From: Chondrosia reniformis
Lineage: Eukaryota > Porifera > Demospongiae > Chondrillida > Chondrillidae
Direction of reading: 5' to 3'
DNA length: 64,000 nt
Assembly (NCBI GenBank): GCA_947172415.1
Contig: OX359194.1
Location: forward strand, 1,116,001 to 1,180,000
Part shown: positions 1 to 64,000 of the stretch, one piece after another
Layout of the letters: the number at the start of each line of letters is the position of its first letter
How positions within the stretch are numbered: position 1 is the stretch's first letter
Position numbers and translations under genes: made by a program
The notes under the pieces: model-generated
What the model was told of the DNA's origin: nothing
The model's input: only the letters and a program-made list of their open reading frames with translations
Databases searched by the model: none

Positions 1-282
1 TGAATACACGAAATACTGTAAAAGTTGGTATGAACAGCAAAACAATCCTTACTGTAAGACCGGATGAAAGCGAACCTGTAAAGCTGGAGTGTGAGCGGAC
101 AAGCAAGGATAGGAACTGGTACAGTGGTGGAAGTACAGTTACTCCAACTAGTGGACAACTTAACACTACAGATTTGACAGGAGTTGCAACATTGTCCATC
201 TCCACATTGAATGCAAATAACACTGGATATTATACTTGTAAAGTAACTGATGGTGGTACAACAGAGTACACAATAGTATTAG
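1..282 (+). CDS. Gene A, Ig-domain exon
   Basis: A 282-base phase 1-1 exon whose first base coincides with the window edge. It encodes an Ig-like domain with the first cysteine in VKLECE, a core tryptophan in RNWYSGG, and the second cysteine in the classical GYYTC motif. The donor is GTAAGC. It matches the second Ig exon of gene B (17232-17519) closely, including the [14 protein letters not shown] stretch, so it is probably the membrane-proximal Ig domain. The acceptor AG would lie just outside the window. Confidence 0.85.
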
Positions 283-3200
283 GTAAGCATAATTGATAGG
301 AGTAATATATGGTTCATTCTTCAGACATACAAATGCAAGGTAATGGATGTCCACACTGGTATCCTTAATGTGTAGTAGGTTGTCTTATTTCTACACTTTA
401 CAGCTATAAATCATCATTACATCCTTTTTGGTCAACCACATTTTTACCTTCCATCTCTATATCATGCACTTACCTGACTATTCTCTCTGGTCCCTGTATT
501 TAATTTGATTTCTTTTCAATGTTCCCTTTATAGGCGTATCTCCTACTCAAGTTATAACAACTAGTGAACCATTTAATCCAACCATTCCGATCATAGTTGT
601 ATTACTGATAATAGTCATCATAGTATTGATAGTGATTGTAATACTTGGAATCGTTCTTTATTTAAAGTGAGTTTTATATGCATACTATTGTAATATAATT
701 CATATATAAGAATTATTATATACTACTATAATATTTAAATTCATATGCTACTGTAATAAAATTTGTATAGAAATTTATGGAAACTTTGTGATATTTAAAG
801 CTGATACGTAGTAAATACATTAGCCTTGTTATCTTTGCTGCTGTTTCTCTCCTTTTAAAGGCGAAATGACAGATTGCCAAGATTCAATAGATCTCGATCA
901 ACCAAGAAATCTCTCATTAAGTCAAATGCAGTACAATCAAGCCCTAGTATGTCTATATGGTAGAGGTGTGAGTGACTATGAAATGAGCTATTAAAACCAT
1001 TCCTGTAAACATTATAGGTCCAGAAGTTGTGCCATATGCTCAAACCACAGGCACAGAAGTGACCTCATCAAAGAGGGGAAAAGGTAAACAAACTGTTTAT
1101 TGAATAAATATTTGGCATTTGTTTATTGTTACAACGACTTACATACTTTAAAGTGAAACTATTTAATTTTCTCACTTCCATCTTTATCACCATAACAACA
1201 GCTGATGTTCATATGTATGATGAAGTTAGAGACAAAGAAAATGGTATGTTTACAGTATATTTGAACATATCATTTTTTGTGGTGTAATGTGTATAAGAGG
1301 TTACGGCTACAATATACTTATGAAATGGTTTAATTAAATAAAAGGATTGTGACATTGTTGATTGATAGGGTTATCCTCTTTCCTATTGAGGTGGATGTAC
1401 TTTATTTGTTATACTATCCATTCTATACATACTCTAAGTGTATGCATGATTGATTTACATTTATGTATATATGTACTTAGCTGTATATTTGTATTTTCAC
1501 ACCTCCATCCATGTATATCACCATAGCAACAGCTGATATTGGTATGTATGATGAGATTGGGGACAAAGGAAATGGTATGTTTACAGTAAATCGTATCAAT
1601 ATTAACGTAAACACATCAGTATATGTATATACGTGTATATGTAGGTGTATTTAGTATGATAAGATTGAGTGTATGGTAAATGTACGTACATGTATGCATG
1701 TGCATACGTATGTACCTTATAATATGTACATGGATGTACATAACTATTGGTACTCATTTGAATGTAACTTGTATGTGTATTAATGACTGTATGTTCTCCT
1801 CAGGAGCTAGCAAGGCCGCACCTCCTCCAATGGCTGTAGAGTTTCATGCAGAGAAGAAAGAGGAAGTTACAATACACGAGTACCGTATGATAGACAAAAG
1901 TAAAAAAAGTAAGTCTTTAAATAATGTTGTCTTTATAGTATAGCGGTTACATTTCAGAGGTGGTCACCCTAGAGAGGTGGTCATACTAGAGGGGTGGTCA
2001 CACTAGAGAGGTGGTCACATTAGAGAGGCGGTCACCCTAGAGAGGTGGTCATACTAGAGGGGTGGTCACATTAGAGGGGTGGTCACACTAGAGAGGTGGT
2101 CACACTAGAGAGGTGGTCACACTAGAGAGGCGGTCACACTAGAGAGGTGGTCACATTAGAGAGGTGGTCACACTAGAGAGGTGGTCACACTAGAGAGGTA
2201 GTCACACTAGAGAGGTGGTCACATTAGAGGGGTGGTCACACTAGAGAGGTGGTCACACTAGAGAGGCGGTCACACTAGAGAGGTGGTCACACTAGAGAGG
2301 TGGTCACATTAGAGAGGTGGTCACACTAGAGAGGTGGTCACACTAGAGAGGTGGTCACACTAGAGAGGTGGTCACATTAGAGAGGTGGTCATACTAGAGA
2401 GGCGGTCACACTAGAGAGGCGGTCACACTAGAGAGGTGGTCACATTAGAAAGGTGGTCACACTAGAGAGGCGGTCACACTAGAGAGGTGGTCACATTAGA
2501 GAGGTGGTCACACTACAGAGGTGGTCACACTACAGAGGCGGTCATACTAGAGAGGCGGTCACACTAGAGAGGCGGTCACACTAGAGAGGCGGTCATACTA
2601 GAGAGGTGGTCACATTAGAAAGGTGGTCACACTAGAGAGGTGGTCACACTAGAGAGGTGGTCACACTAGAGAGGTGGTCACACTAGAGAGGTGGTCACAC
2701 TAGAGAGGTGGTCACACTAGAGAGGTGGTCACACTAGAGAGGTGGTCATACTAGAGAGGTGGTCACATTAGAGAGGCGGTCACACTAGAGAGGCGGTCAC
2801 ACTAGAGAGGCGGTCATACTAGAGAGGTGGTCACATTAGAAAGGTGGTCATACTAGAGAGGTGGTCACATTAGAAAGGTGGTCACACTAGAGAGGTGGTC
2901 ACACTAGAGAGGTGATCACACTAGAAAGGTGATCACACTAGAAAGGTGGTCATACTAGAGAGGTGGTCACGCTAGAGAGGTGGTCACATTAGAAAGGTGA
3001 TCATACTAGAGAGGTGGTCACATTAGAGAGGTGGTCACATTAGAAAGGTGGTCATACTAGAGAGGTGGTCACACTAGAGAGCTGATTACATCAGAACTTA
3101 CCAAACGTCTCCGTTGACTATATTTTTAGCTTTTTACTTACTTTAGCTAGTAAAGGTGCTAATGGAGCAATTGCAACAGAACAGTTTCTTCAGCATATTA

Positions 3201-6200
3201 AGAAACATAGTGAAAAGAATTTTTCAGGTTTTCATAAAGAATTTGAGGTAAACACTAGTGTGTGTGTTTGTATGTGTCTAGAAGGTATTTGCGTGTGTGT
3301 GTGTGTGTGTATTTGGGTATATACTGTATTATTCTTGTTGACTTGCACCTATTAATTCTAACAGACTATTCCTACTGAACCAGATGGAGTTGCTTCAATA
3401 GCAAAGGCTAACAAACACAAGAACAGATACAAAAACATATACACTTGTGAGTGCAGCTTGCATGAGTTTAACTGCATGAAAAGCTCTCATATGGTGTTGT
3501 GCTAATTATCCTCATGAGGGCAGGGTTATACTCACATTTAACATCTGTGTAGGATCTGATTTTTATTAGATTGTCTTGTTGAAATATAAGAGAGTTTCAG
3601 TTTATATTTGTGTAACAATCATGTAATATAGTTGTGTGACCCAATGCAAGCAAATGACCTTTCAAAATGGAGATTTTCCCATTATAGAGTTGAAAATGTT
3701 ATTGCTAAAGTCATACATATATAGTTAATGGAAGGTTTCAGCATTCAAAACATGTATATATGAATGCCAACGGTCTAATCTAAAAGGTCTTTGGGATATC
3801 AGTGATTGCTTGACCTCTACTGTACGTATTTCATTTTCTGAACATTTATAGTTGACCATTCCAGAGTGGCCCTATCAGTTCCAGACAGAAATGGAAGTGA
3901 CTATATCAACGCTTCATACATTGATGTAAGTGTTGTGTATATTTGACCACACCCACTATATTCAGCCAATCACTGTTCATGTCACTGTACCATCCAATCA
4001 ATGAAAGTGTTAGATCTACACTTTGCTGTTTGATATGTTGTGTTCTTTGGTGGAACTAAAAGTTTCATACTGAAAATATTGGGCTTTTATTTCATTCTAA
4101 CCACAATGCCTGATCTAGTCAACAGTTTATAATCTCATTTTCAATATAATATAACATATGTATGTATTTATATATATGTACTTACCTACATATCTGTATA
4201 AATTTAGGGATACAAAGCAAGGAGCTGCTATATCGCCACACAAGGTATGTATATTATATGATATCATTATTGTACATATTGTATGTGTGTGTACTTACTA
4301 TATACTCTATATATCATCTCATCTACATATTAATAGCAATCTGTAAGTGTGCCGGGCTGTATGCAGAACTTCAGGCCAGAGCAAAATGAAACTTTTCAAA
4401 ATTTATGAGGGTGTCGAAGCAGTTTAGGGGGTTCCCAAAGGTCTAGGGGGGAGAATGCCCCACCCCCCTCTATGCAGCCCTGTGTGTATTTCTACTGTAA
4501 CATTAACATTTTATGTGTATAGGTATGTATTATCTGTAATGGGATCAGCTTATACATTAGACATGCCCTATGTAGTATATTAATATACTTATGTACTGAA
4601 TAGTTGTGAATAGTTGTGAATACTTTATGAACACTTGTTCCAGGACCCACTCCGGATACAGTATCTGACTTTTTACAATTGGTTTGGGATAGTAAGACTC
4701 CAATCATTGTCATGTTGACCCAACCTGAAGAGAAGGGAAAGGTACATTATATACGTATTATATGTATATTTACAATATAATTTACGTATATGTATTATAC
4801 ATACTATATTACACAATCTTCATACGTCACAAACTATGCAATACTCGCCCATCTATATCTATATGTAATCATTATATATATTGTGTATTGTTTTGCTAAT
4901 CACTGTAGATTACATACACTTACACTGTGTTATTGTGTACCCTGCCTAAAACCACAGGAATTGTTCCTATAAGGTATAGCAGCCTTCTAGGTTAGGCTAT
5001 TGTTTAAGTTAACATGGGACAGCTGATTGGAAGGTGATGGCTAAGTGTAGGAATAACACAATAGTGCAGGGGATTTCCTAAGGTGAATGACCTTATTTGT
5101 CTTAATTGAATTCTGAGGCTTTGTGGTAGCTGATCATGAGCTCAGATGTAAACTGTAGTGGCTGACCTAGCACTTTAAACTGGTGACTGGCCACAGCATC
5201 CTGGGGGTGAGGCAATAAGGCATGACTGGTGAGGGTGGGGCAATAAGACATGACTGGTGAGGGTGGGGCAATAGGGCATGACTGGTGAGGGTGGGGCAAT
5301 AAGGCATGACTGGTGAGGGTGGGGCAATAGGGCATGACTGGTGAGGGTGGGGCAATAGGGCATGACTGGTGAGGGTGGGGCAATAGGGCATGACTGGTGA
5401 GGGTGGGGCAATAAGACATGACTGGTGAGGGTGAGGCAATAAGGCATGACTGGTGAGGGTGGGGCAATAAGGCATGACTGGTGAGGGTGGGGCAATAAGG
5501 CATGACTGGTGAGGGTGGGGCAATAAGACATGACTGGTGAGGGTGGGGCAATAAGGCATGACTGATGAGGGTGGGGCAATAAGGTATGACTGGTGAGGGT
5601 GGGGCAATAAGACATGACTGGTGAGGGTGGGGCAATAAGACATGACTGGTGAGGGTGGGGCAATAAGACATGACTGGTGAGGGTGGGGCAATAAGACATG
5701 ACTGGTGAGGGTGGGGCAATAAGACATGACTGGTGAGGGTGGGGCAATAAGGCATGACTGATGAGGGTGGGGCAATAGGGCATGACTGGTGAGGGTGAGG
5801 CAATAAGACATGACTGGTGAGGGTGGGGCAATAAGGCATGACTGGTGAGGGTGGGGCAATAAGGCATGACTGATGAGGGTGGGGCAATAAGGCATGACTG
5901 ATGAGGGTGGGGCAATAAGGCATGACTGGTGAGGGTGAGGCAATAAGGCATGACTGGTGAGAGTGGGGCAATAAGGCATGACTGGTGAGAGTGGGGCAAT
6001 AAGGCATGACTGGTGAGAGTGGGGCAATAAGGCATGACTGGTGAGAGTGGGGCAATAAGGCATGACTGGTGAGAGTGGGGCAATAAGGCATGACTGGTGA
6101 GAGTGGGGCAATAAGGCATGACTGGTGAGAGTGGGGCAATAAGGCATGACTGATGAGGGTGGGGCAATAAGGCATGACTGATGAGGGTGGGGCAATAAGG

Positions 6201-9200
6201 CATGACTGGTGAGGGTGAGGCAATAAGGCATGACTGGTGAGGGTGAGGCAATAAGGCATGACTGGTGAGGGTGGGGCAATAAGGCATGACTGATGAGGGT
6301 GGGGCAATAAGGCATGACTGGTGAGAGTGGGGCAATAAGACATGACTGATGAGGGTGGGGCAATAAGGCATGACTGATGAGGGTGGGGCAATAAGGCATG
6401 ACTGGTGAGGGTGGGGCAATAAGGCATGACTGGTGAGGGTGGGGCAATAGGGCATGACTGGTGAGGGTGGGGCAATAAGACATGACTGGTGAGGGTGGGG
6501 CAATAAGACATGACTGGTGAGGGTGGGGCAATAAGACATGACTGGTGAGGGTGGGGCAATAAGGCATGACTGATGAGGGTGGGGCAATAGGGCATGACTG
6601 GTGAGGGTGAGGCAATAAGACATGACTGGTGAGGGTGGGGCAATAAGACATGACTGGTGAGGGTGGGGCAATAAGGCATGACTGATGAGGGTGGGGCAAT
6701 AAGGCATGACTGGTGAGGGTGGGGCAATAAGACATGACTGATGAGGGTGGGGCAATAAGGCATGACTGGTGAGGGTGGGGCAATAAGGCATGACTGATGA
6801 GGGTGGGGCAATAAGGCATGACTGATGAGGGTGGGGCAATAAGGCATGACTGATGAGGGTGGGGCAATAAGGCATGACTGGTGAGGGTGGGGCAATAAGG
6901 CATGACTGGTGAGGGTGGGGCAATAAGGCATGACTGGTGAGGGTGGGGCAATAAGGCATGACTGGTGAGGGTGGGGCAATAAGACATGACTGATGAGGGT
7001 GGGGCAATAAGGCATGACTGGTGAGGGTGGGGCAATAAGGCATGACTGGTGAGGGTGGGGCAATAAGGCATGACTGGTGAGGGTGGGGCAATAAGGCATG
7101 ACTGGTGAGGGTGGGGCAATAAGGCATGACTGGTGAGAGTGGGGCAATAAGACATGACTGATGAGGGTGGGGCAATAAGGCATGACTGGTGAGGGTGGGG
7201 CAATAAGGCATGACTGGTGAGGGTGGGGCAATAAGACATGACTGGTGAGGGTGGGGCAATAGGGCATGACTGGTGAGGGTGGGGCAATAAGGCATGACTG
7301 GTGAGGGTGGGGCAATAGGGCATGACTGGTGAGGGTGGGGCAATAGGGCATGACTGATGAGGGTGGGGCAATAAGGCATGACTGATGAGGGTGGGGCAAT
7401 AAGGCATGACTGGTGAGGGTGGGGCAATAAGGCATGACTGGTGAGGGTGGGGCAATAAGGCATGACTGGTGAGGGTGGGGCAATAGGGCATGACTGGTGA
7501 GGGTGGGGCAATAAGACATGACTGGTGAGGGTGGGGCAATAAGACATGACTGGTGAGGGTGGGGCAATAGGTCATTGCTTTGTAGGGCTAGGTACACCTG
7601 CAGTTTTATTTTCTTTGCAAATTCCAAATACAATTGCAAGAACTTAAAAATACTGAATGGACAGTATGGATACATATTGAATGTGTTAAAAAGTGAATAA
7701 TTGCTGGAAGATATTACGCTAACCAGCCAAACTACCAAAATCCTATAACTAAAGTATTAATATGTCAACCAGTGATTGTGATCACACTTATCCATGAAAA
7801 CCTTTGTAAAAGCAAATTACTACACCTACGCATGTATGCTAAGTAGGGCTGTATAGAGGGGGGCAGGGGGGAGGGGGCATACCCCCCAGGATTAATTTTG
7901 CCCCCCTAGACCTTTGGGAACCCCCTTAACTGCTTCGTCACCTTGTCCCCCTAAATTTTGAAAATTTTCATTTTGCCCCATCTGGCCCCACGTTCTGCAT
8001 GCAGCCCTGCTAAGGCTACGATAAATGTTATAATCTGATGACTTCTGAGTTGTGGACCAATACAATAATATTATCTTTTGAATAGACATTTGGATATTCT
8101 TCTAAGAGAATATTCAAAGCGTGTTTTGTTTACAGTTTTTCCTCTTTTCTATTTTAAGAGGAAATGTGAGCAGTACTGGAACAATAACCTCTCAGAGACC
8201 TTCCAGGCAGGCAGTAATATGACAGTGGTAGTGAACCAGTGTCTGGGGTTTGCTGATTATGAAGTCAGGGACATGACAATACTAAATGTAAGACTATATC
8301 AGAGCTATGTGTTTGTATTATATTAATGTATTATGTTGTGTAAGTACGTGTATGTTTACATTTTCATTCTGTAAAGGCCATTACAAACCATTTAAATTTA
8401 AAAGTTCTTTTACTTTAAAGGAATAGCATTAAGATTGTGTTCAAACTAACATGCATTTATAAAACATTAATAAAATCACAAATCATTAGAAGCTGAGCTC
8501 CAATAGATAGGTACCTCTCCTGAGATTTACATGCTAGAAAATCACTCTAATACAGCATTCATATCTCCTGGCTGGTATTACCTTTAATGAGTATACATAT
8601 ATATATCTTTTAAAAAATGATATGGCTTGTTTGTTGCGTTCATTAGCCTTTTGCTGATGAAGACCTTCATGGTCGAAGCGTTCAATAATCTATGTAAAAT
8701 TACTGTTACTGATGCTCATATGAAATCCACTGATCTTAAGGTTCTTTTATGTATGTATATAAGATATGGATGACAAGCCTTAGGAATTGTGACAGTGTCT
8801 TTCTCTGGTACTGTGGTCATGTGAGTAGGTCACATGATCCTGATGACATATGTACATAAAGGCAATGAGAACCACTTGATCTTTTGAGTGCCCACTGGAC
8901 CTTCCACACGTCTCCAGTCCTCACTACAGTCATATAGCCTCATGATATTGTCACACATAGTGTGAGCCTTAACTGTAACCTGTATTCAATTATGCTTTAA
9001 AATACCATTTCCTACAACAATGCATACACACATATGAATGGAAATATAGGACATTAATAGGACAAACTGAAACACAAATTTCCCAGAATTGCGACTATAA
9101 GGACAATTTAGATTTACCATTCATAATCCTGATCTTTACATCACATACTTACATCTGCTTCATGTCTGATACCACATCACCGATTTTCCAGTAATTTGCA

Positions 9201-9954
9201 GTAGTACTGTATCCTTTCATTTAACAGTGATTTCCTTCGGATGCCGTGATGATATGGTACTGTTGTCGTAGTAATACTATTTATTATTGTTTATATGCTA
9301 TGTACTGTTGTAGTAGTACTATTATTTATTATTATTTATATGCTATGCACTGTTATAGTAGTAATTCTATTTATTTTTAATCCAGTCTTATGGTGTTGAC
9401 TATCCAAAGATCTACGTATGCTAAGCGCTCTTGTTTAGGTGTTATAGGTAATTGTAACAATTTCCCTTCCATTTACTACATATATAGACTGTTGGGGGAG
9501 TTCTTAATGAAATGTACAATTTTCTACATCTCAACTTTGTACTTTGGTTTACTTATTATATATCTCTGAATATAGACTACTGATGGAGTTTCAAAGAGCC
9601 ACAATCTTCAACACTTCCTGTATACCGGATGGCCAGACCATGGTGTCCCTCAGCATCCATATTCTCTGGTAAAGCTGAGTCAGCAAGTGAGGAAAAAGTA
9701 CAAAAAGAATAGTGCACCAATGGTGGTACATTGCAGGTAAGTCTGTTCAATTGATTGCATACAGTATTCCATATTATACATACGTATATAATCATAATTT
9801 ATTTACGTATATCTACATACATCTCTCAATCATGTACTGTGTTGATATCTGGTGGATTAAGAGCAAAAGATATGCTTTTTAAACATTTAATAATCTTCAG
9901 AATCAGCATTTTAGTGCTTACTGCACAGATTTCTCTCTCTCTCTCTCACACACA

Positions 9955-9995
<41 letters not shown>

Positions 9996-12900
9996 TGACA
10001 GTATTATTTACAGACAAGGAGCTTATATATTTTAGATTTTAAATGGTTGAGTTAACTATTTTTTGTTTTTTTTCCTTCAGTGCTGGAGTAGGTCGTACTG
10101 GTACATTCATCACTATTGATGCCATGATACAGAGGTTGAAGGAGAGAGATGATCTCAACATTTATGAGTTTGTTACTGAAATGAGATCAAAGAGGACCTT
10201 CATGGTTCAGACCAAGGTTTGAATTTGTGCATTCAAATCAGATTGTATCTTCAAATGGAAAATTATACCTGACACTTATCTCCATGCACAAACTAATCTT
10301 AAGTATCAGTATATATATACAGTGTATTCATGCAGTACTGGACACTGGACAGGGATTTCACTTATCCATTTCAAATTATCTGTATGTACGTACATATATA
10401 CGTATGTGTTACAGTGGACGTGCATTCAAAATCTCTGCTTTTAGTATTGACTGAGCACATTAGAAACTACATATACGTACGTACCTTTCATAGAGGTTGT
10501 ATGTACATATTGTTACACCTGTTTTTAGTAAGTTTCAAATTTGCTAGTTTTGAGTTTGTACATACAGTCGACTCCACATACAACAAACTCGGATAATGCA
10601 AATTTGCGCATATAGCGAACATGCCTTGGAAACCACGTTTCATTGCGTACATTTTTCATCGCTTATAACACACGCACTTCCGTTACTACGAATGGGAGAG
10701 ACATGGCCATACCTACAGTATGCACGGAAAATATGTTTCCACTTCGAAGCAAACTTCCCAAAACAATTTCACTCGAACTTCGATCCGACTTCACTCGAAC
10801 TTCGATCCGACTTCACTCGAACTTCAGTCCAACTTTGCTCGAACTTTGGTCCAACTTCCCTCGCCAAATAGCAGATTTTGTTCAGTAATGTTTTATGTAC
10901 TCAATACGTCGTTCGTTGGCTTGTGAACGGTGATGTGTATGACTATGCGTTTCTATGTACTGTACCATGTATTTATACATGCTTTGGTTACAAAGAACTT
11001 CTTTTATAAAGAACAAATCTTCTTGGATTTAGCAGTTTGTTACGTATATCAGGAGTCGACTGTATGTATATGTACTTGTATCAAAGCCCCAGTATTGAAT
11101 ATATCATCATTTATGTTTATTATATGTGTATGTTTGTGTATTCTCTTTGTAGGAGCAGTACATCTTCATACATGATGCACTCAATGATTACGTGACTTGT
11201 GGAACTACTTGTGTAGCAGCTCATGAATTGAAGAGGTTGATTTCCAGACAGGAAGAAGTAACTGAGGACGGAAGGAGAACTGGCTTTGACAAGCAGTTTG
11301 AAGTTAGTAGTGTTGAATTGAGTAGCATTCAACAGCTGCACATATACAATACGTATGTAAATGTACACATTAAATATAATCTAATATTTAGTTTATTATT
11401 TGTTTTCAACTGCATTGAGCACTCTTTTGGTATTAGTAAATAAGAGTGTGAGATGATGTCATTGCGTTAGCTAGTGGATTTGTGAACATCAATTAATAGC
11501 ATGTATTACATTACATGCAACCAAGTATATAATAATGCAGCCAATCACATTGCAGCCAATCACATTACAGCCAATCACATTGCAGCCAATCACATTGCAG
11601 CCAATCACATTGCAACCAATCACATTGCAGCCAATCATATTACAGTAAACTTAATGCTCATGTTATTAGGTGCTTCAGAGTATTTGTAAGACGACTTCTT
11701 CAGATGATAAGACTAACGCTAGAAAGTCAAGCGTATCAAAGAAGAACAGATATTCTGACAGATATCCTTGTGAGTCACTCACAGTAGACCTACCATGCAC
11801 ATGGACTTACACTTTAGCAGTGTTTTCCTACGTGCAGTAGTTTCACTGTTAGCATTATAACTTCATATCAGTTACATTTGTAGAACATTCCCTTTGAACC
11901 GTGTATTGGTCCATTGTGAGTGAAATGTGAAATTGATTTGTCTCACACACTATAGACTATACCAAGCATTTGATAGTTTCGGGAAAAACACGTGAAAGTG
12001 GACAAGGATACATCAATGCTTCTCAAGTTCAGGTATTGCTTCATATTTGCCTAATATCTCATACTTTTGTATATCACTGCACATGATAATGACTTTTGGT
12101 TGCACAATATGATTTATAATTAAAGTTTCTTAAATTGTATAATTCATTCTATTACTTCCCATCAATCGACCTTCATTTTCCTTTATCATATATACAGTTA
12201 CTGTACGTTCCCTTGTATTCACACTTAGAGCTACTCCAATCCTCGAGCTTTCATAGCTGCTCAAGCTCCATTGAAAAACACAAGAGAAGACTTTTGGGAC
12301 GTTGTTTGGAACTTTAAACCTCCCACCATCGTACTGCTGTGTGACTTTGTTGAAGGCAGTCAGGTTGGTATTGTCTATGTATTCACGTTAAAACCCATAC
12401 TTTTCTGAATTTACTTGGCAGGTATTCTAATCTTTATCAGAGCATTATTATTAATCTTGCTTGAGGAATCTTGTGTTTTTATTTTGTTACCGGAATCTGC
12501 AAGCAATTTTGTGTACAATCCTTTAGCTACATTGACAAGAATTTTAGTATTCCCTTCATGTGCATTACAGTGGAACCGTATGAACAGTCACCTCTTTTGG
12601 ACGGCTGCTTGCTAAATGTGGTCACTTCAATCGAATGTCAAAAATTTACACTCTACATCATTCTACATTCTTTTAAATGATAATCTAGTTACTACTCTAA
12701 TGGAGTTAAATAAATTGTGTCCCATAGCTAACCGTATTATGTATGCAAGCTACACTGCCTTTAAATACGTAACTACTACTATTTTCTCTCTATATAGAAC
12801 ACTTGTTCTCCATTTTTTCCAACTGAGGAGTATGAAACAGAGGTGTATGGCTCCATTAAGATAACCAAGAAATCAGCCAAGAGACTGGATGGCTATATGA

Positions 12901-14830
12901 AGTTCACACTGGAACTCAGCAGCTCCAATAAAGTATGTTTAACATACTTACAATGTACATTGTTTATATGAAAAATCTAAGATAACATTTTCCTACATGC
13001 TGTATGCCTATTCTGTAAAAAGAGCCTATAGGGGAACTAAACCTGAAAATTCAACAGAATCCTACAGTATATAGAAAAAGCATTTTGTACATCAGCCTCC
13101 TTGTAATATTCCATGACTGTCAAATATGTATATACGTATATCCATATTTAGCCCTGAGGTGCTAAAGATACTAAAGTATTCCATTTTATATACGTATTTT
13201 GCTTGGTCACTTTATGTGTCAGACGTAATATCTCCCAGCGATTATTTCTATGACATACCGTATATGCATAATTCTATTCTATACACCTTCATAATGTAAG
13301 TTTAAAAACCACTGTCTTCAATCAGGATACATTAATTCTACCATTATTTAGTCCATGTACTATTTTTCCATATAATGTATACCTTCAATATACGTACATG
13401 AGTGTACAGAATGACCCATTGTGTAATGTGATGTCTTTATGTAGAGCGATTCCAAGCCTTTTGAAGTGACCCTTTTCCACACTGGGGAGTGGAAAGTTGA
13501 TAATCGACCTAAGTTGTCTTCCCTGCTGAATATCATGGCGGAAGTGCAGATCATCCAGCAAGGACAAACTAAACGTTGCCTTGTAGCTTGCGAGTAAGCA
13601 ATGAATAATTAATGTGCATTATAATAATATTATAATGCACATTCTACAGATATTCTACAGATATTATAGATATTGTATGCATGAATTATCTAATCCTGGA
13701 CCATTATAATGATGAAGACTTCCGTGAATTTGAAAACAATTGATGCTGAGGCTGGTATATTTCTGAGTTAGCTAAAGCACCATTTCCCCCACATGCTGAA
13801 TACATAATACAAATGATGAGAAACCTATAATTCTCTAAAAGGAACGAAAATACCGGGTATTCTCTTTATTCTTCCACTCCTCTGAGCCGAGAGTTGTTTG
13901 TAGAGATGCCAGCAGTCTTCTGTGACCCGATAAGTCTTTATTCTTTGATTCCTTAGAAGCTTCATATATGCTATAATAATGGGGTCTGTCTTCTCATATA
14001 GTTCTGCCAACCTTTGTAAATATTTCAAATGACATACTTTGAACATAATACGTACTATCTATACCTGTACTACATATATGTGTATATATAGTGATGGTAT
14101 GGGACGCACTGGTGTCTTTATAACTGTCATGTCTGAGATTGAGCGAATCAAGTTTGATGGAGAAATTGATATCTTTCAAACTATCAAAGCTATCCGAGTT
14201 CAAAGACCAAATATGGTCTCAACTGGGGTGAGTGTATGTGTAAGGCTTCAAATTGCATTAATCATTATACCCTGGAGCAAATGCTTATCTTACTTAACTC
14301 TTCTCCTCTAAGCTCATTTGCTATTATAAAGTAATTTCCTGGTAGCCGTTAAGAGGCAACAGGCTATATTTCCATGTTACCATGGTTACCTATTAGACAC
14401 TACTATAGTATGTATAAAGTGTACTGTTTACATTTGTATATATTCCCATGCTCTGATTTTGCTACATATATAAAAGCTGTCAAATACCTGTTGTACACAT
14501 TATATGTCATGTTGTCTGATTTTGTGGGTTTCTGGAATAAGGTTTCACCTTTAGTCTATTTAGCAGAACTACAGTATATATACATGGCATTTCCTTATTA
14601 CATACATTTATCCAGCATAATATACCTTCAATTTACCTATAATTACCCTCAGCAAGTAAAGGTACCCCTGTGTATTCTTATGATTTCATGCAATTATTCT
14701 AAACTTGGGGTAACATATGAATTGATGATATTTATGTTTTGTTGCTTAGGTGCAGTACAAATTGTGTTTTGAGTTTATTCAAGAATATTTGCAGTCGTTT
14801 GATAACTACGCAAACTTTAAACCAGTGTGA
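1..14830 (+). CDS. Gene A: Ig-type receptor tyrosine phosphatase (5' partial)
   Basis: Single-pass membrane receptor predicted to remove phosphate from tyrosines in the cytoplasm. The visible part has 23 exons that join in one frame to about 845 codons: one Ig domain, a membrane helix, a juxtamembrane region, catalytic PTP domain D1 and a degenerate D2, ending at TGA 14828-14830. The signal peptide and any further Ig exon lie left of the window; sister gene B has both. Every D1 and D2 exon has a counterpart in B with the same phase and nearly always the same length, which supports the model. Introns are much larger than in B because of minisatellites and a MITE. Exact splice sites are inferred; the family call is secure. 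Confidence 0.88.
534..1908 (+). CDS. Gene A, membrane helix and juxtamembrane exons
   Basis: Exons 534-666, 861-946, 1018-1083, 1202-1243, 1533-1574 and 1804-1908. The first has a short stalk followed by a helix of about 25 residues (I, V and L runs ending in GIVLYLK) and then a basic stop-transfer start (RNDRLPRF) in the next exon. The later exons are small and have low sequence constraint. Two 42-base exons carry MYDEV and MYDEI tyrosine motifs and are tandem copies of each other; gene B has only one. The exon at 1804 carries PPPM and HEYRM. Phases run 2, 1, 1, 1, 1, 1 without a break. Confidence 0.8.
1955..3088. repeat. 17-base minisatellite, about 66 copies
   Basis: Tandem array in an intron of gene A with unit GAGAGGTGGTCACACTA. 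Variants change single bases (TGG/CGG, CACACTA/CACATTA/CATACTA). It lies between juxtamembrane exon 1804-1908 and the first PTP exon at 3147. The corresponding intron in gene B is only about 116 bases, so the array is an expansion specific to A. No spacers separate the units, so this is not CRISPR. Confidence 0.95.
3147..11302 (+). CDS. Gene A, PTP domain D1 (catalytic)
   Basis: Exons 3147-3247, 3365-3446, 3852-3925, 4208-4244, 4644-4741, 8159-8287, 9576-9736, 10081-10216 and 11153-11302. The family motifs appear in order: KNRYKNI (phosphotyrosine loop), [21 protein letters not shown], the WPD loop in [12 protein letters not shown], the P-loop [10 protein letters not shown] split across the 9736/10081 junction, and the Q-loop region [16 protein letters not shown]. 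All catalytic residues (Asp of WPD, Cys and Arg of CX5R, Gln of the Q-loop) are present, so D1 should be an active tyrosine phosphatase. Confidence 0.9.
4370..4485 (+). repeat. Dispersed repeat, copy 1 of an inverted pair
   Basis: Intronic segment containing GGGTTCCCAAAGGTCTAGGG and a C-rich end before GCAGCCCTG. A diverged reverse-complement copy lies at about 7846-8012. The pair brackets the 28-base minisatellite and gene A exon 4644-4741. No coding capacity is visible. Confidence 0.7.
5203..7572. repeat. 28-base minisatellite, about 84 copies
   Basis: Tandem array in a gene A intron with unit GGGTGGGGCAATAAGGCATGACTGGTGA cut at any phase. Point variants alternate (AAGGCATG/AGGGCATG/AAGACATG; GGTGA/GATGA; GGGTG/GAGTG). 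The equivalent intron in gene B is only 134 bases. On the minus strand the unit has no stop codon in any frame, and since 28 is not a multiple of three, all three frames stay open for about 800 codons. That is a property of the repeat, not evidence of a gene. Confidence 0.96.
7846..8012 (-). repeat. Dispersed repeat, copy 2 of an inverted pair
   Basis: G- and C-rich stretch in the same gene A intron as the 28-base array. Its reverse complement matches the 4370-4485 copy (shared core CCTAGACCTTTGGGAACCCC). It lies about 150 bases before the exon at 8159. Confidence 0.7.
8288..9575. other. Large intron of gene A without recognised genes
   Basis: About 1.3 kb of AT-rich intron between two D1 exons. 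It contains a degraded copy of the GATGAAGACC...GGTCGAA foldback motif near 8655-8682 and a local duplication with GTACTGTTGT and TATTATTTAT near 9255-9365. I see no coding exon or RNA gene. Confidence 0.6.
9937..9992. repeat. CT/CA microsatellite
   Basis: A short TCTCTCTC run followed by CACACA repeats in the intron before the D1 P-loop exon of gene A. Confidence 0.95.
10565..11062. mobile_element. MITE-like element with CAGTCGACTCC ends, copy 1
   Basis: A 498-base segment bounded by CAGTCGACTCC and its reverse complement GGAGTCGACTG, with TA directly outside both ends as expected of a TA target duplication. Inside it are short tandem repeats containing TCACTCGAACTTCGATCCGA. There is no transposase, so it is non-autonomous. 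The terminal repeat and TA target suggest the Tc1/mariner/pogo superfamily (inference). A second copy with the same ends lies at 40315-40780. Confidence 0.85.
11532..11645. repeat. 15-base minisatellite, about 7-8 copies
   Basis: Tandem units of CAGCCAATCACATTG with point variants, in the intron between D1 and D2 of gene A. Each unit contains a CCAAT box sequence, but the position inside an intron gives no reason to call it a promoter. Confidence 0.9.
11670..14830 (+). CDS. Gene A, PTP domain D2 (degenerate)
   Basis: Exons 11670-11769, 11956-12032, 12229-12363, 12798-12932, 13445-13593, 14092-14227 and 14750-14830. It keeps the PTP fold signature ([35 protein letters not shown]) and a CX5R P-loop reading CDDGMGRTG. 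The WPD loop is replaced: the matching position reads TGEWKVDN. Without the general-acid Asp in context this domain is expected to be inactive or very weak, as is common for RPTP D2 domains, and to act in regulation or substrate binding. Confidence 0.88.
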
Positions 14831-14985
14831 AATTCTTACATTATCTTTCTACTTGTGAGACTAACAGTTTGAGGCAGTGAATTTATTTTGTATGATTAAC
14901 TGCTGTACATGATTAGGAATCATTTATTTCTTTATTTGTGCTCTATTTAAGCAGTGCGTGTACAGTAATTGTACTCTGTTAAGTG

Positions 14986-14991
14986 AATAAA
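14986..14991 (+). promoter_or_regulatory. Polyadenylation signal of gene A
   Basis: AATAAA about 155 bases after the stop codon of gene A, followed by a T-rich stretch. Its position fits a 3' processing signal. Confidence 0.55.
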
Positions 14992-15153
14992 TGTTTTTGA
15001 AATCATTTGTGCTAAAATGTATTATACAATAAGTCTTCAAATTTAAATTCTTGTCATTGTGAAATATATAACATATACAATGCAAAGTTTACTATATCAC
15101 ATGCATATGACCAGGTTAGTTGGAGTGAATGATGAAAGAGAAAGAGCAGACAT

Positions 15154-15234
15154 GAAGACTATCCTTAGCTATATAAGTTATCACTGTTTCTATACAATTG
15201 AGAAACAGTGATAATTAACCTAAGGATAGTCTTC
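15154..15234. repeat. Hairpin (foldback) in the A-B spacer
   Basis: Left arm GAAGACTATCCTTAGCTAT... and right arm ...ACCTAAGGATAGTCTTC are near-perfect reverse complements about 36 bases long, around a short loop. It could be a small foldback transposon or a structured RNA. Confidence 0.8.
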
Positions 15235-16137
15235 CTAGCTAAGAAACATAGCTAAAGCCCACCTGCACGTGACTATCACAGATCTTTGGTTTCCAGTACG
15301 TAAACAAAGAGACACTACAGTACGCTAGGGTATTTGTGGGAGATCCGGTTGTAACTTGCGTGAAGTCGCGATCGATGAATAGCAAATAGCAAGATTATAA
15401 ATTCTTGCTAATCGGATTAACGAAAAGGACTGACTTATAGCAGCAGAAAACCTCTCATTTAACGCGTACGGGCCTGGCTATAGCCGTACATGTTGTATCT
15501 TACACAAAGAAGGTAAGACTTAGTATATATTTTATAAAGTCAATTCGTGCCAGTGATAATTCTATAGCTGATATATAATACACATAGATAGGTTTGAAGC
15601 AAAACCCTGCTCTGAAGACGTACGCGTCTTCCTAAAATGCAGAGCTTGTTCCTATTACCTTCAAGGCATTGTTCCTATTATCCTTCAAAGCATAGGTCGG
15701 TCATATAATAATCTATGTTCAGAGGTACGATTTGTAGTAAAGGTTCTTGTTTTTGGAATAACTAATATTTTGCTTTATTTTAGACCCAACGATACGTAGT
15801 TATAAATATGAGGTATATCGTAGATAATATGGTTGTGGTTAGCTGACAAACCACACAATCAACAATCTGATCCACAGGCCGCCGCCAACCACTTGACATA
15901 GAAACTGTAATACCCTAATATACTTACAGTACCCGTATATGCTTTTTTCATATACTGTATATTATATTGTACAGTAGTATACAGATAAATAGATACTTCA
16001 GAATCTGCATCTATACTATCTATGTATGTAAGATATTATGATGACGATTATTTACTCTTTGTAGATTGTTATTGTGAGTACAGCAATATCACCTATCACC
16101 AACAATTTATGAGAATAGTTTTTCTTGTTGAATAAAA

Positions 16138-16201
16138 ATGAAGAATTCTTTTCTACTTTTGTATATATTGAATGTGCTTTCCTTGATTCCATCATGGACA
16201 G
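16138..16201 (+). CDS. Gene B, signal-peptide exon
   Basis: A 64-base exon reading [20 protein letters not shown] followed by T, then donor G/GTATGG in phase 1. A basic start, a hydrophobic core and a small-residue end are typical of a secretion signal. Upstream of the ATG there is AT-rich, non-coding sequence. Confidence 0.8.
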
Positions 16202-19200
16202 GTATGGCATAACAACATACAACATGGATTATTGTGCACATGCACAAACACAATTCAACTAGCTACTTTTTCCTAGCTGTTATAATCTAAAGGTTTATTT
16301 CTAATTATCAAGTTATAATGTAACAGTTGTATATATAGTATATCTTTTTTCACTCAAAGTCTCTTGTTTTAAAGAGAGAGATGACTTTAATATATATGTA
16401 AATCCAAGCTCAATTTAAAGCAATGAACTTATAGTCACATGTTGTTTATTATTCTTCCCTGTAGCATGTGAGAATATAACTACTATAGCAGTAGGTCCAG
16501 CCGGCTCAACTGAAACATCCATTTCACCCGTTAGTGGGGCTAAGGTAATACTGCTTTGCGCATACAGGGGGTCCAAGCAATGGTTTACAACAGATAGTCC
16601 TGTTATGGAAACAGCTGAATTCATAAGTACGAGAGGAGCATTTGATGTTAGAACGTTGGCATTCCTAAACTTTAACTCATCGCAGGCAGGAACTTATAGC
16701 TGTTTAGGAGGAATCAATAGTCCAACAACTACAACTTACTCTGTAGCTTTAAGTTAGTCATCTACGTACTTACGTGTATACACATGTACATATACAAATA
16801 TAGTATATAATATATACTGGATCAAAAGTAGTGGTACAAATTATCATTGCTTTCTTCCAAACATACGTACGTACATACATAAATATAGATTTATAATTGT
16901 TTGTTCTTTGTCTGTATAGCGTGGGCAAGGTACGTACGTACGTATGTATTTTGCATACATATCATTCATGCATTCTAGGATTTATATACCAGTAAAAATG
17001 CGTATACTGTACCAATACAGTAAAGCTATGTATGTATATCTGAATTGTCAGATGCTGACATTTTGTAGCTTAATATTCAATTACTCTATTAGAACTATAT
17101 ATACATAATATTATGATAAACAGATTACATCTGAGTATATTATTTCAATGGATGTCTGTTTCTATCAATTTGCACTCCATTTAATTTTCAAACTAATTAG
17201 GTTGTTATCCTTATTCTGACATATTCTTCAGTTAATACAAGAAATACTGTGAAAATTAACAAGGACACTAACACATCGGTTCTTACTGTAAGACCGGATG
17301 AAAGCGAACCAGTAAAGCTGGAGTGTGAGTGGACAGGAAGCGATAGGAGCTGGTACAGTGATGGAACTGAAGTTACTCCAACTAGTGGAGAGCTTAACAC
17401 TACAGATTTGACAGGAGTCATAACGCTGTCTATCTTCACCCTCAATGCAATTCATGCTAGGGCGGCTTACACTTGTAAAATAACCAAGGCCAATACAACA
17501 GACTATACAGTGAGATTAGGTAATTATAGTTTATTTCATATATACAATACCTCTTTGAGGCTTAGTACGTATAACTGCACTACTTATAATTTATAATAGT
17601 GGTTTGTAATAGAATAAAGATTTCTTCTAACTGCGTCGAACTTATCTTTTGAAAGGGTCATCTTATGACTTTTAGAGGGTCTTCTTCAGTGACACTCAGT
17701 CCAAAAGATGATCCTTTCAAAAGTTAAGTCATTTTTAATTCTGTGAAATATAAGCAACTCAATTTCACTACATGTACTTATACATATATTTGTACACCAT
17801 TAAGTGTGAAGTATATACTTATTGTATGTATACTTTGTACTCTTTCTTCCATTAGATATACCTAATTTAGTACCTCCTCCTACTCAAAGGGCATCTGGTT
17901 CAAATTCAACCGTAGCAGTTGTGGTTTCACTACTGATAATAGTGATCTTAATATTGATAGCAATTCTAATACTTGGAATGCTTCTATACTTAAAGTAAGT
18001 TTACTATAATCAATTTAATAATATAGCCCCTTGGGGGTGAATGTGTAAAAATTTTGTAATTGTACTGTATAATACAATAATATATACATACTGTCACTGC
18101 TAATTGTGTAACTGTACGTTTTGTTTTAAAGGCGGAATGACAAATTGCACAAGTTAAGAATACCCTTGCCAACCAGAAAATCGCACCTAATGTCAAATTT
18201 AGGACTTCAAAGCCAAAGTATGTCAATTTGTGGAAGTATAACCATGAATATAATTAAAACAACCTCGGAACATTTTAGGTAATGAAAACAAGAAAGCTGG
18301 TCCTGATATTGTACCATATGCTAAGGGAAAGGGCAGTGAACTAGAAACTGTCTCTTCTATTTCAAGACCAGGTAAACAAGTGATACTGTTTATTGTGTAT
18401 TTATGCATGTTATAAACAACTTTAGAATGAAACTATTTAAATGTTGAAACCTTTTTCATCTATATCACCATAGCAACAGCTGATATTCATGCATATGATG
18501 AAGTTGAAGACAAAGAAAAGGGTGTGGTTCAGTAGCACACATATATAATTCAAACATAACAGTATTTGGTACTGGTGTTCTGTATATAAAGAGTTAGGGC
18601 TATATACAATATAAGTTAGTTTATATACTTATGGTATTAAGATTTGTTGCTGATTGATAGGGTTATCCTCATTTTTATTTACATATCCAATATTACAATT
18701 TACTTTTTTCTTTCCTCTATGTTCAACCTAGTACATACATACATGTACCAGTATGTTGTGATTATTAGTCACATGATTATAGTTGCATATGAATAATGGC
18801 TGTATGACATGTTTGTTTATGTGTTTATGTACTTATTTAGGTTCAAGCGATGCAAAAGCTATTCCTATAACCATTGAGCCTTATGCGAAGAGAAAGGAAG
18901 AAAAACGAGTAAAAAGTGAAAACGGTAAGAGTAGTAATTATATAACCTACATGTTTATTATTATATGATACAAAAATTGTCCCAATTAAATAAATGGTGA
19001 CAATAATACTTACAAGAATATTGTTTTTCTGCTCACCTAGATACCATCCATTTTAATAGACCTATTACCACAAGCCACTTTCTTGACCATATTAGGAAAC
19101 GTAGTGAAAAGAATTTTATTGGTTTTCATAAGGAATTTGAGGTAAAGTATTTGTGTATGTGTATATATTCAGTTACACGCAACTCTATCATGTGACTTGG

Positions 19201-22200
19201 TAACATGTGCATACCTCAGTATTTGTTCATACTTATATATAATGTATTTCTCATTCCTACAGACTATTGTCAATGATCCTGATGGAGTTGCTTCAGTAGC
19301 AAAGGCTAACAAACACAAGAACAGATACAATAACATATACACTTGTGAGTGCAGATTGCATTTGTCCCTTAAATGGTATCTTTAAATATTCCTCAATTCT
19401 TCTCAACTCTTTTATGTAAGGATGCATGAGCTAATTCTCATTTAATGTAACAGCCTCTACAGGTTTAAGTATACATATAGGTCCTTCTCTTGATAATTGT
19501 ATGTATGTATGTATATAATCCACAGTAAATCAAGTTAAGTATGAGAGGAAATGGACTAAAGCACATAAGCTTTAAGAGACTAGGGCAACCCTATGGAGAT
19601 AAGTATCTTCCTTTTCTCCACTTCTCCATTGAGCTTGACTACTTTCTGGGAGTTTAACCTTCATCATCTGGAAGTCTTTAGGAATTACAATTATTGTTAT
19701 AGAAGAATGGTTTGAGCCATTAAAATGTATTAGTTAATGGAATTAAGTATTGAAACCATTACAGTGTAGGCCTATATGGAAATACACTTTCAATTGACAT
19801 TTTCCTCATTTCAGTGTTATAACTACATTTGTTCTGACCATGTAAATCTTTATTTTGAGAAGTCAGTGAGTAACTGTGCTACATTTGCTTGTCTGTAGTT
19901 GACCATTCCAGAGTCGTCCTATCAGTTCCAGACAGAAATGGCAGTGATTATATCAACGCTTCATACATTGATGTAAGTGTTGTGTATATTTGACCACACC
20001 CACTATATTCAGCCAATCAGTGTTCATGTCACTGTGTACCTCATGTTGAAGATGTAGCCATGTCAATTAGATAAGTCCTTTACCATATTTGCCCATTATC
20101 ACAACTCTACTTTTCTTCTTAATTGGTTGTACGTACGTATAATAGCAGGTTGATGTCATTTTCTATATGTCTATAATGTATGTCTATATATTTCTATACA
20201 TGTCTTATATGTCTATAATGTATGTCTATATATTTCTATACATGTCTTATATGTATATAATGTTTGTCTATATATTACTATACATGTCTTATATGTGTAT
20301 AGGGATACAAGGCCAAGAGCTGCTATATTGCCACACAAGGTATTGTATATAAGCAGTGTGTATACTCTAATAGTCTTCATGTGTGTACGTTGTTTGTTTC
20401 TAAAGTTTTCTAATGTGGTCATACTAAGTGAACTGTTCATATGAAAAGATTTATTTTCCTTTGAGACTATATGTATATTCAAAATGCTCATGTTCATGTA
20501 TACATATACACCTGTACTGTAGGTATATAATATCTGTAATGTTGTCATTACCTTCATACATTAGACAGGCCTAATATATTGTAGTATAGTAATGTACAGT
20601 ATGTTAATGCTAAGTACTTGGAATACTTTATGAACACTTGCTCCAGGACCCACTCCGGATACAGTAACTGACTTTTGGCAATTGGTTTGGGATAGTAAGA
20701 CTCCAATCATTGTCATGTTGACCCAACCTGAAGAGAAAGGAAAGGTACATTATGTAATGAATGTAAATTTGAAGTGATGATCGAATGCATATTTTTCTTT
20801 TGAACTTTTGGGGATCTTCTTCTAAAAGAATATTCAAAGCGTGTTTTGTTTATGATTTTTCCTCTTTTCTATTTTAAGAGGAAATGTGAGCAGTACTGGA
20901 ACAATAATCTCTCAGAGACCTTCCAGGCAGGTAGTAATATGACAGTGGTAGTGAACCAGTGTCTGGGGTTTGCTGATTATGAAGTCAAGGACATGACAAT
21001 ACTGAATGTAAGACTATATCAGAGCTATGTGTGTGTAATGTATTTATATATTGTTAAGATCATTAGTAATCCATTTTTAAACACATTAGGTTATTGTGGT
21101 CATAATACCTTTCTCTATGAAACATTTAGCATTATAACATTTCTGTCATGTGACTGCCTCTAGCATGTCATTAGAGGCAGTACGTAGCTGTGTATGTACA
21201 ATAACACTCTGAATGAGATCTACTTGTGATTTAGTAATCATATAACGTGTTTAGTACTTTAGTGAGTACATACACAAGGTATAAAGTGCCTCAAGTATAC
21301 ATATATATATTGACATAACCATTTGAATACGTATTCCTCATGACAGTTGTAAAACATCCTAATGTCATTAAAGGTGTAGTTAAACCTTAGCAATGGAGTC
21401 ATTTTCAATGTGTTTATACGTATGTGTGTTTTGTATTCTATTCTTACCCTTCTCAACTTTGAATGTATGTCTTTATACGTAATTGTGTATTTTTTGTTTT
21501 GGATACTGACTTTACTTTATCCACATAAAACACCTTTCATCATTAGAGAATTTTCTTTTTTATCTGATTGTGCGTATACTACAATTTTCTACTTCTCAAC
21601 TTTGTAGTTTCGTTTACTTACTGTACTATCTATTTCCCATTCTGAATATAGACTACTGATGGAGTGTCAAAGAGCCACCATCTTCATCACTTCCTGTATA
21701 CCGGATGGCCAGACCATGGTGTCCCTCAGCATCCATATTCTCTGGTAAAGTTGAGTCAACAAGTGAGGAAAAAGTACAAAAAGAACAGTGCACCGATGGT
21801 GGTACATTGCAGGTAAGTCTGTTCAATTGTTGTAGGAAGAAGGAAAGTTTGTGTGTTTCATAACTGTATTATTATAAATAAGAGTTAACTTTATCTAATA
21901 GCATGCATGTTCTAACTGGTACAGGTTTACGATGTATTTATTATGTTTGTTAATATACATATGTGTATCTATATATGTGTATCTATGTGTATCTATGTAC
22001 TGTACTTTATGCATTTCTCCTTTGCATTATAGTGCTGGAGTAGGTCGTACTGGTACATTCATCACTATTGATGCCATGATACAGAGATTGAAGGAGAGAG
22101 ATGACCTCAACATTTATGAGTTTGTTACTGAAATGAGATCAAAGAGGACCTTCATGGTTCAGATCAAGGTTTGTTAAATATCGTCTAAAACTAAGCTAGT

Positions 22201-25200
22201 TGTACTGTACTTACGTACACTGCCTCATTATAATAGAACCTTCAGATTGTATTAAGCATTGCAAGGACTTTTATATCCATTCTAGATAGTTTTGACGAAG
22301 GGTTTGTTTAGATATCAATAATAGTTGCAAAGACTTTGTCCTATGTATCTTTTCCACAGCTATAACTTTTAGCCTAATTATGTAACCACAACCATTTTAT
22401 TTTGATAATTGATTTCTTATTGCCCTTTTCCCATATGTAGGAGCAATACATCTTCATACATGATGCACTCAATGATTATATCACCTGCGGTGACACTTCA
22501 ACTCCAGCTCATGAGCTGAGGAGAGTGATTGCTGTTATGAATAAGGAAACTAAAGATGGACGAAAAAATGGCTACCAAAATCAATTTGAGGTGAGTGCAA
22601 CAAGGAACTACATGATCACGTGGTAAACAGTTAATTAAACCTCACTTTGGGCTATTAGTAACATAAAACATTAAATGAACATTAAGTTATAATTAGATAC
22701 AAGTAGGTCCAAAATTGAAATGAAGCCAACTTCTTATACTTACATTTTTGATATGGTGTATACTGTAAATATAAATGTACTATATACGTACATACTTTAG
22801 ACTCTTCAGCACATCGGCAAGTCTCCATCTCCGGAGGATAAGACATATTCCCAGAAATCAGAAATAGCTAAGAGAAACCGTTACACAAACAGATACCCCT
22901 GTAAGTTACCGACGTGGTACAAAAATGCGTGTAAACATATATTTACTTACTTTCTCCTTGTACGTACATACATGTTTAGATTCTCACAGACACTTGTTTG
23001 TACCAGCAAGTTCTGGTGGACTTGGCTACATCAATGCTTCTCAAGTGCAAGTAAATACAACATAACTGTACTCTGTTTTTAATTTGTTGGTTGAGAGGGC
23101 TTGTTTAACAAGGACTGGATGCATGTATAATGTTTAGCTTTTGGGCCATAATGTTTGTATAAATTATGAAAATGTGAATAATCACTGTAGAAGATACGTA
23201 TTACACCTATATACCAGACAAATGACTGATGTCTTATCTTAGCTGGGGGACAAAAGTCCTATTAAAATGTCAACCATTGTTATTATTGTTGTTATTATTC
23301 ACATTTGTATCATAACCTTTGTCTAAGCTTAGTGTAATTAACTCTCTCACTTCATATATGAATATAATATCTTGAATATATATATCATGAATGGCTCTAA
23401 TTATTATATATACCTAATCTTAATTTATACTTGACTCAATTACTTATTCACACTTATATTAGAGTTACTCCAATCCTCGAGCTTTCATAGCTGCTCAAGC
23501 TCCAATGAAAAACACAAGAGAAGACTTTTGGGAACTTGTATGGACCTTCAGACCTTCCACCATCGTACTGCTGTGTGACTTTATAGAGGGCAGTCAGGTT
23601 GGTATTTGTATATACATTGAGTTTTTAATTTAGTGTATAAAATTATAAAGTATTTCAAAAGACACTACCAAGTGTAAGACTTGCAGTTCATTCAATCACT
23701 TTTAAAAGTTTTTTTAGTGGTAATTGCAATACCATTTACAGCAGATCAAATGTACCTACATATATACGTACGTACGTAGGTGTTACAGTAGCCAGCCATT
23801 AGCCAATCTATATGTATCAAAACTATGTATGTCACATTCCTATGCCTACATAAGTGTTAAATCTAAATTGCATCTACACATGAACAATGTAGAACATCAC
23901 ATTCCAAAAAATAATTGCTATTATTCCTATAAAGCTAAGGAAGCATAAAGAGGATAGACTTAAAAATACAATCTTCTTAGAGTAGTTACTTGGGGTCAAC
24001 CTAGAGCCTTGGATGTGTTGTCCTCTCTCTTCCTCCACTGGGCCAGACAGCTGTTTCTGGGACTTTCACTGTATCATTATCCAAATCAGCTACCATCTCT
24101 TACCTTTCCCATCATGTGTAGGACTGCTGTGCCCCCTTCTGGCCAAGACAGGAACATATCCAAGAATTGTTCAGTTTTATCAACATAACAACGACACTAG
24201 TTCAGAAGAAGGATAGATACATTCAGTATTCACTGGAACTAGTTGGGAGTAATGAGGTAGAGTATATTGAATGAATTTCACACAATATTTGTTGAAGTTT
24301 TGTGTGTGTCCAGTACTTTTACTCAAAGTCTAAATGATACTCCAACTTTTTATCTTATATTTTGAATATCAACAGCATATAGTGAGTAAAAGAGATCTCA
24401 TACGTATATACAGCTTTGTGTGCAACCAAATTACGTAACTCAAGATACTAAGTACAGTGATCTCTAAAGAATTTCTCAAGAACTGCACACTATTATTTTG
24501 ACTCACTCACATGATCCTTTCCTTTTATATTTATTAAATCTGCATGACTCTTACTTATTTGAATCTCAGAACTGTTATGTTTTTGTCCTTTTGTATTACT
24601 GTATTTTACAGGGTGCCTAGAATAGTAGCCACTGGCTAAAGGCTTTCCCTGTTTAAATAAGCTTACCAAACCAAACCAAACAGTATATTCAATGAAATGT
24701 AACCATGCAATATTGTCTTCATGTTGCCTAATACCTCATTTAATCTTACAATATTAGGCTACACCCTATTTTGTCTATTATCTTTGTGTAGTCTGATTCA
24801 AAACCCACAGAGATCACTCTATTCCACACGAAGGACTGGAAGGCTGATGGCCATTCTGAAGTAGCTCCCCTGCTGAAGATTATGTCAGAAGTGCAGAACA
24901 TCCATCAGGGAGAACGTAGACCTTCAATAGTAGTTTGCGAGTAAGCTGCATGTCTTACTGAGCGATCAGTTCAGCTCTACTCTGACAGAATATGTGATGT
25001 ATATATGTATCCGTTATACGTACCACAGCACCTAGATGTATACATATGGATTTTGTATGTGTTTATATGTATGTACATGTATATACCGTAGACTTTGCCA
25101 TTAGGTTCCTATATTGTACATGTATAACTTTTATGCATGTATTTGCAAGAACCAAATTTAATTTTTAGACTAGCTAATTTTTGAATACATTTTATTCTCT

Positions 25201-25727
25201 ATGTGTCAGTGATGTTATACATTATTATTATACAGTGATGGTATGGGTCGTACTGGTGTGTTTATTACTGCTATGTCTGAGATTGAGAGAGTCAAATTTG
25301 AAGGAGAAGTTGACATATTTCAGACTGTCAAAGCCATTAGAGTACAAAGACCCAACATGGTCTCCACTGTGGTGAGTTACAAAGAATTGCATACTTGTAT
25401 CACTTCATTCCAAATCCAACTTACTACATTGGATTGATGACACAAGTGGCAGCCATTTTACTTTACCATAACACTATAAATGAGGATTCCATCTTTAACT
25501 GTGTAGAATGTATCTAACGGATGGATTAGATGTTAAGTACTGTAGTCTTTTTAAAGACACTAGTAGTTGTAACTATTGCAGATTGTATTTTGACTGAATT
25601 CCATATTATGTGATGTAACTCTTTGTTGATCTAATCTTCATTTTAGGATCAGTACAACTTGTGCTTTGAGCTCATTCAAGAATATTTACAGTCATTTGAC
25701 ACGTATGCCAATTTCAAAACTGTGTAA
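16138..25727 (+). CDS. Gene B: two-Ig receptor tyrosine phosphatase (complete)
   Basis: Complete RPTP with 24 exons totalling 2859 bases and encoding 952 residues: signal peptide 1-21, Ig1 about 22-117, Ig2 about 118-213, membrane helix about 234-258, juxtamembrane region to about 395, PTP D1 to about 684 and D2 to the end at TAA. The catalytic D1 cysteine is Cys588 and the D2 P-loop cysteine is Cys880. Predicted to act at the plasma membrane, sensing an extracellular ligand and dephosphorylating cytoplasmic phosphotyrosines. It lies tandem with its sister A, 1.3 kb apart. The start was chosen because it begins a hydrophobic leader and its exon ends in phase 1, fitting the Ig exon that follows. 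Confidence 0.9.
16465..17519 (+). CDS. Gene B, Ig domains 1 and 2
   Basis: Exons 16465-16752 and 17232-17519, both 288 bases and phase 1-1. Ig1 has cysteines in VILLCAYRG and GTYSCLGG with tryptophan in SKQWFT. Ig2 has cysteines in VKLECEWTG and AAYTCKIT with tryptophan in DRSWYSD, and is the orthologue-like partner of the gene A Ig exon. One-exon-per-domain structure with symmetric phase allows shuffling. Confidence 0.85.
17640..17727. repeat. Hairpin in the gene B intron
   Basis: Arms containing CTTTTGAAAGGGTCATCTT and AAGATGATCCTTTCAAAAG pair around a loop of about 35 bases, between Ig2 and the membrane exon. Probably a foldback element. Confidence 0.75.
17856..18924 (+). CDS. Gene B, membrane helix and juxtamembrane exons
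   Basis: Exons 17856-17994, 18132-18217, 18279-18371, 18480-18521 and 18841-18924. A Pro- and Ser-rich stalk is followed by a helix of V, L and I residues ending in LGMLLYLK and then by RNDKLHKL. The 42-base exon carries AYDEV and corresponds to the duplicated mini-exon pair of gene A. The donor of that exon is GTGTGG, weaker than the GTATGT donors in A. Phases are continuous. Confidence 0.8.
19041..22590 (+). CDS. Gene B, PTP domain D1 (catalytic)
   Basis: Exons 19041-19141, 19263-19344, 19899-19972, 20303-20339, 20647-20744, 20879-21007, 21652-21812, 22033-22168 and 22441-22590. The motifs are [46 protein letters not shown] and [16 protein letters not shown]. All catalytic residues are present. 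Exon lengths match gene A throughout (101, 82, 74, 37, 98, 129, 161, 136, 150), which argues for recent duplication and correct splice sites. Confidence 0.92.
20164..20290. repeat. Short tandem repeat, about 3 copies
   Basis: AT-rich unit of about 40-55 bases containing TATGTCTATATATT and CTATACATGTCTTATATG, repeated three times directly before D1 exon 20303-20339. Confidence 0.8.
22801..25727 (+). CDS. Gene B, PTP domain D2 (degenerate)
   Basis: Exons 22801-22900, 22980-23050, 23463-23597, 24122-24256, 24792-24940, 25236-25371 and 25647-25727. It keeps [24 protein letters not shown] and the P-loop CDDGMGRTG. The WPD position reads TKDWKADG. It is predicted to be inactive, like D2 of A and D. 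The C-terminal exon ends FKTV and stop, close to the ends of A (FKPV) and D (FKAV). Confidence 0.88.
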
Positions 25728-26407
25728 AACTGCAGTTGTCTCTCTATTTCTACTTTTTCATTTAATGCAGCAGTCTTTGAAATGTTATATATCTTATACA
25801 TGCACAATAACTTATGAAAGATAAGTTTATTGGAGCTATCAGCAACAAAATTGAGCTAGATTGAACGTTTCGACCCGTAGGTCTTCATCAGCAGTAAGAC
25901 CTACGGGTCGAAACGTTCAATCTAGCTCAATTTTGTTGCTGATAGCTCCAATAAACTTATCTTTCATAATGAACGCAACTAAAATTACCCCCTATCATTT
26001 CACAATAACTTATATATTTACATTTATATTGGTTCTTCCTTAAGTACTATATAGTATTTCATTGTTGCATATACATACATAATATGTAAAACATAATAAA
26101 ATTAATGTACATATATACATGCCATCATAATACAGTATACGTACATATTAGTTTTGCATTAAATTTTAGAAGAGAAGCAAAGTACGCTACCAAATAAACT
26201 GATCACGATATATAAGATGAAGTTGGTGTCAACAATTACAAATATCCATAAAATAATGCCAATGGTTTTTAGCAATATAATTTTGCTATATCTCATACCA
26301 TATACGTACATGTACATACCAGGTTGAAGCAATGCAGATACAGATCATGACTGACTGAATAATGTACTGTAATAGTTTTAGTATATAAAGGATCAATGTT
26401 TTCTGTT
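25728..26407. other. Convergent intergenic region between B and E
   Basis: The 3' UTRs of B (+) and E (-) face each other here. The region holds a long foldback at 25812-25969 and otherwise AT-rich sequence with AATAAA-like motifs, including 25950-25955 inside the foldback. No gene is seen. Confidence 0.65.
25812..25969. mobile_element. Foldback element with GGTCGAAACGTTC core
   Basis: Almost perfect palindrome with arms of about 72 bases: TTATGAAAGATAAGTTTATT at the left end, its reverse complement at the right end, and GACCTACGGGTCGAAACGTT near the centre. The same core (GATGAAGACC...GGTCGAAACG) appears in degraded form near 8655, 52060, 52980 and 60530, so this is a family of foldback or MITE elements. 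Confidence 0.85.
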
Positions 26408-26897
26408 TTATTGTCTTCTTCTCTTTGGTGGAATAAGAGGTGGTTTTGTATATGCTGGATTGGGGTGAATATCAATAGCTTTCTCCGTTGTGGCTACTGA
26501 AGAGCCCTTGGGTCGTGAGTAATGTGGACATTCTACTGGCAATTGATACTCCGAGAGGTCATACTCTGAATCAGAGTTTGTAGACTGAACAGTAGAGATT
26601 GGTTGCATATATGGAAAGGGTCTATTTAATGGCTGTTGGTTGCCATCTTCATTCCTACTGCTTGTAGTGGGTCGAGTGCTGTATATTTCCACATAACTGT
26701 CTCTATCTGCCAGACTTGCAGAGTCGTAGATGTGCTGGCTCCTTGTGCTCTGTAGGGTGATTGGTAACCTTGGCAACAGAGGTGGTCTGTGAGTGATGGC
26801 TGTAGTTGGATTGGACTGTCCTGCAGTTGCATGTACTTCACTTTCTCTCATCATTTGAGTAGTCGATTGCAGCATTCTCTTTCTTCTAATACAAAAG
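26408..26897 (-). CDS. Gene E, cytoplasmic tail with tyrosine and proline motifs
   Basis: A 162-residue tail in one exon. Tyrosines sit in HIYDSA, DSYVEIYS, SEYDLSEYQLP and PHYSRP, and there is an NPAY motif (NPAYTKP) of the PTB-binding type. It ends with PPLIPPKRRRQ, which fits a proline-rich SH3-binding site. No enzymatic domain is visible. The motifs suggest an adaptor-docking tail regulated by tyrosine phosphorylation, hence a possible substrate of neighbouring RPTPs (inference only). Confidence 0.65.
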
Positions 26898-27951
26898 CTA
26901 TTTAGCAATAAAAGGTTCTTTAATTAACATTTTAATTATGTAATAAAATTTTACATTCGTAAGTCATACAAATTTTATACTTGTCCTATATAAACTCACC
27001 ATGTTAGGATTGTTGTTAGAAGTGCATTTATTAATACCAAAAATATTGCTCCAAATCCAATTCCCATTCCCATTGCCATTACTGGTAAAATGGAATCCGA
27101 TCTGTGCTTCAACTCTTTGGTAGTGAAATTAGCAGCTATATTAACAGGACAATTTTGTTGGTATATATTCAATCAGAAACAACTTTTAAACATTTTATAG
27201 AGCATTGTACTGTACAAAAATCAGTAATATATAATCTAGGTCTATATATGCTATCATAATATATAGAGTCTTACGAATTCTGATGGATACTTGTGGGATC
27301 ACATCTTTGCTTTTGTCTGATATAGGAATAGTTAGACAGCAGTTGAAAACTTCAGTCTTGTAAGTAGTTCTGTACTGAATTTGAGCCTCATATCTTAGTC
27401 TACATCCACATAAAAGTTTGTACATATTATAATGACTATAATATTATACATTAACCTATATACGTATTATGATATTTGACTGGGGCTAATTAAATTGAAA
27501 AAATCATTTAATAATAATTATTTATTCATTCTTACATATAGTGACAAATTCTTTTTAAACCAAAGAGTGTCTTTGTACATGTTTTATAGCTGTAGCTTCT
27601 TAATAAAGAGTACGACTGACTGGTCGATGCATTGCGGTAACAAGTGCTGCATCTATGTATAAATATACAGTATATTATACATATATAAGGTTGAATATTT
27701 ACTCATGTAGGTGGATATACGTACGTGTACATCTATGCACATGTATATACATATACTATATAATGAATACACATATAGGTATAATACACATTTAAGGCAT
27801 GCATCTCTCACATTTGTTCTCCAGGGGGGCTGGGCTGGGCAGTGGCCAGAGAACAAAGATTGGAAACTATTACTATTATCAGTGATCCAGTTGAAATCCA
27901 TTTAACAAAGTTAAAAGGTATCCTGAGAATTCTTGATTCATAGTAGAACAT
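26408..27951 (-). CDS. Gene E: single-pass membrane protein with EMI-like domain
   Basis: Five exons on the minus strand: 27951-27812, 27652-27536, 27399-27275, 27135-27000 and 26897-26408. They join in continuous phase to 1008 bases, 335 residues plus stop. The N-terminus is basic, then hydrophobic (SLIIVIVSNLCSLATAQ), reading as a signal peptide or anchor. The ectodomain has six spaced cysteines ending in YRTTYKTEVFNCC, which resembles the EMI domain of extracellular matrix proteins (moderate confidence). A membrane helix (GMGIGFGAIFLVLINALL) precedes a basic anchor (CFCIRRKRM). It lies convergent to gene B and downstream of C. The tail exon could instead serve as an alternative C-terminus for C. 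No transcript evidence is available here. Confidence 0.6.
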
Positions 27952-28626
27952 ACTTATTGACTATATAAATTCTTTATTGTCAATTTACCTGAACATGCAG
28001 GATTGAAATCTTTACAATTTAATATTCTTTATGACTTGTACATGTGTGTATACCGGTGTATATATATAAAGCTAGGCTACATATATACAATATCCTTATT
28101 TGTCATACCCCTTTACACAGAAGTAGTCTAAATACGTACCACACCTTATACGTACATACTAATCCGAAAGTATCATGTAATATATCAAAGCTTAAAAAAT
28201 CCCTTTATATATATATAGTAGATAGGGTAGGACCCTTAGGCATGCATTTATATGTCCTCTAATGATAACTAGTTACAGAAGCTATAGCAGTGATCAGCAC
28301 CATATATATATATAATAAATAATACTGTTTTAGTTGCTTTTACTGGATGACTCAGCAATTACATATATAGATAATAAAAATTCTTATGTATATTACGTAT
28401 ATGTAAACATATGTATTACAATGTATATATGTACAAATACATATACATACAGTATGTGATTAACGAATCATTGGACATTACATTACATTCAAACCACCTC
28501 TGTGCAAAGTATTGTCACAACTTATAAAACAACATTAAAATAATAATAAATGCTTGTTTTATTGTATGAAAACCTCTTTATACTAATTCAAACACATGCA
28601 CTTAAACATCATATATGGAGGCCTGG
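27952..28626. other. Spacer between genes E and C
   Basis: AT-rich DNA with several TATATATA runs and TACGTA palindromes. It must contain the 3' UTR of C and the promoter of E. No coding exon or repeat family is recognised. Confidence 0.5.
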
Positions 28627-29081
28627 TTAAATTTCTTCTTTAGTTGAAAGCGCCTTGGGATGTTCTTCAACCTTTTCGTACAAGTTTACTTGGTCATAAG
28701 CAGGATTTCTCTCCATTTTCATAGCTGTTCTCTCATAGCTATTAATACAAGGAGATGATTGATAATTTAACTGTATAATAATAAATTTTCTAAACTAATA
28801 ACAAAGTGTTGTGAACTTTACAGGTATCAGTATATACATAAGTGATATATTAGGAATATGCATATACATATACATATATCATAACAGACAACAAACTAAC
28901 TCTTCATTTTGTTGATCATTTCCCTTCCTTTTCGACCTCCAAGTCAACAGTTTAGTAGTTAAGAGTGTTCCCACTGCTCCTATGACAATGCCAACCACAA
29001 TACCTCCCAATGTACCTCCAAGGGCACAACCAACTACAGCACAATCCTTTGAATCTTCAACCTCCGGAGGAGCAATTATAA
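28627..29081 (-). CDS. Gene C, membrane helix and short NPAY tail
   Basis: The membrane exon encodes a stalk (PPEVEDSKDCAVVG), a Gly- and Val-rich helix (LGGIVVGIVIGAVGTLL) and a basic anchor (WRSKRKG). The last exon encodes the rest of the tail, with DYERTAM, NPAYDQV and NLYEKV, ending EEI and TAA at 28629-28627. The NPAY motif is shared with gene E. Neither exon resembles the membrane region of gene D, so homology with D ends just before here. Confidence 0.75.
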
Positions 29082-32000
29082 CTAAAACAAATTCAAAGAT
29101 TTCACTCTAATCATGATAATACTAATCTCATATTATACGTTATAATGTACATGTCTGTCTATCTGGTTTTGTAGACTTCAACTTGAGAATAAATGTATAC
29201 ATAAAAGTGTAATTCTAAGTTTTGAGTAAAAGAGAAAAATCTGAAATTTGTGGCTAAATTTATATACACCTGCACGACTGACAAAATATGAAAATCTAAT
29301 TACATGCAGCATACCCTCATTACTGAATACTCCCATTTCAAGAGGATTCAAAAATCTGGTTCTAACTTCCACTTGAACAGTGTAACTCTTTGATGTATCA
29401 AGCCCGGTAACGAGAATACTACTCTCTGTAGTGTTAGCATACTTCTCTTCATCAATGTAGACAATGTAGAATGGAAATCCTCTTGCTTCATGTAATGTAA
29501 GAGGTGTCCAAGTGATGATCAGAGTACTACCACTCCACTCTCCTCTGACCATCATCAGAGTTGTACATGTGTTAGGTGAAGGAGCTATAAGAATAATTCA
29601 ATAACAGTAATGAATGTACGTACTTATATATAAACATAAAAAAACATAAAATACAAATACTCTACAAATATATTTATCTCCAACCTAATTCCTGACTAAA
29701 AAATGTTATTTCCTCTGTTTCTCCATATCCTCCATTAGTACTTGCTCTTATTGTAAAGTGATATGGTACACCAGGAACTGTAAACATATGGACGGATATG
29801 TTAAAATATCCTTGCATATAAATATGCGTATGTAATATGTAATATGTGTAAATATGTAAATATATATATAATTCATGATCAATTTATACAATTAAACAAA
29901 AGATAATCTTGATTTCATAAATATTTTCCACCATCCATGGGTATTTATCAAATGTACGTATACATCATAAAATATACATAATGAATGCACTCTATACTAT
30001 ACCTATATGACACTCTTAGTGTATACGTATACTTACCTAAGTCCATTAAGTGGTACTCATTCATGTTTGGTGTGATATTCACATTCAATGTAGTCTCATT
30101 ACCAAGGATACCAAAGGTCACTGTATAACTAGTAATGTTACCAAATGTGTCTTCTTGTTCAGGTGGGCTCCACTTGATAGTCACCATTTTATTATTAATT
30201 GGAATTGCCGTTATATTTTGTACCTTTCCAGGACCTAATATTTAATATAAATTCAAATTATTTTTGTGCATCATATGTAACCCAGATCTGAACAGCATAC
30301 GCATATGTGAGTGCTCCCAGAAAAAGTTGTATTGCAACATAACAATTGCTACAATTGACTTTCCCTAGAAACTTAAAGAGAATGTGTGTACCAAGATTGA
30401 TTCTTTACATGGATTAATTAAAAATATATAGCACTTTGCCATTTTATAAATATATGATTTGAAAAGCATCCTTTTCAATTCTACTGCTAAGTGCTACTTT
30501 ATTCACATACATATGTACATGTCTTCAAACCTCTTACCTATAGGTACGGTAGTGATGATAATAGTAGCATTTGGTCCTGTTCCATTGACAGTCATAGCAC
30601 TAACAGATATATTGTATTCATTACTTTGCATTAGATCAGTTATAGTATAACTGTTCTCTGATCCTTGAAGAATCTGTTCATTAATGTAGCTGGTAGAAGT
30701 AGTGAGTTTGTACTTTACTACATATCCTGTGATTTCTCCATTTCTGTCTCTTTCAGTTGGTGGGTCCCATCTTAGAGTAGTTGAAGTAGATGAAGTGTCA
30801 GCCATGACATTGAGTGGTGGACCACTTGGAACTGAATGAAATGTAAATATATAATTAATTTGTTTATAATAGAATGTTAATAACTCATTGAAATATTTAA
30901 ATATGTAGCATGTAAATGTATAATTCATGATCATTTTATTATAATGTAACAAAATATAAACATCTTGATTTCATAGATATTTCTCACTTGCTGGTATGTT
31001 TTAAAGTTATTCACGTTTGTCTGAAACGTAACCTTACTTGGTAATGAAAAACAAAACACTACTCACCTGCTGAAGGCATTCTTATAGTGTTCATGTTAGA
31101 ATCACAAGAATCTTCTCCATTTGAAGATGTACATTCAACAGTGTAAGTAACATAAGGACTTAAACCATTCACTGTATACTGTAACACTGTACCAGTTTTA
31201 GTCTTTGGAGACAGACCATTCACAGTTGTAGATATAGTACACTTGTAAGTAAGTGAAGAAGATCTAGCTGGTGCAGTGAGTGTGATGATGAGTTGTGTTG
31301 AGGAACTGGCTGACAGTGAAGATACTGAAGGAGCTACAGGTATATATATTGTAAAGAGTGATAAAATATTCAAAACATCATTTAATAGGGCCTGCAATTG
31401 TAGAGGATATAAATACACATACTTATACAAGAACATAAATTATTTCTTCAGGTGTATATACGTACGTATACATATTATTGCTAAAGGTGGGAGTAAAGTA
31501 AATAACCTTTGGGTCTTGTAAACATGCTTCCTGTCACACGTTCTCCGCTTCCTGCCACATTCACTGCCTCTACACTAACTGTGTACTCTGTGTTATCCAT
31601 TAGACCAGTCAAGGTCGTACTGGTAGTACTGAGTGAGGAACTTGCATGTCTCCATCTAAATACACTTTATACGTCACTGACACAGCTCCAGGTCCACCAG
31701 TGTTAGATGGTGCTGTCCAAGTAACCATCAGTTGGTCACATGATCCAGTTGGAGGAGATATCATGAGGCTAGTGGGAGCACCTGGAACAGGATATTGTAT
31801 ATTGCAATAGTCAGTGGCATATATAATACTAATAACTGTGTATGCTTATATGTATTAAGCATTTATGTACGTACGTACGTATGTAGGTAACTTTACACGA
31901 GTATTTAGTTGGATATTTAGTGAATATCCTATATAATGCAGACCATATGCAAAGATGTTTTAATTAATGCATATGTATACATCACTCACCTGCTAGAGTA

Positions 32001-33954
32001 GTAACAAACACTGGTTCACTACCACAACAGTATGGTCCTGTTCCTAAACCAGTTCTTGTAGCAACTATGATACGATATTCAGTACTACTCTGTAAACCAG
32101 TTATATCTCTTTGAGTTGTACCAGCTCCAACTGTCACTGTCACATATGTACTATCTGACATTCCTCTTATCTTATACTGTATTGAGTATCCAGTGATGGG
32201 TAGACCTGTTGGAAGAGTTGGTGCAGTCCAAGATACTCTAATACCTGATAGTGGACTTGCCATTACATTAGTAGGAGCTGAAGCATCACTTGCTGGAAAT
32301 TGGGATAATTATAATTAAATTAACTATGAATTATAGAGCTAAATAATTAATAATTACTAACCTGTAAATGTAGTCTGTGACATTCTTGTACTGTAAGGTC
32401 CTTGTCCACCTGATGAAACAGCTGCTACCCAAATGTAGTACACTCTACCTTGTGTAAGTCCACTCAGTGTAGTTGATGTACCAGCAATTGCTGACATTGT
32501 TGATGCTCCAGATGGTGGTTCTGTTTCAGTACCACTACTTGTTGAATACCTCACAGTGTAGTTTATTCCAGATCCAGGTACTGCAGTCCATGAAACTGTC
32601 AAAGATGGAGATCCACCTGATATACCTCTTTTAACAGTGACACCTTGGACTTGAGGTGGAACTGAGGTATATATAAATGTAGAATGTATACGTAGTTAAG
32701 AAATTCACTCAACCAAATGTGCGCTTATGCACAATGGAGTTTGCTATATATTGTATGCTCACCTGTTGTAACAAAGATAGCTGTATTAATAGTCTGACAA
32801 CAGTATGGTCCTGTTCCTAAACCAGTTCTTGTAGCAACTATAATACGATATTCAGTGCTACTCTGTAAACCAGTTATATCTCCTTGAGTTGTACCAGCTC
32901 CAACTGTCACTGTTACATATGTCAATCCAGATCCTCTTATCTTATACTGTATTGAGTATCCAGTGATGGGTAGACCTGTTGGAAGAGTTGGTGCAGTCCA
33001 AGATACTCTAATACCAACTTGTCCTGATAGTGGACTTGCCAGTACATTAGTAGGAGCTGAAGCATCACTTTCTATGATAGAAGAAAGAAATTAGATAAAC
33101 ATAGATATATGTATTGTGAAAATACTTACACGACAAGGGTATAGAATAGAAAGAAAACATTCCATCTAAATTTAATGATTGATAATTTGAAACTACACTA
33201 TTATGTATTTACCTTCAAATGTAGTCAGTGACATTATTGTACTGTAAGGTCCTCGTCCATCTGATGAAACAGCTACTACCCAAATGTAGTACATTGTACC
33301 TTGTGTAAGTCCACTCAGTGTAGTTAATGTACCAGTGATTTCTGACACTGTTGATGCTCCAGATGGTGGTTCTGTTGTAGTTCCACTACTTGTTGAATAC
33401 GTCACATTGTAGGTTATTCCAGATCCAGATACTGCAGTCCATGAAACTGTCAAAGATGGAGATCCACCTGATACACCTCTTGTAACAGTGACACCTTGGA
33501 CTTGAGGTGGAGGTGGAGGTTGTGTTGGAGATGGCGATGATGATGGAGACAACGTTTGAGATGATGATGTCACTATATATAACATGTGTATAGGTAGATT
33601 ATATTTTAAGCAGCTAACTTATAAAATACCTCTTAAAGCACATAAATGACTGTAGATACGAAGATGGCTGGGATGTTACTATATGATTGGACCGGAGTGG
33701 AGATGGAGGTAATGTTTATAATATACATAGTCGAATTTCATTTGAACACTGATCACCTTTCGTAATTATAACAGTGACACCTTTTACTTGCTCAACTTGA
33801 AATGGTAAAGGTTTATTACAACAACTATAGTGCAATCTAAGTTACAACTTGTGTTTCGTAATCCGAAAGAGGCTACGATGTAACTTACGTACTAACCTCC
33901 GAAAGGCAGTAGATATATAACTACTAAAGAGATAACAATATTTGGATTCTTCAT
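28627..33954 (-). CDS. Gene C: FN3-repeat receptor lacking phosphatase domains
   Basis: Thirteen exons on the minus strand: 33954-33897 (signal peptide), FN3 exons 33572-33213, 33071-32763, 32661-32362, 32292-31990, 31781-31507, 31333-31067, 30831-30538, 30234-30037 plus 29777-29685, and 29584-29315, then the membrane exon 29081-28901 and tail exon 28738-28627. The ectodomain matches gene D exon for exon except that the D exons at 38421 and 39081 have no counterpart. The FN3 exon 31781-31507 has lost one base and its normal acceptor. If it is skipped, the rest joins in frame to 914 residues; if it is included, translation stops after about 500 residues. No PTP exon follows; the next gene downstream is E. 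Confidence 0.78.
29315..33656 (-). repeat. Inverted segmental duplication, left arm
   Basis: Reverse-complement counterpart of 34949-40236. Both exons and introns align; for example the intron after the first FN3 exon is almost identical in the two arms. The arm is shorter than its partner because it lacks two FN3 exons. The arms are separated by about 1.3 kb containing the two first exons and the shared promoter region. Confidence 0.88.
31507..31781 (-). pseudogene. Broken FN3 exon in gene C
   Basis: Length 275, not a multiple of three, whereas the gene D partner (36830-37111) is 282. Two lesions are visible. The acceptor that reads TCCAG in D reads TCCTG here, so the nearest usable AG is 6 bases further in (still in phase). 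One G is missing near 31641, where D reads CAAGGTTCC and C reads CAAGTTCC. The shifted frame reaches TGA at 31611-31609. The exon is symmetric (1-1), so skipping restores the frame. Confidence 0.85.
33897..33954 (-). CDS. Gene C, signal-peptide exon
   Basis: A 58-base exon encoding MKNPNIVISLVVIYLLPFG, with donor AG/GTTAGT in phase 1 as the first FN3 exon requires. It has the same length and phase as the first exon of gene D but a different sequence. Confidence 0.75.
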
Positions 33955-34780
33955 TCTCAAAAATCTCCGCAAAAGGCTTCGCCTCCTATATAATAACCTT
34001 CAACACAACGTCTGAACGCAATTATTTTGATATCTATAGCTATTTCGTCATCTGTTGGCACGTGAGAATAATCTATAAAAGTCAATTCCCTAGAGAAGAA
34101 TAATGCAATTAGCTACATAAGTTTATTCGCAGATTGGTTTCTACTTGTAAGTTAAAAGAGTAACTCTTTAAACTGTAACTTTTGGAACAGTTAGGTAACA
34201 GCATGAGAAAAACTGTCTATATACACGTCCAATTATAGTTGTAGGCTATATGTACCTATATACGTGTTGTGAGTATATATAATATAATCAAGCCAGATTA
34301 TAAACTTACAACTGTAATGTTTAATAGACATATATAGTGACTCATGGGCCCCTGCTTGGCCTTGTGCTCTTTTTTATGTGCATGTGTCACTTAATAAATG
34401 ATAACTAATATATATTATTTATATATAAAGTTACTGCTTCTACTTTCGCCAAATTATGCGTAAACGTACATGAGCCTCTTATCAATTTTAGGAGATTATA
34501 GAAACATCGATGTGAGGATTATGATGTCAAAATACATTTACTATAATGACAACAAGTACTGGTTGATAACAGGTATATATATATATGAGTATGATCATAG
34601 ATATATGACTATAAATTTTATTAAGTATATACATGGATGGCACTCTAAGGATAAAATTGTTATACAATACAATTTATACAATTATAATATGATTCTTTTT
34701 CCTATGTATATATGTATGAAATATGTATCTTCAATAATAAGGCTTGATCATGGATTCCTAGCTATACTTATATTAAATAT
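33955..34780. promoter_or_regulatory. Bidirectional promoter region of C and D
   Basis: An 826-base spacer between the divergent start codons of C and D. It must contain both 5' UTRs and both promoters unless further non-coding exons exist. A TATAAAAG sequence lies near 34075 in the + orientation, far from the D start, so it is not assigned. No coding feature is convincing inside. Confidence 0.5.
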
Positions 34781-37700
34781 ATGATGGTTCTTCTCTTTGC
34801 AGTTACAGTTTTAATTGGAATGGGTCCCAGTAGCGCAAGTAAGAAGTTCACTCAAACCTATTATTGTCTAATTAAAAAGAGAGAATTTACATGAAAGGAT
34901 CCTTATAATTATGTATATAGTATATATGGGTTTCAAGTGGCTTTGTATCTACAGTAATTTATGTGCTTTAAGAGGTATTTTATAAGTTAGCTGCTTAAAA
35001 TATATAATCTACCTATACACATGTTATATATAGTGACATCATCATCTCAAACGTTGCCTCCATCATCATTGCCATCTCCAACATCACCTCCACAACCATC
35101 TCAAGTTCAAGGTGTCACTGTTACAAGAGGTGTATCAGATGGATCTCCATCTTTGACAGTTTCATGGACTGCAGAATCTGGATCTGGAATAACCTACACT
35201 GTGAGGTATTCAACAAGTAGTGGTAATACAACAGAACCACCATCTGGAGCATCAACAATGTCAGGAATCACTGGTACATCAACTACACTGGGTAAACTTA
35301 CACAAGGTACAATGTACTACATTTGGGTAGCAGCTGATTCATTAGGTGGACAAGGACCTTACAGTACAAGAGTGTCAATGACTACATTTGAAGGTAAATA
35401 CATAATAGTGTAGTTTCAAATTATCAATCATTAAATTTAGATGGAATGTTTTCTTCATCTTATCTATTCTATACCCTTTTCGTGTAAGTATTTTCACAAT
35501 ACATATATCTACGTTTATCTAATTTCTTTCTTCTATCATAGAAAGTGATGCTTCAGCTCCTACTAATGTACTGGCAAGTCCACTATCAGGAAAAGTTGGT
35601 ATTAGAGTATCTTGGACTGCACCAAATCTTCTAACAGGTCTACCCATCACTGGATACTCAATACAGTATAAGATAAGAGGATCCGGAATGTCATATGTGA
35701 CAGTGACAGTTGGAGCTGGTACAACTCAAGGAGATATAACTGGTTTACAGAGTAGCACTGAATATCGTATTATAGTTGCTACAAGAACTGGTTTAGGAAC
35801 AGGACCATACTGTTGTCAGACTATTAATACAGCTGTCTTTGTTACAACAGGTGAGCTACTATGCATACAATATATAGCAAACTCCATTGTGCATAAGTGC
35901 ACATTTGGTTGAGTGAATTTCTTAACTACGTATACACTCTACATTTATATATACCTCAGTTCCACCTCAAGTCCAAGGTGTCACTGTTAAAAGAGGTGTA
36001 TCAGGTGGATCTCCATCTTTGACAGTTTCATGGACTGCAGTACCTGGATCTGAAATAAACTACACTGTGAGGTATTCAACAAGTAGTGGTACTGAAACAG
36101 AACCACCATCTGGAGCATCAACAATGTCAGCAATCGCTGGTACATCAACTACACTGAGTGGACTTACACAAGGTAGAGTGTACTACATTTGGGTAGCAGC
36201 TGTTTCATCAGATGGACAAGGACCTTACAGTACAAGAATGTCACAGACTACATTTACAGGTTAGTAATTATTAATTATTTAACTCTGTAATTCATAGTTA
36301 ATTTAATTATAATTATCCCAATTTCCAGCAAGTGATGCTTCAGCTCCTACTAATGTAATGGCAAGTTCACTATTCGGACAAGTTGGTATTAGAGTATCTT
36401 GGACTGCACCAACTCTTCCAACAGGTCTACCCATCACTGGATACTCAATACAGTATAAGATAAAAGGATCTGGAATGACATATTTGACAGTGACAGTTGG
36501 AGCTGGTACAACTCAAGGAGATATAACTGGTTTACAGAGTAGCACTGAATATCGTATTATAGTTGCTACAAGAACTGGTTTAGGAACAGGACCATACTGT
36601 TGTCAGACTACACCGCTCTTTGTTACAACAGGTGAGTGATACATACATATGTACTAATTAAAACATCTTTGCATATATAATATCATAGCTACCAAATGGT
36701 CTACATTATATAGATATTCACAATCCAACTAAATACTAGTGTAAAGTAGACTACGTACATAAATGCTTAATTAAGAATACGTATACTATTAGTATTATGC
36801 CACTGACTATTGCAATATACAATATCCAGTTCCAGGTGCTCCCACTAGCCTCATGATATCTCCTCCATCTGGATCATGTGACCAACTGATAGTTACTTGG
36901 ACAGCACCATCTAACACTGGAGGACCTGGAGCTGTGTCAGTGACGTATAAAATGTATTTAGATGGAGCCATGCAAGGTTCCTCACTCAGTACTACCAGTA
37001 AGACCTTGAGTGGTCTAATGGATAACAAGGAGTACACAGTTAGTGTAGAGGCAGTGAATGTGGCAGGAAGTGGAGAACGTGTGACAGCAAGCATGTTTAC
37101 AAGACCCAAAGGTTATTTATACTACTCCCACCCTATAGCAATATTAAGGATGTACGTATATATATACCTAAAGAACTTTATGTTCTTGTTTGGGTATAAG
37201 GATGTCGTCTGCAATTACAGGCCTTATTAAATTATGTTTTGGATATTTTATAAATCTGTAGCTCCTTCAATATCTTCATTGTCAGCCAGTTCCTCAACAC
37301 AATTCATCATCACACTCACTGCACCAGATAGATCATCTTCTCTTACTTACAAGTGTACTATATCTACAACTGTGAGTGGTCTGTATACAAAGACTGTAAC
37401 TGGTACAGTGTTACAATATACAGTGGATGGTTTAAGTCCTTATGTTACTTACACTGTTGAATGTACTTCTTCAAACGAAGAGGATTCTTGTGATTCTAAC
37501 ATGGACACTATAAGAATGCCTTCAGCAGGTGAGTTGTGTTGTTACAGAATCTATATATAATTTCTGTGAGTGGGTTATAATAAAGATACTCTTACAGTTG
37601 TATTGTATTCTCATAGCAAACGCAAGCGTAATTGGTTTCATAATTATGTAAATCACGACTGTTTAAAATCTTTTACTTCTCTATTAGAGGGAAACATGTT

Positions 37701-40700
37701 TATTATTGTAGTTTAGTGTATGATATCATTGTTTATGCAGCTAGCTAGTGTATTCTATGCAGTATTAGTGTATAATATCGTTTACTTCTTTTATACAGTA
37801 CCAAGTGGACCTCCTCTTAATCTAAGAGCTGAACCATCCAGGGATTCAGCCATTTTAACATGGGATCCACCAGCTGAGAAGGACCAAAATGGAGTAATTA
37901 CTAGATATTTGATAAAGTACCAGTTAAGTAGTGATTCATCAAGTCAGATGACAAGAACAGTTGGAGCAGTAACTCAATTATCATTGGATAATCTGATGAC
38001 TGGAGCGACATATAATTTTACTGTAGCTGCTACTAATAGTATTGGAACTGGACCTGATGCTACCATGGTGATGTTCACAACAATTCCTGATAGTAAGGTT
38101 TTATAAATTAGTACACATTATGTAGTTCTGAGAATCACCAATAAATGTATTATATTGAAACTGTATAGCTGCCCATAAAAATATCAGCTCTGTGATTTGT
38201 GATGAAAGCAAGTTAGCCTCACAAGTTGTACAGTCAGTGTACTCCTCACTAGTTAATTAACTTACATTTGAATTAGAAGCTATCAATGGAAAGAGTTTGA
38301 AGCAAATACTTTCAATTTAGTATTATGTTTTGTTACTAAACCAGATATTGCTCATGTTTATTTGAGTGTGATTTAAATATAGTGAGACTGATATCTATTA
38401 ATTTTTATATTAACCTTTAGTTGAGAATCTCAGAATATCAGAAGTAACAACCAGTACAATCACCATAACTTGGGATGCTCCTCATAATGGTTACACTGTA
38501 GGTAACCGTTATACAGAAGCTACTGATTCATCTACTGAGGGAACACAAACTAGAAAACCTAATGGTACACCTCAAGATGAACATACGTTTGGAAGTTTAA
38601 ACTCTTTCAGAGAGTACAGAATGTTTGTCAGACTAAGGAACACTGGTGGAAATGGATCCTACAGCAGTATTACAGCAAGGACTCTTGGGAAAGGTAAACT
38701 ATAATATAAGTTGCATTATATAGAATTAGAATTAATTGTGTAGTTATTATAAGTTAATATACGTTATTATTTAAATTTGTGCCTTTTATTAAATGTGATC
38801 AGAGTTAAGTAAATTACCGAAGTAGGCAATAAAAATGTTTTACTTTTACAGATCACTTAAGATTTAAAAATTCTAGATATACGTTTAACTATCAGTTTTA
38901 CATTCAGATTACAAGATATATATGACATACGTATTGTATGGTATGGTGCAAGATTAGGAACTGTAACTTGAAAATCTTCTGTAATCTTTCTGTAACTTTG
39001 CAATTACAAATGGTAATACAATTTGTACATGCACTTCGTATAAGATTCTACTGACCTTTTGAGGCATTCCTATTATACAGCTCCAACTGTTCAACCTAAG
39101 AACTTCAGTTCCATTCCAAATATAACATTTATAACTGTTGAATGGAGTGCACCAGATTTATGGGAGAGAAATGGAATCATCACTAACTACATCATTGAAT
39201 GGGGAGAGACTGGAAGCTTGACAACTCTCAATTACCCAGTACCTAATCCAACATTCAATACTACAAATAGACTGAGTTATAACTTTACAGGATTGACACC
39301 ATTTACTACATACAACTTTAGCATAGCAGCAGTCAACATCAATGGAACCGGACCATTTAGTGAAATATTAGAGGAAAGTACTGATGAAGAAGGTACATAA
39401 GTTATATATTATTTAGAAATGTGTTAATCTGTTCTGCTAATTCACAAATGATGCAAATTAATGTTTTAATTTATTAATAGTTCCTGGAAAGATAAAGAAT
39501 TTAACGGCAGTTTCAATTAGTAATAAAATGGTGACTATCAAGTGGAGACCACCTGAACAAGAAGACACATTTGGTGACATTACTATTTATACAGTGACCT
39601 TTGGTATCCTTGGTAATGAGACTACATTGAATGTGAATATCACACCAAACATGAATGAGTACCACTTAATGGACTTAGGTAAGTATACATATACACTAAG
39701 AGTGTCATATAGGTATAGTATAGAGTGCATACACATGGATATTTCTACAGTTCCTGGTGTACCATATCACTTTACAATAAGAGCAAGTACTAATGGAGGA
39801 TATGGAGAAACAGAGGAAATAACATTTTTTAGTCAGGAATTAGGTTGGTTATATATACATATGTTTATATGTTTGTAGTGTTTTTACATTTTGCATATCT
39901 TACGTATGTTTTTCTATGCTTACATATAAGTACATTAAATATATTCATTACTGTTCTTCATTGTTCTTATAGCTCCTTCACCTAACACTACTCTGAGGAT
40001 GGTCAGAGGAGAGTGGAGTGGTAGTACACTGATCATCACTTGGAAACCTCTTACACTTCATGAAGCAAGAGGATTTCCATTCTACATTATCTACATTGAT
40101 GACAGTGAGTTTGCTAACACAACTGAAAGTAACATTGATGTCGTTGGACTTGATACATCAAAGAGTTACACTGTCCAAGTGGAAGTTAGAACAATCGCTT
40201 TGAATGAAAGTGAAATGGGAGTATTGAGTAGTAAAAGTATGTCATCATTTTTACCTATACATAATGAAGAAATATAACCCAAAAATCACACACACACATA
40301 TATACGTATAATTACAGTCGACTCCTGATATAACGAACACCAAAATCCCAGCATAATTGTTCTTTATAAAAGAAGTTCTTTATAACCAAATGTACTTTAT
40401 TTGTATATAACTATACAAATAAACTACTCATCAGTGCAGTATGAATACAGTAGAATGCTTACAAAATTAAAATTACGTAAAATAGTATATTAATGGTACT
40501 CAGGGTGGACTTTTCAACTGAAAATTCGTCACAAATACCCTTCTCCTTCCTCCCTTTATCCACTTCGTCCAGTAACTTCGGTTTAAGAATGATAAATACA
40601 GCCGTTTTTGGCTTCACACATACATAATCATAAGTTAACACGTTCGTTATAATAGAAGTTTGTTTAGGGTTGTTTGTAATAAACAGAAGGAATTGAATGG

Positions 40701-43700
40701 ACAGGAAATTGTTTTTTGATAATCGTTCGTTATAACCCAAAATTCGTTATGAGCGAGTTCGTTATAGGTGGAGTCGACTGTATATATATTTAACATGAAT
40801 ACGTATGTGCAGTGTATATTTTATTGCCAACAAATACCTGATTGACTAAAGCCTGTGTTACAACATGTACAACTATTATTTATATTTGACGTATATGTGG
40901 AGTAGGTACACAACTATTATTTGAACTAACAGTATATGGACTATCATAAAATCCAGAGTCAAATGATGAAACATCGAAGCTTACATTATATAAGATCAGC
41001 TTCTGAATCAGTTTATGGACTAATAACTTATATATTATTCATTTGACATATACTGTTATCTTTGAAAATATGCATCTTCCAAACAAAATATGCAGCTATT
41101 CTGTCAGATGCTTTCTGCAGCAAGAAATCAGTTACAACATTGTGTATTATGTCTATTTCCTCTTTATTCAGTCACTGTATCAGCCAGGACCACAATATCA
41201 CTTGTGGCATTAGGCATTGGCCTTGCTTTTGGTGTAATCATTGTTTTGATCATAACCGTTGGCATAGTGACAGTAGTGATTTGGTGAGTTATGCATTACT
41301 AGCTAGTGTGGACAATCATTAAATGAAAAATATACGTACGTACATATTTTGAAATGGTTTCATTTAATTTGTAGTGTTTGCAAGCATGGTACTGGTGTTG
41401 CTACCACTGTTGTTAGAAAGAAGAGAGAGAAACTTGAACTGAATTTGTTAAATACGTACAACCTGGAATTAGATTGTGGTAAAAAGTCTTTAAGATGCCA
41501 ATGTTACAATTGAAGTATTGTCAATAGTCCTGTATACAATATCTTGTTCCCCTTTAGGTAGTGTAACTCCAATACCAGCTAACCAATTTGCCAAGCATGT
41601 CCGAAGAATGCATTTCCATGGTGATATGGGTTTTGAGAAGGAATATGAGAAAGTTCAGAATGATCCCACTGGAGAAGATAACATTGCAAGGGAACACTAT
41701 AGCAAGAATCGCTACCTCAACATTTTCACTTGTAAGATTATCACGTCATGAATGCACAATAAAACATTTCCCTAAATTACGTGTTTAAACATAATAATTG
41801 TATATATAATATTTTAGATAATCATTCAAGGGTTAAATTACTGGTTCCTGATGAAGAAGGGGACGACTACATTAATGCATCCTACATACATGTAAGTTTT
41901 ATATACGTAAGTGGAAGAACTGAATCATTATACACATAATATTATGGTATTTCATTTATTGATTACAGGGATTCAATAGAGAAAATGCCTATATTGCATC
42001 TCAGGGTAAGAGACATATACACAATAATTATATATATATAGGTAATTCCTTCATATTATATAGTGAAATAGTTGCATAATACTACAATACACGTCTAACC
42101 AACCATTAGCGTACATTAATAATTTTCAGACTTGATTGTTTAAGGGATTTACTGTACATTTTCACACATCCACACATCCAAAAAGAATTTAGTTTTTAAG
42201 TATATATTTTTACAGAAGGTGTAAAATGTATTTTCCAAAGAGAATGTTTAAAAATTTGTATTAGCCCAAAAAATAGTGAAATAACAAGAGAAAGAGAAAT
42301 CTTTGCACACTTTACAATAGTTTTGAAGCAATTTACATTCACCAGAGTGACACAACATATTATTATTTGTGTATTATGTATACAGACAGTACATATATAC
42401 TGTTTCCAATTTCAATTTCTATACTATCTTATTACTTATTGCTCTTTCATATATGTATTTCTATTTCTAGATATAGATATATTCACTTTTCATCATGCAG
42501 GCCATTAGCATTGGAATTGACTCATAATAATAAATCACCTCATTTCATTTTGTTGCAATATGTTGGCATACATGCACAATTACTCCTGCTATATATGTAC
42601 ATGTACTTTGTATTTGAATGATGTATTCTTTGTTGTATAATACATTTCTCTGTGTCAGGTCCTACATCAGCTACGATTGCTGATTTCTTGCAGATGGTCG
42701 TTGACCACAAGGTTCCAGTAATTGTCATGTTGACACTCTATGAAGAAAAGGCTAAGGTGACCTTACTAATGTATACAGAACCTATTAATTATGTCCATAT
42801 ATCTAGTGGAATAAGAGGTTCTAAGTGGTATAGTATAAAATGTATAATATTAATGTATATATATACATACGTGTAAGTATGTGGAGAGGTACTTAGCAAT
42901 CAGTTGGTGATAAGCAGTAATAGCCTTAGGCCATGAGACTGATATGTCTTAAAATGGTATTATATACTATATAGTATATAATGTATTCTTAGAATGTAGA
43001 TTACGGTTCATTTTCTAATATGTGATAATTTTATATAATTTGCAATTTGGTCTAATTATAGGGTTGATAATCTAAAAAGGTTTTTATAATCATACTTTTA
43101 ATAGATGATAAGTTATTATATCAAATCAAGATACATTTTGTATGTACGTACGTATATGAGATGTCATTATGAAATATGTACGTACGTATATAGTCAGTAA
43201 GTACTATATAATATATTATAAAAACAGTTAGGTATGTACACATATAAATGTACACATATAGATAGAGAGTCCAAGCAGGTGTTATACATTTTGTGATGTT
43301 ACAGTATACGTATAATATCCATGCACTTCAGTATTTATAATACATATATAACGGTTGTATTTGTGTATATATACTTACAATAATTGTATATGCTTCAATG
43401 CTGTGCCAATCACTTATTGATGCATGATAGAAACAGTCATCATTCATTCATTTGGTAACATTTAAATTATTCCCTCAATGTGTTTCAAACTTAGCCTAAA
43501 TGTGAGAAATACATGGGAAGTGATGATGGGACAGTTTTTGCTACACAGAGAAACCTTCAAGTGGTTGTCAACTCTAAACTTGAGTTCAGTGACTATGAAA
43601 AGAGGGAATTAGTAATCAGAAATGTGAGAAACAAAACACTAACTCCACATACTATAATATTATATACGTATGTGTGTGTGCATGCCATCTATCTATATAT

Positions 43701-46700
43701 ATATTCAAACTCCCACTTATATAGAGCCGGCATATATACATACATTATGTACATATTTATAGTCAAGCATGCGTTATTATAGGAGATTTAACAGAAACTA
43801 TTACTTGATTATGTATACATTCTGATCATAAGAAGTTAAGAGAGTTGTGTTATACATATTATAGAGTGCTACACCACATGTGAAGCCTCATAGGCTGACA
43901 CACTTCCTCTACACCTCCTGGCCTGATCATGGAGTACCTCAACATCCCTCTGCCATGATCAAGTTTGTACAACAAGTTAGGAAAGTGTACAACAACAGCT
44001 CAGCACCAATGATTGTACACTGCAGGTACGTATATAATATAGTATGCATATACACATAGTATGCTAACTTATATGTGTATAGGTTAGCCACTCCAAATTG
44101 TCCAATGTCCAATGCAGTTGAAGTATATATAGTGTATATACAGTATATACGTACATACAGTGTACGTATATATGCTATACTTATACACCTGCATGTGTAT
44201 AATACAGTGCAAGTTATATAATTGTAGTTTAACCACTCTATTAATTATGATCCAATCCTTTTAAACTTTGTCCAATTGAAACTTGAAATCGTTAATATTT
44301 GTTCTATATACCTCAACTTTCTTTTCAGTGCTGGAGTAGGTCGTACTGGTACATTCATCACTATTGATACAATGCTGCAGAGATTGAATGAGAGAGATGA
44401 TCTTAACATTTATGAGTTTGTAATGCAAATGAGAACGAGGAGAACATTTATGGTGCAAAACCAGGTAAGCTGTCATCACTGTATGTGCATGGATAGCTCT
44501 ATTGAAACTTAAAGAGGAATGTGTATAATAAATGTATATAGTACATATTTTTTCTATTTACCTGATTGAAAGTGCCATACCCTGGTATTTATTGATGTAT
44601 TGTCACTTCTCTTTGAAAATAAAAATATTGCTCAATTTATATATAATTTCAGAAATTTACTTTTTATATGAGTTTGTAATGAAAAATGAGCTCTTCTAGG
44701 AATTAAAAGTTGTTTTACCTTCAGCAAACTCCACAAACAAGAAAGTGAAATATTTGGTATTACTGCATACATGTGCTAAGTGTACATGTGTGAAGAGGTT
44801 CATTTACTAAACAAGTTTGAGTGCCTTTAAACACTGAAAATGTCAGAGGATGAACCTTTTCAAAGAGAAGTTTGACATATGCGTATTACATAGAAGAAGT
44901 TCTTATCATATATCCTTATCCAGTTATATAAGATATATATATATATTTGTGAATACATATAGATTACCATTCAGGTTGAATTACATTGTATTATATTTAG
45001 GATCAGTATACCTTTATTCATGATGCGGTTAATGACTTTATCTCGTGTGGAAGCACTGCCATTGCTTCACATGAGCTGAGGAGATTCATTTATGAAAATG
45101 ACCAATTGGAATCAAAAGGGAAAAAAAGTAAAACTGGTTTTCAAAATGAATTTGAAGTAAGCACAATTAAAAAGTGGAAACATCCTTTAATTGCATGTAT
45201 GATTGTGTAGAAATTATATTCAATCCTAAATGCCTATATATTATATTTTATATGTCACAAAGAGTGTATAAATAAATTTGTTATTTTTCTAAGAAACTTG
45301 TCGATATGTCAAAGACAGTATCATCAACCGATGTCACAAATGCTGCTAAAGCTGCCATTATTAAAAGGAATAGATACAAAGATAGATTTCCTTGTGAGCT
45401 ATACAATATAATACTAAATATACACACACATATATAGACAGGAACCTTTCTGAGCAGCTTAAAATCACCAAATACATTTGTTTCTCTCACTTTTAGATTT
45501 TAATAATAAACTTTGTGTTGTTGGTCCTGGAAAGTCGTCTGCTAATGGATCAGATTACATCAATGCCTCCTACTGCAATGTACGTCTATTCATAAAACAG
45601 ATTATACTGGTATATAAGTATTTGAGAAGGTACGTATGTATTCAACGCATTCTTATATTTTAGAGCTATTCTAAGCAAAAGGCTTTCATTGCATGTCAAG
45701 CACCTCTGGAGACAACAAAAGAAGACTTTTGGACACTTTCATGGCAACTAAAACTGGAGACTATTGTAGTACTCTGCAACTTCAACAATAAGACTCAAGT
45801 ACATACTTCAGGGGGCCTACATACGTATATACTTCTTTTTTCTAAATATAGTATAAAGTATTGTTATACAAATTATAGTAAAAAATGTACAAATTGTACA
45901 ATTATAGAATTATAAATAGTAAATATCCAACCACTGCAGCCTCCTTGTGTTCAATTTTGGCCAACAAAGGAAGAAAAGTCTACTTTGTTTGGAAACATCA
46001 AAGTATCTTACATCAGTGAGACAGGACTCAATGATTGTTCTGTTTACAAAATGGAGATAGAAAATAGCAAAATGGTTGGTATGAAATTTATGTATTGATG
46101 TGTGTTATTTTGGTATATATACTGTATATACAAGATATCAACACTGCGGATGTTATATAGGACTAGTCCATTCACAGAGGCTACTAATAAAGCACATTTC
46201 ATATTTATCTGAAGTTATCGTCAATGTTCTATCTAAATTTTGTATGAAAATTGGCGACAACCTTCTAGGACATGCTCATCTAGTCATATGCATGTCGTTC
46301 TGTTATCAATATGTATTATTCTGTTACTCATACTTTGCAATAATGTGCATAATACATATAAAAGCATTACTTTCTAATGTGATACACATTCATCTGTACC
46401 ATATATACTCTAAATTAAATGGCTGCTATCTTCAAAATTGCAGAGTGTCATGCCCCATTTTGAGGTTACTCTGTATCACTACAAAGAATGGTATTTGGAA
46501 GGCACTCCTCCACTGACATCTCTACTGAAGCTGATGGGCGACATAGAGGGAGTTCAAAAGAAGAGCTCTAAACCTATTGTCATCATGTGCGAGTAAGTTC
46601 AACTTACAATTATATATAGGAGACATTTATTTCATCTACATAGCCATAATTATTTGTAGTGATGGTATGGGTCGTACTGGTGTATTCATAACTGCTATGT

Positions 46701-47165
46701 CTGAGATTGAGAGAGTTAAAATTGAAGGAGAAATTGACATATTTCAGACAATAAAATCAATGAGAACAAAGAGACCCAAAATGGTCTCCACTGTGGTAAG
46801 TACCCTTAGTATTCTAAAAACTATCATATTTATACAAAATACGTATTATAGGTGAACTCTTAATTATTCATGTACAGTACGTACGTATATAATACCTAAA
46901 TGATTGTTCAAATTATACTCTTTGTTTACCAATGTTATATTACTGCAATGTCAATTTTAGTTTTTTTTCCATTCTAAAAGTATATATACCATTGACATGA
47001 AGATATGCATTATATAAATTGCACATGTATAAAAATGTAAGTACAATATATGTACGTAGTATTACATATTGCATCTATATGCAGGATCAGTACAAGTTGT
47101 GTCATGAGATTCTTCAAGCTTACTTGGATTCATTTGATACTTATGCTAACTTCAAGGCTGTGTGA
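34781..47165 (+). CDS. Gene D: FN3-repeat receptor tyrosine phosphatase (complete)
   Basis: Complete model: exons sum to 5313 bases, 1770 residues. Signal peptide 1-19, eleven FN3 or FN3-like modules to about residue 1104, membrane helix about 1112-1139, juxtamembrane segment, PTP D1 (catalytic Cys1400) and degenerate D2 (P-loop Cys1698). The architecture resembles LAR-like and PTPRB-like FN3 RPTPs, but I cannot assign orthology to a vertebrate class. It would act at the plasma membrane. It diverges from C across a shared promoter region and is followed by F 1.2 kb downstream. The start was chosen for its hydrophobic leader ([19 protein letters not shown]) and a phase 1 donor. A longer 5' end is possible. 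Confidence 0.9.
34949..40236 (+). repeat. Inverted segmental duplication, right arm
   Basis: Matches the reverse complement of 29315-33656 across FN3 exons and their introns. The similarity begins near the sequence TTTATGTGCTTTAAGAGG in the first intron and ends with the last FN3 exon. Beyond that point the two genes have unrelated membrane regions. Confidence 0.88.
35034..40236 (+). CDS. Gene D, FN3 array
   Basis: Exons 35034-35393, 35542-35850, 35960-36259, 36329-36631, 36830-37111, 37262-37528, 37799-38092, 38421-38693, 39081-39392, 39481-39678 plus 39751-39843 (one domain in two exons), and 39973-40236. All are phase 1-1. Modules show FN3 marks such as [26 protein letters not shown] and [10 protein letters not shown]. 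The first module carries a Ser/Pro-rich leader. The module at 37262 has extra cysteines (YKCTIS, VECTSS, DSCDS) and is a divergent FN3-like or Ig-like domain. Modules 1 and 3 form one subtype, 2 and 4 another, showing an old two-domain duplication. Confidence 0.88.
40315..40780. mobile_element. MITE-like element with CAGTCGACTCC ends, copy 2
   Basis: A 466-base element in the gene D intron between the last FN3 exon and the membrane exon. The ends are CAGTCGACTCC and GGAGTCGACTG with TA directly outside on both sides. Subterminal ATAACGAAC and GTTCGTTATA are also inverted. It has no transposase. It shares its termini with 10565-11062. Confidence 0.88.
41172..41731 (+). CDS. Gene D, membrane helix and juxtamembrane region
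   Basis: Exons 41172-41283, 41375-41478 and 41558-41731. The helix reads [20 protein letters not shown] and ends IWCVCKHG. It is followed by basic residues (VVRKKREKL) and then the conserved RPTP segment [14 protein letters not shown]...GFEKEYEKV leading into SKNRYLNI. This segment is the usual membrane-proximal helix-turn-helix ahead of D1. Gene F has matching exons of 127, 104 and 177 bases. Confidence 0.85.
41818..45156 (+). CDS. Gene D, PTP domain D1 (catalytic)
   Basis: Exons 41818-41891, 41969-42005, 42659-42756, 43495-43623, 43865-44025, 44329-44464 and 45001-45156. The motifs are [54 protein letters not shown] and [16 protein letters not shown]. All catalytic residues are present. 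Exon boundaries coincide with those of A and B, so the FN3 and Ig RPTPs of this cluster share one ancestral PTP gene structure. Confidence 0.92.
45294..47165 (+). CDS. Gene D, PTP domain D2 (degenerate)
   Basis: Exons 45294-45393, 45497-45579, 45664-45798, 45940-46074, 46444-46592, 46660-46795 and 47085-47165. Keeps [37 protein letters not shown] and P-loop CDDGMGRTG. The WPD position reads YKEWYLEG, so the general acid is absent. Ends FKAV and TGA at 47163-47165. Confidence 0.88.
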
Positions 47166-48336
47166 AGTAAAGCCAAGATTGTGTGAATTAAACTGAACAT
47201 ACGTACATATTTAAACTTGTGTTTATATACGTAAGTGTGTGAATTGTGTTTATAAATAATCAAATTGAGATAAGAGGATTATTATTTGCAATAATACATA
47301 TATATATATATATACCTTGAACCTTAGGATATATTCTAAGGATATATACTACAATAATGCTAGCAATGTTCAGACAATATATATTCAATGTAATTGGCAT
47401 AAATATATATACAATTATATGTGGTGTATTTAATGCAGACACATCTATCACAGACTGCTTAATTATTCTCTTTTGATCCAAAAGTAATTGCTTTAAATTT
47501 AGATCTTTGAAGAAATCACCTCCTTGACAATAAGCTGCCCCCATTGACCCTGCATATTTTCTGTGCCTTCTTCGTTGAACTTACCAACTTGTAAATGTAT
47601 ATACGTATAAAGTCTCTTTTACTCCATCCAGCTATCTAATACCTATAATGTTCATTTTCAGAATTTACCAGTTAAAATGGACTCAGAAAACTATATATAT
47701 TAATAAAATAACAACACTTTCTTCATCTGCATGGCTTATAGTATTAGCAGAGTATATATACATGGGAAATGGAAGAGTGGCATCACAGTATATACTTTCC
47801 TGTACTCAGGAATTTTTGAATATGGATGATACATTAGACACCCTATTAAGACTATATATGAACAGGGATGGTTGTATACTTCCAACAGAGTATGTATCTA
47901 ATCTTGTTTATGTGATCTATGTATTATATATATATATATATATGTATATGAACTCAAATTTGTTTTTCATATATATGCCATATATATTGACCTGATAATG
48001 ACCACTGAATAGTAAGTAAGTTAAACTGTTTACCCTTTTTCCGAACGTATATATTTCAATTCAAAGCTTGGACCACACAAAGACTTTCCTTCAGGAATAT
48101 GTTACCTTCTTAATTAACTACAGTCGGATATATAAGGCTAATTTTCAAAGGATATATATAAAAATTCAATTATTGTAGTTAGGCATGCATATGTATTATC
48201 GTAATTTGTTATACAATAGTGTGATAATTCATTTTTGTACAATTCATGTAAGTGTCGCTAGTAGGACTTGTTTTACCTATATAATAGAAGGTTCTTTAAA
48301 TTTCTATCCAACAAGGAATTCATAATAATATATATA
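47166..48336. other. Intergenic region between D and F, with two unexplained open stretches
   Basis: Holds the 3' UTR of D and the promoter of F. Two stretches look protein-like but match nothing I recognise. On the minus strand at about 47260-47560 there is a frame with GAAYCQGGDFFKDLNLKQLL and LLLDQKRIIKQSV. On the plus strand at about 47648-47890 there is a frame with STQ-like and acidic segments (CTQEFLNMDDTLDTLLRLY). Either may be a gene fragment left by rearrangement. Neither has a convincing full gene structure. Confidence 0.4.
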
Positions 48337-51300
48337 ATGCAACGTTCAGCCTTGAAGTGGGTAACTTTTGCAATATTTGGAATTTGCTTGCATGTTTTAG
48401 GTGAGATTTTTTATATATATTGGGTCAGATCAGATATATATATTTTACATAGAGCCTATTATGATTCAAATTTAGTCAAAGGTAAATTTTAAATTTTAAT
48501 ATATATAAATAAATATATTTATAATATGGTGCCTGGAATATACGTATAGACTTTGGCTTCTCGCGTCCTATTCCCCCTTACTTTACATAATAATAGCCCA
48601 TGCATATATATAATATTATAATATAGCATACTTTGTATTGTCATTCTAGCTGTTGAGTCTCAATGTCATGTTTGCCAGTATCAACATATCATGTGTATAA
48701 GGCTCTTCTTATATACATAAAATTATATACTTCATAAATTATATAAAACATTTTATTATAATTTTCTCAAAGTGTCTGTGTGAGTTACAACAGTGCACAT
48801 ATACTAAATTACATGCTTTACAGAGGCACAAGCTTCTACACAAGAAAACAGTGATGTTCCATCTCAAGTCCAAGGTGTCAATGTTACAAGAGGTGTATCA
48901 AATGGAACTGCATCTTTGACAGTTTCATGGACTGCAGTATCTGGATCTGGAATAACCTACACTGTGAGGTATTCAACAATTAGTGGTACTACAACAGAAC
49001 CACCATCTGGAGCATCAACACAGTCAGGAATAGCTGGTACATCAACTACACTGAGTGGACTTACACAAGGTACAGTGTACTACATTTGGGTTGCAGCTGT
49101 TTCATCAGATGTGCAAGGACCTTACAGTGCAAGAGTGTTACAGACTACATTTGAAGGTATACTTTCAATAATACAATAAATGTTTTCGTAAATATATTAT
49201 ATAATTGTTGGTTTATATATATACTATAGTAAGTGATGCTTCTGCTCCTATTAATGTAACAGCAAGTCCACTATCAGGACAAGTTGATATTAGAGTATCT
49301 TGGACTGCACCAACTCTTCCAACAGGTCTACCCATCACTGGATATTCAATACAGTATAAGATAAGAAACACTCCAGATAGTACATATGAGACAGTGACAG
49401 TTGGAGCTAGTGTAACTCTAATAGATATAACTGATTTAGAGAGTAACACTCAATATCGTATCAGAGTTGCTACAATAACTAGTTTAGGAACAAGACCATA
49501 CTGCTGTCAGACTAGGCCAAACCGAGTGTTTGTTACTACACGTAAGTGATTATATAATACGATGTATGTATGGTTATACCTATACGTATATGCATAATGG
49601 AATTTATATAAACTATTATACCATAGATTTGCATTATTCTATAATGATGCATTCAATTAAAATTCAAATCAGTGCACCAGAGATCAATGGATTAATTTTC
49701 TTTACTATAGTCCCAGATGAGGTAGGAATGGTGAATCTCACTAGAGGTGTAGAAAATGGTTCCCCAACCTTGCTGATCTCATGGAATGCAGTTCCCTCAG
49801 GAGGAGGAGCACTTATAACCTACACTGTGAGGTATTCAAATAGTAGTGATACTATGACAGAACCACCATCTGGAGCATCAAATAAGACAGGAATCACTGG
49901 TACATCAACTACACTGAGTGGACTTACACAAGATACAAAGTACTACATCTGGGTAGCAGCTGTTTCATTATATGGACAAGGAACTTACAGTACAAGAGTG
50001 TCAGAGACTACATATGAAGGTATATTTGTTTCTTAGTTTCTCTTTCAATAATACAATAAATGTTTTCGTAAATATACTAATTGTGTTTAATGGTTTATAT
50101 ACTACAGCAAATGATGCTTCAGCTCCTATTAATGTAACAGCAAGTCCTCTATCAGAACAGGTTGGTATTAGAGTATCTTGGACGGAACCTACTCTTCCAA
50201 CAGGTTTACCAATCACTGGATACTCAATACAGTATAAGATAAGAGGAATGTCAGATAGTCCATATGAGATAGTGACAGTACTAGTTGAAGCTAGTACAAA
50301 CGATATAACTGGTTTACAGAATAGCACTCAATATCGTATCAGAGTTGCTACAATAACTGGTTTAGGAACAGGACCATACTGTTGTGGTAGTGGGGAACAA
50401 GTATTTGTTACTACTAGTGAGTGATAATACTAATTACAGCTCTCTAAACTAAAAGGCAGACTAATAAAATATTTATACAGTAGTGTATATAGTTGTTGTG
50501 AAAAACCAAACCAATTAAGTGTTTGTTATTACTTTTGAGTGAGTGATGTATACCATTATTTTATGATGATGCATTCAATTAAAATTTAAACTTTCTTTTA
50601 CTATAATACCAGATCAGGTAGGAATGGTGGATCTCACTAGAGGTGCAGAGAATGGTTTTCCAACCTTGCTAATCTCATGGAATGCAGTTCCCCCGAGAAG
50701 AGAGGCTCTTATAACCTACACTGTGAGGTATTCAACAAGTAGCGATACTACAACAGAACCACCATCTGGAGCATCAAATAAGACAGGAATCAATGGTACA
50801 TCAACTACACTGAGTGGACTTACACAAGGTACAATGTACTACATTTGGGTAGCAGCTGTTACATCAGGTGGAAAAGGACCTTACAGTACAAGAGTGTCAG
50901 AGACTACATTTGAAGGTAAATATAGTACAGTACAACTTACAATATACTAAGGTAATCTAAATAAAAAAAAATATAATTAAATAATTCATAAGGCTCCAAG
51001 AAAGGACCTAGAAACAGAATGGGTGTATTATCATAAAGTTTAGGGTATAAAACTCATTTTAAATTAAGGATTTTTCGTTTAGGTCTCCGTTTGTTAGAAA
51101 ACGGAGGACAAAGTGCATATAAAATGCCATAGGACTACGAATAGAAAACCTATAGGAAATTTATATTGAAACCAGGTGTTATATTGATAAAAAATTTCAA
51201 TTGGTCAGATCATTCTGAAACCAACATATATCATGGTACATGTCTATGACAAACATCCGGTCTCTTGTTTAATTAAAGTTGCAAAATAATCAAGACATAA

Positions 51301-54300
51301 TGAATTCAAGGTTATGATTGTGCAATCTGGTGATGTATTATGATGTTTTTGTATTGCGTCATTGTCACCCTCGTATGTCGCTCCGTATATGAATAATCGA
51401 TGTGATAATCAAACCACAAGTAATAATCAATGAAACATCATAAAGAGGGAAAAACACGAAAGAAGCAATTGCTGGGAATTGAACCCAGGACAGCTGGTTA
51501 TGACCACCAGTTGCTCTGCCACTGAGCTACAACTGCCACAAATGCCTCCCCCATGTTCTCCCTCTTAAACTAACTACAACAAATAATCTGTGTACATTCT
51601 TAATTAGTGGTGATTCACTTCATCAGACAAGCTGATAATCGAATATGCACATCTTGTGATCAAACATGAGACGTTCGTAAATGTCACCGCCTCGTTGCAA
51701 AAGAATATCATCCTTTTGTGAACGAATATGACAAGTCGACGCTCTCCTACGAGAAGGAGCTACCGAACAGGCGATTTGTAGCGAAGGTTAGATAAAGCGT
51801 TTTTGTATACGTTCTCGTCAAGTTTGAGGCAGAGTTGTTCCTATATTGATGCAAAAGACTGAATTCGTTTGGTCGACCATATTACTTTGGTAATTTTAGC
51901 TCTGTCTTCTCTCCTTACGCTTTTTGTTCGTATTTTTACTTGTCCATGTGTAGGAATTAGGAGTGTTTGTTGCGATTATTATGAGAATAAAGCCTTGTTG
52001 AGCTTCAGCAACATGAATTTACTAATTTTCTACTTGATATTCCCATTCCTGTATTGCTGATGAAGACCTCCGGGTTGAAACGTCCAGAATTAGTAAATTT
52101 ATGTTACTGATGTTCAACAAGGCTTTATTCTTATCCATGTGTGTACGCTTTCCATGTGTACATACATGTACAGTAAAATCTCATAACGAAATTGCTCATA
52201 GTGAATGTCTAAGTATAGTGAAGGCTAATTACACTCAAGTACACTACACAGTGAAAGTTATTGGCAATATTAAAATTACAATCGAGTACTACACAGTACA
52301 AGTTACAAATTTAAAGAGATCCAAGTGACCCCTAGGATAATCAGTATTTTAAATAGTACATATAGTTGCAGGCTTTGAAATCCTCAACTACTGCATAGAG
52401 AGTAGTAGTTGATACAGATCATCCAATTGCAAGGTAGAACACATGACCTACCAATTACCTTTACACACCTTAGTATAGACTGAAGATGATGCATCTGCAT
52501 GCCATATATCAACAAAGGTTCCAGTCTTAAAGGGGTCTCAGCTAATAACCACAGCAGATTTGATTTGCCCAGTGAGGGAGCTAAGAATACCGACGGTTGG
52601 TTGCATGCATTTGCATAATCAACAGGGTTAGAGACCATTTTGTAACTTGTACACAAGGACATAAAAGGCCAAGGCCTTTATATATATGTATGTCATATGA
52701 TGTCCCTTGTGTGCAAGTTATAAAATGGTCTCTAACCCTGTTGATTATGTACTATGTGTAGTAGGTTATTATATCTATGGTATAACCATATCTGTCACCA
52801 AAATGGTGGACACTCGACTGGCTTTCGTTTTCTAGCTTGAAATTGAAAAAATTGACGGCATATACAAGAGTCGACCGGAATCGGTTAACTGGACATCTAA
52901 TAAGTAGTTTGAGTTTACTTGGGGGCGCCTAAGAGTCTGAGAGTCTAGAGATGCAGTTTTATTGCTAAACTATAGTCAAACGTTTCGACCCTAGGCAGTG
53001 ACTGATCACCATGGTCAAAACATCTGACTAAAGTTTAACAACAAAACTGCATCTCTAGACTCTCTCCACAAAGTCGAAGGATGTAACATCCAAAAGATAG
53101 GTTTGGTACAGTTAGATGGAATCCTTATTTTAGTAATAATTATGCAATTACATATACTAAATATGTTTCTTTATTCTACTGTAGCAAGTGATGCTTCAGC
53201 TCCTCCTAGTGTAATGGCAAGTCCACTATCAGGACAAGTTGGTTTTAGAGTATCTTGGAATGCACCAACTCTTCCAGCAGGTTTACCCATCACTAGATAC
53301 TTAATATAGTATAAGATAAGAAATTCTGCAGATAGTACATATGAGACAGTGACAGTTGAAGATGGTATAACTCAAAAAGATATAACTGGTTTAGAGAGTA
53401 GCACTCAATATCGTATCAGAGTTGCTACAATAACTGGTTTAGGAACAGGACCATACTGTTGTGGTAGTGGGGAACAAGTATTTGTTACTACTAGTGAGTG
53501 ATTAATACGATGTATGTTTGTTTATACCTATATATTATGCATAATGGAATTTAATATATACTATTATACCATAGATTTGCATTATTCTATAATGATGCAT
53601 TCAATTAAAATTCAAATCAGTGCACCAGAGATCAATGGATTAATTTTCTTTACTATAGTCCCAGATGAGGTAGGAATGGTGAATCTCACTAGAGGTGTAG
53701 AAAATGGTTCCCCAACCTTGCTAATCTCATGGAATGCAGTTCCCTCAGGAGGAGGAGCACTTATAACCTACACTGTGAGGTATTCAATAAGTAGTGGTAC
53801 TACAACAGAACCACCATCTGAAGCATCAAATAAGACAGGAATCACTGGTACATCAACTACACTGAGTGGACTTACACAAGATACAATGTACTACATTTGG
53901 GTAGCAGCTGTTTCATCAGGTGGACAAGGACCTTACAGTACAAGAGTGTCAGAGACTACATATGAAGGTATATTTGTTTCTTAGTTACTCTGTCAATAAT
54001 GCAATAAATGTTTTTGTAAATATATAATATATCACTGGATACTCAATACAATATAAGATATTATAGTGTTTAATGGTTTATATATATATATATACAGCAA
54101 ATGATGCTTCAGCTCCTATTAATGTAACAGCAAGTCCACTATCAGGACAAGTTGGTATTAGAGTATCTTGGACTGCACCAACTCTTCCAACAGGTCTACC
54201 CATCACTGGATATTCAATACAGTATAAGATAAGAAATTCTGCAGATAGTACATATGAGACAGTGACAGTTGAAGATGGTATCACTCAAAAAGATATAACT

Positions 54301-57300
54301 GGTTTAGAGAGTAGCACTCAATATCGTATCATAGTTGCTACAGAAACTGGTTTAGGAACAGGACCATACTGTTGTGGTAGTGGGGAACAAGTATTTGTTA
54401 CTACTAGTGAGTGATTTTTAAGATTTAAAGCCGTTTCATATATGTATGTATTTACGTATGTACGTAAATATTCATTACTATATAAATTCACAGTACGTAT
54501 TATTTTCCTACCTGCAGTTCCAAATAAGGTATCATTGACTGCCAATCAAGTTACTAGGACAGTCACTTCAAACAAACCATCACTTCAAGTAACTTGGAGT
54601 GCTCCATCAAGTGATCGTACCATCACTAGTTATAAGATACAGTACAGGAGTGGAACTAGTGGTAGTTGGATGAAGAGGACCTCAAATGCTAACACAAGGA
54701 TGGTTACTTTAGAGAATCTCCAACTTGGGACACTGTATCAAGTGAGAGTGAGAGCTGTGTCTGATTTGGGAGATGGAGCATGGAGTAATATTGTCAGCAA
54801 GACAACATATAATGGTATACTATTTGCATACAAGAATATTATGAATGTTTATTAATATTTTTGGTGTATTTAGTTCCAAATAAGGTAACACTGACTATCA
54901 ATCAAGTAACTAGGACAGTCACTTCAAACAGACCATCACTTCAAGTAACTTGGAATGCTCCATCAAGTGATCGTACCATCACTAGTTATAAGATACAGTA
55001 CAGGATAGGAAGTAATGGTATATGGATGGAGAGGACCTCAACTGGTAACACAAGAATGGTTACTTTAGAGAATCTCCAACTTGGGACACTGTATCAAGTG
55101 AGAGTGAGAGCTGTGTCTGATTTGGGAGATGGAGCATGGAGTAATATTGTCAGCAAGACAACATATAATGGTATACTATTTGCATACAAGAATATTATGA
55201 ATGTTTATTAATATTTTTGGTGTATTTAGTTCCAAATAAGGTAACACTGACTATCAATCAAGTAACTAGGACAGTCACTTCAAACAGACCATCACTTCAA
55301 GTAACTTGGAATGCTCCATCAAGTGATCGTACCATCACTAGTTATAAGATACAGTACAGGATAGGAAGTAATGGTATATGGATGGAGAGGACCTCAACTG
55401 GTAACACAAGAATGGTTACTTTAGAGAATCTCCAACTTGGGACACTGTATCAAGTGAGAGTGAGAGCTGTGTCTGATTTGGGAGATGGAGCATGGAGTAA
55501 TATTGTCAGCAAGACAACATATAATGGTATACTATTTGCATACAAGAATATTATGAATGTTTATTAATATTTTTGGTGTATTTAGTTCCAAATAAGGTAA
55601 CACTGACTATCAATCAAGTAACTAGGACAGTCACTTCAAACAGACCATCACTTCAAGTAACTTGGAATGCTCCATCAAGTGATCGTACCATCACTAGTTA
55701 TAAGATACAGTACAGGATAGGAAGTAATGGTATATGGATGGAGAGGACCTCAACTGGTAACACAAGAATGGTTACTTTAGAGAATCTCCATCTTGGGACA
55801 ATGTATCAAGTGAGAGTGAGAGCTGTGTCTGGTTTAGGAGATGGAGCATGGAGTAATATTGTTAGCAAGACAAATTTTAATGGTATAGCTATATACATAC
55901 CATATCTAAGTAAACCAATCTTGATTATGAATTCTAATATCTTTTCCTAGCAGGTTATATAATTGTATATAAGTACTATATGCCTCTTTTTATAGTCCCA
56001 GGTACTCCCACTAACCTCATGATATCTCCTCCATCTGGATCATGTGACCAACTGATGGTTACTTGGACAGCACCATCTAACACTGGAGGACTACCAGTCA
56101 AGTATAAAGTGTATAGAGATGGTACATTAATACATTCAATGAGAACTACTGCTACTACATGGAATGGTCTAACAGCTAACACACAGTATACAGTGAGAGT
56201 AGTAGCTTTCAATGACTTGGGAGATGGAGGAGAAGTGACAGGAACAGGAAGAACTAGACCACAAGGTAATATTTTACACCATTCGGCAGGAATAGCTATG
56301 TATATACAGCTTATTATATAGATGTGTGTCTAATATTTTTATGTAGTGCATATACTCCTAGAGATACCTGCACCAGTAATATATATAACTGGTATAATAA
56401 ATGGGATATATAGGCTTTCTATTAACATATATTATACTGTATGATAACTTGTATCTTGCATTGTAATGACACATTTGTATATACATACTATAAGGTACTC
56501 CCTCCATGTATATAGCTCCTTCAATATCTTCACTGTCAACCAGTTCCCCAAAACGACTCATCATCACACTCACTGCACCAGCTAGATCATCTTCTCCTAC
56601 TTACAACTGTACTATATCTACAACTGTGAGTGGTCTGTCTCCAAAGACTGTAACTGATACAGTGTTACAGTATACAGTGGATGGTTTAAGTCCTTATGTT
56701 ACTTACACTGTTGAATGTACATCTTTTAATGGAGATGATTCTTGTGATTCTAACATTAGAATTATAAGAATGCTTTCTGATGGTAAGTGAAGATGGTCAG
56801 AAAAAGTATGTAATTCTTTTGTGTCCCTCTAGCTATATATTATTCTATAAATATAAGTATTATGGTAATTGCAATTTCTTGAATTCATTGAATTTAGGCA
56901 ATAACACTTTTATCACATTGTTATATATGTACGTATACCACTTATACAATATATATATAATTATACAATCAAGTATTACAAGTTACGTATACATTCCTTG
57001 GACAACTACAGTCAAGTTAAATAATAAATATTGCATTTTAGTAACTGCACTGTATTAGAAAGACACCATAAAATGCACTCCTGCTAACATCAAACTTGAC
57101 ATTGAGATCATCATCAAGCTTATCAATTACTAGTAGATTCTGTGTCTCATGTGTTACTCCTTAAGGGGTCTCAGTTAATTTGATGTATCTTAAGAGTGAG
57201 CAAGAGCATGTGAAATTGTTGATTGGTTAATTGATAATACTTAGTACATATGTATTTTGTATATTTATATTAATACTCTCTGATATAAGTAGTGAAAATT

Positions 57301-60300
57301 AGTTATATATATGTAATGTAATGTAGTTTCAGGTGGACCACCAGTAAATCTTCAAGCACTGAAGCACACCATTCAAGTGATTCAACCATTTTAACGTGGG
57401 ATCAGTATAATTTGCAGTTTTCCATGCAGTAGTAGTGTATTATATCATTGTTTACTTCCTTTATATACAGTACCAAGTGGACCTCCTCTTAATCTAAGAG
57501 CAGTACCATCCAGTAAATCAGCCATTTTATCATGGGATGCACCAGTTGAGAAGGACCAAAATGGAGTAATTACTGGATATTTGATAAAGTATCAGGTAAG
57601 TGATGATCCATCAAGTCAAATGACAAGGACAGTTGGAGCAGTAACTCAATCATCATTGGATAATCTGATGACTGGAGTGACATACAGTTTTACTGTAGCT
57701 GCTATTAATAGTAATGGAACTGGACCTGATGATGTTGCCATGGTGATGTTTACAACAATTCCTGATAGTAAGGTTAAGTTATAGCATACATTACACATTA
57801 AATGGTTCTGAGGATCACCAATAAATGTATGCATGCCCATTAAAAAATGAATCAAACAATATCAGCACTGTGACTTTGTTATGAAAACAAATTAGCAATG
57901 CCAGCCTCACAAGTTGTACAGTCAACTTCATTAGTGTACTCACCTAGTTGATTAACTCACATTTTAATCGGAAACTGTACATTTTTATCACTAGAAGCAA
58001 ATACTTTTAATTTATATATAGTACATTATGTTTCGTTGTGTCTTGTATATAAGCTATTACATTGAGGCTGCTCTGTCTGATGCTTACTTCTGCCAACTTG
58101 CCTTCTCAATGTATATTTAGAGCAACTAATAATTAATGAGATTTTAATCATTAAAAAGACAGTGATTATACAATAAAGTGCTTATATAATATGGTTGATT
58201 AATACATATTTAGTGTATACTTATATATATACGTACATGTATGTATATATGCATATGCAGATGTACGTATACGTATGTACATCAGATTCTACTGTAGTGT
58301 ATTATATTATTATGTGTAACCGAACTTTAACTATATATATATATAAAGCATATGCACTGATGTACATAAATTGCCCTGCATGTATAAACCCAATTATTGC
58401 TCATGTAGTATTGAAGTATGATAATATGTTCTTGTGAAACCCAATGATATCCATTAACCTTTAATTTATATTTATTGCAGTCCAGAATCTCAGAGTATCA
58501 GAAGTAACAACTAATGCGATCATCATAACTTGGGATGATCCTCCTGATGGTTACACTGTGGGTAACCGTTATGCAGAAGCTACTGATTCATCAGTAAATG
58601 GTACACAAACTAGAACACCTAATGGTACACCTCAAGTTAAACATACATTTAGCAACTTAAACTCTTTCAGAGAGTACAGACTATTTGTCAGACTAAGGGA
58701 CACTGGTGGAAATGAAGGATCATACAGCTCTATTACAGCAAGGACTCTCGGAAAAGGTAAACAAGTTTTGACTATTATATATTTATAATTATAAAATTTA
58801 ATGTGTATATGGATATGTTGCAGCTCCAACGGGTTTAGTGAAGCACTTTAATGCCATTCCAAATATAATATTTATAAATGTTGAATGGAGTGCACCAGAT
58901 TTATGGGAGAGAAATGGAATCATCACTCATTACATCATTAAATGGGGAGAGACTGGAAACTTGCAATTGACAACTTACAACTACTCAGTACCTAATCCAA
59001 CATTCAATACTACTGATGATCAGAGATATACATTTAGAGATTTGAAGCCAATTACTGAATATATATTCAACATAGCAGCTGTTAACATCAATGGAACAGG
59101 ACCAGTATTGAAAGGAATGAGTACTACATTAGAGGAAGGTATATGTACATACATGATTATTTTGATAAATTTCTATTGGTCTTCATCCAGGGCCACACAC
59201 ATATGTAACATATATACATGTACATATGTACATAGTACCTGGTCCTGTAAAAAACTTGACGAAGATTGCCAGTACTGCTAAATCTGTAACAATCTCTTGG
59301 GATCCTCCGGAACCATCAGATGGATACACAAGTGTTATATATGCTATCAATCATGGCGAACTGAACACTCCTGGTGAAGTAATAAATAGTCAAAATACTC
59401 AAGAAACCATCGATAGTTTAAGTAATTTAGTGTAATATTCAATATGATACGTACTCTTTCACATACTATACATTTTGTCAACATGTTATAGAACCAGGAA
59501 AACCATATTACATTGTTGTGTCAGCTAGTACTACTGGGGGAAATGGAAATGAGACAGGAATTATTGTCTTTTCAAGAGAGAAAGGTTCTTAAATTCTTGT
59601 ATAATAATGAGCTACCTATATTAATTTTGAAAATTATATTTTGAATGTTTATAATTATATAATTTTATGTATAAAAATAATAGTACTAGTCTGCATAATA
59701 ATATATATATCAATTTATCATATTATATTACAATCAAGTACTAGCTACACATGCAGTGCAAGTTACAAATTTAAAGAGATCCAAGTGACCCCTAGGATAA
59801 TCAGTATTTTAATTAGTACAGGGGTCATCATATGACATACGTATTAAAGGCCTTAGCCTTTTATGTCCTTGTGTACAAGTTATATATAAAATGGTCTCTA
59901 ACCCTGTTGATTATGTGAATGCATGCAACCAACCATCAGTATTCTTAGCTCCCTCACAAGGCAAATCAAATCTGCTGTGGTTATTAGCTGATACCCCTTT
60001 AAGACTGGAACCTTTGTTGATACATGGCATGCAGATGCATGATCTTCAGTCTATAGTAAGGTGTGAAAAGGTAATTGGTAGGCCATGTGTTCTACCTTGC
60101 AATTGGATGATCTGTATCAACTACGTACTACTCTCTATGCAGTAGTTGAGGATTTCAAAGCCTGCAACTATATGTGCTATTTAAAATATTGATTATCCTT
60201 GGGGTCACTTGGATCTCTTTAAATTTGTAACTTGCACTGTGTAGCTAGTACTTGATTGTAATTTTAATATTACATAGTCACTTGGACCTCTTAAATTTGT

Positions 60301-63300
60301 AACTTGTACTGTGTAGTACTTGATGGTAATTTTAATATTTTATATATTTGCCAGTAACTTTCACTGTGTAATGTACTTGAGTGTAATTAGCTAGTATTTT
60401 ACTATACTTATAGACATTCACTATGAGCAATTTCGTTATGAGATTCTACTGTATGTACACATGGAAAACGTACACACATGGATAAGAATAAAGCCTTGTT
60501 GTACGTCAGCAACATGAATTTACTAATTCTGGACGTTTCGACCCAGAGGTCTTCATCAGCAATACATGAGGAATGGGAGTACAAGTCAGTATAAATAGGA
60601 AATTAGTAAATTCATGTTGCTGACACTCAACAAGACTTTATTCTCATAATGATACACATGGATAAGTAAAAATATTAACAGATAACGTAAGGAGAGAAGA
60701 CAGAGTAAAGTAATACGGTCGACCAAACGAATTCAGTCTTTCACATCAATATAGGAACAACTCTGCCTCAAACTTGACGGGAATGTATACAAAAACGCTT
60801 TATCTAACCTTCGCTATAACTCACCTGTTCGTTAGCTCCTTCTCGTAGGAGAGCGTCGACTTGTTATAGCCATTCACAAAAGGATGATCTTCTTTTGTAA
60901 CGATGAGGTTCTGTAACATCACAGATGACAAAATGTGCATGTACGACATACGAGGGTGTTGGTGACGCACTACAAAAACATAATACATCACCAGATTATA
61001 CAATCATAACTTTGAATTCTTCATTATATCTTGATTTTTTGCAATTTTAATTAAACAAAATTTCACCAGATGTTTGTCATAGACATGTACCATGATATAT
61101 GTTGGTTTCAAAGTGATCTGACCAATGAGCCATATGAATTATTTAATTATATTAATTATATTAGATTAGATTACCTTAGTATATTGTAACCTGTACTGTA
61201 TATACAATCTATGTAAAGATCAAAATGTTTAGAATTAAGTAAATATTATAACACCCTCTATGAATGGTTGACAATTCATTAAATGCAGAATTTTGTATAC
61301 ATACTTGATAGTTCCAAGTAAACCATTAAATATTTCTACAATCAAGACTGAATGGAGTGGTAACTCACTCACTATCAGTTGGGAACCACTAACTCTACAT
61401 GAAGCAAGAGGATTTCCAGTGTACTATATATACCTCAATGATAGTAGTGGACCAGTTAAGAGAGAAATAGAACCAACAGCTAATACTACAGAATCAAGTA
61501 TAGTGATTTCTAGATTGGATTCAACAAAATCATACACTGTTGCAATTTCAGTAGCAACTAACAATGGAACATTAATGGGAAACTCCAGTGAACCAGGTTT
61601 AGTGTATACATACACATTATGGATATACTATATGCATTATATATATTAATGTTACCAGGACAACCAGGTATACCTGGGGTGTTATAAACCTATATAGTGA
61701 TAAATGTTATATCACCAGTAGGCCTACTCATGTTTACTTTTCATAAGTGACACCTTACAATATACCTTATCATCACCTTTACCATTGATTCAAATCATAC
61801 CTGATATATATTAATTATACCACACTCAAGTGTGGTATACCTATTACTTATTATTTGAATTATGCATAATAATTTTACTAATGTATTATACATTATATTA
61901 TATATAATGCTGATCATATGGATGTTACATTTTACATTTTGTATATAGTATTTATCAATGCATTCAACTCTGAGAAACAGCTGCAGGATGATGTCATTAT
62001 TCCAGCAATAGCATCTGTTATGAGCTTTTTATTAGTAATATTTACAGTAACAATTTTGTTGTGTATAGCATTAAGGTGAAATACCTATTTATGAAATTAT
62101 GTTTAATCCTATATTAATCACTGTAACTTGCAATTGATTTTGCTGATAGGTGTAGTAGTTAAACTATTGGTTTGTGAAATTTATTATAAAGAATTTTTGC
62201 CAATTTGAAAGATTTTACTGTTAATTAATGTAAAGTAATTTCATCAATATTTCTATATAGAATAAAGTATGGAGGCATGAAATCAAAGAAGATGTGGATC
62301 AAATTTAAAGTGAAAGGAGATCCTTCTATTGAAATGGCAGCACTTGGTGTTCATTATGAACCTGGTCAGAATTAAAACTATAACACATTATTCCTCATTT
62401 TTATTAGGACCAAAATGTTATATATAGCTACATTAATTTCTAACATATTTTACAAATTTTCAAACCTTGAACATTGCAAATTTAAATATGCAGGTAACCT
62501 GACCTATGTTTTATATAAATATTTAGTATAATATTTTTGTAACATTTAAAAATAATGCAATCTTATGCTTACATTTAGGAACTTTGGAGTTAATTCCTAC
62601 TGAACACTTTGCTAATCATGTCAGATTAATGCACTTGGATGGTGACAGTAGATTTGAAACAGAATATGACATAATCAAAGAGAAGGATCCGAAAGGAAAT
62701 GATGATATAGCAAGAGAACATACCAGCAAGAATAGATATGTCAACATATTTACTTGTAAGTTTGTATATGCTATATATATGTATGTATAAATGCATTGAA
62801 TACATGTATGTATATATGATATAAAAGTATCAAGAATTTAGTCTGGTGATTAAATAGTTATAATGCTGAATGCTTTCAGACTTTCCTACTTAGTCGTTAA
62901 TCGGACGCCTCATATGTACATGTTCTTATAATAGTACAAACACAATTTTAGGCGTATATATTTAGGCTAATAGTATTGAGAGTTAATTTATTGTGAATGA
63001 CCCACATGTAACCTTGACTTGCATGTGAACAGTTCCCTTTTCTAGTCTTTTTACTGTATTATATATATAATATAATTTCATGTGTAAGACCAGACCTATA
63101 CATACGTATGCAGTATTTGCATTGTTGCTATACATCACAAAAGAGAACCAGCTAAATAAATATGATTATTTTTTAATAGTTTTAAAGTCTATTGGAAACA
63201 TCGTTTTTATTCACTTTTATTTTAATTTAAAACCAATCTGTTTAATTTCATACGTATGTATCCATATATAGATAACCACTCCAGAGTAAAGTTGATGGTT

Positions 63301-64000
63301 CACAATGATGATTACATCAATGCCTCTTATATCCATGTAAGTATATTATATATAAGAATTTGAAAACCTTAGAAAGTATATACAAAGTAACTGCATTGAA
63401 GTATATATATACTATCTATCGATCTATTTTATGCATTTACAGGGATACAACAGAGAAAATGCTTATATTGCATCTCAGGGTTAGTTTGGTGGATATTATT
63501 GATACTTAATCCATTACTCAATGTTATTATAGGTCCAACTCCAAACACTATTGCTGACTTCCTTCAGATGGTAATAGATCACAGATCTCCTGTAGTAGTG
63601 ATGTTAACATTACATGTTGAAAAGACCAAGGTATATTATTTATATTCAAACTTGAGTCAGTGAATTTCCTGTAAAACACTAAAAGCTATCCTTACTAATT
63701 ATTTAATTAATTCTTACCTAATTTCTTAACTCTTAGACTAAATGTGAGAAGTACTGGGCAGCTAATGAGGGTGATATATTTGAACCAGGAAGAAACCTTC
63801 AAGTAATGGTCACCTCATGTATTCAGTTCAGTGACTATGAACTGAGAGAAATTACCATTACTGTAAGAATTATAAGTTATTAACATCTTTAATCATTGGA
63901 AGCAGTATAATTATTATGTACTGTGTACATATGTATTATTATAAATGTACATACGTACATGTAATATGTTTCTTCATTTTGTATGATATACTTAATATAG
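48337..64000 (+). CDS. Gene F: expanded FN3 receptor tyrosine phosphatase (3' partial)
   Basis: Third FN3 RPTP of the window; it runs off the right edge inside D1. Signal exon 48337-48400 encodes MQRSALKWVTFAIFGICLHV plus L in phase 1. Nineteen FN3 modules follow, then a membrane helix, juxtamembrane exons and the first D1 exons. Module order follows D (a b a b d e f g h i j), but F has extra a/b pairs and four copies of a new module c. One FN3 exon (53185-53493) holds an in-frame stop. With it skipped the frame stays open throughout what is visible. Two inverted repeats sit in its introns. Confidence 0.85.
48824..50915 (+). CDS. Gene F, FN3 modules 1-5
   Basis: Exons 48824-49156, 49230-49541, 49711-50019, 50108-50416 and 50613-50915, all phase 1-1. 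They alternate between subtype a (SPTLLISWNAVP or [10 protein letters not shown], ending TTFEG or TTYEG) and subtype b (SDASAPINVTASPLSGQ, ending VFVTT). Subtypes a and b are the first two modules of C and D. Confidence 0.88.
51465..51536 (-). tRNA. tRNA-like sequence, possibly a SINE head
   Basis: Reads on the minus strand as a 72-base cloverleaf: acceptor GCAGTTG/CAATTGC (one G-T pair), D arm GCTC/GAGC, anticodon stem CTGGT/ACCAG, T arm CTGGG/CCCAG. The A box (TAGCTCAGTGG) and B box (GGTTCAATTCC) both match consensus, and a T run follows about 15 bases downstream. There is one base too many between the D and anticodon arms, and the drawn loop GGTCATA lacks T at position 33, so the anticodon is uncertain (TCA or CAT). 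More likely a tRNA-derived SINE or pseudogene than a working tRNA. Confidence 0.6.
52384..52662 (-). CDS. Repeat-encoded conserved frame, copy 1
   Basis: Open frame of 92 codons in the inverted repeat. From MVSNPVDYANACNQPSVFLA onward it aligns without gaps to the frame at 59891-60145 for about 80 residues, with scattered substitutions, several of them radical. Features include CNQPSVFLAPS, SNLLWLLAETPLRLEPLL and VLPCNWMICINY. No known family is recognised. It may be a remnant of an element-encoded protein or simply an open frame in a recent repeat. Confidence 0.3.
   Translation of the reverse strand: MSLCTSYKMVSNPVDYANACNQPSVFLAPSLGKSNLLWLLAETPLRLEPLLIYGMQMHHLQSILRCVKVIGRSCVLPCNWMICINYYSLCSS
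52939..53064. repeat. Foldback hairpin in gene F intron
   Basis: Arms GAGAGTCTAGAGATGCAGTT and the reverse complement ending CTAGACTCTC, enclosing AAACGTTTCGACCCTAGG. It belongs to the same loose family as 25812-25969. Confidence 0.8.
53185..53493 (+). pseudogene. Gene F FN3 module 6, with in-frame stop
   Basis: A 309-base phase 1-1 exon of subtype b. At 53307-53309 the frame reads TAG where every sister exon reads CAG (the Q of YSIQYKI). Splice sites are intact. If the exon is included, translation ends after 584 residues, before the membrane helix. If skipped, the frame continues. The rest of the exon is otherwise well conserved, so the mutation looks recent. Confidence 0.85.
53659..54406 (+). 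CDS. Gene F, FN3 modules 7-8
   Basis: Exons 53659-53967 and 54098-54406. With the preceding exon they are a block copy of modules 2-4: the intron before module 7 repeats the sequence before module 3 almost base for base (TTTGCATTATTCTATAATGA and onwards). This shows segmental duplication of about 0.9 kb or more rather than independent evolution. Confidence 0.88.
54518..55882 (+). CDS. Gene F, FN3 modules 9-12 (tandem subtype c)
   Basis: Exons 54518-54814, 54874-55170, 55230-55526 and 55586-55882, each 297 bases and phase 1-1, starting VPNKV and ending KTTYNG or KTNFNG. Modules carry LQVTWNAPSSDRTITSYKIQ and TLYQVRVRAVSDLGDGAWSN. The exon plus its 59-base intron repeats at a 356-base period. 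Modules 10 and 11 are identical at nucleotide level; 9 and 12 differ slightly. Genes C and D have no subtype c module. Confidence 0.92.
54815..55585 (+). repeat. 356-base exon-plus-intron tandem duplication
   Basis: The three 59-base introns between modules 9-10, 10-11 and 11-12 are identical as read, and the exons between them are identical. The unit boundaries coincide with neither a transposon nor a simple repeat, so unequal crossing-over is the likely origin. Confidence 0.92.
55996..59584 (+). CDS. Gene F, FN3 modules 13-18
   Basis: Exons 55996-56265, 56516-56782, 57471-57767, 58481-58756, 58824-59138, and 59236-59421 plus 59492-59584 (one module in two exons, as in C and D). They correspond one to one to gene D modules 5-10. 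The module at 56516 has the same extra cysteines as its partner in D. The donor at 59421 (A/GTAATT) is weaker than its partners. All are phase 1-1. Confidence 0.85.
57331..57403 (+). pseudogene. Relic FN3 half-exon in gene F
   Basis: After an acceptor-like TTTCAG the sequence resembles the start of module 15 (GTGGACCACCAGTAAATCTT against GTGGACCTCCTCTTAATCTA) up to the ACGTGGGATC position, then stops. About 140 bases later the intact module begins. This is a truncated duplicate of the exon start, not expected to be coding. Confidence 0.65.
59730..61200 (-). repeat. Large inverted repeat, copy 2
   Basis: Reverse-oriented partner of 50930-52760, in the gene F intron between modules 18 and 19. 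It contains its own foldback: CAAATTTAAAGAGATCCAAG near 59767 and its complement near 60210, enclosing an open frame, followed by two partial repeats of the ACTTGG...AAATTTGTAACTTG end, and a second foldback around 60480-60650 with GGACGTTTCGACCCAGAGGT. It lacks the tRNA-like insert of copy 1. Confidence 0.8.
59891..60145 (+). CDS. Repeat-encoded conserved frame, copy 2
   Basis: Open frame of 84 codons, co-linear with the frame on the opposite strand at 52384-52662. It starts MVSNPVDYVNACNQPSVFLA and ends LLSMQ. Neither copy has a stop or frameshift relative to the other across about 80 codons. Function unknown. Confidence 0.3.
   Translation: MVSNPVDYVNACNQPSVFLAPSQGKSNLLWLLADTPLRLEPLLIHGMQMHDLQSIVRCEKVIGRPCVLPCNWMICINYVLLSMQ
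61312..61596 (+). CDS. Gene F, FN3 module 19
   Basis: A 285-base phase 1-1 exon, the membrane-proximal module, matching the last FN3 exons of C and D ([20 protein letters not shown] and SKSYTV-like core TKSYTVAISVAT). The inverted repeat separates it from module 18. Confidence 0.88.
61949..62755 (+). CDS. Gene F, membrane helix and juxtamembrane region
   Basis: Exons 61949-62075, 62261-62364 and 62579-62755. The helix reads VIIPAIASVMSFLLVIFTVT and continues ILLCIAL. The juxtamembrane part has IKYGGMKSKKMWIKFKVK, then IPTEHFANHVRLMHLDG and SKNRYVNIFTY leading into D1. Lengths and phases parallel gene D. Confidence 0.85.
63272..64000 (+). CDS. Gene F, start of PTP domain D1
   Basis: Exons 63272-63336, 63443-63479, 63533-63630 and 63737-63862, followed by an intron at the window edge. 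They encode [37 protein letters not shown] and QFSDYELREITIT. The WPD and P-loop exons must lie outside the window, so catalytic competence cannot be judged. Confidence 0.88.

Follow-up and report, generated by a model that had tools for sequence, protein, structure and literature searches.

Head-to-head FN3 receptor genes with different cytoplasmic regions in the sponge Chondrosia reniformis

Structure of genes C and D

The window under analysis (64,000 nucleotides of contig OX359194.1, containing zero N) harbors two FN3 receptor genes, hereinafter C and D, which are located on opposite strands with their starts 826 bp apart. The head-to-head arrangement reported in the initial annotation, made from the letters alone, is real, and the reading frame of C has its stop at 28627, exactly where that annotation had placed the end of the gene; the stop of D is at 47165. 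The spacer between the two genes is a possible shared divergent promoter. The features of the locus are the following:

33897..33954, minus strand: C exon 1, putative signal peptide MKNPNIVISLVVIYLLPFG, with ATG, hydrophobic core and phase-1 donor (prediction only)
33213..33572, minus strand: C FN3 exon e2, 92% DNA identity to D e2
31990..33071, minus strand: C FN3 exons e3-e5 (33071-32763, 32661-32362, 32292-31990), 97/99/92% identity to D
31507..31781, minus strand: C FN3 exon e6, frameshifted by the loss of 1 bp near 31641, so that reading through meets a stop at 31611-31609
30538..31333, minus strand: C FN3 exons e7 (31333-31067) and e8 (30831-30538), with e8 92% identical to the tail-class gene F and 60% to D
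29315..30234, minus strand: C FN3 exons e11 (30234-30037), e12 (29777-29685) and e13 (29584-29315)
28901..29081, minus strand: C transmembrane (TM) exon, from hydropathy, 92% identical to F, no match to the D TM exon
28627..28738, minus strand: C cytoplasmic tail exon, ending YERTAMKMERNPAYDQVNLYEKVEEHPKALSTKEEI stop, member of a conserved tail-exon family
33955..34780, no strand: 826-bp spacer between the C and D start codons, its halves non-homologous
34781..34838, plus strand: D exon 1, putative signal peptide (prediction only)
35034..40236, plus strand: D FN3 exons e2-e13, 11 FN3 domains (e11 and e12 together form one)
41172..41283, plus strand: D transmembrane exon
41375..47165, plus strand: D juxtamembrane region and two PTP domains, stop at 47165

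Gene D (34781-47165, plus strand) encodes 1770 amino acids; its 11 FN3 domains are followed by a first PTP domain (D1) that is intact and by a second (D2) that is degenerate. Its FN3 exons are phase-1 with GT-AG sites and correspond to 11 fn3 stretches in Pfam, by which no Ig domain was found. D1, whose signature straddles the exon junction 43865-44025/44329-44464, carries KNRY, the WPD loop, HC(x)5R and the Q-loop (QDQYTF), and its best PDB match is PTPRS/LAR; in D2 the catalytic signature is lost and reads CDDGMGRTG. The annotated combination of a catalytic-type PTP and a D2 domain is borne out by these motifs, and D is predicted to be a LAR-like two-domain receptor tyrosine phosphatase built on an FN3-only ectodomain.

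Gene C (33954-28627, minus strand) possesses exons for nine FN3 domains; its helix is unrelated to that of D and its tail is short, with an AATAAA 64 nt past the stop. The different helix had also been annotated, correctly: the TM exon is unrelated to that of D, which has no other blastn match (E 1e-3) within the 304 kb searched. The short tail, likewise annotated, turned out to belong to a conserved exon family. The splice sites used in C are GT-AG, and the frame is open in the exons for the signal peptide, the TM segment and the tail. A second TM and tail module, at 27395-26408, was considered as a possible second 3' end of C: C e13 and the TM exon of the module are compatible in phase, but the additional exon 27395-27276 starts in phase 2 and has no upstream partner.

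One disabling change was found in the 13 exons of C, that is, the loss of one base of e6 at about 31641, a base that is kept in all the seven homologous exons aligned; the tblastn match of C splits at this site. With the full e6, the frame stops at codon 501 (31611-31609), whereas with e6 skipped it is open for 914 amino acids. A defective e6 acceptor (cctg for ccag) was considered and dropped, AG being also absent in two of the seven other copies; a ttccag six bases downstream of cctg serves in frame as acceptor. C may act only as a form that skips e6, or may give rise to a truncated ectodomain; alternatively, it may be a pseudogene or an allele broken recently.

Divergence of the inverted arms and exon shuffling

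Inverted arms measuring 511, 468 and 394 nt, with a complementarity of 93-98%, lie between 32248 and 36373. Overall, the inverted match covers the FN3 exons e2-e7, which are 92-99% identical; the introns e2-e3, e3-e4 and e4-e5 are 97-99% identical. The match between C and D is limited to e2-e7, e11-e13 and 93 bp of the intron before e2. In particular, identity drops to 60% at e8, C lacks counterparts of the D FN3 exons at 38421-38693 and 39081-39392, identity between the signal-peptide exons is 40%, and the two halves of the spacer share no blastn match longer than 14 bp beyond the 93-bp intron stretch. The correspondence of FN3 exons and introns claimed in the initial annotation holds for e2-e7, e11-e13 and the introns e2-e5, but not for e8, the two D exons, the signal-peptide exons and the promoters. 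When the two arms were aligned in order to estimate their divergence, arm exons differed by 0-16% and e8 by 40%. Since the arm exons have diverged and the spacer is largely non-homologous, the locus is unlike an assembly fold-back and, with no N in the window either, an assembly artefact was rejected. A QV of 69.8 has been reported for the primary haplotype of the Chondrosia assembly (PMC12181767), which applies here if the assembly is the same.

Exon by exon, C is a mosaic, being D-like in e2-e6 and e11-e12 (95-100% identity in the last two) and F-like in e8, e13, TM and tail, with e13 reaching 96% identity with F (245 nt compared) against 84% with D. The dS between C and D is 0.013-0.026 in e2-e4 and 0.33 in e13, a more than tenfold range that a single duplication without recombination does not explain. 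Both the mosaic and the dS range fit gene conversion, and a recent inverted partial duplication also fits the C-D comparison; in either case, the alignments show that inverted duplication and/or gene conversion recently gave the predicted C and D receptors nearly the same distal FN3 domains. The exchange is not restricted to this pair: e6 of F and e6 of a phosphatase gene, G, are identical at 269 of 270 nt, and e7 copies at at least 79% identity adjoin both PTP and tail exons. Judging from these gene models and exon matches, exons are shuffled across the phosphatase and tail classes. The e8 of C was also considered as a tail-class marker and rejected, two of its four close copies being upstream of PTP exons (best 150 of 543 candidates scored).

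As for selection, the C-D dN/dS is 4.1 in e2 (Fisher p = 0.013, uncorrected, one of eight exons computed), a signal that is gone on pooling (p = 0.10 for e2-e4 and 0.39 for e2-e5). Between C and F, dN/dS is 0.39 in e13, 0.44 in TM and 0.22 in the tail. In the tail exons, pS is well above pN only in comparisons with the C/F group (0.59-0.72 versus 0.28-0.36); the other group pairs give pS/pN of 0.11/0.09, 0.19/0.19 and 0.27/0.15, and the largest group gives 0.043/0.044 internally.

The tail-exon family and the receptor array

The tail of C is one of 21 genome matches, at five places, to a conserved tail exon of the NPxYDxVNxYEKV type, of which 16 fetched copies align; in most of the tails read, NPxY is followed by YDxV and YEKV. 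Three of the 21 matches (C, F and a third, C12) are weak (E 0.003-0.008), those of C and F having been secured by a separate search, and an in-frame stop lies inside the match in 6/21, as expected for tails shorter than the query. Among the FN3 matches listed, 14 of the 21 have a same-family exon within 6 kb upstream; none was listed upstream of the remaining seven, five of which are inside the array described below. It is known that an ITIM is [I/V/L/S]xYxx[I/V/L] and that an ITAM consists of two YxxL/I 6-12 residues apart. The C and F tails fall outside both definitions, the residues at -2 of the YDxV and YEKV tyrosines being P and N and the two motifs lying only two residues apart.

C appears to belong to a second class of receptors, in which the FN3 ectodomain family of D is joined to a helix and to a short tail that carries conserved tyrosine motifs. 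Since its tail is a member of a conserved tyrosine-motif family, a second signalling or sorting output is suggested, rather than the mere loss of the phosphatase.

The C/D pair is a small part of a large FN3/receptor-phosphatase array (C6:607-1254 kb), in which 32 D1-type PTP exons and nine tail-type exons were counted as exon matches, not full gene models. In the 41-gene map drawn from such matches, which leaves out a gene at C6:960-963 kb with e7/e13 and neither D1 nor tail, six of the eight strand switches involve a gene of the tail class (permutation p = 0.037). F shares the strand of its neighbours; head-to-head placement is not a general rule, and a class-wide pairing was considered a weak candidate. 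Beside the e7-bearing genes at C2:7.73-7.93 Mb, the matches listed (scoring covered 134 of 1104 candidates) include no kinase.

Paired receptors, alternative explanations and known systems

Paired receptors are neighbouring genes with similar ligand-binding ends and different cytoplasmic outputs. In C and D, e2-e6 are 92-99% and introns e2-e5 97-99% identical, and PTP D1-D2 on one side faces an NPxY tail on the other, with unrelated TM exons. We lean towards a working model in which C and D form such a pair, a tail class and a phosphatase class on a shared ectodomain family. One ligand or contact partner would be read out in two ways: D would strip phosphate from tyrosines near the contact, whereas the tail class might offer tyrosines for phosphorylation, followed by PTB/SH2 docking or uptake. 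These tyrosines could in turn be switched off by a phosphatase partner that the same ligand brings together with them. The likeness to paired receptors put forward in the initial annotation gains support from the near-identical distal ectodomains, the different outputs, the recent homogenisation and the second case of F and G e6, and is weakened by the frameshift that C carries in the assembly.

A recently broken C is a serious rival of the paired-receptor model. C might be a pseudogene or dying copy without a role, in which an inverted duplicate piece of the 5' end of D was fused by recombination to an old tail-class gene; the e6 deletion and the loss of two FN3 exons agree with this explanation, which we regard as a real possibility, although somewhat short of probable, in that the disabling change is single, skipping e6 keeps the frame, splice sites and terminal exons are preserved, and for e13, TM and tail the C-F dN/dS stays under 0.5. 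The frameshift would end the protein inside e6, without the helix, and might be taken in favour of the decoy role proposed in the initial annotation, in which C competes for the ligand of D. Such a decoy could be a membrane form without signal, or else a fragment of some 500 residues that ends in e6 and is secreted; the missing phosphatase and the distal FN3 domains matching D point in the same direction. A premature mid-gene stop, though, is the usual target of transcript decay, and a conserved tail exon with NPxY and further tyrosine motifs is unexpected in a signal-less decoy, which should possess no conserved intracellular motif. The decoy role therefore loses support and is improbable. 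Lastly, the tail class might consist of uptake (endocytic) receptors with NPxY/YxxV sorting signals, the sharing of ectodomains being exon recycling in a fast-evolving array. The motif order of most tails and the free shuffling of exons, that of e8 of C included, are consistent with this; in LDL-receptor-type NPxY signals, on the other hand, an aromatic residue is usual at -5 before the tyrosine, and it is replaced by D or E in the tails read. This explanation is rather unlikely.

Vertebrate immunity offers known cases of paired receptors that gene conversion has homogenised. The paired-receptor reading of C and D fits, and by analogy the design seems closest to that of SIGLEC11/SIGLEC16. These primate genes are described as head-to-head, with N-terminal exons homogenised by gene conversion and different signalling outputs, some alleles of one partner carrying a small frame-breaking deletion (PMC5701461). 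C and D resemble them in orientation, in their similar N-terminal exons, in their different outputs and in having one partner frame-broken. The SIGLECs are Ig-lectins about 9 kb apart that signal through an ITIM or through an ITAM adaptor, whereas C and D are FN3 receptors, one with a built-in phosphatase, whose start codons are separated by 826 bp and whose cluster comprises about 40 genes.

The R3 phosphatases (PTPRB/J/O/H/Q), a sponge member of which has been reported (PMC5336234), have an FN3-only ectodomain as in D, but a single PTP domain rather than two, so that D is outside their definition. LAR/PTPRS (R2A) are the closest solved relatives of D1 and share the tandem D1-D2; D differs from this subtype (Ig and FN3, two PTP) in having 11 fn3 and no Ig match by Pfam and in the lost catalytic signature of D2.

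No description of a cluster of FN3 phosphatases and tyrosine-tail receptors was found in the literature searched, mostly titles and abstract openings. If the paired-receptor model is true, such a design arose independently, from FN3 phosphatases and tyrosine-tail partners, in an early-branching animal. Sponge cell-recognition receptors are a long-standing question, for which the array would then be a concrete and testable candidate locus. It is a speculative idea, and an improbable one, that the array is a locus for self/non-self or symbiont recognition, where about 32 phosphatases and about nine tail receptors share one FN3 exon pool by gene conversion, which would maintain signalling/erasing pairs matched in specificity even as their outermost FN3 domain diversifies (as the e2 dN/dS might indicate), phosphatase and substrate receptor being gathered by the same contact. 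The Alr allorecognition complex of Hydractinia, a clonal marine invertebrate, is likewise a cluster of receptor genes with tyrosine-motif tails; its domains are Ig-like, while those of the sponge array, known here from sequence alone, are FN3.

The head-to-head pair and its genomic setting

Gene C, an FN3 receptor with a short tyrosine-motif tail, and gene D, an FN3 receptor phosphatase, lie head-to-head among the following features (coordinates without prefix are window positions).

5102-7756: long tandem minisatellite, with all three minus-strand frames open for ~800-880 aa
16419-25400 (+): gene B, a neighbouring receptor phosphatase with a related PTP chassis in which FN3 is seemingly replaced by two Ig-like exons, weak and under the Pfam cut-offs
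About 25841-25940: hairpin-capable sequence, a perfect inverted repeat whose arms, 45 bp or longer, enclose a loop of 10 bp
26408-27395 (-): second module of transmembrane (TM) segment plus long tail, immediately 3' of C; the tail has the tyrosine motifs YVEI, YDLSEYQL and NPAY and ends in proline-rich PPLIPPKRR
33954 to 28627 (-): gene C, 13 exons
34781 to 47165 (+): gene D, 30 exons
40314-40781: element in the intron before the TM exon of D, with ends ACAGTCGACTC...GAGTCGACTGT, resembling a short terminal-inverted-repeat transposon
54550-55878 (+): four similar FN3 exon units of gene E at exact 356 bp spacing, three almost identical in protein; a recent tandem exon amplification

The exon phases of gene D are consistent and its open frame (1770 aa) contains 11 fn3 and two Y_phosphatase stretches by Pfam, in agreement with the PTP plus second domain (D2) initially annotated; the first domain (D1) is intact, with its phosphatase motifs including QDQYTF, and D2 reads CDDGMGRTG at the signature position. 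The solved structures nearest to D1 are PTPRS and LAR. With two PTP domains and, by Pfam, no Ig match, gene D is exactly neither R2A nor R3.

The genome searched, in which the window occupies C6:1116001-1180000, comprises 117,379,552 bases in 15 records; the published Chondrosia reniformis assembly has 117.37 Mb, 14 chromosomes plus the mitochondrion (PMC12181767). At least 69 D1-type catalytic exons were matched among the best 150 of 161 candidates scored, at least 32 of them in C6:607-1254 kb. In a strand map of 41 entries (32 D1-type and nine tail-type exons), a tail-class entry adjoins six of the eight points at which the strand changes (p = 0.037 by permuting the labels), which hints that tail-class genes are located at inversions; the map does not establish a general head-to-head rule for them. 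Dozens more FN3 exons resembling e7 (FN3 exons being numbered from the signal-peptide side) occur in C6:325-462 kb (-), with 39-80% identity, and six e7 matches in C2:7.73-7.93 Mb, with 45-90%.

Exon exchange between the two classes

The initial annotation held that the FN3 exons and introns of the two arms match. This is true of e2 to e7, whose identities over aligned columns are 92, 97, 99, 92, 96 and 93% (18 further columns of e5 being gapped), and of introns e2-e3, e3-e4 and e4-e5 (97-99%); it fails beyond, where the next two introns fall to 85 and 78%, e8 to 60% and e13 to 84%, and two exons of D (38421-38693 and 39081-39392) are without counterpart in C. The homology extends 93 bp into intron 1; between the signal-peptide exons and promoter halves of C and D no relationship was found, and 826 bp separate the start codons. 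Divergence along the arms is uneven, the C-D dS being 0.013-0.026 in e2-e4, 0.11-0.13 in e5 and e7, 0.025 in e11, 0 in e12 and 0.33 in e13, where that between C and F, the other tail-class gene of the contiguous 104 kb, is 0.12.

Among the 304 kb read, e2-e6 and e11-e12 of C are D-like, e7 is nearest to the array's phosphatase genes at 600-800 kb, and e8, e13, TM and tail are F-like. By these identities and synonymous divergences C is a mosaic within this scope. D is a mosaic as well: its e8 is nearest to the 600-800 kb phosphatase genes, e9 to the phosphatase gene G, e10 to F and e11-e12 to C. F and G share 1232 aligned bp at 92%, and their exons 6 are identical in 269/270 nt. The C/D mosaic and the F/G match together indicate cross-class exon exchange in both wholly readable tail-class genes.

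The tail family and the reading of gene C

A tail-exon query taken from L033 gave 21 matches in the whole genome (E <= 0.1), distributed as follows.

C6:0.82-1.19 Mb: 8 (C and F included)
C6:1.81-1.88 Mb: 6
C6:5.09-5.10 Mb: 3
C13:0.48-0.49 Mb: 3
C12: 1

An additional divergent copy lies at C6:974.8 kb. For 14/21 the 6 kb upstream include an e13-, e7- or e8-type FN3 exon in the same orientation; among the matches listed there is no such exon for the other seven (C6:821, 838, 1025, 1032 and 1038 kb, 5.085 and 5.093 Mb). FN3 exon e7 itself has 119 matches, and copies at least 79% identical adjoin both PTP and tail exons. The motif YE...NP[SA]Y[DN]..[VI] is common to the 16 tail copies directly read, which were extracted by a pattern demanding YE or KE plus NP[SA]Y (one copy, L041, is truncated where its locus stops). 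Over 14 codon-comparable copies, comparing the C/F group with the other tails gives a pS of 0.59-0.72 and a pN of 0.28-0.36; the two values are closer or equal among the other groups and inside the largest one. Pfam returned nothing above cut-offs for two TM-plus-tail queries, and the tail of C fits neither the usual ITIM nor the usual ITAM definition.

C and D have common distal FN3 domains, different outputs and a recent homogenisation. They may bind a common ligand and be co-expressed; the tail of the tail class would become phosphorylated and the partner phosphatase would dephosphorylate it. NPxY and YxxV could instead be sorting signals. Among the readings, the purely decoy role initially proposed for C ranks lowest, the tail of C belonging to a conserved tyrosine tail family. 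A serious rival is that gene C is a recently broken copy: in this assembly its exon 6 is frameshifted, lacking one base that all seven homologous exons aligned with it have (those of D, E, F and G and of three array genes at 600-800 kb), a defect that had escaped the initial annotation. With exon 6 included the frame meets a stop at codon 501 (31611-31609); with exon 6 omitted it is open for 914 aa, with 8 fn3 stretches by Pfam, and AATAAA occurs 64 nt past the normal stop. The downstream module at 26408-27395 may serve C as an alternative 3' end or be the remnant of a gene; its sole other protein match in the genome is partial (C6:1219299-1219427), and the 3' flank of C is partly repeated at that site too.

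Comparison with known paired receptors

None of the papers listed by the literature searches describes a sponge cluster of this kind in its title or the start of its abstract. The nearest known design is SIGLEC11/SIGLEC16, a head-to-head pair with converted N-terminal exons and differing signalling, of which SIGLEC16 has an allele with a 4-bp deletion (PMC5701461). C and D are likewise head-to-head, with similar distal exons, different outputs and a small deletion in one partner, a likeness of design and not of ancestry.
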